From: a virus
Direction: 5' to 3' (one strand)
Length of the DNA stretch: 64,000 bases
Virus record (IMG/VR): IMGVR_UViG_3300028197_001952
Coordinates: 1 to 64,000 of that record
The position numbers and the translations under genes are program-made. Below, piece after piece: positions 1 through 64,000 of this stretch. The notes beneath the pieces were generated by a model. The model was not told the origin of the DNA. It did no database searches and saw nothing but the letters and a program-made list of their open reading frames with translations. How positions within the stretch are numbered: position 1 is the stretch's first letter; each line of letters starts with the position of its first letter.

Positions 1-956
1 AGATTATCAATTGATGTACCACTATCACCACCACGAACAGGAAGATAGAAATCTTCTGTTAGGTTTTGCATATTGTACTTTAAATTATAATCACCAGTAT
101 TTCTATCAACAAAAGGAACTTTCTTCATTTTGTTAATAATTCTTTGCATATAGTTATCAACTTCTGTTGGAGGGATATTACCAATATCAATTTTGAAAAC
201 TCTCTTTTCAGGTGCTCTCATGATTCTGTGAATCAACATTGCATCTTCCATAAGAGATAATTGTTTCCACAATCTTCTAGCATTTTCAATCATTGATTTT
301 CCATATGGTAACCAGTTTGTATCTGCTAATAATCTAAAATGTGCAATTTCAAAATTTTCATATTCTTCCTTACCATTTGGGTCTTCAGTTATTTTGAACT
401 TAACTGAGTTTGGGTTGGTTGGGTCTGTTCTTTCTAATCTTTCTGTGTTGTAAACTGAATGAGGTGTTACGTTAACAATACCTTTGCCTTCTCCTACTTC
501 TAAACCTAAGAAGAAATCACCATACTTACACATATTTCTTACCCATGGCCATAAGTTGAATTCAACATTAAGGATATCATAGAATAAGTTATTTAAAATA
601 TCTTGTACTTTTTCATTATCAGAGTGAACCATAAGAGTATCACCAAATTCATTCTTTAGTGTAGATTCATCTGCGTATATATCAAGAGCCGATGCTAATA
701 TTGGGTCGTTATCCATTGCATCGTAATCTCTGAAAACTTCTCTACGAACTTGTTGGTATGCCATTGATTGTGCACCACCTGCTTGTTCGAAGAAACTTTT
801 TTGTATCTTCGTGTATCTATCTCTTAACGAGGATAGATTTGTTTGTTGTCTTTCATCACCATCAAAAACTTTTCTTTTACCATCCTTATCAACCGTTACG
901 ATTGCCTTGGTACGAAAGAGTTTTGTTAAACGTCCGAAAAATGAAGTATCTGCCAT
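1..956 (-). CDS. 20: Portal protein, T4 gp20-like (3' end outside window)
   Basis: This gene runs off the left edge of the window, so only the first 318 or so residues are present. I translated it by hand from the ATG at 956. The product starts MADTSFFGRLTKLFRTK and continues through blocks such as ASALDIYADEST, LMVHSDNEKVQDIL and RIMRAPEKRVFKIDIG, which are characteristic of the T4-like portal family. In that family twelve copies form the ring at one head vertex through which DNA enters and leaves and on which the terminase docks. The order terminase, small core protein, portal fits a T4-type head module. The C-terminal half cannot be seen. Confidence 0.93.
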   Translation of the reverse strand, partial: MADTSFFGRLTKLFRTKAIVTVDKDGKRKVFDGDERQQTNLSSLRDRYTKIQKSFFEQAGGAQSMAYQQVRREVFRDYDAMDNDPILASALDIYADESTLKNEFGDTLMVHSDNEKVQDILNNLFYDILNVEFNLWPWVRNMCKYGDFFLGLEVGEGKGIVNVTPHSVYNTERLERTDPTNPNSVKFKITEDPNGKEEYENFEIAHFRLLADTNWLPYGKSMIENARRLWKQLSLMEDAMLIHRIMRAPEKRVFKIDIGNIPPTEVDNYMQRIINKMKKVPFVDRNTGDYNLKYNMQNLTEDFYLPVRGGDSGTSIDN

Positions 957-989
957 TTGTATTTATTTTTTAATTTATAACCTTTATTA

Positions 990-1382
990 TTACCATTTTC
1001 TACAAGACCAATATCTTGCTTTATGTTTTGGTCCAGGTGAATCACAATTGTGTCTTGCTCTGAAAGCTTTTCTTGCATCTGGATTATTCTTTCTAATCGA
1101 CATTGTTTTTTCTCCTGATTTCTTTGCGGAGCTTCCACCATGTCCAAAGTTCACCTTTACTACATTTCCTTTGGGGTTATTAACATATACTTTAAACTTT
1201 TTAACATCACCTTGCATTGGTTTACCAAGTTTAACTGTCCTACCTTGATACTCAGCTTCGTTTATGTCAGATTTATATTCTTTCATAAATTCAGTAAATT
1301 CTTTTACATCTTGATAGTTCTCTACTGTGTATTCTTCACAGTATTCTTGACTTTCTACTAATAAATTATATAATGATATCAT
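990..1382 (-). CDS. Small prohead-core/internal-type virion protein with two predicted protease sites
   Basis: The product has 130 residues. It begins MISLYNLLVES and has two sites of the T4 prohead-protease type: LVE-S after residue 10 and INE-A after residue 42. The second site sits exactly before a compact basic domain starting AEYQGRTVKLGKPMQGD, which contains FKVYVNNPKGNVVKVNFG and ends in a Cys-rich tail (FRARHNC, GPKHKARYWSC). I recall similar C-terminal domains in marine T4-like phages near head genes, but cannot check. The N-terminus resembles that of the large polyprotein (KYLVE versus NLLVE). It lies between terminase and portal and is preceded by its own TATATTTATA box. Inference: a head-internal or core protein processed during maturation. 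Its molecular role is unknown. Confidence 0.75.
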   Translation of the reverse strand: MISLYNLLVESQEYCEEYTVENYQDVKEFTEFMKEYKSDINEAEYQGRTVKLGKPMQGDVKKFKVYVNNPKGNVVKVNFGHGGSSAKKSGEKTMSIRKNNPDARKAFRARHNCDSPGPKHKARYWSCRKW

Positions 1383-1400
1383 AGTTGTTTTGTTCTATAC

Positions 1401-1410
1401 TATAAATATA
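1401..1410 (-). promoter_or_regulatory. TATATTTATA box before the core/portal unit
   Basis: On the coding strand this 10-mer reads TATATTTATA. It fills the 31-base gap between the terminase stop and the ATG at 1382, 18 bases before that ATG. It is one of ten such boxes at the heads of minus-strand units in this window, and probably a promoter -7/-10 element. Confidence 0.55.
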
Positions 1411-1413
1411 GAG

Positions 1414-3003
1414 TTATTTAATTAACCACGTTAGGTCTTCGTTTGTATCACCAACCCTCATTTTCCATGGGTTTTCATCCATAGAATCGTTACCTCCAAA
1501 TCCACTAGCCAATCCCTCGGTAGCTTGTCCTATCCCACCTAATGCCTGTTTGGTTAAATCCACTCCCTCTTGTCTTAATCGAAGTGCAGTATCTCTAACC
1601 CATAATCCAATTGATAATGACATTGTTAAATCATCATTATATCCTTTCATTCCTTCTGCTCGATTGCCATTCCATATAAAAGTAAATAATTCTTCTATCA
1701 ATCTAGAAGAACGTATCGTTACTGATTTTTCTCTGATATATTGTTCCAATTTAGAAATAATCAAAGGTCTAGTTTTAGCTGTTGTAGAAAAACCAGGCAC
1801 CATTCCACGTTCTTCTGCTCTGTATTTATTATGTAATTGATTTTCTACATCAACATATTTTAAATCTTTACTCATATAAAATAAGTTCTGATATGACCTA
1901 TCTATTACTTGTTGAATTACTGCCCAACCAATATTTGCGTTTTCTATTACTAACAATGCTTGATTATATTCAGTTGAAAGAGATACCAAGAAATTTCCAA
2001 AATCTTTTGTATCTAATTTTCCTTTATATTCTGCAACTTGTGTTGATTCTTCAATATCAATCACATGACATGCAGAATAATCTCCTCCATCTCCACGAGC
2101 AACATCCGCTACTACCATATAAGATTTTGTATAGTTTGGATATTCCCATTTCCATAGGTTTCCATCAAATCCAGTTTTTTCAATTGGTTCTTGTACATAT
2201 GTTTCTTTATAAAACATTAAAAGTTGAGGATCTATTACTGTATCACCAGAAGAAACAAAATCACAATCACATTCTTGTGCTGCTCCTTTTGGTCCTAATA
2301 AAACCTCCTGCTCATCTCTCCATGATTGGTCTCTTTCAGGATGAACACTCCAATGTAATCTAATTGTATTGAATGTATTTGTTTCATCTTCTGCACCTAC
2401 CCAAGTTTTGTGAAAGAAATTTCCTACACCATTTGGAGTTGATAAGATAATTGCGTTACCACCCGTTGATAATGTAGATTGGGATGATACCCATATATCT
2501 TCAATCTTATCAATAAAAGCTGCTTCATCAAATACCAAAAGGGATAGTGCTTCAGAACGACCAGCATCTCCTGCTGCAGAAGTTGCTTTTATCTGAGAAC
2601 CATTCGAGTATCTTAAGGATAGTTTGTTATCCTCTACTGTGTTTTGTTTTAACCACGATGGTAAGTACTGATTCATTACACGAACCTTCGTTACAAGGTT
2701 CTTAGCAACTTCTTGTTTGGTTGCAATTACTAATACGTTAAAATCTTGATTGAATAACATTTTCCAAAGTGAAAATCCAGCAGTTAAGGTAGAGATACCT
2801 GTTTGTCTGGATTTAAGGATGATGTTGTATCTATGTTCTGCGAATTGGTCTAAAGTTCTTTCTTGAAATTCATATAAATGAAATGGAATCTTACCACGAA
2901 CTGGATGTTGAATCATACAATACTTTTTCATAAAGTAGATTGGATCTCCAGCACATTTCTGATATTCAAGTTTTATTATATCCTTGAGTGATTGTTTAGC
3001 CAT
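1414..3003 (-). CDS. 17: Terminase large subunit, T4 gp17-like
   Basis: The product has 529 residues, slightly shorter than T4 gp17 (610). Its N-terminal ATPase has a Walker A-like SRQTGIST at 65-72, with Ile where a canonical P-loop has Lys, a variation I recall from other phage terminases. Walker B is LLVFDEAAFI at about 155-164. The C-terminal RNase H-like nuclease shows VVADVARGDGGDYSACHVID near 300-320 and the late acidic motif NDDLTMSL near 460. It pumps DNA into the prohead through the portal and cuts concatemers. The gene follows the 234-residue membrane protein by two bases and lies two genes before the portal. No small terminase subunit is recognisable nearby. Confidence 0.95.
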   Translation of the reverse strand: MAKQSLKDIIKLEYQKCAGDPIYFMKKYCMIQHPVRGKIPFHLYEFQERTLDQFAEHRYNIILKSRQTGISTLTAGFSLWKMLFNQDFNVLVIATKQEVAKNLVTKVRVMNQYLPSWLKQNTVEDNKLSLRYSNGSQIKATSAAGDAGRSEALSLLVFDEAAFIDKIEDIWVSSQSTLSTGGNAIILSTPNGVGNFFHKTWVGAEDETNTFNTIRLHWSVHPERDQSWRDEQEVLLGPKGAAQECDCDFVSSGDTVIDPQLLMFYKETYVQEPIEKTGFDGNLWKWEYPNYTKSYMVVADVARGDGGDYSACHVIDIEESTQVAEYKGKLDTKDFGNFLVSLSTEYNQALLVIENANIGWAVIQQVIDRSYQNLFYMSKDLKYVDVENQLHNKYRAEERGMVPGFSTTAKTRPLIISKLEQYIREKSVTIRSSRLIEELFTFIWNGNRAEGMKGYNDDLTMSLSIGLWVRDTALRLRQEGVDLTKQALGGIGQATEGLASGFGGNDSMDENPWKMRVGDTNEDLTWLIK

Positions 3004-3005
3004 TA

Positions 3006-3710
3006 TTATTTTTTCTTCTTAAATGAAATTTTCCAATACATAGAACCACCGATGTAAGGTTGTATAGTACTATTTACATTTAATGCACCAATATCCAATC
3101 CCCACATTTTATCTTGCTTATCTTTATATAAAAGGCCAAACTTTGCATTGTTTATAAAGTTAGTTTGGTCAAATCCAGCACCAACACCATAATAGAATAC
3201 TCGTTTAGGTAATTCCTTTACTACTTTTGTATTGTATATTGTAGGAACTTGAAAATTCCATATAACATCTCTACTTACTATTTGATTTTGAGATATAGTA
3301 TCAGTAAGAATACCAAATCCTAAAGTTGGGTTCGGTTTTGTTCCCATTGAATCAATTACAATTTCAGGAGCAAACTCATAAGTTAGTTTTAAAGTATCTT
3401 TAACTACATACTTTGAATAATAATCTTCTATTATTTTAAGAGAATCAACATCTGCTGGAATCTCTACTATTTTTTCAACTACTCTATCTACATACTTAGG
3501 TACATATTTTTTTACTTCTACAATTTTATTAATAAAAACAGTATCTATTTTTTGTTCTAATAGTTCATAGTCTTTTCCATCTACTTTTACTAAATTTTTT
3601 GCAGATTCTCCATCACCACTACATGCTCGCATCAATAGTATAACAACTATTAACCCTATTATTAGTATTTCCTTGAAATACTTTGATAAAATTTTAAAGA
3701 TAATGTTCAT
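3006..3710 (-). CDS. Membrane-anchored protein of unknown function (possible spanin-like)
   Basis: The product has 234 residues. A short N-terminal cytoplasmic part is followed by one hydrophobic segment (about 15-28, ILIIGLIVVILLMR). A Val/Lys/Glu-rich, probably extended periplasmic stretch comes next (KKYVPKYVDRVVEKIVEIPADV). The C-terminal half alternates polar and aromatic residues in a beta-rich pattern (YYGVGAGFDQTNF, MWGLDIGALNV, YIGGSMYWKISFKKKK). A membrane anchor plus a periplasm-spanning part plus a beta-rich end would fit an envelope-disruption or spanin-like protein, but no family was recognised and no holin or lysin neighbours are seen. It overlaps the upstream gene by 17 bases and ends two bases before terminase, so it is co-transcribed with packaging genes. 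Confidence 0.6.
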   Translation of the reverse strand: MNIIFKILSKYFKEILIIGLIVVILLMRACSGDGESAKNLVKVDGKDYELLEQKIDTVFINKIVEVKKYVPKYVDRVVEKIVEIPADVDSLKIIEDYYSKYVVKDTLKLTYEFAPEIVIDSMGTKPNPTLGFGILTDTISQNQIVSRDVIWNFQVPTIYNTKVVKELPKRVFYYGVGAGFDQTNFINNAKFGLLYKDKQDKMWGLDIGALNVNSTIQPYIGGSMYWKISFKKKK

Positions 3711-4350
3711 AATTTTTTTCCCTTAATTCTTCGAAGACGTTTTCTCTATTTGTTTCGAGTTCTTCTATTTCCTTATTACCAATATCAATCATTTCTTGTA
3801 TTTCAGCTTTTACTTCATCTACTGATTTTGGTAATTTCCATTTTTCAACAGTACCATCTTCATTAACATAATCATATTCTTCTTTAACTTCGGTAAGAGA
3901 GTGTTTTAGTTCTTCTAGTTTTTGTTTCCCATAAACAATCATCTTAGTCCAAATCTTATAATTCTGATAAGGAACAAATACTCCTTCTACTCTAAGAACA
4001 GTTTCTTTTTCAGCAGTACAAGTCATACAAAATCCTCCATTTTGGATAAATCTTATATCGTTATCTGTTTTCTTTACAGTTTTACACGTAGCGTTTTTAC
4101 AATTATTCTTTTCTTGAAGATATTTTCTTATTTTTTGGAATGCTTCGTGATTTTTACCTGTTTTTAATGTATATCCTTCCTTCTTTTCGAATTTATGATT
4201 TTCATCTTCCCACTTATCTCCTATATTACGAGATTCTTTTGCTTTAGTATATCCAACAGTAGTATTTTTATCATACTCACCTGTTTCAACCATATCAACC
4301 AACTTTCTTCTAGTTGGATGCATATATTTCTTTTTGAATTCTTTACTCAT
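3694..4350 (-). CDS. Conserved-looking phage protein with a four-cysteine, zinc-ribbon-like centre
   Basis: The product has 218 residues and I cannot assign it. The N-terminal third is basic (MSKEFKKKYMHPTRRK). The centre carries CKNATC and CMTC about 24 residues apart, a possible zinc-binding pair. The C-terminal half is acidic and probably helical or coiled (KLEELKHSLTEVKEEYDYV and later EEIEELETN-like stretches). It is the first gene of the unit that leads into terminase and starts behind a TATATTTATA box. That position could fit a terminase partner, but nothing in the sequence proves it. Confidence 0.65.
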   Translation of the reverse strand: MSKEFKKKYMHPTRRKLVDMVETGEYDKNTTVGYTKAKESRNIGDKWEDENHKFEKKEGYTLKTGKNHEAFQKIRKYLQEKNNCKNATCKTVKKTDNDIRFIQNGGFCMTCTAEKETVLRVEGVFVPYQNYKIWTKMIVYGKQKLEELKHSLTEVKEEYDYVNEDGTVEKWKLPKSVDEVKAEIQEMIDIGNKEIEELETNRENVFEELREKNYEHYL

Positions 4351-4378
4351 TGTTACACATTAGGTTATACTTGTTATA

Positions 4379-4388
4379 TATAAATATA
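4379..4388 (-). promoter_or_regulatory. TATATTTATA box before the terminase unit
   Basis: The coding strand reads TATATTTATA within a longer alternating A/T run. It lies 28 bases before the ATG at 4350, in the 61-base gap after the polyprotein gene. Confidence 0.55.
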
Positions 4389-4411
4389 TAAAAATGAAGA
4401 AACCGATAATT

Positions 4412-7400
4412 TTAGAAGAAAATACCGAGTATCTGATTTACAGATGCAAACGTTCCTGTTAACTTAAAGGTATTACCACCATAAACAAATACAATACCTT
4501 CATTTGGTACAATTTTCTTAGAACCACCAATAGATTGTAATCTACCAAGTTCTAATTTAAGTTTTTCTATCTTTTTTGGGTCACCTGATTTCTTAACATC
4601 TTTGATTGTCTTATCAATTCGTTTCTTTATATCACGAACTGCCTTATCAGGATTAACTGTTAGTGCAGATGAGGTAAACTCTAACACTTCTGCACCCAAA
4701 CCTAAGAATATTTGTTCAAACTTCATTAAGTTATTCTTACCAATCTTCTTTTGGTCATCTTTATCTGTTTTCTTAGCCCATTCTAATGTTTTTTCATCAG
4801 TAATGTTCTTTTTATCCAATCTAAACTTCTTATCAAAGAATGCCCATCTCTTAACTAACCCCATTTTGGTTTTATTATCAAGTGATGTGGGTGAATTCTT
4901 ATCAACCCATTGTGACCACCATGCTTGATGGTAATCAGCAACACCATCGGTATCCTTTAAACTAAATTCTTTCTGTAATTTAGATATCTGTGATGAGTAT
5001 TTGGATTTACTCTTACTTAAACTTTGTGATTTGGGTAAATTAACTACAGGTGGTCCTTGAATAGTGTAATTATCTTGTACATCTTTGTTTACTTGTTTAA
5101 TCATACCAGCTAATATTCTAGCTGCATCACCATTCTCTCCAATTGCGATTCCATCCATATTAAATTCCATAGTTCCATGAAATACCAATAATGCTTGTCC
5201 ATAAGGAATCACATTAACTGATGTTGGGTATATTACCTCAAGATTCATGAAACATGCACCTTGTTTGAATACTTTATCTCTTTGTTTTTCAGATAATGAT
5301 TTAATAGAATCTGAAAGGTCTTTCATTGCAAAGTTATATGCTTTTTCTAATTCACCTCTACCAGCAAATTTATCAGCAACTGCTTTAATATCTAAAGCAT
5401 TCTCACCTTTGTTCTTTAAGTGTCCTTTATTTCTTGCTGCTACTAATCTTCCATCTCTCCATGAAATAGCTAGTGCTTGGCCATCTGTTTTTTCTCTTGT
5501 GAACTCTAATGTACCTTCTAAAGCACGATTTACGATATCTTTAAGTTGTCCAAAGGTTAAATTGATATCAGTATCAAATGGATGAGACATATGCCCATAC
5601 GCACCACCTTCTTGAAGTAATTTAGATTCATTTATGTTTTCGTTGATTAGTTGTTGTGGTGTTTTAGTGTTTGGTATAAACATTTCAACTAACTTATTAT
5701 CAATATCACTTATTAACTGTTCTATTTCATTCATAAACTTTTCTTTTTCCTTATTTTTTATCCACACTCCCATTTCAGGTCCTTTAATATCAGATGGTAC
5801 ATCTTTTCCGCCAACAGATAATTTAAACTTTATGAATTTTTTCATATCCTTACCTATAATTTTACCAAACTTAATAATTTGTTCATCAGAAAGTGAAGTT
5901 TTATTTTGTAGTTTCTTAAATATTACAATTTCTTCTGATTTGAAGTGCTGTAGTGATACTAAAAATACAATATTATTTCTCTCATCATTGGTATAAGTTA
6001 ATTTGTTTAATTGTTTTCCTAATACAGATGGAGCATTCTTCTTAAGTAGTGATGAAATGAATAGAATATAATCATTATCCTTGATATAAGGTTTAGATAT
6101 CTTAAGATTTGGGAATATTAGTGAAGTAAATCCAATCTTATCATTCAACTCCATATACTTTTTAGTATCTTTAGCTGATTTAATTGATTTTATCACTTCA
6201 TCTCTCACTCTTTCATAACTAACTCCTTTTAGTGATGGATCCTTTTGTAATGCATCAAGTAATTCTTTATCTAAGTTTCCACCCAATCTTGCTTGGAATC
6301 TTAGAGCTCTTAATTTTCTCAATGGGTCTTCATCGAATCTCTCTGATGCCTTACCAACTGTTCTGATGTTTTTCTTTTTTAAATCTTTTATACCACCAAC
6401 TAAATCTACAATCTCTTTTCTATCTATATCATAAAACAAAGCATTGATAGTTAAATCTCTTCTTTTTACATCACCTTCAATATCTGTATAGTCAACAGCG
6501 GAAGGTCTTCTACCTTTACCAATATCTTTTCTAAATGTTGCAATCTCATGTCCACCAACTATTACAACTCCAAATGATTTTCCAACTTCAACGGTTTTCA
6601 TTCCTAAATCTTTTGCAATCTTTAACACCTCATCTGGTTTTGCATCTGTTGCTAAATCAAAATCCTTTGGTGATTTACCAAGTATCGCATCTCTTACTGC
6701 ACCACCCACCACATAAAGTTTCTTACCATTCTTTTTAAAAGCTTTTTGGATTTTAATAATATCAGATGGAACTTTAAGTTTCAATGTATTCTCACCCAAT
6801 CTTTGCAATCCTGCAGGTGGTGGTGTTAGTGGGTCATAACCAAAACATCTATTTCTATAATCTTGTTCTGATTCATTTGGTAATCTTTTACATTGTTCAT
6901 CTAAACCACTTCTATCGTGTTTAGAGAATTTACCTAATTTATCGAATGCTCTGAATGATTTTAGTTTATTTACTTTTTTAGGTGTCATTACAGATAGTTG
7001 TTTATATCTCATATGGTTTTTAACAATGTAAAATACATTTGCTGGATTACCACCAACGGATTCTATAAACTTTTTATACTTCTTTACTAAAGATGCAGAT
7101 ACTTTCTCATGTCCAAAGTGTGTAATGTGTCCTTTCTTTGGATGAATACCAGCAGTTTCATCTTTTCCTATATCATGGAACATTGCTGCAATTGCAATAT
7201 CAATATCATCTTCTTTGATTGAACGATTTACAACTACGATTGTGTGTTTAAGTACATTACCTTCAGGATGTTTATCTACTCTTTGACCGAAGTTCTTTAG
7301 ATTGTAAACTCTTTTTTGTAAATCCGAAGGCATCTTTTTGAATAAAGATTTGAAATCTGTGATTCCTAAATCTTTTAATCCTTCTTTGATTGGTTCATAT

Positions 7401-9973
7401 CCTCTTTTCTTAGTATCTTTTTCTTTGTTTTGATGTCCAGGTTTTTTACCATCATCATCAAAATCAATTGTATCTGGTTCAGCCATTGAACCTCTTTTTG
7501 CATATGATGAATATGTGTGATGTTTATTGAAATCTTTTTCAGCTTCTGATGATGGTTTACTAATCTTTACGCCTTTAAACTTATCTGTTACCTTAGTTGG
7601 TAAAGATTCTTTTAAGTTTGTTATCTTACTTGTTTTTTTCCAAGCCTTTTTATCAAATATAATATCATCCTGTACTAACAGTATCATTAATGCTCTACCA
7701 AACTTTAATTTATCTTTAATGTGAGTAAATTCTTTATTATCTTTTCTAGCCCACTTATACCATAATGCTGATAGAGTTAAAAACATCTTACCACCATTAT
7801 CTTTATTTTTTATAAGTTCTCTTTTGAACATACTTCTATTTTTGTATGCATATTTTTTAAAATCTAAATACACAAACTCATTAGGAGTATTCATAGGAAT
7901 GGGTCTACCTTCTTTTACAGTATTGTATTGATACTCTTTATTGGAATCTGCAGATTTTCTATAATCTTTATTTCTTTTATCGAACCTTTTCATATCTTCA
8001 GGTCCAGCATATCCTATCATTAGTTCATTGAATGTAGTTTTTTTAATTATCTTGCCTCTGATTGCCTCTTTGTGTACTTCCCTTTTCTGTTTAGTAGTAA
8101 GTTTATGATAATCAGGACCAAACATCTTATGTGCAATTACATCTAACATTTGAATCACTTTAACACCTCTAGTAACTTCCTTTTTACCTTGTGGATGTGC
8201 ATTTGTTGGTGAATCTTCATTCTTTTTTTCAAATTTTTCAACTTCCTTTGCACGTAATGCTGGTAAAAATCTAAATTTTGCTCTTTTTCTTACTCTACCT
8301 TTTTTTCTCACCACATTTTTATGAACTACTTGAGTTTGTGCAATAGATAAATCAGCTTTCTTAATACCAGGATATAATTCTTCGGAGAATTCAGCATAAA
8401 CTTGTCTGTATGCCATCTTGTAAGCAATCTTCTTAAGTTTAGAAAGAGGTTTTCTACGTTTCATTGTTCTTGCTCTTCTTCTAGCAATTTCCTTACCCTT
8501 CCCTGCCATTGCTGCTTTTCTTCTCAATCTATCAGCAGGTCGCATCTTTCCTCGTTCATCGAGTTCTTCATTCAAACCCATCTTCTCTCTCCACGAATCA
8601 AATGCATCATAATCATATTCTTGTTGTTGAGAATCCCATCCACATGAATGACATAAATACTTTTCACTATCATCAGATTCTATTTCCCATTGATGATTAC
8701 ACTTTTCACACTTTACTTCTGTTCCTGCAAGTTCAGCAATAAATCCTTCTTTTATCATTCTGAAGTTTACTACTTTTCTACCATTGATTGTTGGCATTCC
8801 ATGTTCATCTGTACCGATAGTTTTAATAACTGTTTTCTTATTCTTAAATCTACCAGTTAAAATAGTGTCTCCAACACTTACAGGTAATGTAATTGCTTCT
8901 TTTAATGAATTTTCAAATTCATCTTGTGATTTTTTATCACCTTTTTGAGAATCTAATGATTGTTCTTTTTCATCTTTATTAGTTTCCAATCCTTTTACTA
9001 TAGAATATCCTACTAACGATGCTTTTCTTGTTACGTGTTTGAACCATTTAGAATAAGCATCACTTGAATAGATATCTACTTGGTTAGTTGCAGTTTGTGT
9101 ACCAAGTACACCTGCTGGAAATGGAGTTACTGCTTTAACAGGACCATTTGGATATTCTGGATGTTCGTAATAATCTTCCAATTCCTTGGTAGTTATCATA
9201 TTTACAATTTCATATCCTATTTTTGCAGCTCGTTTTGCATTGATACGAGAAAATACTTCATAGTTTGGAAAAAATATATTTGGCCCATCATCTGATTGAC
9301 CGATTCCTACTGCAGAAGATTCATTTATCATCCATTCTTCAATTCTTTCTTTTGAAATGAAAATACCTTCGTTTAATTTATCAGTAATCATTTTAAAGAT
9401 ACCTGAATTAAACTTTCCATAAGCTCGTTTCTTAAAGAAATCTTTTTTATGATCATCAGAACCATTTGATAATCCATTTCTTACTTCAGTACCACTTACT
9501 GCACCACCAGACATTGGAGCTGCATAAACATAACCCCTATCTCTATATCCTTCCGATGGGTCTCCTTTGTATGTTTGAAAATATTTTCCACTATCAGGTC
9601 TTAATCTACTCTTATCTTTCTCACCAACAACAGTTACAAATGCAGTTGTTTCTTCATCGAACTTTTTAAGAATTTCTGTGGGTTTGTATGGGTCTCTAAC
9701 TTTATGTATTTTGGATTTTGGAATTCCAAACATAGTAGTCATAATTTTCACCTTCTCTTTGAAGTTAAAAGGTGATTTAGGTAATTGTACCTTATCAGAT
9801 GTACCAACATAAACGTTATCCTTACCGAACTTTTTTACAAGGTGTTGGTAAGTTCCATAGTGTCCTTTATGCATAGGTTGAAATCTACCTACATAAATAA
9901 CTACGGTCTTTTTAATAGGATTATCATCCTCAAGTAGTATTTGCTCTACTAAGTATTTTGAAAGTTCGCTCAT
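4412..9973 (-). CDS. Multi-enzyme polyprotein: NMNAT-like, Zn ribbon, HD, CCA-adding enzyme, ligase
   Basis: The product has 1853 residues. In order: an NMN-adenylyltransferase/cytidylyltransferase-like domain (GRFQPMHKGH at 29-38; SGTEVR at 160-165); an unassigned domain (219-330); a small beta domain (361-408, VGDTILTGRF); a zinc ribbon (C422xxC425, C441xxC444); a Lys/Arg-rich region (475-650); an unassigned part (690-789); an HD domain (H910, H933-D934, H955, H987); a CCA-adding enzyme (GGAVRD 1090-1095, DFD 1104-1106, RRDLTINA 1171-1178, EDPLRKLRALRF 1215-1226); and a covalent nucleotidyltransferase/ligase domain (KTDG 1495-1498, EGIV 1825-1828, FKLTG 1836-1840). Sites of the type (I/L)xE-(G/A/S) follow residues 202, 218, 359, 409, 789, 864, 1449 and 1455, all in linkers. 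Inference: packaged, processed enzymes acting on RNA ends and NAD. Confidence 0.85.
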   Translation of the reverse strand: MSELSKYLVEQILLEDDNPIKKTVVIYVGRFQPMHKGHYGTYQHLVKKFGKDNVYVGTSDKVQLPKSPFNFKEKVKIMTTMFGIPKSKIHKVRDPYKPTEILKKFDEETTAFVTVVGEKDKSRLRPDSGKYFQTYKGDPSEGYRDRGYVYAAPMSGGAVSGTEVRNGLSNGSDDHKKDFFKKRAYGKFNSGIFKMITDKLNEGIFISKERIEEWMINESSAVGIGQSDDGPNIFFPNYEVFSRINAKRAAKIGYEIVNMITTKELEDYYEHPEYPNGPVKAVTPFPAGVLGTQTATNQVDIYSSDAYSKWFKHVTRKASLVGYSIVKGLETNKDEKEQSLDSQKGDKKSQDEFENSLKEAITLPVSVGDTILTGRFKNKKTVIKTIGTDEHGMPTINGRKVVNFRMIKEGFIAELAGTEVKCEKCNHQWEIESDDSEKYLCHSCGWDSQQQEYDYDAFDSWREKMGLNEELDERGKMRPADRLRRKAAMAGKGKEIARRRARTMKRRKPLSKLKKIAYKMAYRQVYAEFSEELYPGIKKADLSIAQTQVVHKNVVRKKGRVRKRAKFRFLPALRAKEVEKFEKKNEDSPTNAHPQGKKEVTRGVKVIQMLDVIAHKMFGPDYHKLTTKQKREVHKEAIRGKIIKKTTFNELMIGYAGPEDMKRFDKRNKDYRKSADSNKEYQYNTVKEGRPIPMNTPNEFVYLDFKKYAYKNRSMFKRELIKNKDNGGKMFLTLSALWYKWARKDNKEFTHIKDKLKFGRALMILLVQDDIIFDKKAWKKTSKITNLKESLPTKVTDKFKGVKISKPSSEAEKDFNKHHTYSSYAKRGSMAEPDTIDFDDDGKKPGHQNKEKDTKKRGYEPIKEGLKDLGITDFKSLFKKMPSDLQKRVYNLKNFGQRVDKHPEGNVLKHTIVVVNRSIKEDDIDIAIAAMFHDIGKDETAGIHPKKGHITHFGHEKVSASLVKKYKKFIESVGGNPANVFYIVKNHMRYKQLSVMTPKKVNKLKSFRAFDKLGKFSKHDRSGLDEQCKRLPNESEQDYRNRCFGYDPLTPPPAGLQRLGENTLKLKVPSDIIKIQKAFKKNGKKLYVVGGAVRDAILGKSPKDFDLATDAKPDEVLKIAKDLGMKTVEVGKSFGVVIVGGHEIATFRKDIGKGRRPSAVDYTDIEGDVKRRDLTINALFYDIDRKEIVDLVGGIKDLKKKNIRTVGKASERFDEDPLRKLRALRFQARLGGNLDKELLDALQKDPSLKGVSYERVRDEVIKSIKSAKDTKKYMELNDKIGFTSLIFPNLKISKPYIKDNDYILFISSLLKKNAPSVLGKQLNKLTYTNDERNNIVFLVSLQHFKSEEIVIFKKLQNKTSLSDEQIIKFGKIIGKDMKKFIKFKLSVGGKDVPSDIKGPEMGVWIKNKEKEKFMNEIEQLISDIDNKLVEMFIPNTKTPQQLINENINESKLLQEGGAYGHMSHPFDTDINLTFGQLKDIVNRALEGTLEFTREKTDGQALAISWRDGRLVAARNKGHLKNKGENALDIKAVADKFAGRGELEKAYNFAMKDLSDSIKSLSEKQRDKVFKQGACFMNLEVIYPTSVNVIPYGQALLVFHGTMEFNMDGIAIGENGDAARILAGMIKQVNKDVQDNYTIQGPPVVNLPKSQSLSKSKSKYSSQISKLQKEFSLKDTDGVADYHQAWWSQWVDKNSPTSLDNKTKMGLVKRWAFFDKKFRLDKKNITDEKTLEWAKKTDKDDQKKIGKNNLMKFEQIFLGLGAEVLEFTSSALTVNPDKAVRDIKKRIDKTIKDVKKSGDPKKIEKLKLELGRLQSIGGSKKIVPNEGIVFVYGGNTFKLTGTFASVNQILGIFF

Positions 9974-9994
9974 ATGAATTATACAGTATCATTA

Positions 9995-10004
9995 TATAAA
10001 TATA
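9995..10004 (-). promoter_or_regulatory. TATATTTATA box before the polyprotein gene
   Basis: TATATTTATA on the coding strand, 21 bases before the ATG at 9973. It lies just after the stop of the 38-residue gene at 10018-10134, so the polyprotein probably has its own transcript separate from the sugar cluster. Confidence 0.55.
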
Positions 10005-10017
10005 AAGTATTGAATAA

Positions 10018-10134
10018 TTAGTGATTTTTATAGGTAAATGGATCTCTCTTGCGTAGTTCTTCTAACTTTTTTTTGTATATCTTATCTAATTTACGTTTCT
10101 TAAGATAAGTTTTAATAATTTTTACTATCTTCAT
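10018..10134 (-). CDS. Small basic protein, 38 residues
   Basis: I found this short frame by translating the gap by hand. It runs from the ATG at 10134 to TAA at 10018 and gives MKIVKIIKTYLKKRKLDK followed by a Lys-rich helix and a C-terminal DPFTYKNH. The frame fills the space between the epimerase-like gene (ends 10160) and the polyprotein promoter box. It is strongly basic (about 15 Lys/Arg) and probably one helix. I know no function. Short Lys-rich proteins ending in DPFxY seem familiar from marine T4-like phages, but I cannot verify that here. Confidence 0.55.
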   Translation of the reverse strand: MKIVKIIKTYLKKRKLDKIYKKKLEELRKRDPFTYKNH

Positions 10135-10159
10135 AATTTTATATTTTTTGTATTATTAT

Positions 10160-10738
10160 CTATTTTGAAAGTATTGGATTTGTACAAGGCCATTGCATGT
10201 TAAATTTATTACTATTCCATTTTATTTTTTGTTGTTTATTTAAATCGTTAAATTCGCCATCATATGCGAGTTTACAATTTATGATACTTTCCTCTTTCAT
10301 TACATAATACCCACTTGCAAACATAGGGGGAATTAGTGCTTGAGTACCAGTTTCTGGTGAAAGTATAAAAGATTCGGATTTACCATATTGTGGATTATTA
10401 TTTATATTACCCCCTCTTAAATCTAATACTACTAAATGAATCGTACCATGAATACATGATAATAATTTCCAAGTTTTGTTATCATAATACATTCCTCGTA
10501 AAACTCCATCTTTTGATTTACTGTATGTATCGTGTTTAAATTTTAGACCCATGTTTCTATCAGCTGCTGGTAAAATTCTATCATAATAATCCGAATGATA
10601 TATTGTTGATTCTGAACCACCACGTTCATAATTAGTTGATGGTTGTATTATTTTTACCTGATTTAATATACTTCCATGATAAAAATGAAAATCATTCCAA
10701 TCTCTTTCTTTATAAAATATACTACGTCCTTGTGCCAT
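10160..10738 (-). CDS. RmlC-like sugar epimerase (cupin family)
   Basis: From the ATG at 10738 the product has 192 residues, close to the usual size of dTDP-4-dehydrorhamnose 3,5-epimerases. An upstream ATG at 10834 would overlap the previous gene by 113 bases, so I prefer the internal start (17-base overlap). Family-like features are FKHDTYSKSKDGVLRGMYY, a cupin strand pair (LLSCIHGTIHLVVLDLR) and PPMFASGYYVM. The family converts 4-keto-6-deoxy nucleotide sugars by epimerising C3 and C5, but the exact substrate cannot be read from sequence. It is the last enzyme gene of the long sugar operon. Confidence 0.75.
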   Translation of the reverse strand: MAQGRSIFYKERDWNDFHFYHGSILNQVKIIQPSTNYERGGSESTIYHSDYYDRILPAADRNMGLKFKHDTYSKSKDGVLRGMYYDNKTWKLLSCIHGTIHLVVLDLRGGNINNNPQYGKSESFILSPETGTQALIPPMFASGYYVMKEESIINCKLAYDGEFNDLNKQQKIKWNSNKFNMQWPCTNPILSK

Positions 10739-11435
10739 AACTTTGCTTTTGTTTTTTAATAAAGGAATCCCAATCTTCTTGTGTTCCCCAATCAATGAAA
10801 TCTCGTGTACTTCTGTTGAAAAATGTTTTTCCATTTAATAACATCTTAAAAATTACATGTGATATGTAGATTTCTCCTTCTTGTTTTATGGATTCATATG
10901 TATCTACAAATTCCATTGCATCTGAAAATGTGTATAACCCACAACAGAAATCCGATGAAATTACATTCTTCTCCACAATCGTTAAAACTTCACCGCTATC
11001 ATTCTTTTTTATATATGATTTATTTCCAGGTGTTATGTTTGTACAATTATTTAAAGAATATGTACAAACTTCGTTTTTACCAATCTTATCTATTTTAAAA
11101 TAATCATCGGCATCCTTAATAAATATAGAACCTGTTATATTCTTTTTCTCAATTGCCTGTGAAACTGTATCCGATGCACTATGTGTATCGTTTTCAAGTA
11201 GTAATAATTCGAAATTTAAAACATCCTTAAATTGTAAATTTACCAATTCAATAAGTTCACTTGTTAAATGTCTTTTTAATGCAACTATAATAATTCGGTC
11301 AAACGTACTTAATGGTAATCCCTGAATTGATTCGAATACCATTAAATTACCACTCGGGTGTTCAAGTAACCATTTTGGTAGTTCAGTAGTAAATCTACTA
11401 CTTTTACCTGCACATGGTATTATAAGATTTCGCAT
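10722..11435 (-). CDS. Sugar-1-phosphate / phosphocholine-type nucleotidyltransferase
   Basis: The product has 237 residues with the N-terminal signature of GT-A-fold pyrophosphorylases: IIPCAGKSSRF at 5-15, then PKWLLEHP, corresponding to GxGxRxxPxTxxxPK. An internal KDADDYF supplies the expected acidic metal site. The family joins NTP to a sugar phosphate (or CTP to phosphocholine, as in LicC), making an activated donor. The gene overlaps the preceding kinase-like gene by 16 bases, a pairing that recalls LicA (kinase) and LicC (nucleotidyltransferase). Whether the substrate is a sugar or a choline-like alcohol is open. Confidence 0.75.
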   Translation of the reverse strand: MRNLIIPCAGKSSRFTTELPKWLLEHPSGNLMVFESIQGLPLSTFDRIIIVALKRHLTSELIELVNLQFKDVLNFELLLLENDTHSASDTVSQAIEKKNITGSIFIKDADDYFKIDKIGKNEVCTYSLNNCTNITPGNKSYIKKNDSGEVLTIVEKNVISSDFCCGLYTFSDAMEFVDTYESIKQEGEIYISHVIFKMLLNGKTFFNRSTRDFIDWGTQEDWDSFIKKQKQSYGTRT

Positions 11436-12169
11436 AACTTATTAATATTAGTTTGTAAATATTTTTTTATTTCAACATCATTCGTATATGGATAAATACG
11501 TTGTAAATTAATTATTTGTAACAATTCATATTTTTCTATTGGATAGTTTTCTACCAACCAATCATCAATATATGATAATCCAAGTTTTATTTTAGATAAA
11601 TCAGTTACACTACTTACCATATTTAAAGACCAGTACAGATGTGTATCTTGTCTTAATTTTACTAAGTCCATAGTTGGTGATTCAATATATGAATCTAAAA
11701 AATCTATTAGATATATTTCATCTGTAAATATCATGTTTGAAAGAGTCATATCTCCATGCGCCAATCCTACCTTTATTCGTATATCAATCTCATTATCTAG
11801 TAGTGGTAACAAAGTATCACCATTTGGTAATGATTTTAATTTATTCTTTAGTATCTGTATTGGTAACGTGGTTTCTCCAATAATACGCTCTTTGAAGTAT
11901 CCATCGAGTTTACGTATTAATCCATCTAAATCTCGTTTAGTTGCTAAAGTAAAGAATTGGGAAAATGATTCTCCTTGGATATATTCCATTAAGAAGGAAT
12001 CATTATTTATTTCAATTACGTTAGGTGATTTAAAGTAATTAGATTTAAATTCTTTTTGTTTTAGTGCAGACTTTACTAACCTAATATCACCAGTTGATGC
12101 AGATTTAGTTACTACGTTTTCATGTAGTTTTAAATTATAATTACTATGTCCTTTTACTTTAAAATCCAC
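11420..12169 (-). CDS. Small-molecule kinase, APH/choline-kinase family
   Basis: The product has 249 residues. The kinase core is visible: LAHGDMTLSNMIF at about 136-148 (catalytic HGD, H138 to D140, with N145) and the metal-binding LIDFLDS near 154-160. The family phosphorylates choline, aminoglycosides or sugars. It sits directly before a nucleotidyltransferase gene, so it probably makes the phosphate that enzyme activates. The start is a GTG at 12169 overlapping the aminotransferase gene by 16 bases. The next ATG is about 60 codons in and would lose the N-lobe, so GTG is preferred. Confidence 0.75.
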   Translation of the reverse strand: MDFKVKGHSNYNLKLHENVVTKSASTGDIRLVKSALKQKEFKSNYFKSPNVIEINNDSFLMEYIQGESFSQFFTLATKRDLDGLIRKLDGYFKERIIGETTLPIQILKNKLKSLPNGDTLLPLLDNEIDIRIKVGLAHGDMTLSNMIFTDEIYLIDFLDSYIESPTMDLVKLRQDTHLYWSLNMVSSVTDLSKIKLGLSYIDDWLVENYPIEKYELLQIINLQRIYPYTNDVEIKKYLQTNINKLCEIL

Positions 12170-13140
12170 TTGTAATCCTTTAAACTATCTGTAATACACA
12201 ATCTTACCCATTCATCTCCTCTATCAGGTATTATACAATTCTTTCTAAATATAATATCCTCTGGTAATGGTGGTAAATCACTTTCTTTTATATGTAACCA
12301 ATTTGCTTGAGATGGAATTGATTTAATACCTCTATTATATAGTTCTATCATAAGTTTACCTCTCACAGATTTTACTGATTCAATATATTCATCAGCAAAC
12401 TCTTTATTTTTTATCAATGTTTCTACCCACTTATATGTTTGACCTGTTATTTCGTACATATCTCTAAATTGTACCATCTTTTCAATATTCTGTTTTTGAG
12501 AAAATACACATCCAAATCTAGTTCCTGCAGAACCATATGCTTTTGATAAAGTTCTTGTAACATATAAATTGGGATATTTATCAATCAAATCAATACAACT
12601 TTCTTCATCTGAAAATTCTATATATGCTTCATCAACTAAAGTTGGTTGTCCTATATCTAATATCTTAATCAAATCCTCTCTACAAATCACATCACCAATC
12701 GGTGAAGATGGATTTGATAATACTACAATAGAATTACTTGTAATTTTATCAAGGAATTCTAATATTGGAAATTTTATTACATGATATGGAACTTTTACTA
12801 TTTTTGTATCGTGCATTTGTCCATAAACATCGTACATTGGAAATGATGGCTCAGTAACTACTAATCGTTTTTTTCCCCAAAACCAATGTCGGTTTGAGTT
12901 TGCTTCAAAAAAGTATTTTATACATCTGTCAGAACCAAATCCCATAAGAAAATGTTCATATCCATAAAACTCAGTTAATGCTGGTTTTAATTTATTTACA
13001 TTAGGATAAAATTTAATATCTTCTTCTGTTAATGATTTTTTATAATCTTTAAATACCTTTCCCCAAGATGAATTTCTTTCTGCAGAATGTAATCTTAGTT
13101 TATCATGTGGTACTATAGGGTGAAATTTTCTTTTAATCAT
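12154..13140 (-). CDS. PLP-dependent aminotransferase, HisC-like (fold type I)
   Basis: The product has 328 residues. It shows the fold-type I pattern of the HisC/class I-II family: VLSNPSSPIGDVI, LVDEAYIEFSDEE (the Asp that holds PLP) and TLSKAYGSAGTRFGC (the Lys that binds PLP), ending in DRGDEWVRLCI. Such enzymes move an amino group to a keto acid or phosphate ester. In this cluster, next to a NeuB-like synthase and a CMP-transferase, it may aminate a sugar intermediate, but the substrate is unknown. It overlaps the NeuB-like gene by four bases, so translation is probably coupled. Confidence 0.8.
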   Translation of the reverse strand: MIKRKFHPIVPHDKLRLHSAERNSSWGKVFKDYKKSLTEEDIKFYPNVNKLKPALTEFYGYEHFLMGFGSDRCIKYFFEANSNRHWFWGKKRLVVTEPSFPMYDVYGQMHDTKIVKVPYHVIKFPILEFLDKITSNSIVVLSNPSSPIGDVICREDLIKILDIGQPTLVDEAYIEFSDEESCIDLIDKYPNLYVTRTLSKAYGSAGTRFGCVFSQKQNIEKMVQFRDMYEITGQTYKWVETLIKNKEFADEYIESVKSVRGKLMIELYNRGIKSIPSQANWLHIKESDLPPLPEDIIFRKNCIIPDRGDEWVRLCITDSLKDYKWILK

Positions 13141-13970
13141 TTGAATCTTCCTTTATAATAATCGTGATTATGTTCTTGTTCTTTATTGAATTTATTAAGT
13201 TCAATATACTGATTCTTCTGACTTAACATTGAGAATCTTTTTATTTCCGATAACATAGATGGTGTCATAGATACTTTTCCATCTCTAGTTTCATCTATTT
13301 CTAATATTGTAAAATGTCTTTCTAGTACATCTATACCTTGGAATATAGCTAATTTTGCAGTAAGTAAATTATCTTCATGTGGATTAGAATGGTCACTATA
13401 ACCAACCTTATCTAAACCAAAATAAAATCTATAAAAGTCTATATTTTGTAAGTTGGCTTTTTCTAAAGGAGTTGGGTAAACACACGTACATCCCAATAAA
13501 TAAAAGTCTATATCCATCTCTTTTAGGTTAGATACGGTTTTACTTATTTCATCTAAAGTTAAACTTGATGCAGAAAAGTATAATGTTTTGAACTTTATAT
13601 CTTTTAATAATTTACCATATCCAAACGCAGGTATTGAGTATCCAGATAGTTTCAAATTATCATAACCCAATGAATTAAAATATTCTGTGTGTCTTGGTGT
13701 GAATAATGTAGTCATAGATTCTACATCATGTTCCTTACATTTATCTATAAAGAATTTTTCATCTTCCCATGATAATTCAATACCCTTTAATCTTTGGTAC
13801 TCTTCCTTATATGGTCTAAACTCTTCATACTCTTCTCTCTTAGTAAACGTATCTGCTTTAATGGATTGTATTTTTAATATATCACTATCCACAGCTGCAA
13901 ACTCTATCATAGATTCTAAAATAGCTCTATCACCATTGTGATTTTGACATAACTCTGAAATTATTTTCAT
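13137..13970 (-). CDS. NeuB-like nonulosonate synthase (catalytic barrel only)
   Basis: The product has 277 residues. It matches the NeuB TIM-barrel signatures: ISELCQNHNGD (4-14), LKIQSIKADTF, LGCTCVYPTP, VGYSDHSNP and LERHFTI. The family condenses phosphoenolpyruvate with an N-acyl sugar to make sialic, legionaminic or pseudaminic acids. The usual protein is near 345 residues with a C-terminal SAF/antifreeze-like domain, and that domain is absent here. The gene is three bases after the dehydrogenase-like gene in operon order and is followed by the aminotransferase. A CMP-transferase sits four genes away, which supports a nonulosonate-like product. Confidence 0.85.
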   Translation of the reverse strand: MKIISELCQNHNGDRAILESMIEFAAVDSDILKIQSIKADTFTKREEYEEFRPYKEEYQRLKGIELSWEDEKFFIDKCKEHDVESMTTLFTPRHTEYFNSLGYDNLKLSGYSIPAFGYGKLLKDIKFKTLYFSASSLTLDEISKTVSNLKEMDIDFYLLGCTCVYPTPLEKANLQNIDFYRFYFGLDKVGYSDHSNPHEDNLLTAKLAIFQGIDVLERHFTILEIDETRDGKVSMTPSMLSEIKRFSMLSQKNQYIELNKFNKEQEHNHDYYKGRFK

Positions 13971-13972
13971 AA

Positions 13973-14797
13973 CTAATTCATTTTTTCGATTACTCTATTA
14001 TATGCTTTTTCTTGAGATTCCAATGCAGTACCCCCAACATGTGGTGTTATTATAATTTTATTATTTTTTATTGATAATAAAATAGAATTTTTAACACTAT
14101 GTTCATTTTGGATAACATCAGTTGCATATCCTTTTATTTTATCTTCATCTATTAGAGTTAAAATATCCAATTCATTGATAATCTCTCCTCTACTTGTATT
14201 TACTATATATATTTCTTTTTGGAATTTTGATATATATTTTGAATCTATCATACCAATATTTTCATCACGCAAATCTACATTTATACTTAAGAAATCAGTT
14301 TCATTAAAAAATTGACTATCTGTATAATTTATATCTGATGTGTATACATTTTTAAATATTGGTTTACAGATGTGTTCAATCATTTTTCCTAATCTACCAT
14401 ATCCAAGAATACCAAGAGTTTTTTCATGTAACTCTACAATATTTTTTGTATTTCTTGGTAGTGATAACATTAAATATAAATTGTGTTCGGCAGTTGACCA
14501 TATGTTTTCCAAAACCTTATCATTTTTAATTGAAATAACAGGTATTGATACATCTATATGATTTGTTCCAGTTGATGGGGATACTACCATAGATATTTTT
14601 GTATTTTTTATAAAATCATCTGTTATTTGAAACTTTTGGTAATTTGGTGCAGAAAACAAATAATCACTAGTTTGTATACTATACTTTTGTTCCAATTCTG
14701 TTAAGTCTGATAAATCTAAACACTTGTATTTAGATTCAACATTTTTTTTAAAATTTGGTAAGTGTTTGTATGGTGTTAAAAATGCAATTCGTTTCAT
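13973..14797 (-). CDS. D-2-hydroxyacid dehydrogenase family, NAD-dependent
   Basis: The start is taken at the ATG at 14797, which overlaps the previous stop (ATGA), not the ATG ten codons upstream. The product has 274 residues. The Rossmann part shows LGILGYGRLGKMIEHI, followed by SINVDLRDEN, IVNTSRGEIINE (catalytic Arg) and IITPHVGGTA (catalytic His). The family interconverts 2-keto and 2-hydroxy acids with NAD(H). The N-terminal substrate domain is short and divergent. In this cluster it may make the keto- or hydroxy-acid precursor of the sugar, but the reaction is not defined. Confidence 0.8.
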   Translation of the reverse strand: MKRIAFLTPYKHLPNFKKNVESKYKCLDLSDLTELEQKYSIQTSDYLFSAPNYQKFQITDDFIKNTKISMVVSPSTGTNHIDVSIPVISIKNDKVLENIWSTAEHNLYLMLSLPRNTKNIVELHEKTLGILGYGRLGKMIEHICKPIFKNVYTSDINYTDSQFFNETDFLSINVDLRDENIGMIDSKYISKFQKEIYIVNTSRGEIINELDILTLIDEDKIKGYATDVIQNEHSVKNSILLSIKNNKIIITPHVGGTALESQEKAYNRVIEKMN

Positions 14798-16206
14798 GGT
14801 GTGTAAAATGATTTTGGTAAAATCCATTCTTTATAGTTTTTACCAGTTTTCCAATATTCATGCTCACAATTTATTATTGCAATTTTATTATCATCACTTC
14901 GTGTCATAGATACTTCAGAATTTATACAAAATAAAAATTCATGTATATCTCTATCATTTATTCCAATTACATGCGTTTCCATATACATACAAATTCCACT
15001 AAAATTATTTTTTGTTACCAACTCTTTCCAACTATCAACGGAAGGTCTAATAAAACATTCATCAAGTGGTGAGTAGTGAGGTTGAAAGATAAAAGTTTTA
15101 GAATTAGAAAATACTTCTTTCAGTAATTTTTTATTTTCATATAAAAAATTGTAATATTTTTGTACTAATTTATATTCATCGGAATTCCATTGATCAGTTT
15201 GATTAGAAATACCCAAATTATTTAAGTTCTGACCAGTGGAAATTATTTCATTATAACTATTATATAAATCTGATATATTTGATTTGTATTTTATGTGATT
15301 TGGATATCCTTTCTTGTGTTTATTATGGTTATAGTATAAATGTTGTTGGTTTATTTTATTTTTATTATCTAACAAGTGTACGTTACTCGTGTATATGTTA
15401 AATCTGTTATTTGATAATAATTTATAAAAGGAATTTATAGATTTTAGTGATTTAGATTTATATGAATCAGATGAATGGTGGCTACGATATACTCCTCCCA
15501 AAAAAGATTTACCTTTAATACTAAAACACTTTAGTATAGTAATATCAAATTCTTTGTGTTTTTTAAATCCCCTATCATAGTCAATACCCTCAATACTTGG
15601 TGTTGAGAAAGTGGCTACTATATTATTTTTATCTACATTAGAATTTGGTCTATAAACTTTAAGTAACTGCTCAATTGTTTCAATTTTTGTAATATAGTTA
15701 CTGACATTCATTTTGACATTATGTTCCTTCTTTACATAAATTAATACGTTTTTTAAATTGGTTCGTGTAAAAACACTACCTTGTGCTCTTGTTTGACCTG
15801 GATGAATTATAAATTCATAATTATCGATTGAATCATCATTAAGATTTATTATTGTATTGTAATGTGATTCATCATTTGGTTTAAAACTTACATGTAGTGG
15901 CAAATTTGTATCGAAATCACAATCAAGTAGTTCATTTACTATATTAATTCGTTGCCTTAATGTATATGGTGCATCACCACGTTCAAAATATTCATCTATA
16001 CGTTTGAATGCATTTGAGTAATCATCAAGTGATTTAAATAATCCTGTATTATCATACATCCAATTATTTCTTACATCGGTATTTGTTGAAGTTTGTGCTC
16101 CACAATCTTTAGCTGCAACTGCCCATGGTAATGATGTAACATGATATATATCTTGTTTTGATAAAATTTCATTTATCATAGATTTATCATACTCTGATAT
16201 AATCAT
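14794..16206 (-). CDS. Unknown protein in sugar cluster, 470 residues
   Basis: I do not recognise this protein. It has no signal peptide or membrane segment and is rich in Asn, Lys and Tyr. It has several short His-containing strings (SYNHNKHKKGY-like, FQPHYSPLDECFIRP, ETHVIGINDRDIHEFL), and ends with INCEHEYWKTGKNYKEWILP. The scattered His/Asp/Glu residues could form a metal site, but this is speculation. It is tightly packed between a radical-SAM gene and the dehydrogenase gene, so it most likely works in the same surface-sugar pathway. Confidence 0.6.
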   Translation of the reverse strand: MIISEYDKSMINEILSKQDIYHVTSLPWAVAAKDCGAQTSTNTDVRNNWMYDNTGLFKSLDDYSNAFKRIDEYFERGDAPYTLRQRINIVNELLDCDFDTNLPLHVSFKPNDESHYNTIINLNDDSIDNYEFIIHPGQTRAQGSVFTRTNLKNVLIYVKKEHNVKMNVSNYITKIETIEQLLKVYRPNSNVDKNNIVATFSTPSIEGIDYDRGFKKHKEFDITILKCFSIKGKSFLGGVYRSHHSSDSYKSKSLKSINSFYKLLSNNRFNIYTSNVHLLDNKNKINQQHLYYNHNKHKKGYPNHIKYKSNISDLYNSYNEIISTGQNLNNLGISNQTDQWNSDEYKLVQKYYNFLYENKKLLKEVFSNSKTFIFQPHYSPLDECFIRPSVDSWKELVTKNNFSGICMYMETHVIGINDRDIHEFLFCINSEVSMTRSDDNKIAIINCEHEYWKTGKNYKEWILPKSFYTP

Positions 16207-16215
16207 AATTTATAT

Positions 16216-17142
16216 TTAGTTACTAGTTTTTATATTTTCTAACATTGGTACAAGTTCTTTATATGAACAATTTTTACAATGAGATGTTGGATTGTTTGTA
16301 TTACATCCATTTTGTACATTTTGAAAATCTTCTGAACTTCGTATATCATCTAAACTTTCTTCAAATAGATTTCCGAATGGTTCAGCTGCGGTATTTAAAC
16401 AACACATCTTTACATTACCCTCTACGGTTGTATATAATCCTTCATTAACCCAATAACAATCTTCATAATCCCATTTAGATTTTCCTTTTACATTATCACC
16501 CCAAGATTTTAAATACTGTAGTTGTTCATTGGTATATCCACCTGGCATACTCTTATCTTCACTCCAATCTTGTGCAATATTTAAACGAAGTTCTTCTAAA
16601 CCATATCCATCTACGATTTCATCACTTACTCTCTGTATATCACTTACGTTTTGAGGATTGACAACATAATTACAAGTTACCCTACATCCTCTTCTATCCA
16701 TTTCTTTAAAATCACCTAGAAATGATAATAATCTACTCCACTTTGCAGGAGAACGATCTCTTTCGTAACTTTTATCATACCCATCAATTGAAAAGTACAA
16801 TAAATCAATATATTGTAATGCATCTTGAAAGCGGTCTCTCAATGGCCTTCCTTCACCAATATTATATTGACAATTGGTTGCAACTATTAAGAAAGCATCT
16901 GGAAAATATTCTTTAAATATTTTACATACTTCATTAAATTTTGGATGTAACATTGGCTCACCCATACCCATTAGTTTAGCTTCAGTTATTGGATGATGTT
17001 TTATACTTTCCATTAATGTTCTAAACTTTTCGATAGGCATATGTTTCAATGCACCGATTACTTCATCTCTATTACAAAATGAACAAGCAAGATTACAATA
17101 GTTTGTAGTTTCTAAGTAAACATATGTGATTGGTTTATTCAT
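16216..17142 (-). CDS. Radical SAM enzyme with SPASM-like C-terminal cysteines
   Basis: The product has 308 residues. The radical-SAM cluster motif is C16xxxC20xxC23 (NYCNLACSFCNRD), followed by LMGMGEPMLHPKF (GGEP-like) and LLYFSIDGYD. The C-terminus holds CCLN and CNTNNPTSHCKNCSYKE, consistent with an auxiliary Fe-S cluster of the SPASM/twitch type. Such enzymes do radical chemistry on peptides, sugars or small molecules. The gene overlaps the CMP-sugar synthetase gene by eight bases. A role in remodelling an activated sugar (dehydration, epimerisation or deoxygenation) is possible but inferred only from context. Confidence 0.85.
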   Translation of the reverse strand: MNKPITYVYLETTNYCNLACSFCNRDEVIGALKHMPIEKFRTLMESIKHHPITEAKLMGMGEPMLHPKFNEVCKIFKEYFPDAFLIVATNCQYNIGEGRPLRDRFQDALQYIDLLYFSIDGYDKSYERDRSPAKWSRLLSFLGDFKEMDRRGCRVTCNYVVNPQNVSDIQRVSDEIVDGYGLEELRLNIAQDWSEDKSMPGGYTNEQLQYLKSWGDNVKGKSKWDYEDCYWVNEGLYTTVEGNVKMCCLNTAAEPFGNLFEESLDDIRSSEDFQNVQNGCNTNNPTSHCKNCSYKELVPMLENIKTSN

Positions 17143-17797
17143 TATATATAAGTTTTGCTAATTTAAAATCCAATTCAGTATCTACATCAATCAGTTCATT
17201 TTCACTCCAATCTATTACAAGTGGAAATGGATTATCTTTTGTATTTGGAAACAATTCCCATTCAGATAACATATGACTTTTTTCATAAAATACTAAAGAG
17301 TGTGTGGCTGAATAAACCCAAGGTCCTGCAGTTGTAGATAATCTATCATTAGCTTTAAAATTTATTGGATTTTTTATTTTATCCCAAAAAAAGTTTCTTT
17401 CTTTCTGAACCGTTATTGCACTTTTGCAATCAGATTGTTTAAACCAATCTATTAATTTCTGCAACTCTTCTACTTTAACAAAAGGTTGACATGGATTATA
17501 ATTAATGATATAATCAGACTTCACTTTATTAAGATGATCATACATTATAGAATGGGGTGCATTTCCAGGTTTAACTGATTCATAACTTCTATGTAATATA
17601 TCAACACCATCTATGATGTGTTCTTTGAGTTCTTCATCATATGCTGCTAGATACTTTTCATCTACATTATTTAATTCAGATAAGTTTGATAATGCAATAT
17701 CAATTAAAGTATTACCATCTCCCAAATTACGTAAATGTTTATTAGGACAACGAGTACTATCTTTTCTAGCGTGTATTATAATTGCTATTGTTTTCAT
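17135..17797 (-). CDS. CMP-nonulosonate synthetase-like cytidylyltransferase (NeuA/KdsB type)
   Basis: The product has 220 residues, the usual size. The N-terminal IIHARKDSTRCPNKHLRNLG matches the (R)xxSxRxPxKN nucleotide-binding motif. The middle has YNPCQPFVKVEEL (a diverged CQPTSPFR-like strand), and the end has ELIDVDTELDFKLAK, equivalent to the IDTxEDFxxAE metal site. The family transfers CMP from CTP to sialic-acid-like sugars or Kdo. With the NeuB-like gene four genes downstream, it suggests the phage makes a CMP-activated nonulosonate-like sugar. Confidence 0.8.
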   Translation of the reverse strand: MKTIAIIIHARKDSTRCPNKHLRNLGDGNTLIDIALSNLSELNNVDEKYLAAYDEELKEHIIDGVDILHRSYESVKPGNAPHSIMYDHLNKVKSDYIINYNPCQPFVKVEELQKLIDWFKQSDCKSAITVQKERNFFWDKIKNPINFKANDRLSTTAGPWVYSATHSLVFYEKSHMLSEWELFPNTKDNPFPLVIDWSENELIDVDTELDFKLAKLIYNE

Positions 17798-18661
17798 TTA
17801 ATATGTTTCTATTAATTTATTATTAATATAAAATTGTAATTTTTTATTCTGTTTATCTATAATCATTTTTGCGTTACCTTCACCAAAATAATTACCCAAT
17901 TTCATTTCCCATTGTTTGTTTGATAAATCATCAATAGTAATATAGTTACTGAATTTCTTATATGGGGATTGTACAAATATTGGAACTGCACTACCCAATG
18001 ATGATAAAAATAACATCCTATGAGTACCCCTATCTAACATAGAACTTGTACTATTATAACAAATTGGATATATTATTCCATTTTTTTTCATATTAACATA
18101 TTGCCTTTCATCCAAATCAATTCTCCATGCAAATTCTTCATACGTTCTAAAGAAGTTTGTTATTGAAATTTTAGTAGGATATTTTATATCAAAAAGTGCA
18201 GATACTTCATCTATCGATTCTTTACTTAAATCTGTTTTATCAATCTCTTTTATAAATTCCCTATATATTTCTATATTTGGATTTGAATGTACGGCTTTCT
18301 GATATTTATCAAAGAATATACTTGGAATTTCTAAATACATAAAAGAATCCCATGTTTTATTCAACCCAGTCATATCCATTGATACCACATCTGATTTAGT
18401 TACAGTTTCCGTATTATCATCATTTCGTATCCAATGACATTTAGGAGGATATCCCCACCAAAATCCACCATCATCCTTTTTATCAATATCGGAATTAAAT
18501 GGAACTGTATTAGTTCCATCATTTTCTTCTGATTCTAAATTATTTTGTATTCTAAGCTCTGTTTCATTATACAAATCAATAACCTTCTGATATGGTATAA
18601 TATCAAATGGTTCAAGGTGTTCAAATACATCAAATAAATATTTTACTTTACTTTTCTTCAT
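17798..18661 (-). CDS. Unknown protein with a ParB-like short motif
   Basis: The product has 287 residues and no family is assigned. One short block, MLDRGTHRMLFLSSLGSAVPIFV near residue 225, looks like the D-G-x-HR box of ParB/sulfiredoxin-like folds, which bind nucleotides. The N-terminal part contains WWGYPPKCHWIRND and an acidic Asn-rich stretch. It abuts the CMP-sugar synthetase gene (no gap) and overlaps the SGNH gene upstream by 14 bases. A nucleotide- or sugar-nucleotide-binding role would fit but is not shown. Confidence 0.55.
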   Translation of the reverse strand: MKKSKVKYLFDVFEHLEPFDIIPYQKVIDLYNETELRIQNNLESEENDGTNTVPFNSDIDKKDDGGFWWGYPPKCHWIRNDDNTETVTKSDVVSMDMTGLNKTWDSFMYLEIPSIFFDKYQKAVHSNPNIEIYREFIKEIDKTDLSKESIDEVSALFDIKYPTKISITNFFRTYEEFAWRIDLDERQYVNMKKNGIIYPICYNSTSSMLDRGTHRMLFLSSLGSAVPIFVQSPYKKFSNYITIDDLSNKQWEMKLGNYFGEGNAKMIIDKQNKKLQFYINNKLIETY

Positions 18662-19448
18662 TTATATATCTATATAATTCGTTTGCAAATAATACATGCC
18701 CAGCTCTACTTGGATGTGCAGGTGTATTTTTATTTGATTTCCATTTATCTTTTTCAAATAATGATTTATCATTAAATTCATGTAAAAATGATGAAATATT
18801 TTTTAAATCAAATCCCCAATATTTAGTTTTATCTATTAAATCAATTTTATCATATTCTTTAGAATATACCATAGATTCAAATGCATCAACCATTATATAA
18901 TTTATATTATTATGTTCTAAATACTTTTGAAGTATCATTATAATATTTTGATTGTACATCGAATAATAATAATCATCATACATATCTGTTATGTAAAACT
19001 TTATATACCCATCCATGAAGGATTGTAGCTCAGTATTTTCTGGATGTTCTAATCCAGGTATTAAACTTTGTTTGATTTCGATTCTACTATCTGCGATACC
19101 GTTTATTCTATCTCTTTTCTTAAAATTAGAGGGAAAGAACGATGGAGTATCTCGTAACGAAGAAGTAAATGATATTAATACAAAATCATCAGAAGTTATT
19201 GATTCGCTGAATACCTTATTAAGTATATCAATATTAGAACAACCATTTTCTCCTAAATTTAGATAATCACAATTAAACTTATCTGCTAGTAATTTTGTGA
19301 AAGAATTACTTCTTCTAAATTTATTACAAATCTTTCTAGCCTCTGTCTTATCATCTCCAACAGAATTATCAAATATTTGTTGTTCGTATTCTCTATCAGT
19401 TCCCAATCCTACTGTAAAACTATCTCCAAATGATACTATTCGTTTCAT
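18648..19448 (-). CDS. SGNH/GDSL-like hydrolase or acyltransferase
   Basis: The product has 266 residues. Block I is VSFGDSFTVGLG at 5-16 (nucleophile Ser in GDS). Block II is LGENGCSNIDIL. Block III-type residues appear around FVLISFTSS. A late AHPSRAGHVLFANELY supplies a plausible catalytic His-x-x-x-x-x-H region (the family usually has DxxH; here HPSRAGH). Such proteins remove or add acetyl groups on polysaccharides. This is one of three SGNH-like genes in the cluster (the others start at 26936 and 27759). Confidence 0.75.
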   Translation of the reverse strand: MKRIVSFGDSFTVGLGTDREYEQQIFDNSVGDDKTEARKICNKFRRSNSFTKLLADKFNCDYLNLGENGCSNIDILNKVFSESITSDDFVLISFTSSLRDTPSFFPSNFKKRDRINGIADSRIEIKQSLIPGLEHPENTELQSFMDGYIKFYITDMYDDYYYSMYNQNIIMILQKYLEHNNINYIMVDAFESMVYSKEYDKIDLIDKTKYWGFDLKNISSFLHEFNDKSLFEKDKWKSNKNTPAHPSRAGHVLFANELYRYINEEK

Positions 19449-20293
19449 ATTTCTAAATATTTTGCAAAATTATCAAAATCTAATAAATTATAATTAGACC
19501 AGTCAGCTGATTCGTATACTCCATCCAAGTCAGATAATTTAAACGCGTTCCAATCATCTACTAGTACTATAGGAAATAATTTAGCAAAATGCTCAGTAAC
19601 TACGTTTCTATGGCATATTGGAACTATTTTAAGATATAAACACTCCCACATCCTATGACAATCTATTCCGTTTCCTTCTGGACTTAAACAGAACTTATAT
19701 CTAGCTAAATCTTTAACGTACTCTTTAAACTTTAACCGTTTACTTTCATTTAAATTTAATCTAACTCCGGCTGCATAACATAACGGTCTCCAGTATTTTC
19801 TCTGTCCTCCTATAATTTCAAAGTTAAAATACACCAATTCTGTTTTAGGTATATCGTTACTAATTACTGAATTAAAGTAATCCAAATCTCCCCACTCCCA
19901 TCTACTATTAGCTAATCCTATAGGAATAGGAATTAATCTCTCATGAGTAGTATTTACATTTTGACTATATATTTTTTTAATATTGGGTATATCAAAAAGG
20001 ATTTTATGAGCTTCATCAAAAGAATCATCAGACTGATGTAGTATTAAATCAAAAGGGTTTTTGAATTTTTTAAGTTTATCAATGAACTCACTTTCAAGCA
20101 ATTTAGGTTTAAATCTATTCAAAAGAGAACTATTTGCGTATACTAAAGAAGGGTTATTATAATTCTCAAAATCAAATTCATCGATATCCAACCATAAACT
20201 ATCTGCATTACTACTTTCGAAAGTTGTATGTTCTTTTTTACTAATCCCTACATGACAAATATCTTGCCATTTTTCTCCTGATATTATATTCAT
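19445..20293 (-). CDS. Exostosin/GT47-like glycosyltransferase
   Basis: The product has 282 residues. The informative block is YKFCLSPEGNGIDCHRMWECLYLKIVPI near 200-227, which fits the nucleotide-sugar-binding end of exostosin-like (GT47-type, GT-B fold) enzymes (FxLxPxGxGxDxxRxxEAxxxGxIPV). Earlier sequence (LVYANSSLLNR, ERLIPIPIGLANS) also fits that pattern. The family adds sugars to glycan chains. It overlaps its neighbours by four bases on both sides, so it belongs to the tightly coupled operon. Donor and acceptor are unknown. Confidence 0.7.
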   Translation of the reverse strand: MNIISGEKWQDICHVGISKKEHTTFESSNADSLWLDIDEFDFENYNNPSLVYANSSLLNRFKPKLLESEFIDKLKKFKNPFDLILHQSDDSFDEAHKILFDIPNIKKIYSQNVNTTHERLIPIPIGLANSRWEWGDLDYFNSVISNDIPKTELVYFNFEIIGGQRKYWRPLCYAAGVRLNLNESKRLKFKEYVKDLARYKFCLSPEGNGIDCHRMWECLYLKIVPICHRNVVTEHFAKLFPIVLVDDWNAFKLSDLDGVYESADWSNYNLLDFDNFAKYLEI

Positions 20294-21063
20294 TTTTGAA
20301 TTCTTTTATTTTCATCTATAATAAACTTAAAAATATTTAGATTCAGTTTTTCTTTTTCTACAAATGATGATAGGGCAGATACATCTTTTGGTAAACACGA
20401 ACCACCAAATCCCTTAAACTCTTTACTATAACCCAAATATTCATCTTCACCTACGTTTTCTAATAAAAATGCATTTAGTACTTGATTATAATCTACACCT
20501 AAATGGTTACTAAGTTCTCCATATGTAGTTGAAAAGATAGTTCTTAAAGCTTTATAAGAATTAGAATAATATTTAGCGAGTTCTGATTCTGATGGTTTTA
20601 CTTGTGTAACTGTTTTAGGATAATGTCCATGAGAATTAACTACATCTAAATATGCTGATTTATGAGTAGTTCCTACGATAAGTACATTGTGGTTTTTTGT
20701 AAAATCTTCATATCCACATCGTTCTCTTAAAAATTCAGGTACATGTGCTAGCTTTAAATCTTTATACTCTTCTTGTAGTTTTGTAGTAGTACCTGGTTGT
20801 GTTGTGGATTTAATGGCTACTGTTCCTTTATATTCATACTCTGATAATTTCCTTATTAGTTGTTCTACTATTGAAACATCACACGAACCATCTTTATTTT
20901 GTTTTGTAGGAACACATATATAAATTATATCACTATTTAGAGTACCCTCTAATGAAGATTCAGGTATTTTAATATCATAAACATATACCGAATGGTTTAG
21001 TTCCTTAAATGCTTTTGTAATTGCAGTACCAACCATTCCATAACCTATAACCCCTACATTCAT
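20290..21063 (-). CDS. UDP-glucose/GDP-mannose dehydrogenase family, short form
   Basis: The product has 257 residues. It has an N-terminal NAD-binding GYGMVGT (7-13), IYICVPTKQ (47-55), a TTQPGTT turn, the helix SNSYKALRTIFSTTYGEL, and the catalytic-cysteine block GFGGSCLPKD with C223. The full family (about 430 residues) has a third, UDP-binding domain after the cysteine, and this protein stops about 34 residues after it. The chemistry would be two-step oxidation of a nucleotide sugar to a uronic acid. The missing sugar-nucleotide domain suggests a different substrate or a partner protein. Confidence 0.82.
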   Translation of the reverse strand: MNVGVIGYGMVGTAITKAFKELNHSVYVYDIKIPESSLEGTLNSDIIYICVPTKQNKDGSCDVSIVEQLIRKLSEYEYKGTVAIKSTTQPGTTTKLQEEYKDLKLAHVPEFLRERCGYEDFTKNHNVLIVGTTHKSAYLDVVNSHGHYPKTVTQVKPSESELAKYYSNSYKALRTIFSTTYGELSNHLGVDYNQVLNAFLLENVGEDEYLGYSKEFKGFGGSCLPKDVSALSSFVEKEKLNLNIFKFIIDENKRIQK

Positions 21064-22010
21064 ATAACCTTTTTTAAGTAATCAGATATTTTTTCATACG
21101 CATTAAATTCGTATGTTTTTCTTTTATATAAATATATATCTAAGATATTTTGGATATTTTTTAATGAGAGTTCATCACTAATATTATGAGAAATACCAAG
21201 TCCCATTTTTTCTATTAATTTTGCAGTTTCTATTATTTCAGATGAATCTGTTTTATCATAAACACAGATTGGAAATGTACCGTTTTCTATACAATGAGTT
21301 AACATTCCTATTCCAGGTCTGATTATGAATATAGAATCGTTATCACTATCACGTAAGTCATTGGAAATCAGATACTTATCTTTATATTTGTTAGAAATTT
21401 TGTTAAAAAAGTTTGTATAATTATCTAAGTACGATAAACTTGGCTTTACAATTACAATTTTTTTAAAATTTTTAGTTTCTTTTACTATCTTATATTCACA
21501 CCCCCACCCAAATTGTATTTTATTTGAATGTGTTTGTAATGTGCCAGTTTCTACATACTTGTTGGTAATTATTCTTGGTGTGGTTTCTTGAATTAAATTA
21601 GAATCAAATGTACTTAGTTCATTTATACCGAATTTATTTAAATACACATCATGCCATAAAAAAGAGCCCATTAAAATTATATCTTTTCTATGAAGTAAAA
21701 GTCCTGCTACATTATCACTCACAACAATATCATAATCAAACAAATGAGTTTTGTTTTCATTTATCCAATCCATGTATTGTTTAAAATAAATTTTATTATT
21801 TTCAAGTACTTTATCCCATCTTATATTTTCAATATTATAAAATTTAAAACTTATAGAAAGTTCAGATATTTCTTTATTAAATTTATCGTATTGGTATTTT
21901 TCACAGAATATAGTTACATGAAAGTCTTCTAATAAATTCTTAGAAACTTCTATAACTCTTTTTAAGTGACCATATCCATTTGAACATGTAAAAAATGCTA
22001 TTGTTTTCAT
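21060..22010 (-). CDS. GT-B glycosyltransferase, MGT/GT28-like
   Basis: The product has 316 residues. The N-terminus FFTCSNGYGHLKRVIEVSKNLL has the glycine-His loop of GT28/MurG-like enzymes that precedes the acceptor-binding helix. IIVSDNVAGLLLHRKDI-type sequence follows at mid length. The C-terminal half has IRPGIGMLTHCIENGTFPICVY and an E-rich helix, the place where these enzymes hold the nucleotide sugar. Such enzymes transfer a sugar from a UDP donor. It is coupled by four-base or one-base overlaps to its neighbours. Substrates are unknown. Confidence 0.72.
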   Translation of the reverse strand: MKTIAFFTCSNGYGHLKRVIEVSKNLLEDFHVTIFCEKYQYDKFNKEISELSISFKFYNIENIRWDKVLENNKIYFKQYMDWINENKTHLFDYDIVVSDNVAGLLLHRKDIILMGSFLWHDVYLNKFGINELSTFDSNLIQETTPRIITNKYVETGTLQTHSNKIQFGWGCEYKIVKETKNFKKIVIVKPSLSYLDNYTNFFNKISNKYKDKYLISNDLRDSDNDSIFIIRPGIGMLTHCIENGTFPICVYDKTDSSEIIETAKLIEKMGLGISHNISDELSLKNIQNILDIYLYKRKTYEFNAYEKISDYLKKVI

Positions 22011-22786
22011 TATAGTTTATCAATATTCCAAACCTTCATCATTTCGCCAACAATTGGCTCATAATAGTCAACATAGTTTTTAGAATGATATCTAGTCTTT
22101 ACTATTGTTTTGATAAGTTTATCAATCAAATTAGAATCAGATGAGTCTTTAAAATATTTATCTTTAAACTGAATCATTTTTTCTTTAGATTCAAATTCTT
22201 CATAATAAACATGTGTTAGTTGATATTCCTTTTGTATAGAGTGTATCATCTGTATTTCGTATGTAAAGATACGTAATATGGTGTTCATCCATTCGATTGA
22301 AGGAGATACTGCTATTGGTAAATGTGTTCCTAAATATATATGTTCTGCCTCTATCTTGTTCAACATCTTATCATGGAATATTTTCATGTTTTCAGGCGTT
22401 TGTGATTCTACATCTACAAACAATCCCTCGTTTATTAAATGTTGCCACAATGGAAGTGATAATAAAACATTTTCTTTATTTTTACGTTCTAACATTATGA
22501 TATTGTACTCTTCTTTTAATTTTTCAAACCGATTGGTAGAATATAAAAATGATATAACAACAGGATTGTTTAATAGAATGATATCATAAATTCCATCTTC
22601 ATGTAGCATCTGTGATTCAAATTGTTCTATTAAATTATTTTGTGTTTCATCAAAATTAATTTCTCCAATATAGTTATGTGGAAATTCATCACCAATTACA
22701 TTTAATATAATGCTTTTTAATTGTGTACCACCTGATCTATAATGTGATAGTATTATAGTTCCTTTTTTGTTTTTATCTATTATCAT
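22010..22786 (-). CDS. Sulfotransferase-like protein
   Basis: The product has 258 residues. The N-terminal IILSHYRSGGTQLKSI (11-26) matches the 5'-phosphosulfate-binding loop of PAPS-dependent sulfotransferases (R-S-G-G/S-T). YNIIMLERKNKENVLLSL near 100 resembles the 3'-phosphate-binding strand and helix. The family moves sulfate from PAPS onto sugars or lipids, here probably a sugar of the cluster product. A second sulfotransferase of a different type lies at 49766-50344. Confidence 0.65.
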   Translation of the reverse strand: MIIDKNKKGTIILSHYRSGGTQLKSIILNVIGDEFPHNYIGEINFDETQNNLIEQFESQMLHEDGIYDIILLNNPVVISFLYSTNRFEKLKEEYNIIMLERKNKENVLLSLPLWQHLINEGLFVDVESQTPENMKIFHDKMLNKIEAEHIYLGTHLPIAVSPSIEWMNTILRIFTYEIQMIHSIQKEYQLTHVYYEEFESKEKMIQFKDKYFKDSSDSNLIDKLIKTIVKTRYHSKNYVDYYEPIVGEMMKVWNIDKL

Positions 22787-22789
22787 AAT

Positions 22790-23620
22790 TTAAATTAGTT
22801 TTGGTTCATACCATTCTCTAAAATATTTATTCATAGCTCTATGCCCCTTTGGGGTTAGCAAATCTAAATCAGTAGGACAGCCATCTTTTATTAGTGTTTC
22901 AAGAAAGTCAGTTCCAACAATGGGAGTTATACCATAAAGATTACAATATTCACCTATCAAAACACCTGGTCCCATTATTTGGTAATTTTTGTAATTTGGT
23001 ATTTTTTTATTTATTTTTTGTTGTCTATAAAAATATATGTTTATCATTAAATCCATAGTATATGAGTTTGATAAAAATACACAATCGTTTATATTAAACA
23101 TACCAAATTCATGAGGCATACTACTACCATGTGTTGTAAATAATTTATTATTTGAATATGTTTCTTTAAAATAATCAAGCTTTTCTAAATTATTTTTTTC
23201 TTCTTCTAGTGTAGGCCATGATGGTCCAAAGTGGGGATTAAAAATAACATCAGGTCTAGATTTAACAACTATATCATATTCAAAATTATTTTCTAGTTCA
23301 TATTCACGTTTTAATAATATAGATTGTGAAAATCCATAAAACAAAGAACTCCAATGGTCGTTATCATAAAAAAAATATTGTTTTTTAGAATCGAATATTG
23401 ATTTTTTAGGTTTGTAAGTTTGAATAAATCTATCATATTCTTCTTTATCTATATCTCTATTTACATAATCAGCGCTGATATGTGTTCTATCACCGCTATA
23501 ATTCCACGTGTGAGTGAAGTAATCTACTTGATGTCCACCATACAACCAATGGTTTATTTGATTGGAGTAGGCGAGTTCCCAGTTACGTAACTGGCCACTT
23601 AAACAAACTGCTATTCTCAT
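22790..23620 (-). CDS. Putative glycosyltransferase, GQLRxW family (paralogue 2)
   Basis: The product has 276 residues. It starts RIAVCLSGQLRNWELA, then FTHTWNY, and at mid length FEYDIVVKSRPDVIFN, which reads like the metal-binding aspartate strand of a GT-A-type enzyme (RPDxxF). The gene at 24025-24909 has the same three blocks, so the two are diverged paralogues. I know the family only as putative capsule or LPS glycosyltransferases. The start overlaps the preceding gene by 38 bases. Confidence 0.65.
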   Translation of the reverse strand: MRIAVCLSGQLRNWELAYSNQINHWLYGGHQVDYFTHTWNYSGDRTHISADYVNRDIDKEEYDRFIQTYKPKKSIFDSKKQYFFYDNDHWSSLFYGFSQSILLKREYELENNFEYDIVVKSRPDVIFNPHFGPSWPTLEEEKNNLEKLDYFKETYSNNKLFTTHGSSMPHEFGMFNINDCVFLSNSYTMDLMINIYFYRQQKINKKIPNYKNYQIMGPGVLIGEYCNLYGITPIVGTDFLETLIKDGCPTDLDLLTPKGHRAMNKYFREWYEPKLI

Positions 23621-24044
23621 TGTTAAAAGTTTTTAATTCAATTCTATGACCGATACAATCCCCATAGATGTTATTATTAGTTCTACTAGCATTTGCAACA
23701 ATCGCAAATACAAATGAATTACAATACATAATATCTTCATTAAGATAACATTTATTATTGTGACCACTGTGGTTTATTTCTTGAGTAAATAGTACATTGT
23801 AGGTTACATCAATATTATTAAAATATTTTGTGAATATCAACTCTTTTAAATTTTTAAACAATGGTATATTGTTTAATATTAAATGACCATTGTAGAATTC
23901 ATCATTATCTAATTCATATCTCTTAATTTTAGTATAACATTCTTCTATAGTACCAACATATAAATCAACATGTGGTGGAAATGAGTAATCTAGTTCCTCT
24001 GAAACTATTAATGTTATCTTTTGATTATAAAAATTGTTGTTCAT
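23583..24044 (-). CDS. Unknown small protein between two putative glycosyltransferases
   Basis: The product has 153 residues and no family is recognised. It has Asn/Tyr-rich sequence with NHSGHNNKCYLNEDIMYCN and an end reading FNNENSSLFKW. Overlaps with both neighbours (38 and 20 bases) show it belongs to the operon. LVFAIVANAS-like strands suggest a Rossmann-type fragment, and it may be a broken or accessory glycosyltransferase piece. No frameshift was identified that would rejoin it to a neighbour. Confidence 0.55.
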   Translation of the reverse strand: MNNNFYNQKITLIVSEELDYSFPPHVDLYVGTIEECYTKIKRYELDNDEFYNGHLILNNIPLFKNLKELIFTKYFNNIDVTYNVLFTQEINHSGHNNKCYLNEDIMYCNSFVFAIVANASRTNNNIYGDCIGHRIELKTFNNENSSLFKWPVT

Positions 24045-24909
24045 TTTTAGGTTTTATGTATTGTCCGTAACGATGTTTATCGTAGTTATTTGATAATTTG
24101 TGCATATCTGATTTGAATTTATCACTTAGTAATGTACCATGTTTTATATTATACATATTTTTTAATTTTCCGGTTTTGTGTAAATTAATAAAATAATCAA
24201 CATGAGAATATCTTATAATACTGATAAAGTAAGTAACTGGTCTACAATTTAATTTATTATTTATTATATGTTCAGCGGGTGTTATATGTACTCCCACGTT
24301 TGGTTGTATTTTTTTAACATACATATCATCATATATATTAGCGTGTATGTTTATAGCATTTTCATGACCGAATACGCACCAATCATTCATATAAAAATGA
24401 GGTTCATTTATATAACTCTTTGGTTTTGTGGTTAGTTTTTCAGTAATTCCATTTTGAGAATATATTGTATTTGGAGTAATTTGATCGGAGGTGGTATTAT
24501 TTATTATGATATTTACACGATGTAACATCTCCAAACTTAAAAATATATCAGGTCTGGTTGATATTACACAATCGTATTTTATATCATATTCATTTTGATA
24601 ATCATTTTTCAATTGATTAACTTTTTTTAATAAATAGGGATATTTTACATAATCTTCATCATGGTTTCCGATTATAGAAGTGCCAATTACCTCATATGCA
24701 TTAAGAAATGAAAAGTTAGATTCTATAACTTTTGTATTTGCATACGAATCATCCCACGTTGATAAGAAAAAATCATATTGCACATCTGGATGTATATCAT
24801 TATACATCTGGAATATTTTAGAAGTAATATCCCAATGACGTAATTGTCCTGCGAGTATTATGGCTATTTTTATTTTCTTTTGTGTAAATTCCCAATTACC
24901 CATTTCCAT
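24025..24909 (-). CDS. Putative glycosyltransferase, GQLRxW family (paralogue 1)
   Basis: The product has 294 residues. The shared blocks are KIAIILAGQLRHWDIT, FFLSTWDDS and YDCVISTRPDIFLSL, matching the gene at 22790-23620. GHENAINIHANIY lies downstream. The RPD element is a plausible metal-binding site of a GT-A-type enzyme. Two in-frame ATGs (24909 and 24903) both lie inside the end of the preceding gene, and either could be the start. Probably one of several sugar-adding steps for the cluster product. Confidence 0.65.
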   Translation of the reverse strand: MEMGNWEFTQKKIKIAIILAGQLRHWDITSKIFQMYNDIHPDVQYDFFLSTWDDSYANTKVIESNFSFLNAYEVIGTSIIGNHDEDYVKYPYLLKKVNQLKNDYQNEYDIKYDCVISTRPDIFLSLEMLHRVNIIINNTTSDQITPNTIYSQNGITEKLTTKPKSYINEPHFYMNDWCVFGHENAINIHANIYDDMYVKKIQPNVGVHITPAEHIINNKLNCRPVTYFISIIRYSHVDYFINLHKTGKLKNMYNIKHGTLLSDKFKSDMHKLSNNYDKHRYGQYIKPKNEQQFL

Positions 24910-26179
24910 ATTTAAATATTTTTTTAATTAAATTATCATTTACACTATAATTATTAATTAAATCAGAATTGTGTTGTAATACCTCCTTCATATCTACAAT
25001 CATATCAAACACCGTTTCAATACTCATCTTTGAAATACTATCTGATATATCCATTATCATTTTTAATCTACGCGTGCCATCAATTTCATCATCGTAAGAT
25101 TCATCCCACCATTTTGAAAATGTTTTAAACCCATTTTTTTTCATTTCTTTTAAATGTTGATATGGTCCAAATTGAATTACAGGATGTCCACAAAACATTG
25201 GATTATATGTAGAACTATGTAAATGACATGCATTTTCTTGAAATGGAAATGCACACATTACCAAACTTATAAGAGAGTTCTTATAATGTATTGGGTCAAA
25301 CGGCAAATCTGCATTAAACGTACCGACTTTATGACCAGGTACACCAACGTTTGTTTCATCCGTAACATCTATGTGAAATGGCATCTTTGATTTTAATGAG
25401 TTTATATTATCGGTTGTTGTTAAATTCTGAAAAGAGTTTCCATAATGCATATCCTGGAATTGTGGGAAACTTACTAAACTATTTTCTAATATATTGTTTT
25501 TATTCATATGTAACATAAATACATTACGCTCCCATCTATCAGTTCTGTTAACTTTTAGGAAATGTTTTATATTATGTAAGTTATCCTTCTTGTATTTTAA
25601 TTCATCTTCTATAACTATACTATCAGGTAAACATGGTATTTTTTTTAACCTTTGAATATCGTGAACATTATACATAAATGAAAATAGGTTTATATATTTT
25701 CTAATATTATTACTACTCTTCCATTTTTCATGAGTTGATTCTGCTAATAAATTATTAGTTATAAAATATAACTTATCTGCTGGTAGATTTAAATCATCAA
25801 TTGATTTATATATTATATTTAAAAACTCAGTATACGGTGCACCTTCCATTGTATCATCGAATACTAATTTACCATTTCCATTACGAACATTATTTAATAT
25901 AATTTCTGGAATTTTATTTATATGCTTAGCCCATAAATTTGTATTATGATGAACACATACACAATATAAAAATGGCTCTTTAAAATCAAATTCCTTCACA
26001 TGTACTGCATCTGTACCTAATGTATATGGTAAACTTGAATGAGAAAATAAAGGTCTGTTTATCAAAATTCCCCTATTATCAAGTTCTTTAATTTCACTTA
26101 CATCATCATATAGTTTTAAAATAGAATCAGAAGCATCATGCATACTACATTGATTAAATGTATCAATTAAGTGTTTCAT
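24896..26179 (-). CDS. Unknown, possibly glycosyltransferase-like, 427 residues
   Basis: I could not assign a family. The C-terminal third has STYNPMFCGHPVIQFGPYQHL followed by a conserved-looking FSKWWDESYDDEIDGTRRL. The first part recalls the donor-binding region of exostosin-type enzymes (xxKPxLxxGxPVI). The middle holds FLKVNRTDRWERNVFMLHM. This would fit a GT-B-type transferase, but the evidence is thin. It lies in the middle of the operon, overlapping both neighbours by 14-17 bases. Confidence 0.55.
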   Translation of the reverse strand: MKHLIDTFNQCSMHDASDSILKLYDDVSEIKELDNRGILINRPLFSHSSLPYTLGTDAVHVKEFDFKEPFLYCVCVHHNTNLWAKHINKIPEIILNNVRNGNGKLVFDDTMEGAPYTEFLNIIYKSIDDLNLPADKLYFITNNLLAESTHEKWKSSNNIRKYINLFSFMYNVHDIQRLKKIPCLPDSIVIEDELKYKKDNLHNIKHFLKVNRTDRWERNVFMLHMNKNNILENSLVSFPQFQDMHYGNSFQNLTTTDNINSLKSKMPFHIDVTDETNVGVPGHKVGTFNADLPFDPIHYKNSLISLVMCAFPFQENACHLHSSTYNPMFCGHPVIQFGPYQHLKEMKKNGFKTFSKWWDESYDDEIDGTRRLKMIMDISDSISKMSIETVFDMIVDMKEVLQHNSDLINNYSVNDNLIKKIFKYGNG

Positions 26180-26936
26180 CTGATTTTATTTTTTTATTAA
26201 TTACCTTTGCTATATCTATACATTGTTTAATATCTGGATGACCTGTATAATCCCTATATTGTATTTTATAATTTATAACTTTACTAAAATCTATTTTATT
26301 ATATAGAGGTAATAGTTTTTTATTATCTATTATGATGCCTTTTTCCATACTAGTTAACATTGAGTCCCACTCTACAAATCTATACTCAAACCCTTGTTCT
26401 TTTAAGTAAGATTGTAGTAAAACTATGTTAGTAAGATATTTTGTAACTAAATCTAATTCTAAATTTAAATCTAAGTCAACTAATGCTTTGTAGTAGTTAG
26501 AAAAATGCTCTAATACCAAATAGTGCTTATCTGTATCTTTAATAAAACTTTCATAGGAAACATCGAGGATTTCTTTATCATCCATACTTAAGGGAGATTT
26601 ACCCCTTCTCCATGTACTAAATTTAGGTTTAAAATATTCTCCTCTTTCTCCTATATCTCCTGGAGTTATATTAACTGTACTTCTATTAATTAAAAAACCA
26701 AATCGTTCTTTCCAAGTCAACCCAATTACCACTAAAGTATTACTTGAGTCTAGTTCAGTAAGGTTTACTACTGAGTTCAGTATTATAGATTCCATAGACT
26801 GTCCATTTGCAGCCATGTTTATATGTTCGATATTTAATAGTTTAGAAAGGTGCACAGTCCACCTTTCTTCATCTTTAAGCTTGTCTCCTGCGGTAAAACT
26901 ACATCCATTTGTATATAAATTTTTATATTTATTCAT
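26163..26936 (-). CDS. SGNH-like hydrolase/acyltransferase (second copy)
   Basis: The product has 257 residues. Block I is YTNGCSFTAGDKL near 8-20, where GCS replaces the classic GDS. Block II is NMAANGQSMESII, and block III is VVIGLTWKERFGF. Near the end DYTGHPDIKQCIDIAKVI gives a GHPD-type region where the family normally has its catalytic Asp/His. Likely a sugar O-acyl esterase or transferase of the cluster product. It overlaps the next SGNH-like gene by eight bases. Confidence 0.68.
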   Translation of the reverse strand: MNKYKNLYTNGCSFTAGDKLKDEERWTVHLSKLLNIEHINMAANGQSMESIILNSVVNLTELDSSNTLVVIGLTWKERFGFLINRSTVNITPGDIGERGEYFKPKFSTWRRGKSPLSMDDKEILDVSYESFIKDTDKHYLVLEHFSNYYKALVDLDLNLELDLVTKYLTNIVLLQSYLKEQGFEYRFVEWDSMLTSMEKGIIIDNKKLLPLYNKIDFSKVINYKIQYRDYTGHPDIKQCIDIAKVINKKIKSDETLN

Positions 26937-27759
26937 TTAAATGTTCTTTTAAATAAGTTGCCCACTTCTGATGTGATAGTTCGGTTGGGTGATGATTATC
27001 AAATAAATCATCTTGTTTATTTTCATTTAGTGTTGTAAGTATAAATTCTTTAAATGTTATATCTAGGAAATTGCTTTTACGTAATTTTATGTATTGTTTT
27101 TTTATTTGAAGATTTTCCGATGAGAATGGTATTCTTTTAATTGCTTTTATTAAATTAACACTATCTAATATACCATGCTTTTGTGGGTCGTTTGTTGCTT
27201 CAAATGTTTCATAAAATGCATCAAAAAATATATGTTTTATATTATGTGAATTTAAGTAAGTATGTATATTGATATTTTGAATTAAGTATCTCATAATATA
27301 CTCTTCTTGATTCCAAAAATAAGTAGTATATAATTTGGTAAATTCTTCAAATCCATTAGATGGTGTATGGATAGCAGGTGATGCTGGATATATAGTTTCC
27401 CACCTACCTGAATCAGATTCATTCATTATATCTTTATAATAGAAATCCTTTCTTTCAGGAGAAGTCCATCCTACTATTACAAAAATTTCATCTGCATTAT
27501 ATTTTTCTAATAAATTTCCAACTTGTGATATTACTCTTTTTTCTATACCATCATTAGATGAACCTGCATGTGAAGTATTACGTACCTCAATATTAGTTAG
27601 TTTTGATAACTTATCCGGCCATACTTTTGGTAATCGGTATGCATCATTATCTCTGTGGTCAATATTTGTGATACCACGTGCTTCTAATTTAGGATCTAAA
27701 ATATCACCTGCTGTCCAACTATCTCCCTCTGTTAGTATTATTTTTATATTATTAGTCAT
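26929..27759 (-). CDS. SGNH-like hydrolase/acyltransferase (third copy)
   Basis: I take the ATG at 27759, which lies inside the last codons of the LamG gene (ATGACTAA overlap), not a start 14 codons upstream; this gives 276 residues. Block I is LTEGDSWTAGDIL, then NTSHAGSSNDGI (block II), IFVIVGWTSPERKDF (block III) and DNHHPTELSHQKWATYL at the end, an Asp/His region typical of the fold. It is adjacent to and resembles the gene at 26163-26936. Function is probably de- or re-acylation of a glycan. Confidence 0.7.
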   Translation of the reverse strand: MTNNIKIILTEGDSWTAGDILDPKLEARGITNIDHRDNDAYRLPKVWPDKLSKLTNIEVRNTSHAGSSNDGIEKRVISQVGNLLEKYNADEIFVIVGWTSPERKDFYYKDIMNESDSGRWETIYPASPAIHTPSNGFEEFTKLYTTYFWNQEEYIMRYLIQNINIHTYLNSHNIKHIFFDAFYETFEATNDPQKHGILDSVNLIKAIKRIPFSSENLQIKKQYIKLRKSNFLDITFKEFILTTLNENKQDDLFDNHHPTELSHQKWATYLKEHLNE

Positions 27760-28519
27760 TCCCAACCCATTCGTTTTTGAATAAAACAGGATGATTTCCA
27801 TTACCAGACATATCCATTAACTTATAATAGGTTCGTTTTGAAAAATCACTACAAAATACATTTCTTAAACTAGTCATATATCCCTGTGCTTTTTCTAACC
27901 AAGAATTATAATCAGTAAAGAATTCATTCCAACTCAGCTCATCTGCCTCACTACGTTGAATACTTATTTTTGAAATATCTCCATGAAATATTGATCTGTG
28001 GGTTTCTGCTATTAATGTTGCACAACCTATCCATGTGTAAGAATTTGAATAATCAATTATATTATCATAGTTCATTTTTACAGAATTCTCAGAGGTAGTT
28101 TCTATTAATGTAAATTCTTTTTTATTCACGTTGTGATTTAAAACAACATCATAATATCTGTCTAGTTCATCACCATTAGTACCGAAATCCCAATTTAAAT
28201 CGAACTCCATGCGTTTTTCTACATCCGTTCCTGTTTCGATATCGTGTGACCAAAAAACCCATCCTATTTTTTTGTGTACATTACCTCCTTCTCCCTTATA
28301 TCCGTTATGAAATATTCCAGCATGTTTACCATTCTTTGCAATTATTGCTCCATTGTATACACCTGTTTCTTCTATAATTTTATTTATTTTTTTTACATCT
28401 GGTTTAAATCTACAATATATAGAAAAATCTCCCTTAAGCAAATCTTGCATTTCATGGTTAACTAAATTATACTTATCTCCGTTTGTAAAGAAAAATATTT
28501 TGTTTTCATCTATTATCAT
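27752..28519 (-). CDS. Free-standing LamG-like (concanavalin A-like) domain protein
   Basis: The product has 255 residues. A beta-jelly-roll pattern is visible: FSIYCRFKPDVK, FHNGYKGEG, IGWVFWSHD, DVVLNHNVNKKEFTLIE, YTWIGCATLIAETHRSIFHGDISKISI. After it comes KLMDMSGNGNHPV, which is also seen in the tails of the two GT7-LamG fusion proteins (DLSGNG, DLSGNR). It is therefore probably the third member of that set, without a transferase. LamG folds bind carbohydrate, so it may hold the glycan or cap the virion surface. Confidence 0.65.
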   Translation of the reverse strand: MIIDENKIFFFTNGDKYNLVNHEMQDLLKGDFSIYCRFKPDVKKINKIIEETGVYNGAIIAKNGKHAGIFHNGYKGEGGNVHKKIGWVFWSHDIETGTDVEKRMEFDLNWDFGTNGDELDRYYDVVLNHNVNKKEFTLIETTSENSVKMNYDNIIDYSNSYTWIGCATLIAETHRSIFHGDISKISIQRSEADELSWNEFFTDYNSWLEKAQGYMTSLRNVFCSDFSKRTYYKLMDMSGNGNHPVLFKNEWVGND

Positions 28520-29949
28520 AATTTTATAGTTTGTGTTTGTTCGTAAAAATCTGCCAGTTCTGGATAAACTTCTTTAAAATTAGTTTCTCTACGTCTATCA
28601 TGTTCTTTAAAAAACACTCCAAAATCACGTCTTTGTTTTAATAACTCTTCTTCATTTCTATCGGTAAGCATCCAATCATATGTTCTTTTTACTTTTTGTA
28701 TCTCAACATCAGAATATCCAACGTGTTGATGTTCAAATTTTGGAATACCGAGATAATTCATATGACTTGCTGCATCTTTTATTTTTATAGCCCATTCTTC
28801 TGGTAAAATCTTTACAGTTTGGTGTTTAGGATATCGTAAATAAGATGTATCTAAAAATACTGCAGAGTTCCAATATCTATCACTTGAAGTGTATTTCATC
28901 TTTAAACCATAAATATAATCTATTAATTCTTTATAACTTGGTACTGATAGTGCATTAAAAGTTGACATTACTGTGATACTAATTCGTTTACAACTTGAAA
29001 GAATTTTATTTACATTTTTATCAAACTGTTCCCAATTTAATCCGTTTCTAATGTACTCTGCTTGTTCTCCATACCCATCAACTGATGTGAATATAATAAA
29101 TTCTTCTACAAGTTCCTTTTCTTCAATTGCTTGAATCTTTTCTATTAATCTATCAACTAATTTATCAGGAATTCCTAAATTAGAATTTATTGCTAATCTT
29201 AATTTTTTATTTGGGTTAGGTTCGTTTATAATATAATCTAAAACTCCCCAAGTATCTTTACTCATAAGTGGTTCTCCACCTGTGATTCTAAAAGTATGTA
29301 AATCTCTATATAAATCTGGCCACCATCTCCAAAATGCTTCTACATAAGGATTTTCTTCTGTATGTAATATAGGAACTTTACCCTCTCCAATCAAACCTTC
29401 CAAATCATTAAATTTATCAAGTGTTGGATATGCTCCTTCTGCTTTTATTTCTTGCATCCATGCTGATGAAAACGAAGGTCCACAATATGAACATTTAAAG
29501 TTACAAGCATTTGAGAAAGCAACTTCTACATATTTTGGATTATAATCTCCTCTCCAGCCCAAATCTTTAATTTCTTGCATATGAGGAAGTGACCAAGATT
29601 CTGCTGATTTAAATACTCTATCTGAAAACTGAGGTGATGCATCTTCAACATCCCAACAATAATGACACTCTTCAGGCCTTCCACCTTCTAACATTTCTTT
29701 ACGAATACGTTTTTTAAAACGTGTGTTGTGTAGTGCAGAAGGATTTCGTTTTATCTCACTTTCATTTATCTTATGTGTTGTTGGGTGATGACAAGAATGA
29801 GTATGTCCCATTTGTAAGTGAATTGTAACTTGTGTCCATTTAGCTAAACAGAATCCACATCCTTGTGCATCAAGTTCTTTTTTGGTATTCACATATATTG
29901 GATTGTTAGCAAAAGCTAAAGAAGGATCTAATTTTGGAGTTTCACTCAT
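28516..29949 (-). CDS. Radical SAM enzyme with additional cysteine clusters
   Basis: The product has 477 residues. The SAM cluster is C149xxxC153xxC156 (NACNFKCSYCGPSF), followed by FRITGGEPLMSKDTW and IFTSVDGYGEQ. Extra cysteine pairs precede it: C31xxC34, C53 and C95xxC98 (ECHYCWD), so a second Fe-S or metal site at the N-terminus is likely. The protein is soluble and large for the superfamily. It sits between a GT7-LamG gene and a LamG gene, so it probably acts on a sugar or a peptide linked to the glycan; the chemistry is unknown. Confidence 0.85.
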   Translation of the reverse strand: MSETPKLDPSLAFANNPIYVNTKKELDAQGCGFCLAKWTQVTIHLQMGHTHSCHHPTTHKINESEIKRNPSALHNTRFKKRIRKEMLEGGRPEECHYCWDVEDASPQFSDRVFKSAESWSLPHMQEIKDLGWRGDYNPKYVEVAFSNACNFKCSYCGPSFSSAWMQEIKAEGAYPTLDKFNDLEGLIGEGKVPILHTEENPYVEAFWRWWPDLYRDLHTFRITGGEPLMSKDTWGVLDYIINEPNPNKKLRLAINSNLGIPDKLVDRLIEKIQAIEEKELVEEFIIFTSVDGYGEQAEYIRNGLNWEQFDKNVNKILSSCKRISITVMSTFNALSVPSYKELIDYIYGLKMKYTSSDRYWNSAVFLDTSYLRYPKHQTVKILPEEWAIKIKDAASHMNYLGIPKFEHQHVGYSDVEIQKVKRTYDWMLTDRNEEELLKQRRDFGVFFKEHDRRRETNFKEVYPELADFYEQTQTIKL

Positions 29950-31421
29950 AATTTTACGTTTATTAATTTTGCTTTTGTTGATATTTCTTCAATATCTAAT
30001 AACTCATATTTCAATTGTTTGATACCATCTGATTTATAATCCCATGTTCCTTGTTGCATCTCGTGGATGTATCTTTTCTCGTTTCGAGCAGTAGTTTCTC
30101 CCTTTGCCCATACATCGTTTCCACTTGAATCTTTAATCATTCCTTCATCTTGATGTGGTAAACAATTCATTTTACCATCTTTACGATGAGGTATAATAGT
30201 ATGTGGAATTTTAATTTTTTCTTTATTAAACATTCCTCTTGTTATTTTACCATTTATACCATTACCACTTAAATCAATGGCCATTCTCGTTGAATTAACT
30301 TGTTCTTTGTTGTTAAAATCATAATGTAACACGAGTTTATCAGTTGAGATTTCCTTATGTAATTTTGAAATTTCATTAGAATCTAAACATCGATTCCACA
30401 TCATTACTTTAGCTATATCACCCTTAAACCATTTGTTTGGTTCTGTTCTAGCAGTTGAGGTTGTTGTTCCTAAATAATAATCATCTAATCCATATGATTT
30501 TAATCTATCTTCATATTTAAGTGGTGATTGTGTGCCATGACCATGTCTTGCATCTGATTCTTTTCCATTTAAATAGAAATGTATATTTTGTTTAGATGTA
30601 TCAACACTTAGTGTAATCCATGCCCATTGGTTTTCATATCTTTTTATCCATTGATATAAATGATTCTGAGTACTATCCCATAATTGAGCAGTATATGCTC
30701 TTGAATTATTATAACTCAATCCATAATCATATCCTGGTCTTCTTAGAATTGGATATTCACAAAATCTTCTATCTTCATCACCTATTAACCAAATTGGAAC
30801 TTTTTCTTCTTGTTGATTTGCTCTTACTAAAACGGAAATTGTATGTGAACGAGATGTTAATGATTTTAATTTTTTATGTTTTGGTATTTTTACAAAACTG
30901 TTTTTACCATTAAATGATAAGTAGTTATTTAATGTACCTGAGTAATCAAGATAAGTATTATTTGCATATCCCTCTAAATTACATCTCCAAAATAAATCAT
31001 CATCTTCCATTCCCCAATCCCAATAATCATTTGAATAACCATTAGTTTTTTCTACTTGTTCTTTTGAAAATAAAACTGCTCCTCCAAAGTATTCTTCATA
31101 CTTTAGATTATAATCCATTTGAGATATTGAAGTTGCAATATGTATTGGAGTTGTTTTAGGAAACGAATAATCAGCACCTCCCCCGTCTTCAGGTATCATA
31201 TCGATATCATGCCAAACAATATAATCACACCCATCTTCAAACGCATGTTTAGCAGCAACATTTTTCATAGCTCCCCTATTAAAAAGTTTATCATCACATT
31301 GATGACCAAAGTACATACAATACTCTATTCCTTTAGAGTCCAAATATGCTCCTACTTTTGGTACAAACTCTTTTAAATGAGCTTCTCTGTTTCTATAAGG
31401 AACACAAACTCCTAGTTTCAT
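29946..31421 (-). CDS. GT7-type galactosyltransferase-like enzyme fused to a LamG domain
   Basis: The product has 491 residues. Residues 1-150 carry the beta-1,4-galactosyltransferase (GT7) pattern: VPYRNREAHL at 7-16, FNRGAMKNV at 47-55, metal-binding HDIDMIP at 71-77, YFGGAVLF, and WDWGMEDDDLFWR at 134-146. Residues about 165-360 form a LamG/concanavalin-like jelly roll (LSFNGKNSFVKIPKH, WITLSVDTSKQNIHFYLNGK, FKGDIAKVMMWNRCL). A C-terminal tail starts DLSGNG. GT7 transfers galactose or a GalNAc-type sugar from UDP-sugar. The fused LamG may hold the acceptor. Confidence 0.85.
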   Translation of the reverse strand: MKLGVCVPYRNREAHLKEFVPKVGAYLDSKGIEYCMYFGHQCDDKLFNRGAMKNVAAKHAFEDGCDYIVWHDIDMIPEDGGGADYSFPKTTPIHIATSISQMDYNLKYEEYFGGAVLFSKEQVEKTNGYSNDYWDWGMEDDDLFWRCNLEGYANNTYLDYSGTLNNYLSFNGKNSFVKIPKHKKLKSLTSRSHTISVLVRANQQEEKVPIWLIGDEDRRFCEYPILRRPGYDYGLSYNNSRAYTAQLWDSTQNHLYQWIKRYENQWAWITLSVDTSKQNIHFYLNGKESDARHGHGTQSPLKYEDRLKSYGLDDYYLGTTTSTARTEPNKWFKGDIAKVMMWNRCLDSNEISKLHKEISTDKLVLHYDFNNKEQVNSTRMAIDLSGNGINGKITRGMFNKEKIKIPHTIIPHRKDGKMNCLPHQDEGMIKDSSGNDVWAKGETTARNEKRYIHEMQQGTWDYKSDGIKQLKYELLDIEEISTKAKLINVKL

Positions 31422-31831
31422 ATTGTATCTGATATTAGCTTTTTAAACTTGGTTGTACTCCAACCATGTGAACGGTCTATCCAATGAATAAGTATACCCA
31501 AATCTTTTCCTGTATATGGATTATCTATATAATCCTCTCCTAAAAATCTTACATCAGGATTAATTGATTTTAATAAAAAATATAACTCTTCTTCGGTATC
31601 ATAAGTTAAGAAAGTAGGATTGGTAAAAAAATATTTTAACATACTCTTACGTTCTTCTGTATTTAAGATTGGTTTTAATTTTTCAGGTCTTTGTATTTGT
31701 GGATTATCATGTAACAAAATATATTGGTTCGTACATTTATTATTCATCTCTTCAAATAGCTGGATATAACCTGGATGTATCACATCAAAGTTTCCACAAA
31801 TTACTCCTATTTCTAATTTACTTACTTCCAT
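31418..31831 (-). CDS. TagD/RfaE-C-like cytidylyltransferase with altered HxGH motif
   Basis: The product has 137 residues, the size of glycerol-3-phosphate cytidylyltransferases and the RfaE C-terminal enzyme. The N-terminal GNFDVIHPGYIQLFEEM places H19-P-G-Y22 where the family has HxGH, so the second catalytic His is replaced by Tyr. The second motif RSHGWSTTKF near 119-128 matches the R-x-x-G-x-S-T-T loop. It should activate a small polyol or sugar phosphate with CTP or ATP if still active. It lies between the two GT7-LamG genes with four-base and ten-base overlaps. Confidence 0.78.
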   Translation of the reverse strand: MEVSKLEIGVICGNFDVIHPGYIQLFEEMNNKCTNQYILLHDNPQIQRPEKLKPILNTEERKSMLKYFFTNPTFLTYDTEEELYFLLKSINPDVRFLGEDYIDNPYTGKDLGILIHWIDRSHGWSTTKFKKLISDTI

Positions 31832-33261
31832 AGTTCTACTGATATAAAATAATAATTATCCATTTTTGTATCTGATAATAATTTAAATCTAACATTATCA
31901 ATTCCATCTCGTTTATAATCAGATTTTCCGTTTAATACTTTGTTATAAAAATGTAATTGATTTTTTCTTGTATCTGTCCAAGTCCATTTGTTTTCATAGA
32001 ATCCATTTTCTTTATGATATAACAATTCAAAGGTAGAATCTCTTCTCCATGGTATTGGTATTGACATAAAATCATTAACTTGTTGAATTGGTACTTTACC
32101 ACAATCCATAACTTCGGCAGTTCTACCTTTTCGGTTTCCACTTAAGTCAGGAATACTAGAATAAGTTGCAGTTTTCATATCATAACATACTTCAAGAGTA
32201 TGTGGTACAATATAATCACCAAATGCTTCTGTAAGACCCATTGATTTGTTTGTAGATATTTCCTTAATTTGAGCTTCCTCTAGTGAATGATTAAACATTG
32301 CGAAATAATCAACTGTTCCACCGAAAGGTCTTCTATTATTAAATTCCAATGAAGGAGAATCACCCAAGTACATCTTCTTTTCAGAAGCATAGTTTAATAA
32401 CTTACCAGGAAATTCAATTAAATCTATTAGTTCACCATCTTGATAAAATTTAATAACATTATCATCTTGATTTACAGTAACACATAATGTAGTTTGCTTT
32501 GGAGGAGATATGTTTGATTTTAAACTTATACACTCTTTATCGGTATTAAATACTTCAAATTTATATCTTTTATATGAATTATAAGAAAAACTTAAATCAT
32601 ATCCAGGAATACAGAAAAGATTATACTCATCTGATGGGAATCCTTCGTTACATTGAATTTCATTTGGTTCAAAAGAACATAATATAGTGTAGTTTTTTAA
32701 CCTAAAAGGTTTAGGCATAGTAACCTTACTAGTATATCCATTGAGTTCTAATGCAGCTGAAGAGTGTGAATTTAATGGTAGTTCTTTTGTGTTAAAATCA
32801 GTAAAGTTTTCCTTACATCTCCAAAGTAAATCATCATCCTCATAACCCCATCCCCAATATTTGTTAGAATACCCATTTATATGATAATAATCATTTATTG
32901 GAAACATAGTAACACCACCAAAATATTCATCAAAAACAATACGTTTCTGCTTTTTGTAGTGGTTTGATGTGAAATCAGTTGCAAGATGTGTAGGTCTATC
33001 TACTATCGAATAATCGACCTCTGAACTTGGTATCATGTCAACATCATGTAGTACTACATAGTTACACCCAAGTTCCTTAGCTTTATTCACACCTATGTTT
33101 AATAGAGAACCTCGATTGAACGGAAGTTCATCGGATTGTTCTACTATAATCAATTCATAATCTATCTTAGATTTATTGAAATGATTTTTTATAGATGTTG
33201 TAAAGTGATTTAGGTGCGTTCTACGATTCCTATATGGTACAATGATACCAAGTTTATTCAT
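31822..33261 (-). CDS. GT7-type galactosyltransferase-like enzyme fused to LamG (paralogue)
   Basis: The product has 479 residues. GT7 signatures are clear: VPYRNRRTHL at 8-17, FNRGSLLNIGV at 48-58, LHDVDMIPS at 71-79, FGGVTMF, and WGWGYEDDDLLWR at 136-148, almost the animal B4GalT consensus. A LamG-like region covers roughly 165-345 (ALELNGYTSKVTMPK, YLGDSPSLEFNN, FGGTVDYFAMFNHSL), and a tail includes DLSGNR and KSDYKRDGIDNVRFKLL, shared with the other fusion (DYKSDGIKQLKYELL). It is the first transferase of the long operon. The origin is probably duplication of a GT7-LamG ancestor. Confidence 0.87.
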   Translation of the reverse strand: MNKLGIIVPYRNRRTHLNHFTTSIKNHFNKSKIDYELIIVEQSDELPFNRGSLLNIGVNKAKELGCNYVVLHDVDMIPSSEVDYSIVDRPTHLATDFTSNHYKKQKRIVFDEYFGGVTMFPINDYYHINGYSNKYWGWGYEDDDLLWRCKENFTDFNTKELPLNSHSSAALELNGYTSKVTMPKPFRLKNYTILCSFEPNEIQCNEGFPSDEYNLFCIPGYDLSFSYNSYKRYKFEVFNTDKECISLKSNISPPKQTTLCVTVNQDDNVIKFYQDGELIDLIEFPGKLLNYASEKKMYLGDSPSLEFNNRRPFGGTVDYFAMFNHSLEEAQIKEISTNKSMGLTEAFGDYIVPHTLEVCYDMKTATYSSIPDLSGNRKGRTAEVMDCGKVPIQQVNDFMSIPIPWRRDSTFELLYHKENGFYENKWTWTDTRKNQLHFYNKVLNGKSDYKRDGIDNVRFKLLSDTKMDNYYFISVELWK

Positions 33262-33271
33262 CGATACTTAT

Positions 33272-33457
33272 TTATTTTTTTAGAGGTTTGATTGTACTCT
33301 CATACCACTCAGACATGTACCACTCTAATCTGGGACCCCATGCTTCTTTATCAATCTCTTCTACCCACAATGTAAGTGCATCTAAGGAATTACCGATTTT
33401 TTCAAGTGCTTTTACTTTTCTTTCTTCTAAAATTTGTGAAGTTTCATCTTTTGCCAT
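33272..33457 (-). CDS. Small helical protein, 61 residues, first gene of the sugar operon
   Basis: The product MAKDETSQILEERKVKALEK... is charged, amphipathic and probably two helices, with a Trp-rich second half (LTLWVEEIDKEAWGPRLEWYM). No function is recognised. It follows a TATATTTATA box and an unusual C/A-rich leader and precedes the GT7-LamG gene by ten bases, so it is the promoter-proximal gene of the sugar operon. Confidence 0.7.
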   Translation of the reverse strand: MAKDETSQILEERKVKALEKIGNSLDALTLWVEEIDKEAWGPRLEWYMSEWYESTIKPLKK

Positions 33458-33497
33458 AACGTAAATTAATTAATTGTTTTTGTTTTTGTTTGTTGTA

Positions 33498-33507
33498 TAT
33501 AAATATA
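33498..33507 (-). promoter_or_regulatory. TATATTTATA box before the 23-kb sugar operon
   Basis: TATATTTATA on the coding strand, 40 bases before the ATG at 33457. The leader between them is an unstructured A/C-rich run (ACAACAAACAAAAACAAAAA) with no Shine-Dalgarno, a style common in Bacteroidota. I see no similar box in a gap between this point and 10018, so one promoter may drive the whole block. Confidence 0.55.
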
Positions 33508-33514
33508 TAAATTA

Positions 33515-34363
33515 CTAAATTTTAATAATTTTTCTTGCTAATCTATTCCACTTTGAGTAATCGAAATGAAAATTACTTTCCATTTTTTCTAGCATAAATT
33601 CAGGATTGTTAATATCAATTTTCCAATCGTTAATCTGAATAGCCTTGTACATCTTTTTATACTCTTCCCAAAAGGAATATTTTTCTTCAGTTTCAGAAAC
33701 TTCTTTTAATCGTTCTAAAACGGTTGAATCCCACTTAAAGTGATGAACTTGTATAAATCCTTCACCTCTACCAATTGGGTATCTGAGAGGATGTTTAAAT
33801 CCCTTCTTACCCCATACATGAGATTTGTTTATGATTGCATAATGTTGACCAGGTGTTACATCCACCGAACCTTTCATTATACAAACTTTATTTGGACAAG
33901 CACCACTCATTGGATATCTAAAAAATCCAGCGAGTGGAAACTCACTCCATATATTAGTTTCTTTTGTCACCAAAGGAAACTCTCCGTTCTCTCCTATCCT
34001 ATCGAGAAAACCTCCTGTAATGAATTCCCATCCACCCTTTTCACAATCAGAAATCATTTCTCTGATTGGTTTGGGGTAAATATGGAATTCATCATCATCC
34101 GAAACCACCCACCATTCAAGGGGCTTGGTTCGTTTAATTTCGTTATATAATTGAGTTACTCTTTCCCAATTAAATTTTTCTTCTGTTACTACTTTATGTG
34201 GGGTTATTCCGAGGGATTTTATTTCATCTAAAATGCCATCGTTTTCATGTTGTCTATAAACAACAACATAAATTTCATCAACAATGTTTTTGTAGTGTTC
34301 CAACATATGTGGAAGCATTGTGATGTTATGACCAACAACTGTTACAAGATTTATCCTTTGCAT
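33515..34363 (-). CDS. GT-A glycosyltransferase, GT2/GT92-like
   Basis: The product has 282 residues. The N-terminal VTVVGHNITMLPHMLEHYKN matches the opening helix of GT92/GT2-like enzymes (hNExxxLxeWlxyH). The metal-binding strand is WWVVSDDDEFHIYP, and the acceptor side is GQHYAIINKSHVWGKKGF. The C-terminus has IQVHHFKWDSTVLERL, a common closing element. It is downstream of a methyltransferase gene, overlapping it by 13 bases. Together they form a short two-gene transcript with its own promoter box, so they may be regulated separately from the main sugar operon. Confidence 0.78.
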   Translation of the reverse strand: MQRINLVTVVGHNITMLPHMLEHYKNIVDEIYVVVYRQHENDGILDEIKSLGITPHKVVTEEKFNWERVTQLYNEIKRTKPLEWWVVSDDDEFHIYPKPIREMISDCEKGGWEFITGGFLDRIGENGEFPLVTKETNIWSEFPLAGFFRYPMSGACPNKVCIMKGSVDVTPGQHYAIINKSHVWGKKGFKHPLRYPIGRGEGFIQVHHFKWDSTVLERLKEVSETEEKYSFWEEYKKMYKAIQINDWKIDINNPEFMLEKMESNFHFDYSKWNRLARKIIKI

Positions 34364-35130
34364 TTCTGAATAAATGTTATTCCAGTTGATGATGGTCTAT
34401 TTCTAAGTATACCATTATTAAAAAAGTTGAAAATTTCCCACTCTTTACTTTCTTTTAATTCGGTTATAAGTTTAGAAGGTCCGTTTGAATACTCTTGGTG
34501 AAAATCATCAAGAATATCATCTGAAATAATATGTTCTTTTTCATATGATGAGTCGGTATCGTGAATTGTTATTATACCATGTGGTGAAAGTAGTGTTGAA
34601 TATAAGTCAAAATCATTCTTTACATCTTCATAAGTATGACCTGCATCAATATGTAAAAAATCTATTTTAATATCTTCTTTTACAAAAAAGTTATAGTATG
34701 CATTTTCTGTTGTATCTAATATAAATCTACAGGGAAACTTTTTTCTAAAATATGAATTTTTATCAATCCAATCTGTAAATCCACCAACTCCATTGGATGC
34801 ATCTACTAATATAGTTGTTCCACTATCACCCCATTCCATTGATTTATTACCATCAAATATTTCTTGCTCATGTAAATCAATTCTAGCTTGGGATATAATT
34901 CTTGGAATAAATCCCCCACCACTTCCTAAACATACACAAGTTTTTGCTCTCATATATTGTATGGCAGTATATATTAACATACCATCTCCTAGATGTTTAT
35001 CAGTAGCTCCATGAGTCCATCGATATTTAACAGGAGTTAATTCATCATATATCTTACCATTAACATCAATAGATTCTATTCTATTATTGGTAAAGTATTC
35101 TTTTATAAGATTGTAGTTGATTATACTCAT
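34351..35130 (-). CDS. Class I SAM-dependent methyltransferase
   Basis: The product has 259 residues. TCVCLGSGGGFIPRII (about 64-79) is the SAM-binding glycine loop. IKIDFLHIDAGHTYEDVKNDFDLY followed by LLSPHGIITIHDT is typical of the Methyltransf_24-type subgroup found in sugar-modification clusters. It probably methylates a sugar or a cluster product. A TATATTTATA box lies 14 bases before its ATG at 35130. The downstream gene is a glycosyltransferase. Confidence 0.82.
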   Translation of the reverse strand: MSIINYNLIKEYFTNNRIESIDVNGKIYDELTPVKYRWTHGATDKHLGDGMLIYTAIQYMRAKTCVCLGSGGGFIPRIISQARIDLHEQEIFDGNKSMEWGDSGTTILVDASNGVGGFTDWIDKNSYFRKKFPCRFILDTTENAYYNFFVKEDIKIDFLHIDAGHTYEDVKNDFDLYSTLLSPHGIITIHDTDSSYEKEHIISDDILDDFHQEYSNGPSKLITELKESKEWEIFNFFNNGILRNRPSSTGITFIQKCKG

Positions 35131-35144
35131 TATATATAAGTATA

Positions 35145-35154
35145 TATAAATATA
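35145..35154 (-). promoter_or_regulatory. TATATTTATA box before the methyltransferase gene
   Basis: The coding strand reads TATATTTATA within an alternating A/T stretch, 14 bases before the ATG at 35130 and in the 40-base gap after the GT-B gene. Confidence 0.5.
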
Positions 35155-35170
35155 TTAAACAATAAATTAA

Positions 35171-36364
35171 TTACGAAATATATGAATTAATATTTTTTAT
35201 CCAAGTTTCTCTATTATCAAAAGTAAGCATATACGTTTTTAGTTTAGCAAACTCGGTATATCTTTGTTGGTGTGTATCTTTACGTATCTGTTTAATACAA
35301 ATATCAAATTCATTTTTTGTTGATGCTCTATATTTGTAATCAACATCCTTTGCCCAATCTGTGTGAATGATTGGTAACTTACCATAATCTATTGCTTGAA
35401 ATATTGAATAACCAAATGGTTCTTTGAAGTATGCCCCATGGAAGATACCAAAATCCTTTCTCATGAAAGAATCAAGAATTTGTGGAGACCATTGATAAAA
35501 TTTAATATTAGGAAACGTATAACTAGTAGTATCTCTTAAATTAACAAAATCATATTTACCAGATAAAATAAATCCACCATGTCCATGCATCCAATGCATA
35601 CATTTTCTTGTTTCAGCTCTAGAAGCAAATCCTATGTTTTTAAAATTTAGATTTTCGTTAAATGAAATATTGTGTTTAAATTCATAAAAATTAGGAACGG
35701 AATAGGTGTAATTTGGAAAATCATCTGTAAGTTGTGTTGGGTTATTTCCTACCCAAATTCTTTTGTCAAATGATTGTACAAATTCTTTATAGAAAGCAGA
35801 ATCAACTTTTGTATTAAATTGTAATCTTTTTAATTCTGGCATATGTGTTAGAACTTCTTCCATTTCACTTGGATATGCATGAACAAATAATAATTTAAAT
35901 TTGTTTTCATATTTCCAAATGTGTTCTCTTTTATGATAATGTGAATGCAAATAATATATCTCTGAACATTCTTCTAACAAATCAGTTGTTATTTCATGGT
36001 CATCTCCATGAAAATGCCAATCCAAATCCTCTGGTAAAGATGATGGGTCAAAGTCAACAGGTCTTTTTGAATCAATTAATAATTTCCAATGTTTTCTCCA
36101 TTTAATTCCTTTCCAAATATTTTTTATAAAATGATTTGTCCAAATATCAGCACCACCTTCTATAGTATTACCACAACCAGTAGTAATCATTAGTTTCTTA
36201 CCCATTTTTTTACCATCGGTTGGATTTCTTAATCTTTCTTCAAATGGAAGTTCATTATTAATTTTTGAAACCAACACATCAGTATCTATAAATTCATCTG
36301 AGTTTATTAGGTAATTTACTAACGAAGATGTTAGTTCTTTTTTTTCTTTTTTATATAACTTCAT
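35171..36364 (-). CDS. GT-B glycosyltransferase, GT4-like
   Basis: The start is taken at the ATG at 36364, 11 bases after the stop of the giant fibre gene; a TTG at 36385 would lengthen it but overlap. The product has 397 residues. LMITTGCGNTIEGGADIWTNHFI is the N-terminal donor/acceptor loop. The C-terminal donor site shows FGIFHGAYFKEPFGYSIFQAIDYGKLPIIHTDW, the E-x7-E-like GT4 pattern (EPFGYSIFQAIDYGKLPI). It may add sugar to the fibre encoded just upstream in the same transcript, or to the host surface. Confidence 0.8.
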   Translation of the reverse strand: MKLYKKEKKELTSSLVNYLINSDEFIDTDVLVSKINNELPFEERLRNPTDGKKMGKKLMITTGCGNTIEGGADIWTNHFIKNIWKGIKWRKHWKLLIDSKRPVDFDPSSLPEDLDWHFHGDDHEITTDLLEECSEIYYLHSHYHKREHIWKYENKFKLLFVHAYPSEMEEVLTHMPELKRLQFNTKVDSAFYKEFVQSFDKRIWVGNNPTQLTDDFPNYTYSVPNFYEFKHNISFNENLNFKNIGFASRAETRKCMHWMHGHGGFILSGKYDFVNLRDTTSYTFPNIKFYQWSPQILDSFMRKDFGIFHGAYFKEPFGYSIFQAIDYGKLPIIHTDWAKDVDYKYRASTKNEFDICIKQIRKDTHQQRYTEFAKLKTYMLTFDNRETWIKNINSYIS

Positions 36365-36375
36365 TAATTTTGTTT

Positions 36376-39300
36376 TTAACCACAATATAGAAAACCATAT
36401 ACTCCTTCTGATTTTCCTTCTGAATCAAATGTTACATCTTCCATTGCTTTTGCAACAGTATAAGAACATTGTGATTGTCTTTCTTCGTACTGAGGATTAT
36501 TATCTCCATCAAATGAAGTAATTACAAATTCTGATGGTTGTTTCATTAAATATCCTTCAGTATCAGAAGAACATAATAAATCACCTCTTGAAACATTCCC
36601 ACCTTGGTTACATACTTTAAATCCTTCTAAATCTTTAGAGTAACTATCCCCAATCGATGCAACTTTCCAAATTGTTTTTGTATCTCTCTCATTTTCTGGT
36701 AAAGTATTACCAAATGAATCCTTATATTCATCGATAGAACCACTTTCAGTTGTTTTCCATAAAATACCAAGAACATCAGTATCTTTTAAACTTGTTGTTT
36801 TTATTATTTGATTATTAGAATCGAATTTAACTAAATCACCTACTGATATACTTACACTATTTAATTTTAAATACTGGTGACCTCCTGTAAATTGTTGTAT
36901 TAAACCAATGTCAGTTGCGTTGGATGCAACTGCTGTTCTAGTTGTAGCAATCGAGTCTGAACCAAATCTAGTTGATTCTTTAAATTTCGCGCCATTTCCA
37001 TCAATTTCAAAAATAGTACTAAATGCACTACTACGTGTACCATCATAAAATTTAATACTAGATTTTATCCTCAAACCATCAGTTGCATCAGGGGAGAATA
37101 CATCACTAAAAGGTGAACCACCAACTTTAGCAGTAGTACCAAATGATGCAACACCTGAAGAACTTATATTAAAATCTGGTGCTGATATGAATCCACCATT
37201 ATTAATTGTCATACCAGTAGTTGTATTAGCTCCATCACTCCCACCATCTAGATTGGAGGTCGATAATGCACTTGCACTAAGTGTCCATCCACCAATTGTT
37301 CCTCCGGTTGATGTTATATTACCAGTAGAAGCAACTTTGAATACAGGCGTTTGTCCACCGAACTCTATTGTACCATTAGATAAATCAATTCTACCAAGTG
37401 CAACACCTTTATCATCAACATTAGCACTACTAATAGTTCCTGTTGTTATTGCACTACCATTGATTGCAGTTGTATTAAAAGAACCACTTGCTCCATCACT
37501 CAGAGTAGAACCGCTGAACGTTACTAATCCGCTAAATCCTATTGCTTGAGTAGCTGAACCAAATGAAACACTTGCTACTCCACTTCCAGCTGAAGTTTCA
37601 GTTGCGGTATAATCAGCGTACCAATATACATTAGAATTACCCGCTTCATATAATGGTGTTGCTGTACTCCAATTACTTGTAAGTCCTGTAAAGGTATTTG
37701 GAAATGTCATTGATGTTGCACTTACAATACCTGGACTAGTAGCCGAAGAAAGGGTGTAATTAACTCTACCTGTTGCGGTTCTTAATCCATTATCACCAGG
37801 ATCACCATCATCACCAGGATCTCCATCATCTCCTTTTGCTCCATCTTCTGCAAAGTTAGCAAATAACGCAGGTGTTGAGAAATTTCCAAACGTTCCATTT
37901 ACAGAAGTTCTTTGACTAACCCATACATATTTTTGAGTAGCTGAAGTTGTACCCGGAGTAGCAGCCCAACTATCTGTTCCGATTGCAGTTGGTGTATTTG
38001 GAGCTGATGCTGAATTATTAAGTAAGTATGCAAATTGAATACCACCACCTTCTTCACCAGCTTTTGATTTACTTAATGTTTGTGTTTTAGTGAAACTGAA
38101 ACTAGTTCCATTTAAAGTCTTACCACTAATAGTATATGTGATGGTTACAGAATCAGTTCCATCTACCATTGCTGAATGATTTGCAACAAGTGCATTATTT
38201 GATGAATCTGTTATACCACCAATTGTAATTGTTGTAGATGGAGATTGTGCCGCTGAAACTGTAAAATGACCAGCAGTTGTACCACTTGCATCATAATCCA
38301 ATGCAGTAGCTCCTTCGAATACACTTATTGTAGTTCCACTACCACCATAATCAGAAACAACACCTGCATCAGAAGCAGGTAATACATGAGCTTCGTTGGA
38401 TACTATTGCTGCTACATTTCCACTTCCTACATCTAATTGTTTTAAAGTAAAACTATCTGCAACACTACCATCAACCGAAGCTGCGGTATAAGTTACAACC
38501 ATTCCATCTACAAAGTTTGCACTTGTAACAGTTGCAGAACCACCACTTGAACTAACTGTTTCATCTGTTAGTGTTCCAGCTGTTTCGGTGAACGCACCAT
38601 TTGCCGTTAAGTTTTGTCCATTTGCGGTTAATACAATTGATGATGGAGTTAGTGTACCATCTTGTGCTTTTGTAAATATATTAGATGTTCCACTAAGTAC
38701 TACTGTTTTAGCATTATCTCCAGCAACTCCTTCTACTCCTTCTTTTGCTTTACTTATTGCTTGTGTTTTAGTGAAACTGAAACTAGTTCCATTTAAAGTC
38801 TTACCACTAATAGTATATGTTAATACAACATTAGCTACAGAATTTGACATTGCTGAGTGGTCACCTACAACAGCGAAATCTGTATCTTGTGTTATAGTTC
38901 CAATTGTTAATGTTGAACTTGGAGATTGTGTAACAGAAACATCCCAATGACCGGCAGTTGTTCCTGCTTCATCATAATCTAAAGCAGTTGCTCCCTCGAA
39001 TACACTTATTGTAGTCCCACTACCTGCGTAGGAAGAAACAACACCTGCTGCATTTGCTGGAAGTACATGAGCTTCATTCGCTAATATTGCGGTTACATTT
39101 CCACTACCTTCATCTAATTGGTTTAATGTTACAGTATCTGCAATTGAGCTATCATCAGAATGTGCAGTATATGTTACAGTCATTCCATCTACGAAGTTTG
39201 CACTTGTTACAGTTGCAGAACCACCAGAAGTGTTTTCTGTTTTATTTGTAAGTGTTACTGAAGGTGAAGTGGTAAATGAACCTTTTTTAGTTAAGTTTTG

Positions 39301-42300
39301 ACCATTTGCAGTTATTACGATTGATGTTGGACTTAAAACACCAGCTCTATTTTTTCTAAATATTGGTGATGCTGAAGTTAAGGTTATTGTTTTGGCATTT
39401 GTACCAACTACTCCTTCCCTTGCTTTTGAAAAACTTTGAGTTGTTGTACGTGTGAACGCTTCCCCTCCAAGTCTTTTTCCTGATATTGTATAAGTTAAAA
39501 CAACAGAATCAACACTCATTGCTGATGGAGCTGATATTGTTGCAAGTGTTGTTCCGTTACCGCTAATCGTTCCTTCTGTTAGTCCCCCAACATCTTCTAT
39601 AGTAATACTAAACTCTCCGTTTGTAGGTGTTCCTGTTGTAAACGTGAGAATATTACCTCCTTCATACACTTCTATTAGAGTTCCCCCTCCAGTAAAAGAA
39701 CTTATGGCTCCAGTTGCAGTTGCAGGATATGTGTGAGATGAATTAGAATTAGTTATTTGTATTGCATCTTGTCCTGCTCTACCCTTGGTAATACTTTGTT
39801 GAAATGAACCACTAAATAATTCTCCATTTAGTTTTTTACCTGCATATGGATATGAAATATTAACTGCATCAGTATCAAGTGCCATTGCCGTATGGTCTGC
39901 AACTACTGCGTGTTGTCCACCATCAGTTATAGTACCAACTGTTACCTTACCAGTAGGAGTAACTACGGTTGTTAATAAATCCCACTCACCATCTCCGGTT
40001 CCTGATGGTACATATGAAAGTAATTGTGCTCCTTCAAATATACTTAAATCTGCTCCACTATTAGAAAAATCTGTAACTGAACCGGATGCATCTGCTGGAA
40101 ACATATGTGATTGGTTTGTATTTAAAACAGTCAAACCATCTGTTCCTGTATCTACCCTAACGATTGATACATCATCTTGAAATGTAGTACCATTTTCAGA
40201 ACCACTTACACTAATTACGGTTTGAACCGTATCTGACATTTCTGAAGATGCTATGGTTCGTGTTGCACCACTTCCACCTAATGTAATACCATTTGTTGCA
40301 TGAAACGATAATGATCCTGAAATATTATCTTTAGCTGCAGTAATGGTTATACTAGATGGAGTAATATTACCATCTTTTCCTTTTATAAAAACTTGTCCTG
40401 ATGATTGTAGTGAAACCGTTTTTGCACTAACCCCATCTTCTCCATCAGAAATAATATACCAAGTTTCGTTAATTGTATTTTTTTGTTGAGTTCCTGGGTC
40501 TGTAAATACTGCAGTTACATTTATATCTTTGGATGCATAAGCATTTCCAAATGGTATATTTGTTGAATCACCATCTGCCGCTGTCATTACTATATGACCA
40601 TTTCCACTTTGTCCAGCAGCAGGACTTGCAATTGTTAAGTTATCTAAAGGGTCATTAAAACTAGGTGTAATTGTTGTGGATAATCTATACTCACTACCAG
40701 TTGTATCAAAAAATATTGCGGTTGCGGTTAAGGATGCTGGATCATATGATGAACTTCCTACCAATCTTCTTGTAACTTTACCATTAGATGCTACAAACGA
40801 ACCTCCACCAAGACCATCGGTAACATCTACCAATGCTATAGTATCAAGCAATGTTCCATCATCTTTTCGTAAATGATATGTTGCTTGTCCATTTATTGCA
40901 CTACTATTAAGAACTGGATTATAAGTTACTCCATTTCCACCATCACTTGTTCCTAATAATGAAGTAGTAAGAAGAGTACTTCCACTATAAATTTGAGCAT
41001 CTCCTTGAGAAGAACCACTCACATCAAATGAACCAGTTCCATCAATACCTTGTACTTGTAATTCTAAAGTAGCCGTAGGTATATGTGATCCCAACGAAGG
41101 TTTATTACTTCTTCCTGCATTTTTTATTTGTGTACCTCTTAATGGTCTAATAAAAAATGTTGGTTTTACATCTTCTCCAGGTTTTACAAATATAATACTT
41201 TCAGTATCCGATGCTATTTCTGTTGTATTATCAAGTGCCTCAGAAACACCAACCCTAAATGAAAGTGGTGTACTTATAAAATTAGCTGGTGGTGTAAATG
41301 TTGTAGTTTTACTATTAGCAGTAGTTCCATCAGAAAATGATGTTTCATCGGTAAAATGTGATCCTCCACCTGTAAATTTAAAATGTGCATTTCTAAAATT
41401 AGTAGAACTTGCAGATATAGTTACAGAAGATGGTGATGGGTTTGTTCCATTTGCATCATACATAATAGAATTATCACTAAATGATAAACCTACTTTTTTT
41501 GATGGTGAACCCTCTGAAGCAACCCCAACTAAAAAATTAATTGTTTTTCCTGTAAACTCAGTTCCTTCTGAATTTGTTAGAGATAATGTGATAACTCCAC
41601 TTACTGCAGTTCCAGATGTTGGTGTATTTGGAGTAATTGTTCCATTATTATTATTTGTTCCATTTGTTACACCAGTAATTTTAAATTTATTAGCAGTGAC
41701 TGTTCCTGTTGTGTGTGTGAAATCTGTAGAACCTTGGTTTACACTAACACTTACATTCGATGGTGTAGTAAATGTAAGAAAATCGTACTCAGAACTTACA
41801 TTTTGAGTTTGTGGATTTGCTATTATTGTTGTAATAGGTTTTGCTTCTCTAATACGAGATATACTTGCAACAATATTTTTAGTACCAGATGTTCCCTCAC
41901 CATCTGTAAAGTTTACTGGAATAGTAATGGTTTCTGTATCAGATAACATATCATCCGCAGTATCACTAAATGTAATAGTATTTGATGATACCGTTCCACT
42001 CAATCCTCCACTAAAAGTAGGAGTTGAAATTGAAGTAAATCTATTAGTTCCACCCTCTGTTGCTTTTACTTCAATAGTTTTAGGTGATTCAGAACCACTT
42101 CCTACTGAATTTGCATTTATTCCTTGTGATTGTAAGTTTACACTTACCTCTACATTTGGAACTGCTTTTTTAGATTTTGTATAAGATACAATTTTTTGAA
42201 ATGATTGGGATGTTGCATTATCACCTGCAAGATATTCTATGTTTAAACTTAATGAACCACTATCGTGTTGATTTGGAAATGCAGATATACCATACTCTGA

Positions 42301-44853
42301 TGTTGTTGGTGATGTCGATATTGCAGTTACATTTGTTTCTGTTATCGAAGTAATATCAAATGTGTTTTTATTTCTTCCTCCACTAATATCATCGTGTGTT
42401 ATTTGAGTACCACCGATAAACATTTGTACATTTCCTTTACTTGAACCGAAACCACCAGGTACATCTCCTGTTGATTTTGCTGGAAATGAAGTTGATTCAT
42501 TTGAAAGAACAAGTGAAACTGCATCAAAGTTTATAACAGGTGATATTGTTATCTCATCTGAAAATGGTAAATCAAATTGATCAGAACCAGTAAATGAATA
42601 TGTTGTTTCTGGAAATGATGAACCAGCGAATGATGAAGAATATGCTAAAGCTGATATTGTGTATGTATCAATACCTGTTCCATTATCAGTTACAGGTCCA
42701 ACTAATGGTGGAGCTCCACTTCCTGAGTTTACTTCAATTGGAGTTGATAATGAAAATAAGTTTTTACGTTGAGCTCTTATAGTTGCACTCTGTCCACCTG
42801 GTTTTGGTGAAAGAGTTGTTGGTTCATATATAAATTGATTTACATTTGATGTTACAATAAGTTGTGGTGCATTATCACCATCTTCTAATCTATATACGGT
42901 TTCAAATTCCGTCTGTTCTTCTAACGATGCAGTATAAACAATAGAACCTACTGTAATAGAATCATCACTACCACTAAAATCTGCAATTTTTATGATTGCA
43001 CCAGCTGGTGTTACATTTGTAAGAGTTCCAGGATAAGTACCGGTATATGATGATGGAATTATGTATGCACCATTTTCATCAAAGGCAGCTGATGCGTAAG
43101 TTACAGAACCTGTTAAGTTATTTCCACGAGTTTTAAATTGTATTTGTTGAAATGGTGGATTACCTATCGAACCACTTGTAAACCTAAATGCATTTCTATC
43201 AGATTCAAAAGTAAGTAGTTTATCACTTCCTGGGAAATCGTTACCACCTGTAAATGCTTTTGTTGTAGTTACATCAACAGGTATATAATTGTTATTTATA
43301 TCATAAAACTCAAATTTGAAATCAAATGTTTCTATTGCGAGTTTTCTTGGAATATCTTGTATTAGAGTAAATTCATCTGGTGAGAATGAAGTATCTTGTG
43401 CGTTCTTAAGAGATACATTAGAAATGTACCAATCACCACCATTTATATCAAATTTTAAAAAAGTATCTGCTGTAGTATCAGTTGCTAGTATATTTTGAGA
43501 TACGGTTTGTCTTGTATTGTATATATCAGAACCTTCTATTGTTAAAAAATTCTGTTCATAATTAGAACCACTAAAATATGCACGTATTGATGGAGTTCCC
43601 ACCGAACCACTTTTTAAAGTTCTGAAATTAAGAGTATATTCAACTCCACTTGATATTTCAAAACTACCACTTGTAGATAATGTTTGAATACCACCTTCAG
43701 ATTCATCATAATCTATTTTAACAGATGCATTTAATATATCCGAATTAATTGTAACAGGATGGTCATCAGATGAGGTTACCCAATAGTTACTTAAATTGGT
43801 TTCATCAAATCTACCATATGATAATTCAGTATCAGATGTTGTTGTTATATCTTTTAATAGTTCTGATGATTCTAGTTTGGATTCTTGTACAAATTGAAAA
43901 TCTCCAATTGTGTTTCTTGATTTTCTAAATACTTTTACTCTGGCAACATCACCAACAAATGTTTTTAGGTTATTGAAGTTTATTTTTGCAAAAGAACCTG
44001 TTAATGCAGAATCTGTTATTGTTTGTCCTTCTACGAATTCAAAGGTTGTTGTGTATGGATTTGGAAAGAAATCACTAACCGAACCATCACTTGAAGTAAA
44101 TGGAGTATCAACCATCACTTCCTTATTACTTAATACTTCAATTACATTTGAAGAGTAATTTAAAGAAGGAACTGAAATTGTATTATCATCTACCGAAGAT
44201 GTCCAATTAGTAATTCCATCCTCTATTTTTAATTTATAATTTACACCAGCTCTCCAATTAGATAAATCAGTTCCACTTGGTGGATTTTGTGATATACCTG
44301 ATAAACTACCTGTTTGTGTAATTTGGGGGATATTTTTTGTAAATATGGGTTTTACTAGTTCATCTACTTTTACTGTTGGTCTTCTGTAAAATCTAACAAT
44401 AGTTTCATTAGAAACGTTTTTATTTATCTGTATAGATTTTTCCCACTTTACATTATAAACACCTGCCCACTCATTTGGTATATTAACTATTTCACCAATA
44501 TCACTTAGATAGGTTTTTAATTCACCAAGAATGGTAATTTTACCAATACCAATAGATACATCATCATAAACATGTATTGCTATTAATTTAGAATTCCCTT
44601 CATAATATTCAGGAACTCCATCACCAGGCTCAAAATATATTGGATTACCATCCACATCAAGAATTTCTATCTTGATTTCAGTAGATTCCTTTAAGTGCTC
44701 AGAACCTTCAATTAAGAATCCATTCTTACCACCTGTTAAGGTTTCATTTAATTCTGTAATTCTAAAGTACTCTGAATTTGGTGACTCATCATCCTCAAAT
44801 ACTTGAAAATTTGATAAGTTCAGAAAAGGAGCGTATGATTTAATTATTGCCAT
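36376..44853 (-). CDS. Giant modular tail fibre / adhesin
   Basis: The product has about 2825 residues from the ATG at 44853; a TTG at 44871 is the only longer start. The N-terminal baseplate-attachment-like region starts MAIIKSYAPFLNLSNFQ. A very long Ser/Thr/Gly-rich shaft follows with Ig/cadherin-like units. Tandem copies of about 225 residues contain GSGTTISVFEGATALDYD and SIVLTANGQNLT. A short collagen-like stretch (GDDGDPGDDGDPGDNG) precedes the tip. The C-terminus carries a GDLVKFD and CNQGGNVSRGDLLCSS region like autocleaving chaperone tips and ends EGVYGFLYCG. It probably binds the host surface. A promoter box and a divergent regulator gene lie upstream, a GT-B gene downstream. Confidence 0.88.
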   Translation of the reverse strand: MAIIKSYAPFLNLSNFQVFEDDESPNSEYFRITELNETLTGGKNGFLIEGSEHLKESTEIKIEILDVDGNPIYFEPGDGVPEYYEGNSKLIAIHVYDDVSIGIGKITILGELKTYLSDIGEIVNIPNEWAGVYNVKWEKSIQINKNVSNETIVRFYRRPTVKVDELVKPIFTKNIPQITQTGSLSGISQNPPSGTDLSNWRAGVNYKLKIEDGITNWTSSVDDNTISVPSLNYSSNVIEVLSNKEVMVDTPFTSSDGSVSDFFPNPYTTTFEFVEGQTITDSALTGSFAKINFNNLKTFVGDVARVKVFRKSRNTIGDFQFVQESKLESSELLKDITTTSDTELSYGRFDETNLSNYWVTSSDDHPVTINSDILNASVKIDYDESEGGIQTLSTSGSFEISSGVEYTLNFRTLKSGSVGTPSIRAYFSGSNYEQNFLTIEGSDIYNTRQTVSQNILATDTTADTFLKFDINGGDWYISNVSLKNAQDTSFSPDEFTLIQDIPRKLAIETFDFKFEFYDINNNYIPVDVTTTKAFTGGNDFPGSDKLLTFESDRNAFRFTSGSIGNPPFQQIQFKTRGNNLTGSVTYASAAFDENGAYIIPSSYTGTYPGTLTNVTPAGAIIKIADFSGSDDSITVGSIVYTASLEEQTEFETVYRLEDGDNAPQLIVTSNVNQFIYEPTTLSPKPGGQSATIRAQRKNLFSLSTPIEVNSGSGAPPLVGPVTDNGTGIDTYTISALAYSSSFAGSSFPETTYSFTGSDQFDLPFSDEITISPVINFDAVSLVLSNESTSFPAKSTGDVPGGFGSSKGNVQMFIGGTQITHDDISGGRNKNTFDITSITETNVTAISTSPTTSEYGISAFPNQHDSGSLSLNIEYLAGDNATSQSFQKIVSYTKSKKAVPNVEVSVNLQSQGINANSVGSGSESPKTIEVKATEGGTNRFTSISTPTFSGGLSGTVSSNTITFSDTADDMLSDTETITIPVNFTDGEGTSGTKNIVASISRIREAKPITTIIANPQTQNVSSEYDFLTFTTPSNVSVSVNQGSTDFTHTTGTVTANKFKITGVTNGTNNNNGTITPNTPTSGTAVSGVITLSLTNSEGTEFTGKTINFLVGVASEGSPSKKVGLSFSDNSIMYDANGTNPSPSSVTISASSTNFRNAHFKFTGGGSHFTDETSFSDGTTANSKTTTFTPPANFISTPLSFRVGVSEALDNTTEIASDTESIIFVKPGEDVKPTFFIRPLRGTQIKNAGRSNKPSLGSHIPTATLELQVQGIDGTGSFDVSGSSQGDAQIYSGSTLLTTSLLGTSDGGNGVTYNPVLNSSAINGQATYHLRKDDGTLLDTIALVDVTDGLGGGSFVASNGKVTRRLVGSSSYDPASLTATAIFFDTTGSEYRLSTTITPSFNDPLDNLTIASPAAGQSGNGHIVMTAADGDSTNIPFGNAYASKDINVTAVFTDPGTQQKNTINETWYIISDGEDGVSAKTVSLQSSGQVFIKGKDGNITPSSITITAAKDNISGSLSFHATNGITLGGSGATRTIASSEMSDTVQTVISVSGSENGTTFQDDVSIVRVDTGTDGLTVLNTNQSHMFPADASGSVTDFSNSGADLSIFEGAQLLSYVPSGTGDGEWDLLTTVVTPTGKVTVGTITDGGQHAVVADHTAMALDTDAVNISYPYAGKKLNGELFSGSFQQSITKGRAGQDAIQITNSNSSHTYPATATGAISSFTGGGTLIEVYEGGNILTFTTGTPTNGEFSITIEDVGGLTEGTISGNGTTLATISAPSAMSVDSVVLTYTISGKRLGGEAFTRTTTQSFSKAREGVVGTNAKTITLTSASPIFRKNRAGVLSPTSIVITANGQNLTKKGSFTTSPSVTLTNKTENTSGGSATVTSANFVDGMTVTYTAHSDDSSIADTVTLNQLDEGSGNVTAILANEAHVLPANAAGVVSSYAGSGTTISVFEGATALDYDEAGTTAGHWDVSVTQSPSSTLTIGTITQDTDFAVVGDHSAMSNSVANVVLTYTISGKTLNGTSFSFTKTQAISKAKEGVEGVAGDNAKTVVLSGTSNIFTKAQDGTLTPSSIVLTANGQNLTANGAFTETAGTLTDETVSSSGGSATVTSANFVDGMVVTYTAASVDGSVADSFTLKQLDVGSGNVAAIVSNEAHVLPASDAGVVSDYGGSGTTISVFEGATALDYDASGTTAGHFTVSAAQSPSTTITIGGITDSSNNALVANHSAMVDGTDSVTITYTISGKTLNGTSFSFTKTQTLSKSKAGEEGGGIQFAYLLNNSASAPNTPTAIGTDSWAATPGTTSATQKYVWVSQRTSVNGTFGNFSTPALFANFAEDGAKGDDGDPGDDGDPGDNGLRTATGRVNYTLSSATSPGIVSATSMTFPNTFTGLTSNWSTATPLYEAGNSNVYWYADYTATETSAGSGVASVSFGSATQAIGFSGLVTFSGSTLSDGASGSFNTTAINGSAITTGTISSANVDDKGVALGRIDLSNGTIEFGGQTPVFKVASTGNITSTGGTIGGWTLSASALSTSNLDGGSDGANTTTGMTINNGGFISAPDFNISSSGVASFGTTAKVGGSPFSDVFSPDATDGLRIKSSIKFYDGTRSSAFSTIFEIDGNGAKFKESTRFGSDSIATTRTAVASNATDIGLIQQFTGGHQYLKLNSVSISVGDLVKFDSNNQIIKTTSLKDTDVLGILWKTTESGSIDEYKDSFGNTLPENERDTKTIWKVASIGDSYSKDLEGFKVCNQGGNVSRGDLLCSSDTEGYLMKQPSEFVITSFDGDNNPQYEERQSQCSYTVAKAMEDVTFDSEGKSEGVYGFLYCG
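37788..37850 (-). repeat. Collagen-like Gly-x-y run in the fibre
   Basis: This stretch encodes about six Gly-x-y triplets, GAKGDDGDPGDDGDPGDNG, with tandem GATCC-type codon repeats visible in the DNA. Such runs form triple helices in trimeric phage fibres and often sit before the tip domain, as here. Confidence 0.8.
38044..39412 (-). repeat. Two tandem ~680-bp units in the fibre shaft
   Basis: A 58-base segment at about 38081-38138 is repeated almost exactly at about 38763-38820, giving a unit of roughly 682 bases. The encoded units share TVTSANFVDGM, GSGTTISVFEGATALDYD, SAM and YTISGKTLNGTSFSFTKTQ. More diverged copies continue to about 40400. Such copies recombine easily and change fibre length. 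Confidence 0.8.
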
Positions 44854-44871
44854 AGAAATATATCTTTCCAA

Positions 44872-44881
44872 TATAAATATT
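44872..44881 (-). promoter_or_regulatory. TATATTTATA-type box before the fibre gene
   Basis: The coding strand reads AATATTTATA, a one-base variant. It lies 18 bases before the ATG at 44853. A GGAAAG near the start could act as a weak ribosome site. The -33 region would fall close to the tandem palindromes at 44907-44924. Confidence 0.5.
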
Positions 44882-44906
44882 TAGAAAAAATATTTACTCA
44901 TATATA

Positions 44907-44924
44907 TCTATAGAAATCTATAGA
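44907..44924. promoter_or_regulatory. Tandem 8-bp palindromes TCTATAGA, candidate operator
   Basis: Two perfect TCTATAGA palindromes are separated by AA, so their centres are 10 bp, one helical turn, apart. They end two bases before the ATG of the ribbon-helix-helix gene. Tandem 8-bp palindromes are the binding pattern of MetJ/Arc-type repressors, so this is probably its operator. It also lies 26 bases upstream of the divergent fibre promoter box. Confidence 0.65.
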
Positions 44925-44926
44925 TA

Positions 44927-45088
44927 ATGGGAAAATATACTACAATACAAATAAAGAAAGAGCTGTACTCTGAACTGAAAACTTATTGTTCTGAGAATGG
45001 TTATACTAAAAGTGGGCTAATTGAACAATTAATAAGACAAAAAATTGGCCAACCTAAGTTGACCAATATATTAAGAGTATCTAATTAA
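44927..45088 (+). CDS. Ribbon-helix-helix (Arc/CopG-type) DNA-binding protein
   Basis: I found this 53-residue frame by reading the plus strand in the gap between two minus-strand genes. It begins MGKYTTIQIKKELYSELK and continues with a second helix containing YTKSGLIEQLIRQKIG. A short beta strand (YTTIQIK) followed by two helices is the classic RHH fold, which works as a dimer. It is the only plus-strand gene recognised in the window. Its stop is 12 bases before the stop of the Mre11-Rad50 gene (convergent), and its ATG is preceded by two TCTATAGA palindromes that may be its own operator. The role is probably repressor. Confidence 0.8.
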   Translation: MGKYTTIQIKKELYSELKTYCSENGYTKSGLIEQLIRQKIGQPKLTNILRVSN

Positions 45089-45100
45089 TTACGTATATAT

Positions 45101-48100
45101 CTAATATTTTACGTTAGAGAATCCTTTTTCTTTTTTGATTGTCATCAAGTCATCTACTACATCTCTCATAGAATCTATGTGTGAGATAATCATTACGAAA
45201 TCAAATTGAGTTTTAAGGTATGTGAACAACATAAATAAAGATTGTAAGTTCTCACTATCTAAAGTACCAAATCCTTCATCTATAACGAGGAAATTAGGTC
45301 TAGGAAGGTTACATACATTTATAAGTGCAACTCGAATTGCCAATCCACTAATGAATCTTTCCATTCCACTACACATTTCTAAACTCCATCTCTGATCTGA
45401 GTATACCAAATAGGCATTAATATTCTTACCATCAATTTCTAATTGCATTCCGAAATCAACTATTTGACCTAGTATATTGTTTACTTCACCTTCAATCATT
45501 GGAAGTGCTTTTTCAATAAGTTCATACGAAACTCCATCTCTACCAAGAGCATTTAAATAATAATCAAATAATTTAGATTGAGATTCTAATTCTTTAACCT
45601 CAGTTACTCTATCTTCAATTGTTTCTTTTTGGTTTTGTAATGCTGATATTTTACCATTTAATGAAAGAATTTCTGAATTAGAGTTTTTAATCTGTTGTTT
45701 GATTTTTTCCCAATCATGTCTAACATCTACAATCTCATCTCTGTATTCTCTATTCTTGTTAATTTGAGTTTCGTTCTTATAATATTCTTCAATAAGTTGC
45801 TCTTGTTGAGTCAATTGAGTAGAATTACGTAATTCTTCGGTTTCAATTGTTGATAACTTGTTAATAAGTCCTGATATTTCTCTATCAATTTTATCTTCTT
45901 TAGATTTTGCTTCTTGAAAATTAGCCCATTCTTTTTCATATGGAACTAAAGAATCAATTGATAATGTTACTTCAAGGTGTTGTTGGTTAAATTCATGTAA
46001 CTGAGATTCACCCTCTTTTATGTTAGAATCCACCTTTGCCTTCTGTTCTCTAATTGTTTGAGAGTTATCCATACAAACATCACATTCTTCATCATATTTG
46101 TGTGAATCTAAATGCTCTTTCCTTTCATACAAAGAATCTAATTTAATCTTAGTTTTTTCAACATCTGATTTTAAAGTCCTTTGTTTAACTCTAGATTCCT
46201 TTAATTTAGTAATTCCTTCTTCCAAATCATCCTCATCAAATTTATCTAAAATTTCATCAAGAGTAATTTGCAACTCTTCTCTATGTGTGATTCTATCTTG
46301 AATAGAGTTTTTGGATACTTTTAAATCGTTCTGTTTACTTGAAAGTAGTTTTTTTCTTTTTTCTAATTCTTCAATAGAAACACCACTATCTGCATTTAAC
46401 TTGACAATTTTTTCATTTAATTTAATTATTTCTTTGTTAAGTTTTTCCTCTTCTACTTTTGCAGAATCTTGTTGAATATCTAAGAGTTTATATTCTGATT
46501 TCTTTTCTTTTAATTCAATTGCAATATCTGCTAATTTCTGAGTGAAATCATCTTGCTTGAATTTTCTAATTAATGAAGCATTATCTCTATTTTCATCACC
46601 TGCTTGTTGATATAGTTTATCAAAAATATCTACACCAATAAATTGTGATAGAACTTCTTTTCGTTCACTTTGAGATTTATCAATAAATAATGCATTGTTT
46701 CCTTGTAAAGAAAGTGTAGTTAAAACAAAATCTTCAAACTTACCTAAATACCTTTCTATCTCTTTATTTGTATCTTTTCGTTGCTCTCCGTTTAGTGATT
46801 GAATAACCCCACCATCTTCTTTCCAAAAGTTTACATCCACTTTAACAGATGTACCTCTTCTAACATATTTTGCAACTCTTTCAATATAATAATCAACACC
46901 ATCTATCTCAAAGTTAAACTTACAATAAAACTTATCCTTTCGGTTGTTTAAGATGTTCTTAGAAACGTTTGTACGTGAAGTCTTATCATATATACAAAAT
47001 GATAATGCATCGAACAGAGAGGATTTACCAGAGGCATTAGGAGCGAAAATACCAACGATACCTTGGGCTCTATCAAATCTAATTAAATTATCTTCTCCAT
47101 ATGAAAACATATTAGAAAACTGAAAATCCTTTGGTGTCCATAGAATATTCTCCGCTATCTTAGAATCATCTATTAAACCGTTCATTTGTTTGTTTATATC
47201 TGTTATCTGATTTAATTCATCATCACCTAACAAATATCTTCTTTCTAAATAATCTCGTATTAATTGGTTCTGAAATGTTTCTTCTTTAACATTACCAACT
47301 ATGTTTTTATTTAGTTTACTATTCTGTTTAAGTTGACCCATTGTATCAGTTCGTGTAACTGTTACTTCTGCAACTTTAAATATTTTCTTTAATTCTGTAA
47401 TACGAAGTTTCATTTCTGCTCCTCCTGTATTTGTAAATCTCAATCTTAATCTTGGATTCTTTGGAAGTTTAGTACCAACCTCATCATACACCCATTGTGG
47501 TATTTTTCCATCAACTACATCAACGGTAAGGAATCCATAATCATTGTGTATATGGTGTTCGGTAAATGTTCTTGTGGGAATATCCCAAAGTAGATAACCA
47601 TGATTCTCCAACATCTCCCCATGATTCTGCTGAACCATAGAACCTGCATATGCGATGTGTTCATATCCCTTACCAAAAGTTTGTCTTTTGTGAATATCAC
47701 CCAACATAGCCATATCGAATCCATCAAACATATCTACTTGGAATGAGTTAGAAGAAACTACATATCCTATATCAGTTTGTGCTTTATTTACTGGTCCATG
47801 AAAAAGACAGATTGTATTTTCTTCTTTAATATCCTTACCCTTTGGCCAATTCTCCTTATCATCCAATATGGAATAGACAACAAAATTAAGATTGTAAATA
47901 GGATATACACCAGTATCACGAAGATAGTGGATACGAGGGTTGTTAAGATTTTGGACAATTGGTGTGAGTACATCAAGTCTGTGTGAATTATTTAAGTTAC
48001 AATCGTGGTTACCTGTAATTAATACAGTTTCTCTTAACTTCGCACACTCGGTGAGAAACCAAGATATTTCGTGTATAAGTTCAGGTGACATCTCAGTTTT

Positions 48101-48259
48101 AGCATGAGCAATATCACCAGCAATATAAATGAGGGAATCCTCAATTTTATCTTCTTTAACTTTTTTTAGGAATTTTTTGAATACCAATCTGTATTCTTTG
48201 TGCCTTTGTAGATTTCTAATGTGTAAATCCGCAAGGTGGTAAACCTTATTTATTATCAT
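45101..48259 (-). CDS. 47-46: Fused Mre11-Rad50 recombination nuclease (T4 gp47+gp46 type)
   Basis: The product has 1052 residues. Residues 1-350 are a Mre11/SbcD-type phosphoesterase: D11-L-H13, GD at 48-49, GNHD at 84-87 (N85-H86-D87), H154, GDIH at 187-190, and H213. From about 380 it is a Rad50/SbcC-type ATPase: Walker A GIFAPNASGKSS at 403-414, a Zn-hook-like C726xxC729 in long coiled coils, signature CSGMERF at 963-969, Walker B FLVIDEGFGTLD at 990-1001 and H1027. In T4 the two parts are separate proteins (gp47, gp46) that degrade DNA ends for recombination-dependent replication. The primase gene stop overlaps its ATG (four bases). Confidence 0.95.
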   Translation of the reverse strand: MIINKVYHLADLHIRNLQRHKEYRLVFKKFLKKVKEDKIEDSLIYIAGDIAHAKTEMSPELIHEISWFLTECAKLRETVLITGNHDCNLNNSHRLDVLTPIVQNLNNPRIHYLRDTGVYPIYNLNFVVYSILDDKENWPKGKDIKEENTICLFHGPVNKAQTDIGYVVSSNSFQVDMFDGFDMAMLGDIHKRQTFGKGYEHIAYAGSMVQQNHGEMLENHGYLLWDIPTRTFTEHHIHNDYGFLTVDVVDGKIPQWVYDEVGTKLPKNPRLRLRFTNTGGAEMKLRITELKKIFKVAEVTVTRTDTMGQLKQNSKLNKNIVGNVKEETFQNQLIRDYLERRYLLGDDELNQITDINKQMNGLIDDSKIAENILWTPKDFQFSNMFSYGEDNLIRFDRAQGIVGIFAPNASGKSSLFDALSFCIYDKTSRTNVSKNILNNRKDKFYCKFNFEIDGVDYYIERVAKYVRRGTSVKVDVNFWKEDGGVIQSLNGEQRKDTNKEIERYLGKFEDFVLTTLSLQGNNALFIDKSQSERKEVLSQFIGVDIFDKLYQQAGDENRDNASLIRKFKQDDFTQKLADIAIELKEKKSEYKLLDIQQDSAKVEEEKLNKEIIKLNEKIVKLNADSGVSIEELEKRKKLLSSKQNDLKVSKNSIQDRITHREELQITLDEILDKFDEDDLEEGITKLKESRVKQRTLKSDVEKTKIKLDSLYERKEHLDSHKYDEECDVCMDNSQTIREQKAKVDSNIKEGESQLHEFNQQHLEVTLSIDSLVPYEKEWANFQEAKSKEDKIDREISGLINKLSTIETEELRNSTQLTQQEQLIEEYYKNETQINKNREYRDEIVDVRHDWEKIKQQIKNSNSEILSLNGKISALQNQKETIEDRVTEVKELESQSKLFDYYLNALGRDGVSYELIEKALPMIEGEVNNILGQIVDFGMQLEIDGKNINAYLVYSDQRWSLEMCSGMERFISGLAIRVALINVCNLPRPNFLVIDEGFGTLDSENLQSLFMLFTYLKTQFDFVMIISHIDSMRDVVDDLMTIKKEKGFSNVKY

Positions 48260-49197
48260 AAACCTTTTAATTTTTGTGATATTATATCACTAAATCCTGT
48301 TTGTTTGGATTCTTTTAATTTATTATTAACTTCTGAGAATCCCATATCAGATGCATCTTTACCGATTGGGATAATGTTTTTTGTATTAATACCTTGATTT
48401 GCAAATTGCATTGTATAGTGCAATGCTTGTCCTTGAGCATCTTCATCTAAAAATATATTTATAGATTTTACTCCTTTTTTATATATTTTTTCGTTTAGTT
48501 TTTTTGGTATGAATTTACCAAGTATAGGAATTGCATTTCGTTTAACTGCCATAGCATCAAATACTCCTTCTACTAAAGTTATAGGTTCATCCCAATTAAT
48601 TTGATTTTCAAACATTATAACATTTTTAGAAACAGGTGGATTTTTGTATTTAAACGATTCATCAGGAAATACTGAACGTGCGATGAAGTAATTAATTCTG
48701 TTATCAGAATCATAAGATGGAATGATAATACGACCAGCGTAGTGTCCTCCATCACAATAACCAATGTTATATCTTCTAATATCTTGAGTGGTAAGGTTAC
48801 GTTGTTTTGCATATTCAACTACCTTCTTGAACGTGGGATTAAACCCATTTGGTACTTTTAACAATGATTTAAATTCACTTGGTAAACGTAGTTCTACCTT
48901 TTCATCTTCGGTTTCTTTAGAATAAATTACATAATCATCTCCATAAATTTCATATATTTTTTTTAACTTATGTGTATTTACATTCAGTCGTTTTAATAAT
49001 CTTTGTATTCGTTTTCCTTTTGCATCACATACCCAACAATGCCATTGTTGTGTCTTTAAGTTAATTTGTAACTTTTTCTTATGATGATGACAAAAAGGAC
49101 AATAGTGGGCTTGTTCATCATTTTTCATAGATGTACCAATCCCCAAAGTATCATTTAATATATTAATAACCTCTTGTCTTTCGTGATGGGAAAGCAT
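48256..49197 (-). CDS. 61: DNA primase with N-terminal zinc ribbon and TOPRIM domain (gp61-like)
   Basis: The product has 313 residues. The zinc ribbon uses C33xxC36 and C54xxC57 (YCPFCHHHKKKLQ, WHCWVCDAKG). The TOPRIM half has ITLVEGVFDAMAV (Glu of the catalytic site) and INIFLDEDAQG (the DxD-like acidic pair). It makes short RNA primers for lagging-strand synthesis, normally with a gp41-type helicase not seen here. It is followed by the Mre11-Rad50 gene with an ATGA overlap, so the two are coupled. Upstream gap sequences differ from the TATATTTATA class and may be early promoters. Confidence 0.9.
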   Translation of the reverse strand: MLSHHERQEVINILNDTLGIGTSMKNDEQAHYCPFCHHHKKKLQINLKTQQWHCWVCDAKGKRIQRLLKRLNVNTHKLKKIYEIYGDDYVIYSKETEDEKVELRLPSEFKSLLKVPNGFNPTFKKVVEYAKQRNLTTQDIRRYNIGYCDGGHYAGRIIIPSYDSDNRINYFIARSVFPDESFKYKNPPVSKNVIMFENQINWDEPITLVEGVFDAMAVKRNAIPILGKFIPKKLNEKIYKKGVKSINIFLDEDAQGQALHYTMQFANQGINTKNIIPIGKDASDMGFSEVNNKLKESKQTGFSDIISQKLKGL

Positions 49198-49215
49198 ATT
49201 TTATCTTTTAATAGT

Positions 49216-49232
49216 GTAAATATACGAAATTA
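49216..49232 (-). promoter_or_regulatory. TAATTTCGTATATTTAC element before the primase gene
   Basis: The coding strand reads TAATTTCGTATATTTAC, about 18 bases before the ATG at 49197. A near copy, TAATTTCGTATATTAC, lies at 49311-49326, overlapping the end of the upstream gene. TATATTTAC resembles the Bacteroidota TAnnTTTG element. These could be early promoters for the DNA-metabolism genes. Confidence 0.45.
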
Positions 49233-49273
49233 AATCCACATATCCTAATTTTATTAATAATTTTTCGTCAATG

Positions 49274-49283
49274 GTCTTAAGAC
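49274..49283. promoter_or_regulatory. 10-bp palindrome GTCTTAAGAC in the primase leader gap
   Basis: GTCTTAAGAC is a perfect palindrome lying between the two TAATTTCGTATATT copies in the 126-base gap, which otherwise shows no gene. It could be an operator. Nothing else supports it. Confidence 0.3.
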
Positions 49284-49323
49284 ATGTTAAAATGTTTTTA
49301 CCCATATGATGTAATATACGAAA

Positions 49324-49788
49324 TTATTCTGATATATCCAAGTCTTTTCTGAAAAACTTTCCTAAAAGGTTATCGTTTAATGATAACTCATCAGCTAATA
49401 CGTTACTTGAAAACTGTTCTTGTAGTTCATAGTAAGTTAATGATTTCTTATTTGAACAAAATTTAAGTATTTTTAATTCAAGTCTATCATTAGAAGGTGG
49501 ATTTGCTCTTCCATCTTTATCAAACCAACCACTAACGATTTTGTTTGAAGAACGATAATCTACCCAATTGGATTCTTTGGTAACCATTTCATATCGTTTC
49601 ATTCTCTTATCTGTTAATTTAGCAATCTCTTTTTTACCAAACTTTCTCTTACGAGTAGATTGTACTTGTTTTTTACCGATGTAATATTCACCAGTTAATC
49701 CATTTGTTATTTTGTATATAAACCCATGTGTGCCTTCTGGCATATCATGTAGTTCGTTTATTACTTTACCTTGGTAGGTCCATGTCAT
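49324..49788 (-). CDS. GIY-YIG-like endonuclease-type protein
   Basis: From the ATG at 49788 the product has 154 residues and begins MTWTYQGKVINEL. The upstream ATG at 49809 gives a longer overlap with the sulfotransferase gene. GFIYKITNGLTGEYYIGKKQ (about 22-41) matches a GIY-YIG nuclease opening (GxxYxxT...YIG), with a basic stretch (KRKFGKKEIAKL) and a C-terminal helical region (YYELQEQFSSNVL, LLGKFFRKDL). Proteins like this in T4-like phages are annotated as Seg-type or putative endonucleases. I see no neighbouring inactivated gene that would mark a homing event. Confidence 0.7.
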   Translation of the reverse strand: MTWTYQGKVINELHDMPEGTHGFIYKITNGLTGEYYIGKKQVQSTRKRKFGKKEIAKLTDKRMKRYEMVTKESNWVDYRSSNKIVSGWFDKDGRANPPSNDRLELKILKFCSNKKSLTYYELQEQFSSNVLADELSLNDNLLGKFFRKDLDISE

Positions 49789-50344
49789 AGTTAAATATTT
49801 TGAAATCATCTTTGTACCTTTCTTTGACCCAATCTATCATCCATTCTTCTGTAAAGAAGTTTCTATAATAATTTTCTTGATTTAAAGTAGGATGTGTATC
49901 GTAAATTGGATTACGGTTAAGATGCGGAATAGTTGAAGTACAATTTAATTTATTTAGTATATGTGCTACATCTTTCCCATAATTTTCATAATGAGCCACA
50001 TATGTTATTTTTCTGTGTTTTGTCTTTCCCGCATTAATGTAGTAACTTTGGGGGAGAATCCATTGATGAAATGGATTAGATTTTTCTAAAAACTCACCAA
50101 ATGAATAGTTGTGTGTTTTTTTTCTAAGTTCATGATTATACGCTGAGGCAATTCGTGTGTACGGATTTCTTACTATTGTAAAAATGTAATAATCCGGTGA
50201 ATCATCTACCCATCTAATTGAATCATGACCTGTTATTTGATTCGTACCACCTATGTTTCGTATGATGGAAGATAATGATGTTCCACCAGTTTTAGGTATA
50301 TGAATAAATGCCCATTTTTCAGAACTATTTATCAGTAAACTCAA
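49766..50344 (-). CDS. Sulfotransferase family protein (PAPS-dependent)
   Basis: The product has 192 residues, shorter than typical (250-300). FIHIPKTGGTSLSSII (13-28) is the 5'-phosphosulfate loop of the Sulfotransfer_2/Gal-3-O type. IFTIVRNPYTRIASAYNHEL (54-73) is the 3'-phosphate-binding strand/helix. The start is TTG at 50344, 9 bases after the stop of the small virion protein, since no in-frame ATG precedes the P-loop. It probably sulfates a carbohydrate. Its location outside the sugar cluster, next to structural genes, is unusual. Confidence 0.82.
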   Translation of the reverse strand: MSLLINSSEKWAFIHIPKTGGTSLSSIIRNIGGTNQITGHDSIRWVDDSPDYYIFTIVRNPYTRIASAYNHELRKKTHNYSFGEFLEKSNPFHQWILPQSYYINAGKTKHRKITYVAHYENYGKDVAHILNKLNCTSTIPHLNRNPIYDTHPTLNQENYYRNFFTEEWMIDWVKERYKDDFKIFNYDMDLPR

Positions 50345-50353
50345 ATTATTGGC

Positions 50354-50536
50354 TTATCGTTCTACTGAGTCAGAATATTTTGCTTGGTTTAGTTTACCAC
50401 CACGAGCTGTTGCTAAAGCTTTATCGTCTTTATGTAGTTTATTAACCATATCAGCTGAAGTTGGTGTCTTATCCGCATTCGAACCATTTAACTTTGCAAA
50501 TTCTGATTTGCTATACATGTCTTGTATTGATCCCAT
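50354..50536 (-). CDS. Small probable virion protein, 60 residues
   Basis: The product MGSIQDMYSKSEFAKLNGSN... is hydrophilic and Asp/Lys-rich, with KLHKDDKALATARGGKLNQ near the end. I recognise no domain. A TATATTTATA-type box lies 46 bases before the ATG, and the gene follows two large virion genes. I judge it real because of its promoter, clean boundaries and composition. A 70-residue frame on the opposite strand is dismissed as a shadow. Confidence 0.65.
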   Translation of the reverse strand: MGSIQDMYSKSEFAKLNGSNADKTPTSADMVNKLHKDDKALATARGGKLNQAKYSDSVER

Positions 50537-50581
50537 AATATTGTTTTATTTTTATTTGTAAGATATATTAAAACCTTCTCA

Positions 50582-50591
50582 TATAAATATG
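50582..50591 (-). promoter_or_regulatory. TATATTTATA-type box before the 60-residue gene
   Basis: The coding strand reads CATATTTATA, a one-base variant of the box, 45 bases before the ATG at 50536 and in the 88-base gap after the virion gene at 50625-51779. Confidence 0.5.
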
Positions 50592-50624
50592 GTAAATTTA
50601 ATTAAACCGATTTATGAATTACCT

Positions 50625-51779
50625 TTATGTATCTAAACGAACAAGGAAATTCAAATCATAATCTGGTAGGTTCTTAATTGGTTGTGGTAATTTAGCTATT
50701 GCAATCATATCACCATCTTCATCATAAATTCCTATTGTTGATATAAATGGAGTTAAATACGAACCAGTTGGGTCGTATGATGCAGATGCATCATAATCAT
50801 CCCATGAACCACTTACTGATGGATTTACAGAACCACTAATATATTCAACTTGTTCTATTCTATCAATTACTGTTATTTTCTGTGATCCTGAAATTATTCC
50901 TGTATCTGCAGTTATTTCAGTTTCATATGAACCACTAATATCCATTACTACCGCAGATGGAGATTGTGAAAAATTAAACTCTCCTGATTTAGCAGTTAGT
51001 AATATTTCTAGTTCACTAATAGTTTTAGTTGATTTAAAATCCATTGTATAACTACTAAATTGTGTTGCAGCATCATTAAGTATAACTAATCCTTCAGAGT
51101 ATATCACATTACCAAATCGTATTTGATCAATATCTTGTCCATCAAAATCAAGAGCTAATTCAAACTGAATACTACCTTCTTCCAAATCTATACTCATTAA
51201 ATATATAGTATCAGTATCATTACCGAAGGTCATCTTTACGAGTCCAGATTCTAAATCAAGTGCAGCTGCATCATTTAAAGAGAATAATGTTCCTGTAAAT
51301 GTTTCACCCTCCGAGTCTACTATAATAATTTCACCAGTTTCTAAATTAATTGATGATATTACATATTTTGCAAATCTAGAAGTTATATTTCCATTTCCAT
51401 CATCAGAATATTCAGTTTCATTTGTTAAATCTTTTATAGTAAGAGAGTTTGGTTGTATACCTTCTCCATATTTTTTCTGAGGTATTATTATCACATATCC
51501 TGTTGTGCCAATTATTCTTTCCTGTTTTTCACCAATGTTTTCCATCCTACCATGTAGTAAAAATGGATTAGATATCTCAGTATAATATTTAGATTTTATT
51601 GATTGGAATAAAGGATATGTATATAATCCTTCTTGTTGAGTTGCAGTTTCTTTATCAAAGTTAGCTGATTTGATTAATGAACCTGATATTATAGGATATT
51701 CTGCGCTTGAAACTGTCCAAGCTTTATTAACTTGAAATGCCCTTTTGGAAATACTTGATTTTGGTATTGTCTTTAACAT
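50625..51779 (-). CDS. Virion structural protein, paralogue of the next gene
   Basis: The product has 384 residues and is Ser/Thr/Gly-rich, typical of a tail or capsid surface protein. Its last 130 or so residues match those of the 407-residue protein at 51866-53089: GEFNFSQSPSAVV versus REFNFSNNPTFV, then TPFISTIGIYDEDGDMIAIAKLPQPIKNLPDY versus RTFITTIGLMNDANEIIAVAKTSQPIPKSYD. I therefore infer duplication followed by divergence of the N-terminal parts. No specific tail role is recognised. A TATATTTATA box and a strong GGAG lie before the ATG. Confidence 0.75.
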   Translation of the reverse strand: MLKTIPKSSISKRAFQVNKAWTVSSAEYPIISGSLIKSANFDKETATQQEGLYTYPLFQSIKSKYYTEISNPFLLHGRMENIGEKQERIIGTTGYVIIIPQKKYGEGIQPNSLTIKDLTNETEYSDDGNGNITSRFAKYVISSINLETGEIIIVDSEGETFTGTLFSLNDAAALDLESGLVKMTFGNDTDTIYLMSIDLEEGSIQFELALDFDGQDIDQIRFGNVIYSEGLVILNDAATQFSSYTMDFKSTKTISELEILLTAKSGEFNFSQSPSAVVMDISGSYETEITADTGIISGSQKITVIDRIEQVEYISGSVNPSVSGSWDDYDASASYDPTGSYLTPFISTIGIYDEDGDMIAIAKLPQPIKNLPDYDLNFLVRLDT

Positions 51780-51797
51780 ATAGATTTAACTCCTCTA

Positions 51798-51807
51798 TAT
51801 AAATATA
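51798..51807 (-). promoter_or_regulatory. TATATTTATA box and ribosome site before the 384-residue gene
   Basis: TATATTTATA on the coding strand, 18 bases before the ATG at 51779, followed by AGAGGAG, the best Shine-Dalgarno I see in the window. It lies right after a terminator, so this is a new transcript. Confidence 0.6.
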
Positions 51808-51810
51808 CTA

Positions 51811-51840
51811 AAACAAAAAACCCCACTTTATAGGTGAGGT
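51811..51840 (-). terminator. Rho-independent terminator
   Basis: On the coding strand ACCTCAC and GTGGGGT pair (one G-T wobble) around the loop CTATAAA and are followed by TTTTTTG. It follows the stop of the gene at 51866-53089 by 26 bases and precedes the promoter of the next gene. Confidence 0.85.
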
Positions 51841-51865
51841 CTTTATTGATTAAGGGGTATTATTT

Positions 51866-53089
51866 TTAAAAATCTAATTTAACTTTTATTAGTACTTCTT
51901 TATCGTATGATTTAGGAATCGGTTGTGATGTTTTAGCCACCGCAATAATTTCATTAGCATCATTCATCAATCCAATTGTTGTAATAAATGTTCTTGGGTC
52001 TTTTTCAAATGTTGATTCAACAAATGAATTATCAGAACCAGTTACAAATGTAGGATTGTTTGAGAAGTTAAACTCTCTGTTTGTAGCTCTTACAAAGAAA
52101 TGAGAAGTAGAAACATTTTCTGTTCTTCTTGCTTGGAAATCACCACCACCTTTAAGTGCGTTATGTAGAAGGTAATGATTTTGCCCTTCATATGCAGTTC
52201 CTGCATATAGAGATGCTCCTCTATTTGAACCACTGTCTATTGATGTTCCGATTAAAGAATGAACAGCAACAGGATTAAGTACAACCAACCCTTGGTCTGG
52301 ATAAAATCTACCTAAACCAGCTCCGTTTGAAGCAGTTATAGAGTTAATTGTTGCTTCGTTTTCAGTTCCTAAGTTTAATGAACCACTTGCTACATTAAAT
52401 ACTCTACCTGATTTTCCTACATCATCTGAGAATTTCTTTCCACTATCATCAATTAGAGTGTGTGTTCCTGTAGAACCACTTAAAATCATTGACCAGTTTC
52501 CAGCATCCATTTTTTCCTTATAACGAGCACGAGAAACATTTACAACATAAATATCATTTGCATTAGTTTCTGCACCAAGGTTATCTGTGAATGTGAAAAA
52601 CTCTTCACCAGCATCTAATAATATAGATTTGTATTGTGCGTAAGTTGCTTTACTTGCTAACGTTGATGAATCAGATGTTGTTAAATCAACAGAACCACTT
52701 GCAAATTTATGTCCATATGCAACTGCATATTGTACAGCTGCTGAACTTATAGTAGCAGGGTCTTTATCATATACATTAACATAGTAGTTTTTACTAGCAG
52801 CGGTTTGTGCTGATGATGTGTTGAAAGTACTTAAACTTCCAGTATCACCACTCCAAAGACCTGTTGTTACAACTTCTATCTTTCCGTTTACTTGATCAAA
52901 TTCACCAAATCTTTTATAGATACCATTAGAGATAGAACCTCCAGTTGCACCTAATTTATCTCCACCTGATAGGTATTGATTGGTGATTTTCATTATTTGC
53001 TCAGAGGTCAAATTACCTTGATTAGCATCTAGATAGTTTGCTAATTCCTGTGATAAATTTGTTCCAGCTTGTCCGTTTATTTGTGCCAT
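51866..53089 (-). CDS. Virion structural protein (407 residues), paralogue of the neighbour
   Basis: The product has 407 residues. The N-terminus MAQINGQAGTNLSQELANYL is helical and glutamine-rich, and the remainder is beta- and Ser/Gly-rich (GYKHKF-like, NYLLHNALKGGGDFQARR). Its C-terminal module is shared with the 384-residue protein (see that gene). It follows the 215-residue virion gene and ends at a rho-independent terminator. I do not know which tail or head part it forms; neighbours suggest baseplate or tail. Confidence 0.75.
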   Translation of the reverse strand: MAQINGQAGTNLSQELANYLDANQGNLTSEQIMKITNQYLSGGDKLGATGGSISNGIYKRFGEFDQVNGKIEVVTTGLWSGDTGSLSTFNTSSAQTAASKNYYVNVYDKDPATISSAAVQYAVAYGHKFASGSVDLTTSDSSTLASKATYAQYKSILLDAGEEFFTFTDNLGAETNANDIYVVNVSRARYKEKMDAGNWSMILSGSTGTHTLIDDSGKKFSDDVGKSGRVFNVASGSLNLGTENEATINSITASNGAGLGRFYPDQGLVVLNPVAVHSLIGTSIDSGSNRGASLYAGTAYEGQNHYLLHNALKGGGDFQARRTENVSTSHFFVRATNREFNFSNNPTFVTGSDNSFVESTFEKDPRTFITTIGLMNDANEIIAVAKTSQPIPKSYDKEVLIKVKLDF

Positions 53090-53134
53090 GTTTCTTTTTT
53101 CTCTCTATTAGTTTATTTTATTACCATCTAAAAA

Positions 53135-53782
53135 TTATAATCTTCTATCCCTTACAAAAGGTTGTTTTAGAATTACTTCTACCGGTATAGTTTGTGAACC
53201 ACCAGTTTCGTTTCCGTAAACGGTAATAGTTGTTTTGATACTTTGTGTTAAATTTGGGTTTGGAATAAAAACAAAATTTAATCCAGTTTCAATAGCCGCA
53301 GTTGCAGTTAATTCATCACCTAAAAATGTTGGTGTTGTTCCTGCTCCAGCTGCTAATCCTTGTCCAACTATAGAACCTGCGTTCTTGTTAGCTAATATCA
53401 TAGTATATCCACTTTGTGTGTTACCACTAGGTGAAGTTGTTGGGGAAAGTGCTACTTTACCAGATTCAGGTCCTACCTTTAAACTTGGAATACCAAATTC
53501 TACTTTAGGAATCTTAACAGTTCCTTTTGGTAAAGTTACCAATTTATATTTTAATACTTGTGTTTCATCTGGAGAAGCTTCCGTAATTGGAATTGCTTTG
53601 ATTGCTGCATCATAAAATGCACTACCCTTTGGGTGTGCTGGTTCATATAATGTGTAATCTACCTCATCATCACCTAATGCGAATTTTGAGATACTAAGTC
53701 CTTCACCTGCTGCTAGCTTTTCTCTACCCTTTTTGGTAAGAATAGCATCAACTGTTATTTCTGCGTTATTTAAATAAGCCAT
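53135..53782 (-). CDS. Virion structural protein, 215 residues
   Basis: The product begins MAYLNNAEITVDAILTKKGREKLAAGEG, a start pattern I recall from T4-like phage tail/baseplate proteins of unknown exact role (N-terminal helix with TKKGREKLA). The middle has Pro/Gly-rich turns (LPKGTVKIPKVEFGIPS), and the C-terminal part looks like beta strands with VRDRRL at the end. Its own TATATTTATA box lies 28 bases before the ATG. It follows the 1798-residue tail protein gene. Confidence 0.7.
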   Translation of the reverse strand: MAYLNNAEITVDAILTKKGREKLAAGEGLSISKFALGDDEVDYTLYEPAHPKGSAFYDAAIKAIPITEASPDETQVLKYKLVTLPKGTVKIPKVEFGIPSLKVGPESGKVALSPTTSPSGNTQSGYTMILANKNAGSIVGQGLAAGAGTTPTFLGDELTATAAIETGLNFVFIPNPNLTQSIKTTITVYGNETGGSQTIPVEVILKQPFVRDRRL

Positions 53783-53810
53783 AATGTAATTTTCCCTTTG
53801 TTATTCAATA

Positions 53811-53820
53811 TATAAATATA
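53811..53820 (-). promoter_or_regulatory. TATATTTATA box before the 215-residue gene
   Basis: TATATTTATA on the coding strand, 28 bases before the ATG at 53782, in the 81-base gap after the 1798-residue gene. Confidence 0.55.
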
Positions 53821-53863
53821 AGGATTTAATAAAATCATTTAATTTATAAATTATTTTTTGTTA

Positions 53864-56800
53864 TTAATCTACTTCTAAGATAGGTTCACCACTTCCTCTA
53901 CCACTATCAGATACTCTTAATGTATTCGGATTAGTTGTAAATGTTTGTACAGGAGAACCACCATCTAAAGTAGTTTTACTTGTTTGTTTAGAACCATTTG
54001 AGAATGAATTTTCCAATCCACTTGTTAAATCGCCAACGTTTCTATAATGATATGGTACATAACCATCTAATGGTACAACACTAACAATATTATTACCTGT
54101 TATTGAACCAGAATCTGCAAAATTTCTAAAACTTATTTTTTTTCTTTCGAATGTTTGTGTTACAAAATGTCTTCCCATCGATGAATCTGATGAATTTATG
54201 TTTTCTGGAACATCTACCGTATAACTTTCTGTTATAACGTCAACTCTCTTTCTTACTTTGTAGAAATTATTATCTTTATCTAGTTTAGTAATAATAGCAT
54301 GTCCGTTTTCACCATATAAACCAAAACCAGCTACTGTTAGTGAATCGGGATCCATACCCACTTGATTAAAAATAGTTCCATCAAACTCACCTTGAATAGA
54401 ACCAGTAATAGATGCATCTATATTAAATGATATTCCTGCCATATCAGAACCACTATTTCTTGTAATAAACCCTTGTTCTTTTGTTAAGTTATTTATATCC
54501 AATGTTGCATTAATAGTTTGATATGAACCTACTAAGTTAGTTGAAGTTGTTGAATCTACCAATCCATTAAAGTCATTTTTATTACCTTTTAACTTAGTAT
54601 CATCTTGTGCAGATAATTTACCCGATACAACATTATCTGTAGATTTAATGGTGTGCTCTACCTTTACTACTCCTGCATGGTTATGAGGTGATGCCGTTGT
54701 AGGTCTTTGTTCTATCTTACTTCTTTCAAGAATGTGAGGAGATATTAGTATACCAGTTGCTACTTTTGCTCTTGCTGGTACAAGTGATTCTAATACATCG
54801 AATAAAGATTTATCTATATATCTAACTAATTGAATATATTCTCCAATATTTAAATTAAATCTTTTAAAGTAATAATTTCTTAATTTAGATAGTTCACCAT
54901 ATTCTGTTTTAAATGCATCACCAGGATCTCCAATGTAATTATCTATTTCAAAACCACCAAGTGATTTCATAATATCTAAATTAATTTCTTTGGTAGGTGA
55001 GAAAAACAATCCTAATTTATCAGAATCAAGTGGTGCTTGGTCTAATGATTTTTTAGTAGCTCTACTTCTGTATGATAAATCTGTTATTTTAGTTTGGGTT
55101 TCAAATCTTACTTTATTACCAGGTGCAAATCCACTAGATGGTACTTGTGCAGTTACACTTCTATCATACACAACATATTGATGTGGATAATCGGTAATTG
55201 ATGTAAAGTTAGAAGCAGTTACAAATGAACTATATGTTGTATCTATTGAAACATTCTTAATAGATGTATCTCCCGCTGAACTTCTATCCTTTGGATATTC
55301 AAAATCTAATCTAAGTAATAAATCTTCAGTAGATGATGATATGTGATTTCCATTAATAGCTTCTGGCATTAATGTATGGTCTTTAATTACAGATTCACTC
55401 AAAGGAGCAGACCATAATCTAAATTCATCGATAGAACCAGTTAACGTAGAACCACCAAGTGTTAATACATTTCCAGATTCCCATCCACTACTTCCACTTG
55501 GAGTTGATATCGCAGTAAAAGCAGTATTTCGTATTCTTCCATCTACTCCCTCCTTCAAATAAACATTAAATGTATCTTCTGTACTTCCTGTAATTCTATT
55601 TACATTAATCTGTGCGTACTCATCATTAAATACTACAACTTGTTCTGTTGAAGATGATACATAAGTAGCTCCATTTAATATGTTAAATGTTAATTTAGCA
55701 AGTGAACCAGAATCAAGATAATCAAGATCTAAACTCCATCCATTTGCACTTATTAATCTTTGGTCTTTTTTCTGATTTGTATTTAATCTAAATTCTACTG
55801 AGTTTGGATAATATTCTTTATGAGATTTCCATGGTACTACTATAGAATTACTTCCACTAATATTAATTGAAGATGTTCTATCGTCATATGTAAATGTACT
55901 AGTTCCATTCCCAGGTTGAGGTCCTCCAAATTCCATTACAGTCAACATTGACTGTGGGATTCCATAACAACTTAATGCAGCTGATATAGCTCTTCGTGTA
56001 CCTTTATTTTTTTGTAGATATGGTAAGTTATTAAGCAATCTTCTCCATATTTCATTTTGCCTATCCTTACCACTCATTGTGGTTGCAGTAGAACCATCTG
56101 AATTCTTACCAAATGCATATTCCCAAAGTGTTTGAGATTGTGCACCCATATCAGCATCCCATCCTAGGGATTCTAACATGTGATAAATTAACTTATCATT
56201 AATTCCGTTTTCAAACTTATGTTCTAATTGTTTTGTTTGAGATATTCCCTTTATATGTAACCACAACACATCAAAGTGTTGTCCTACCATATCAAAGAAT
56301 AATGGGAAAGTAGATCCTTCTGGATCATTTTTTATATGTAGTGGTAAGTTATTAACTAACCTAGAACTATTATCTGCATCGAAATTAGAAGCACTTACAA
56401 TCGTATTTTCATACCAGTTTAATGATGCTTGATGTGTTGATGCTGATAATGCATTCTGTCCTGCTCCTGGATATGTAATATTACTTATAGATGAACTTGT
56501 GAATAAGAATTTTTCAAAAGAATCAAATCCTTTTTTTACTTCACTTATCTTACCAAGTGTTCTTTGTGCTTCATTTGTTACTGCAACTGAACTTGATGCG
56601 GCTCCTGTGATATTACTTGATACTCCACCAAATTCAATAGAACTTCCGGATACCAATCCACCATATCGTTCTTCATATGATTGAATTAGTTTAACCTTAT
56701 AAACAAAGTTTTCAACTCTCTCTACAGCAGATGAATATTTTACAAAATTACCAAAATCGATTGACCTACTAGGGTGTTCTAAGGAATATGTTCCTGTTGA

Positions 56801-59260
56801 ACCTTCCCCTTCTACTAACTTTAAATCAGATGTAACAAAATTTATGTTTAAATGGTCTAATGCGAAATCTGAAGATGATACAAATTGGTTAACAACATCG
56901 GTTGATGATTGAGAACCACTTGAAATTAAATCATCTAAAATTTGATAACCAATTACATCATTTGTTTCTAATGCAAAATTAGGAGTTAATGGTATACAAT
57001 TTTTTGAAATATCATCAACTATTGTGATTTGGTCAATTATAGGTATTGCCTGTAATTTTGATATCCAAAGAGAATCATTTAAATTAACACTAGCAGGAAG
57101 TGGTTCATATAGTTTTAAAACAAGTGATTTCTCTATATTAGTATATTCTACATCATTTGTTTCAGGATTGGTAACTTTATCTGAGAAAGTTGTTTCATCA
57201 ATTCCCCATGTTGCGATTAACTTATTATTACCTTCTCCTAAATGTAGATAGTGAGTTAAGAATGGAGAAATTGAATCTTGAAATATTGAGGAATCAAAAC
57301 GATTTACAAATGCATTTCTAATATCTGCAACAACATCTCCTCTTCTAAGATTTAAATCTCCAGCTTCGAATGAAATACTTATTTTTTCAGTTTTACCTGC
57401 AGTTAATGAATCTCCTTCTGAGTTATATGGTATTAATACTAAATCAAATTGTATTACTCCTTTAACTTCAACAGGTTTTATTTTTAAAGAGTTTAATTTT
57501 TGTAAAACATCTTTTACATTAAATGATGATACACCTGATTCTGAAAACCGTCCTAGTGATGATGTATTACTTTCACGTCCGGCATAAATCTTAATATAGT
57601 TAGTATTAATAGATTGCCAACTAATTTGAAATGGAACATTATTTCCCTTAAAATCTGCTCCTATAATGTTTTGTGGGTATTCTATGTTTGTAATATCAGG
57701 ACCAGGTATAAAAGCTCTACTTTCAACCGTTACTGATACTTTTGCGTTCTGGCTACTACCTCCTTTGTTAGAAAGTGCTTGTAAGTAAATAGTGTAATTA
57801 CCTACTCCATTATAGAAATCAGCATTACTTAGTACTAAACTACCATTTGTTTCAATTTCTCTTCTTGTTTTACCAAGAGTATAAATTACTTTATCTGCAT
57901 TAACACTTCTATATGGTATTTTGACCGTTTCTTTATCAGCTAAATTTAGTTTAACTCTACTGATATCAACCGCTATACTTGGTTCGAGTGGAGATTCTTC
58001 TACTGCAACTTTTGTAGCATTAACTACAATGTTAGTTTGTCCTGCAACTAAATCAAGAGTAAGTTCTTTAGTTCTATTAGTTTGATTTTGTCTATTACTA
58101 GGTGTATTGTATTTAAAAGATACCGTATGTGTAAAATCAGAAATACCAACAGAAGAAAATGTTATAGATGGAATTTTTTTAGCTCCTGCTATTGGGGTGT
58201 GTTCTAAATCAATTTCCCCATCAGATAATAAAAATCCACCCTGTCCCCATGATGTTTTATATTGTATTATATTATCAGAAGAAACGAAGCTTTCTATATT
58301 TACTTCAATTGGAGTATTAACAATAGGATCTTCTTTCGGGTCTTCATTTATAATTACCTTTGTTAAATCAAATGGTAGATTAGCAAACTGAGATTTGTTA
58401 ATTGTATCTGTTATTGTATTTATTTGATTTAATAGAGGAACTTCCTTTCCATTCTTTTCTAATCTAAATTCATAGTAATCAAATTCTACTGTACTAACTG
58501 GTCTTGGTGCTTTAGGAATTCTATCTTTAGTAGGTGCAGAGTAACCTAAACTTCCTTGAGCAGAACTAAATCCACCTGTGCCTCTTCCTATATTATCGTT
58601 AAATTCAATACCTCTACCTCTAGTTTGAAGACCAAAATCATCAAAATCATTATTTCCAATAGGTATTAAATTTGGATTTACATTATCATCAAATCCCGGA
58701 CCTCTAACATTTATATCAAGTTGGTTATCAAATAAATCAAATAAATCAACTACAGGAGCTACTGTTTTAGTGAATTTTTTCTTTGTAGAATATAGTTTGT
58801 ATTCATCTTCTGAAGTAAAACCTGCTTTTACTATCTTGAAATACTGTGGTGTTAGTAGTTGTTTTCCAGTATAGTTGTATACCTTAGCTGGTGTTGATAA
58901 TGTATCCTTACCATTTAACATGATACTACCACCATTAGTAGAAGTAACATTAACTTGTATAGTTCTACTTTCTGATAATACTGTTGGTGGTTTTGATGGA
59001 TATTTACAAGTACCATTATTAACAGTAGCTGCTTGGTTATAGTTTGTTGCATTTCTATCAGTACATCCACTTATGACAGATACAGTTCTTCCACCTCCGC
59101 CTCCACCAGAACCACGTCCTCCTCCACCAAGGTTTTGGACAAAATCTATACCTTCACCACCACCATTGAGGTTACTTCCATCTCCGAATCCGTCTCTTGA
59201 TCCTAGATTTTCGTTTCGGTTGTTACTACCTCCATCTAAATATTGATTTCCTCTAGCCAT
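53864..59260 (-). CDS. Giant tail/baseplate protein with Bacteroidota repeat and LamG domain
   Basis: The product has 1798 residues. The N-terminus is a Gly/Asn-rich low-complexity run (to about 58), then one GCTDRNATNYNQAATVNNGTC repeat at 65-84. Ig-like beta domains follow. A middle segment has LNWYENTIVSASNF and HIKNDPEGSTFPLFFDMVGQHFDVLWLHIK. Then comes a helical block (ALSCYGIPQSMLTVMEFGG) and a LamG-type domain around 1250-1400 (VYLKEGVDGRI, LTGSIDEFRLWSAPL). The C-terminal part includes LRNYYFKRFNLNIGEYIQL. It is probably a long baseplate or tail structure. A TATATTTATA box lies just before the ATG (three bases). Confidence 0.82.
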   Translation of the reverse strand: MARGNQYLDGGSNNRNENLGSRDGFGDGSNLNGGGEGIDFVQNLGGGGRGSGGGGGGRTVSVISGCTDRNATNYNQAATVNNGTCKYPSKPPTVLSESRTIQVNVTSTNGGSIMLNGKDTLSTPAKVYNYTGKQLLTPQYFKIVKAGFTSEDEYKLYSTKKKFTKTVAPVVDLFDLFDNQLDINVRGPGFDDNVNPNLIPIGNNDFDDFGLQTRGRGIEFNDNIGRGTGGFSSAQGSLGYSAPTKDRIPKAPRPVSTVEFDYYEFRLEKNGKEVPLLNQINTITDTINKSQFANLPFDLTKVIINEDPKEDPIVNTPIEVNIESFVSSDNIIQYKTSWGQGGFLLSDGEIDLEHTPIAGAKKIPSITFSSVGISDFTHTVSFKYNTPSNRQNQTNRTKELTLDLVAGQTNIVVNATKVAVEESPLEPSIAVDISRVKLNLADKETVKIPYRSVNADKVIYTLGKTRREIETNGSLVLSNADFYNGVGNYTIYLQALSNKGGSSQNAKVSVTVESRAFIPGPDITNIEYPQNIIGADFKGNNVPFQISWQSINTNYIKIYAGRESNTSSLGRFSESGVSSFNVKDVLQKLNSLKIKPVEVKGVIQFDLVLIPYNSEGDSLTAGKTEKISISFEAGDLNLRRGDVVADIRNAFVNRFDSSIFQDSISPFLTHYLHLGEGNNKLIATWGIDETTFSDKVTNPETNDVEYTNIEKSLVLKLYEPLPASVNLNDSLWISKLQAIPIIDQITIVDDISKNCIPLTPNFALETNDVIGYQILDDLISSGSQSSTDVVNQFVSSSDFALDHLNINFVTSDLKLVEGEGSTGTYSLEHPSRSIDFGNFVKYSSAVERVENFVYKVKLIQSYEERYGGLVSGSSIEFGGVSSNITGAASSSVAVTNEAQRTLGKISEVKKGFDSFEKFLFTSSSISNITYPGAGQNALSASTHQASLNWYENTIVSASNFDADNSSRLVNNLPLHIKNDPEGSTFPLFFDMVGQHFDVLWLHIKGISQTKQLEHKFENGINDKLIYHMLESLGWDADMGAQSQTLWEYAFGKNSDGSTATTMSGKDRQNEIWRRLLNNLPYLQKNKGTRRAISAALSCYGIPQSMLTVMEFGGPQPGNGTSTFTYDDRTSSINISGSNSIVVPWKSHKEYYPNSVEFRLNTNQKKDQRLISANGWSLDLDYLDSGSLAKLTFNILNGATYVSSSTEQVVVFNDEYAQINVNRITGSTEDTFNVYLKEGVDGRIRNTAFTAISTPSGSSGWESGNVLTLGGSTLTGSIDEFRLWSAPLSESVIKDHTLMPEAINGNHISSSTEDLLLRLDFEYPKDRSSAGDTSIKNVSIDTTYSSFVTASNFTSITDYPHQYVVYDRSVTAQVPSSGFAPGNKVRFETQTKITDLSYRSRATKKSLDQAPLDSDKLGLFFSPTKEINLDIMKSLGGFEIDNYIGDPGDAFKTEYGELSKLRNYYFKRFNLNIGEYIQLVRYIDKSLFDVLESLVPARAKVATGILISPHILERSKIEQRPTTASPHNHAGVVKVEHTIKSTDNVVSGKLSAQDDTKLKGNKNDFNGLVDSTTSTNLVGSYQTINATLDINNLTKEQGFITRNSGSDMAGISFNIDASITGSIQGEFDGTIFNQVGMDPDSLTVAGFGLYGENGHAIITKLDKDNNFYKVRKRVDVITESYTVDVPENINSSDSSMGRHFVTQTFERKKISFRNFADSGSITGNNIVSVVPLDGYVPYHYRNVGDLTSGLENSFSNGSKQTSKTTLDGGSPVQTFTTNPNTLRVSDSGRGSGEPILEVD

Positions 59261-59263
59261 GTA

Positions 59264-59273
59264 TATAAATATC
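59264..59273 (-). promoter_or_regulatory. TATATTTATA-type box three bases before the 1798-residue gene
   Basis: The coding strand reads GATATTTATA, a one-base variant. Only three bases separate it from the ATG at 59260, so if it is a promoter the transcript would start at or inside the gene (leaderless). This copy is the main objection to a promoter role for the whole set. Confidence 0.35.
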
Positions 59274-59287
59274 TTTATTTAACATTG

Positions 59288-61324
59288 TTATAACTCTCTT
59301 GGGGTTCGTGGTCTTTTCAAAACAACTTCATCTCCTCTACCACGAGAAAGATCTAAATTTTCTTCAAGATTAAATTCAAAATTATCTGCATATCCTGTTC
59401 CTGTTCCTCTTCCTCCAGTTTGTGTACCTGTTCCAATAACTATTGGTGTTGATATAGGAGTTGTTGGTGGTTTCACTACCGGTTTTGGTTGTGGTGGCAA
59501 AGGTGGTGGATTTGGATTAGGTTTTGGTGATGGAGGTGGTGTTGGTTTTATAACAACAACTGGCGGTGTTGGTTTAGGTTGTTGTGTAACACAAGGTCCT
59601 AACTCAATACATACAATACCAGGTCCTTTTGATATAGAACCTTTTTGAGCACATATAGTTGTTGTATCACCAGGTAGTAAATTACTCGATGTTTTGGTAT
59701 TACCCACTGCATCTTTATATGTTACTGATAATGGAACTGTTACTACACCACGTCCAGGTTTTTGGAAAAATCTATTTCTTTCAAAACCACCCATTCCACG
59801 ATTACCTTTGTTTTGGTTCATTGAACGATTATCAGCTCCAGGTCCATAATTATTCATATAATCTTCATTTATTCCACCCGCAGGAGATAGTAGATTTGGG
59901 AAGTTGTTACTATTTCTAACACTATACATACGAGTTGATACTGTTTTAACTGGTTTAGGCGTTTCCCTAACATCTCCACTAAACTTAATAGTGGCTTTAT
60001 CATATGTGATGTTAAATGAATCATACTCAACTCCGTTAACAATCTTTGAATTTCCATTTTGCTTATATTTGATAGTTCCGGTTGCTGACCATACATAATA
60101 GTTTTTAGTAATTGTATCAACTCTACCTTTATATTTACACGTACCATCATCCTTAGTAGCATTTCTATTATAATTAAGTGCAGCTGGATCGGTACATCCT
60201 TTGATTGCTGGTTCTTCTTCTTCAACTTCTTCAACTTCTTCAACTACTTTATACCTACAACTACCATCATTATCTTGTGCCAATGAATTGTAATTTTCAG
60301 CTTTGGGGTCAGTACATCCCCTTACTCGTGCATTAACTTTATCTGGAACAGTTGAAGTAAATGATGAATTAGCTGTAACAGATTTCAATATCTGTGAAAC
60401 TTTGTCAAATGTTATTTGTTCTTCTTTACTTAAAATACTATCTCTTTGTATATCTCTTTTTGGTAAATAAAAATCAATAATATTAATTAAAGATTGTTGT
60501 GCATCTCTTTCTAGTTGTGGTATTGATAAATCAATACAATCCGATTTGTCTCCCAATGCATTACCATAATTTACATCATTAATACTCCAATTTCTATTTG
60601 AAGCATAATAATTCATTGATTCAATAAATTTTGTTTTGATTCTGTTTATTAATATTTCAAAACTAGGTATATTGAATTCTGTTTTAATTGTATTTATATA
60701 TTCAACTCCATCACTTTCTGTTCCTTTTGACATTAAGAAATCTTGAAGTATTTTTTCTAAATCTAAATTTTCAATAAAAACGTTAATATAATAAATTACA
60801 TCATCTCTAAATGTTGTATTATCAAGAAATACATTTAATCTTTTTTCTAAATCTTTGTTTGCTCCCTTTGCTCTATTCGGTAAAATTCTAATCTCAGTTC
60901 TTGATGCGGATATCTCATGTACCCATAAATTATTTTCATCAGGAACATCTGTACCCAATCTTCTATTTAAAAGAGTTACTTGAGTTTTGAATATTCCATT
61001 AGAATATCCCGCTTCTCTAATTAATTTTTCAATATCTACTATAAATTCAGGAGTTCCGTTTGATTTTTTAGTAAATTCATTATCTGAAATTATAAAGTAA
61101 TCGTTAATATTTACATCATCAATATAAATGTATCTTACTAACTTACCATCATCTCCTTGTGGTAGTTGGTTTTCACTTGAATCAAATAATATAAATTCGA
61201 TCATATCAGAACAACCTAACCCAAAGTTAGATTTAGATATTTCTTTTTCAAATACCTTTCTATCTTCAGAGTCAACCTTGTACCCTTTTCTATCAATAAT
61301 CTCTTTAAATCCCTCTATCGCCAT
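59288..61324 (-). CDS. Virion protein with two GCTDP-type Cys repeats and a proline-rich tail
   Basis: The product has 678 residues. The N-terminal 330 are helical (YINVFIENLDLEKILQDFL). Two repeats of the Bacteroidota type follow at 336-358 and 376-398 (GCTDPKAENYNSLAQDNDGSC and GCTDPAALNYNRNATKDDGTC), separated by an acidic VEEVEEVEEEEP run. Then come a beta region and a Pro-rich stretch (KPTPPPSPKPNPNPPPLPP) like a flexible stalk, ending GRGDEVVLKRPRTPREL. The repeat is frequent in Bacteroidota surface proteins. Probably a baseplate or tail-side structural protein; it shares the repeat with the next large protein. Confidence 0.78.
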   Translation of the reverse strand: MAIEGFKEIIDRKGYKVDSEDRKVFEKEISKSNFGLGCSDMIEFILFDSSENQLPQGDDGKLVRYIYIDDVNINDYFIISDNEFTKKSNGTPEFIVDIEKLIREAGYSNGIFKTQVTLLNRRLGTDVPDENNLWVHEISASRTEIRILPNRAKGANKDLEKRLNVFLDNTTFRDDVIYYINVFIENLDLEKILQDFLMSKGTESDGVEYINTIKTEFNIPSFEILINRIKTKFIESMNYYASNRNWSINDVNYGNALGDKSDCIDLSIPQLERDAQQSLINIIDFYLPKRDIQRDSILSKEEQITFDKVSQILKSVTANSSFTSTVPDKVNARVRGCTDPKAENYNSLAQDNDGSCRYKVVEEVEEVEEEEPAIKGCTDPAALNYNRNATKDDGTCKYKGRVDTITKNYYVWSATGTIKYKQNGNSKIVNGVEYDSFNITYDKATIKFSGDVRETPKPVKTVSTRMYSVRNSNNFPNLLSPAGGINEDYMNNYGPGADNRSMNQNKGNRGMGGFERNRFFQKPGRGVVTVPLSVTYKDAVGNTKTSSNLLPGDTTTICAQKGSISKGPGIVCIELGPCVTQQPKPTPPVVVIKPTPPPSPKPNPNPPPLPPQPKPVVKPPTTPISTPIVIGTGTQTGGRGTGTGYADNFEFNLEENLDLSRGRGDEVVLKRPRTPREL

Positions 61325-62664
61325 TATCCTTTTTTATTTTTTCTAACCTTCCAAGTAAGGTCTTCTATTTTTACATTACCAGTACCATCTTCAAATTCAA
61401 TTTCTATTTTAAATTTACCACTATAATCTCTCGCTTTGTTAGTCCATGATTTTGGTTTTGGTTTATTCTTTCCACCAATTGATTTTCTAAAGTAAAATGG
61501 TTCTGAATATTCTTGTCCTTGTTCAATATTTACATTTACTGATTGTTTCATTCCACTACTATCATTACCAAGACCTATTACTTTTCCTTCAATACCTCCA
61601 CCAGATGTTTGTATTAATTTAATCTTAGTTATTTTCTTCCCATCATCTCTAAGATTCTTTACCTTTATTACACCAGCTTTACCACTAGATTTTGCTTTTT
61701 TCCTTGCAGTTGTCCATTTTGCACCGTTTTCTTCACCAGGATCCTGGTCACTTACAACGGCAAAATAAACTTCATTACCAGCAGTTGGTGTTAATCCACT
61801 TGCTGCCGCCGCACTTTCTGCAGCTGCTCCTGATACTTGACTTTCCAGTTGTGATACAATACCTTTTTGTACTTCAAGGAGTTCTTTTAAGGTAGCTTTT
61901 TGTGCTTGTAATCCTCGAACTTGTGCAGTAAGAGAAACTCTCTCTATACCTTCCTTAGTACCTTTAATAAGAGACTGTTGGAAATCTGATAATAGTTTTG
62001 TAAACCTATCATTTGCAACTTCGGTCTCATCTTCAGCAGCTGCTCTTTGTAGTAATGCAGAATCTTCTGAGATTTCTAGTTGTGCTACAATGCTTCTTAA
62101 TTCTTCACTAATTGCTATTTGTTCATTTAACTCTACTACCTTTTCTTGTAATTCTCCTACTTTGGAATCAAACCTTGCTTGAAGTTTATCATATTTTTCC
62201 TTAAGTATAAAAGGACCTTTTTTAGGTTTTTGTTTTTTTATTAACTCATCAACCTTAACATCTAAAGATTTTTGTAGTTCCTGTTCGTTATATTTTGGCT
62301 TTTCAATGTATCCAGATGTTTCTCCACTAAATCTTTCTTGTTCTTCTTGTATAGTATCAAATTCATCGGTATCTATCCAATCTGATTTATATTTTACAGA
62401 ATTTGGATTTTTTGTATCTCGTATTGGTTTCATACCATACTTAACAAATGGTCTTTTCTCTTTTAACCAACTAACAGATTTACCTCTTTTTTTGAACTTA
62501 ACAAATTGTTTTGCATCTTCTTTAGATAATTTATTTGGGACATTTCTCCCATCCATTTTGCGCACCATGATAGAACCAGTTTTTTTATCTCTAGTTTTAT
62601 CTATTTCTTTAGAACCTTTTTTTAAAAGTTCACTAACTCTATAATCTTCAGGTTTAGCTGCCAT
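61324..62664 (-). CDS. Probable virion protein with coiled coil
   Basis: The product has 446 residues. The N-terminus is basic (MAAKPEDYRVSELLKKGSKEID). From about 130 to 290 there is a long heptad-like region (KLQARFDSKVGELQEKVVEL, LRSIVAQLEISEDSALLQRA). Then comes an Ala-rich SGAAAESAAAASG hinge. The C-terminal 150 residues look like a beta domain (KVIGLGNDSSGM, YSEPFYFRK, KIEIEFEDGTGNVKIEDLTW). No exact family. It is one base from the DNRLRE gene upstream and shares one base with the Cys-repeat gene downstream, so it is probably part of the same baseplate assembly. Confidence 0.7.
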   Translation of the reverse strand: MAAKPEDYRVSELLKKGSKEIDKTRDKKTGSIMVRKMDGRNVPNKLSKEDAKQFVKFKKRGKSVSWLKEKRPFVKYGMKPIRDTKNPNSVKYKSDWIDTDEFDTIQEEQERFSGETSGYIEKPKYNEQELQKSLDVKVDELIKKQKPKKGPFILKEKYDKLQARFDSKVGELQEKVVELNEQIAISEELRSIVAQLEISEDSALLQRAAAEDETEVANDRFTKLLSDFQQSLIKGTKEGIERVSLTAQVRGLQAQKATLKELLEVQKGIVSQLESQVSGAAAESAAAASGLTPTAGNEVYFAVVSDQDPGEENGAKWTTARKKAKSSGKAGVIKVKNLRDDGKKITKIKLIQTSGGGIEGKVIGLGNDSSGMKQSVNVNIEQGQEYSEPFYFRKSIGGKNKPKPKSWTNKARDYSGKFKIEIEFEDGTGNVKIEDLTWKVRKNKKG

Positions 62665-62665
62665 T

Positions 62666-63727
62666 TTACAATTCTACGGTGAATGTCAAATCTTTATCTT
62701 CAAAGTATTCTATTACACCATTTCTATTTATCTTTGTTTCAATATAATAATCTCTATTAATTTCCCAATTTGTTAAATTTAATTTAAAGAAGTGTCCGTT
62801 TGCATCACAACTAACTTTAGTATAGGTATCATCAAATGGAACAACTACTTCACCAGTTACTATATCTTTAATTTGATAATAAACGGTTGATGGTAAGTAT
62901 TTAACATCTTTATAAGAATATGTGTTGGCGTAAGTCTTAAGAGGATATTTTTCTCTTGCAAAAACTCTTATTGTTGGTTTACTTCCTCTCTTATATGTAG
63001 TTTTTAATCTTTTGAATGTTACATGTATATCATCTGATGTAAGTTCTGTGAGAGAACCAGTATTATACGTAGAATCATCCCAACCAATTCTTAATTTAGG
63101 TTGGTAAATAGTATTTGTTTCTTTTGAAAAGAATTTTAACTGTCCATAATCTTCAGTATCATTTTCTAATGCAGAATCATGCATTAGGATTAATCCATTA
63201 TTTGGGAATGTACCTGCCACCCACTTATTAATTGGTTCTAATATGTTCATTGCCATATCAGCTGATTGATATTCAAATGATTGAGATACTGCAGAACCAG
63301 TTAGCCACATTCCTCCCTTACCATTATGTGAACCTGAACTCTCTAATGAAGCTGAACCGATTAACCAATTAGAAGAAGATGTTCTCTTGTTCCAAGTACA
63401 ACCATCGGTTGATATTTTATCAAATCTAGTACCAATACCACCATCCCATGATTGAGAAATTGCATATCCGTATATTGTGTAATCTGTTGGAATCTCTACA
63501 GATTCACATTCTCTAAGTACTAAATCTGCGGATGATGCCGTGATTTCTCCACTTGCGATTGAAGAAGATATTTCATTTGTATTAAATTGAATTAATGTAT
63601 GTGCAATATCTTTTAAATTACCATAATATGTTTTAGATATTTCCAATATCTCATCTCTACCAGTATTTTGAGATGGTTGTTGTAAATAAATTGTTGAATC
63701 TTTTGATGCTGTTACGAAATAATACAT
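62666..63727 (-). CDS. DNRLRE-domain virion protein
   Basis: The product has 353 residues. The N-terminal 190 show the DNRLRE pattern: VTASKDSTIYLQQPSQNTGRDEILE, LVLRECESVEIPTDYTIYGYAIS, SWDGGIGTRFD, followed by beta strands (WLIGSASLESSGSH, WVAGTFPNNGLILMHDSALE). The C-terminal 130 residues hold beta strands with YKRGSKPTIRVFAREKYPL. DNRLRE folds bind carbohydrates or form surface beta sandwiches. It overlaps the upstream virion gene by one base, so it belongs to the baseplate/tail operon. Confidence 0.75.
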   Translation of the reverse strand: MYYFVTASKDSTIYLQQPSQNTGRDEILEISKTYYGNLKDIAHTLIQFNTNEISSSIASGEITASSADLVLRECESVEIPTDYTIYGYAISQSWDGGIGTRFDKISTDGCTWNKRTSSSNWLIGSASLESSGSHNGKGGMWLTGSAVSQSFEYQSADMAMNILEPINKWVAGTFPNNGLILMHDSALENDTEDYGQLKFFSKETNTIYQPKLRIGWDDSTYNTGSLTELTSDDIHVTFKRLKTTYKRGSKPTIRVFAREKYPLKTYANTYSYKDVKYLPSTVYYQIKDIVTGEVVVPFDDTYTKVSCDANGHFFKLNLTNWEINRDYYIETKINRNGVIEYFEDKDLTFTVEL

Positions 63728-64000
63728 TATACCACCCTCCCTTTTAAATCTTTGTTAGGAAACTTAACTTCAAATACTGATGGGTCTAAAGATGGGTAAA
63801 CCATTTTACCTTTAGTTGCATCTGATATATTATATGAATGAGATGAGTAACTTCCTAAACATTTATTTACTATCTCACACTTTGGTACGGATTGAACTCC
63901 CTCAACACCTGCGATTAATAACTCTATTTCAGAGATATTAATAGCCATGTTAAATGTCCAATTATCTATATTAAAGTAATTTGCTAAGGATTGTTGAACC
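63727..64000 (-). CDS. Baseplate/tail structural protein, C-terminal end only
   Basis: The reading frame stays open to the right edge, so the ATG at 63948 is probably internal. Reading upstream I find VQQSLANYFNIDNWTFNMAIN before it. The visible C-terminus (IELLIAGVEGVQSVPKCEIV, YNISDATKGKMVYPSLDPS, FEVKFPNKDLKGRVV) resembles the end of large T4-like baseplate-wedge proteins (gp6-type), which I cannot confirm. It is followed directly by the DNRLRE gene (one-base overlap). Confidence 0.6.
   Translation of the reverse strand, partial: VQQSLANYFNIDNWTFNMAINISEIELLIAGVEGVQSVPKCEIVNKCLGSYSSHSYNISDATKGKMVYPSLDPSVFEVKFPNKDLKGRVV

Follow-up and report, generated by a model that had tools for sequence, protein, structure and literature searches.

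The source sequence is a 77.6-kb record of an uncultured virus, a T4-like marine phage, of which positions 1-64,000 (64,000 nucleotides) constitute the window analysed here. The gene calls give the order terL, small protein, portal, such that a gene encoding a protein of 130 amino acids is flanked by those for the large terminase subunit and for a portal protein that is truncated by the end of the contig (Table 1). Beyond the portal gene, past the contig end, one would expect the genes for prohead protease, scaffold and capsid. The window also encodes a multi-domain polyprotein and a gene cluster (10160-35130) that resembles surface-sugar biosynthesis and includes a NeuB-type synthase (13137-13970, E=1e-31) and an aminotransferase (12154-13140). 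A sulfotransferase gene (49766-50344; Sulfotransfer_2, E=5e-14) is located fairly near structural genes. Two ORFs of 2831 and 1798 amino acids (36376-44871 and 53864-59260, respectively) have no Pfam match at E<=1e-4 and possibly encode tail or adhesion proteins. Contig G000 carries, at about 70572-76424 (L001), genes for a carbamoyltransferase, a peptide deformylase and an S-adenosylmethionine synthetase.

Table 1. Coordinates, within the window, of the small protein, the polyprotein, their proposed parts and the flanking genes.
Feature	Position	Strand	Basis
Portal protein gp20, truncated by contig end	3..956	-	Portal_T4 match in relative L176
Putative small internal-protein precursor, 130 aa	990..1382	-	ORF; flanked by terL and portal
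Leader MISLYNLLVE, residues 1-10, proposed capsid-targeting sequence	1353..1382	-	register of T4 MKTYQEFIAE
Proposed prohead-protease site 1, LVE-S, residues 8-11	1350..1361	-	sequence
Putative acidic pro-segment, residues 11-42, net charge -7	1257..1352	-	charge computed
Proposed prohead-protease site 2, INE-A, residues 40-43	1254..1265	-	conservation in relatives
Predicted mature basic domain, residues 43-130, net charge +17, FRARHNC...ARYWSC motif (phrog_7595)	993..1256	-	
Terminase large subunit, T4 type	1414..3003	-	Terminase_6N E=4e-13; phrog_2
Multi-domain polyprotein, 1853 aa	4412..9973	-	ORF and domain matches
Leader MSELSKYLVE, residues 1-10, proposed capsid-targeting sequence; then LLE15	9944..9973	-	T4 register
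Module-boundary site LNE-G, residues 200-203	9365..9376	-	kept 26/33; swap boundary 202
Site IKE-G, residues 407-410, ahead of Zn-ribbon module	8744..8755	-	kept 22/34
Module-boundary site IKE-G, residues 862-865, ahead of HD module	7379..7390	-	kept 13/18; swap boundary 862
Module-boundary site LQE-G, residues 1453-1456, ahead of C-terminal module	5606..5617	-	kept 43/44, P2 varies; swap boundary near 1445-1452

The small protein begins with MISLYNLLVESQEYCEEY and the polyprotein (1853 amino acids) with MSELSKYLVEQILLED. A preliminary description of the locus had listed these N-termini, an INE-A motif at residues 40-43 of the small protein, and an (I/L)xE site within the first 15 residues of either protein. 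The ORF translations agree: the small protein has LVE-S, and the polyprotein has LVE (residues 8-10) followed by Q and LLE (residues 13-15) followed by D. Motifs of the form [IL]xE[AGS] occur only twice in the small protein, as LVE-S (8-11) and INE-A (40-43). Its sole clear family match is phrog_7595, which spans residues 40-130 and has no named function; Pfam gave no match above the cut-off, and the NCBIfam and PDB sequence searches returned nothing convincing. Also the described position of INE-A, exactly before the folded domain, corresponds to the extent of phrog_7595 and to stand-alone homologues that begin at residue 43. The AlphaFold confidence is low (pLDDT 49 for the full protein and 62 for the mature domain) and a fold search with the domain gave no match at E<=0.001; we therefore claim neither a fold nor a biochemical function for this domain.

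The second site was compared in 96 non-identical relatives. P1 is glutamate in 96/96, P3 is I, V, M or L in 95 and F in one, P1' is alanine in 94 and glycine in 2, and P2 takes ten different residues. The P3 residue is often V or M, which is outside the L/I rule of T4. In a wider sample, the motif is found in 84 of the 93 classified members with an upstream stretch, and three of the nine members without it are effectively leaderless; a few relatives have an unrelated leader or no recognisable site. The domain also exists as a separate protein beginning with Met-Ala in the phages Aegir, CRP-902, HTVC202P, CRP-3 and HTVC106P. For the three that align through site 2 (Aegir, CRP-902 and HTVC202P), the Met corresponds to Glu42 and the Ala to Ala43. 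We consider this Met-Ala start of leaderless homologues at the predicted cut the strongest observation for site 2. No S77 protease was detected in these five phages (the Aegir record comprises only 18 kb), which leaves room for another protease in them. In the S77-bearing phages HTVC008M, C48C1, immuto and Melnitz the sequence ahead of the domain reads LEE-A, LTE-A, LDE-G and MME-S, respectively, and the small protein of C48C1 starts with MKKFKQYIDE-G, very close to the T4 leader. Averaged over the 96 relatives, the 32 residues ahead of site 2 have a charge of -7 and the domain a charge of +17.6, suggesting that the pro-segment may mask the charge of the domain before maturation.

A leader and two sites would also be compatible with a small protein that docks as a component of the scaffold core, similar to gp67 and gp68 of T4, and is subsequently cut up and expelled. 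The gene sits among head genes, the segment ahead of site 2 is acidic and helical, and the core proteins of T4 are likewise cut at L/I-x-E (PMC9026906). However, the 88-residue domain is basic and strongly conserved, contains no further [IL]xE[AGS] site and is also found alone in phages without detectable S77. These properties suggest that the domain has a function of its own, and we regard a role as expelled core protein as unlikely.

Along the polyprotein, residues 26-113 form an NMN-adenylyltransferase-like domain, followed by a Zn ribbon at about 417-447, an HD domain at 917-992 and a CCA/polyA nucleotidyltransferase at 1083-1316; the C-terminal module has no Pfam family match. Its Pfam, PHROG and NCBIfam matches include no MuF, MPTase, ART, PBECR or similar polyvalent domain. 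In most relatives the first site reads LVE-S; it is LVE-Q here and LVD or LVN in a few, hence the first cut may be at Glu15 instead. Further internal sites, in addition to those given in Table 1, are poorly kept, namely 359 (mostly LNEN) as well as 688 and 789 (both weak). Relatives differ by rearrangements, insertions and deletions of modules, and the boundaries of these exchanges tend to coincide with candidate sites. Strong alignment boundaries are located within 10 residues of [ILVM]xE[AGS] in 125 of 324 cases, compared to 28 by circular shifting; in a thinned set of 19 dissimilar polyproteins the numbers are 32 of 81 and 6.6 (maximum 15 in 2000). The test rests on the strong and the thinned boundaries, the version with all boundaries being noisy. 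Among the control motifs, evaluated on the thinned set, the Asp and Lys variants gave no excess and the reversed motif gave 10 versus 4.4.

We note that boundaries would also come to lie at conserved linkers if recombination took place in shared linker DNA. The leader might then dock the protein as proposed, with the internal motifs serving as flexible linkers for recombination in a polyprotein that works uncut; the weak excess of the reversed motif is in line with this explanation. The main excess, however, is specific to [ILVM]xE[AGS] and absent for the Asp and Lys variants, the P1 glutamate is kept while P2 varies, and the leaderless homologues begin exactly at the site. An uncut polyprotein is thus rather improbable.

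With respect to the leader, two of the 65 gene calls on the own contig fit a loose leader pattern, versus an expectation of 0.9 from shuffling (p about 0.25). This pair is no proof by itself, and the test therefore needs relatives. Small protein, polyprotein and portal served as queries in scans of viral contigs; the resulting loci, about 220, gave gene calls for 1961 distinct proteins whose starts are intact. Within the interval from portal to gp23, 146 of 578 proteins fit the loose pattern, compared to 10 by shuffling residues 2-20, and outside this interval 39 of 1112, with an expectation of also about 10; both counts include related sequences. Coverage-filtered clustering on the part behind the leader gave 43 majority-tagged clusters out of 396 (shuffle mean 1.9, maximum 6); looser clustering had chained families together. 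The number of independent tagged families is below 43, because some small clusters are split relatives of the polyprotein or of p456, a protein encoded after gp21. Many majority-tagged clusters are singletons unrelated to either of the two. In the related contigs, most tagged genes lie in the interval from portal to major capsid gene, next to an S77 (gp21-type) prohead protease.

In T4, the internal proteins IPII and IPIII both begin with MKTYQEFIAEA (read from NC_000866); the preliminary description had noted that T4 internal proteins carry a short N-terminal capsid-targeting peptide ending in an (I/L)xE cut. Mutants of T4 indicate that targeting depends mainly on residues 4 and 7 and processing on residues 8 and 10; Asp at position 10 blocks processing and still allows targeting (PMC9026906). 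Both leaders match this register, the small protein with L4, L7, L8 and E10, the polyprotein with L4, Y7, L8 and E10. The consensus of the small-protein leader among relatives is MISLxxLLxE. Glu10 is present in 42 of 74 distinct leaders of the small protein, 20 of 52 of the polyprotein, 19 of 34 of p456 and 13 of 34 of p250; Glu at positions 8, 9 or 11 is almost absent, except for 12 p250 leaders that are one residue shorter. Near-identical peptides (MIKLKDILNE, MIKLTDLLNE, MISLKNLLKE) head unrelated genes of relatives, and contig L153 has a run of neighbouring genes with a leader of the type MIKLKDIL-x-E. For distant T4-like relatives, the small-protein leader follows MKx[FY]xx[FY] in 22 of 48 distinct leaders, compared to 7 of 195 other ORFs of the same loci; in these leaders Glu10 is often lost and site 2 alone is kept.

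Ordinary amphipathic N-termini together with frequent I/LxE tripeptides might in principle produce two such leaders by chance, and the count on the own contig would be compatible with this. The register-specific excess in relatives and the recurrence of the same tag on unrelated genes already contradict such an origin, which we consider scarcely credible. At the level of sequence, the likeness of the two leaders is significant across relatives and far above chance. The capsid-targeting signal that the preliminary description had proposed for both proteins is likewise supported, as judged by the T4 register, the tag on unrelated head-locus proteins and the conserved sites. The check it had suggested, an alignment of the N-termini of head-linked genes in relatives, yielded the same 10-residue register, with S77 in the same locus.

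Two further N-terminal sequences were observed in the relatives. Three genes in L153 (477-14292), beside those with MIKLKDIL-x-E, share another leader, FNIKNWQDKxLxE, on otherwise unrelated proteins and form a candidate second leader class. In L176 (13126-13629) and its relatives, the protein encoded before gp21 (p167 family) has a repeated N-terminus, MKITREALKNIVKE, that may be a third class.

The protease itself is visible in relatives. Contig L176, with a portal 95% identical to the one here, combines portal, Peptidase_S77 (E=9e-27) and gp23 in one locus. The gp23 proteins of relatives keep a hydrophobic-x-E-(A/S) motif, mostly LDE-A, at the aligned position that we take to be where T4 gp23 is cut. 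A Peptidase_S77 search of the 77.6-kb contig gave no match, with controls also without match and the contig ending in the portal gene; the source phage's own gp21 is unseen because the contig ends first. The T4 enzyme, gp21, cuts after L/I-x-E (PMC9026906). The location between terL and portal, as well as the very basic domain, could also be expected of a DNA-packaging factor that acts with the adjacent terminase, for example one replacing the small terminase subunit, in which case the leader would be incidental. We consider this very improbable, given that relatives such as HTVC008M, C48C1 and immuto have the domain apart from terL, and others have it inside longer multi-domain chains.

Comparison of the relatives establishes the leader pattern, the conserved sites, the swaps at these sites and the protease in relatives. 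The explanation we favour, with a probability of roughly 0.78, is that both proteins are packaged into the head as precursors and are cut by gp21, the small one giving rise to a basic internal protein and the large one to enzyme modules. Docking of both precursors to the scaffold core, as in T4, would be mediated by the N-terminal leader, which is about 10 residues long and has hydrophobic residues 4 and 7; the gp21-type prohead protease would then cleave after (I/L/V/M)-x-Glu. For the small protein, cuts after LVE10 and INE42 would release 32 residues as an acidic pro-segment and the remaining 88 as a very basic domain; the latter, beginning with Ala43, would stay with the DNA in the head and probably be delivered into the host. 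For the polyprotein, the leader would be removed and the chain cut between modules, such that one tagged chain could carry several enzymes into the head (NMN-adenylyltransferase-like, HD, CCA-nucleotidyltransferase and others). Packaging, cutting, ejection and charge masking are steps that we infer. Packaging in the head appears highly probable for the small protein; for the polyprotein it is probable and less certain, because of LVE-Q here and Asp/Asn10 in a few relatives.

More generally, the balance tips slightly towards a plug-in mode of head loading in a large group of uncultured marine T4-like phages, based on a short reusable leader and gp21-type sites. Modules would be supplied either as separate tagged genes or as one polyprotein that is cut into an injected enzyme cocktail, and the site would mark the swap points. 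If true, the leader would allow head-entering proteins, which perhaps also reach the host, to be recognised from sequence alone in phages that are mostly uncultivable, and many 'hypothetical' genes could then be tested as candidates for injected proteins. Maturation of a phage polyprotein by the capsid protease would be an unusual route for the joint delivery of several enzymes. For cyanophages and marine T4-like phages, no description of capsid-targeting leaders turned up in the open literature, a collection without most subscription journals and without bioRxiv preprints; as evidence of novelty this is weak. Virion proteomics for Flavobacterium phage immuto or Microcystis phage Mel-JY01 was likewise not found in the literature searched.

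Several known systems share parts of the proposed arrangement. The internal proteins IPI-IPIII of T4 have the same 10-residue leader (positions 4, 7, 8 and 10), an (I/L)xE cut and a basic mature protein, with the corresponding S77 present in the relatives studied here. In contrast to these, the small protein has a predicted second cut after an acidic pro-segment, its relatives also have V or M at P3, and its mature domain showed no relation to the T4 internal proteins in the Pfam and PHROG searches. Alt of T4, a packaged enzyme that gp21 cuts at both ends, shares with the polyprotein a short leader at the N-terminus of an enzyme precursor, as well as gp21-type sites; however, Alt is a single enzyme, whereas the polyprotein consists of several enzyme modules with sites between them. 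The polyvalent proteins of phages and conjugative elements are predicted to be injected multi-domain proteins (Iyer et al. 2017, PMC5512222). They resemble the polyprotein as multi-domain chains that are mosaic between phages, are encoded near portal and terminase and have predicted injection. The domains of the polyprotein, unlike theirs, are nucleotide and RNA enzymes, and the proposed cutting is by the prohead protease, not by an internal peptidase. Head proteins of SPN3US and phiKZ undergo several cuts after x-x-Glu in one propeptide, and gp53 and gp54 are diverged head proteins with identical N-termini (PMC5694885, PMC10052503); these giant phages differ in the motif (AxE or SxE) and in the mostly long propeptides. 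The principle of the T4 internal proteins and of Alt is known, and what look to be new variants of it are the two-step small precursor and the tagged, modular and putatively cuttable polyprotein.
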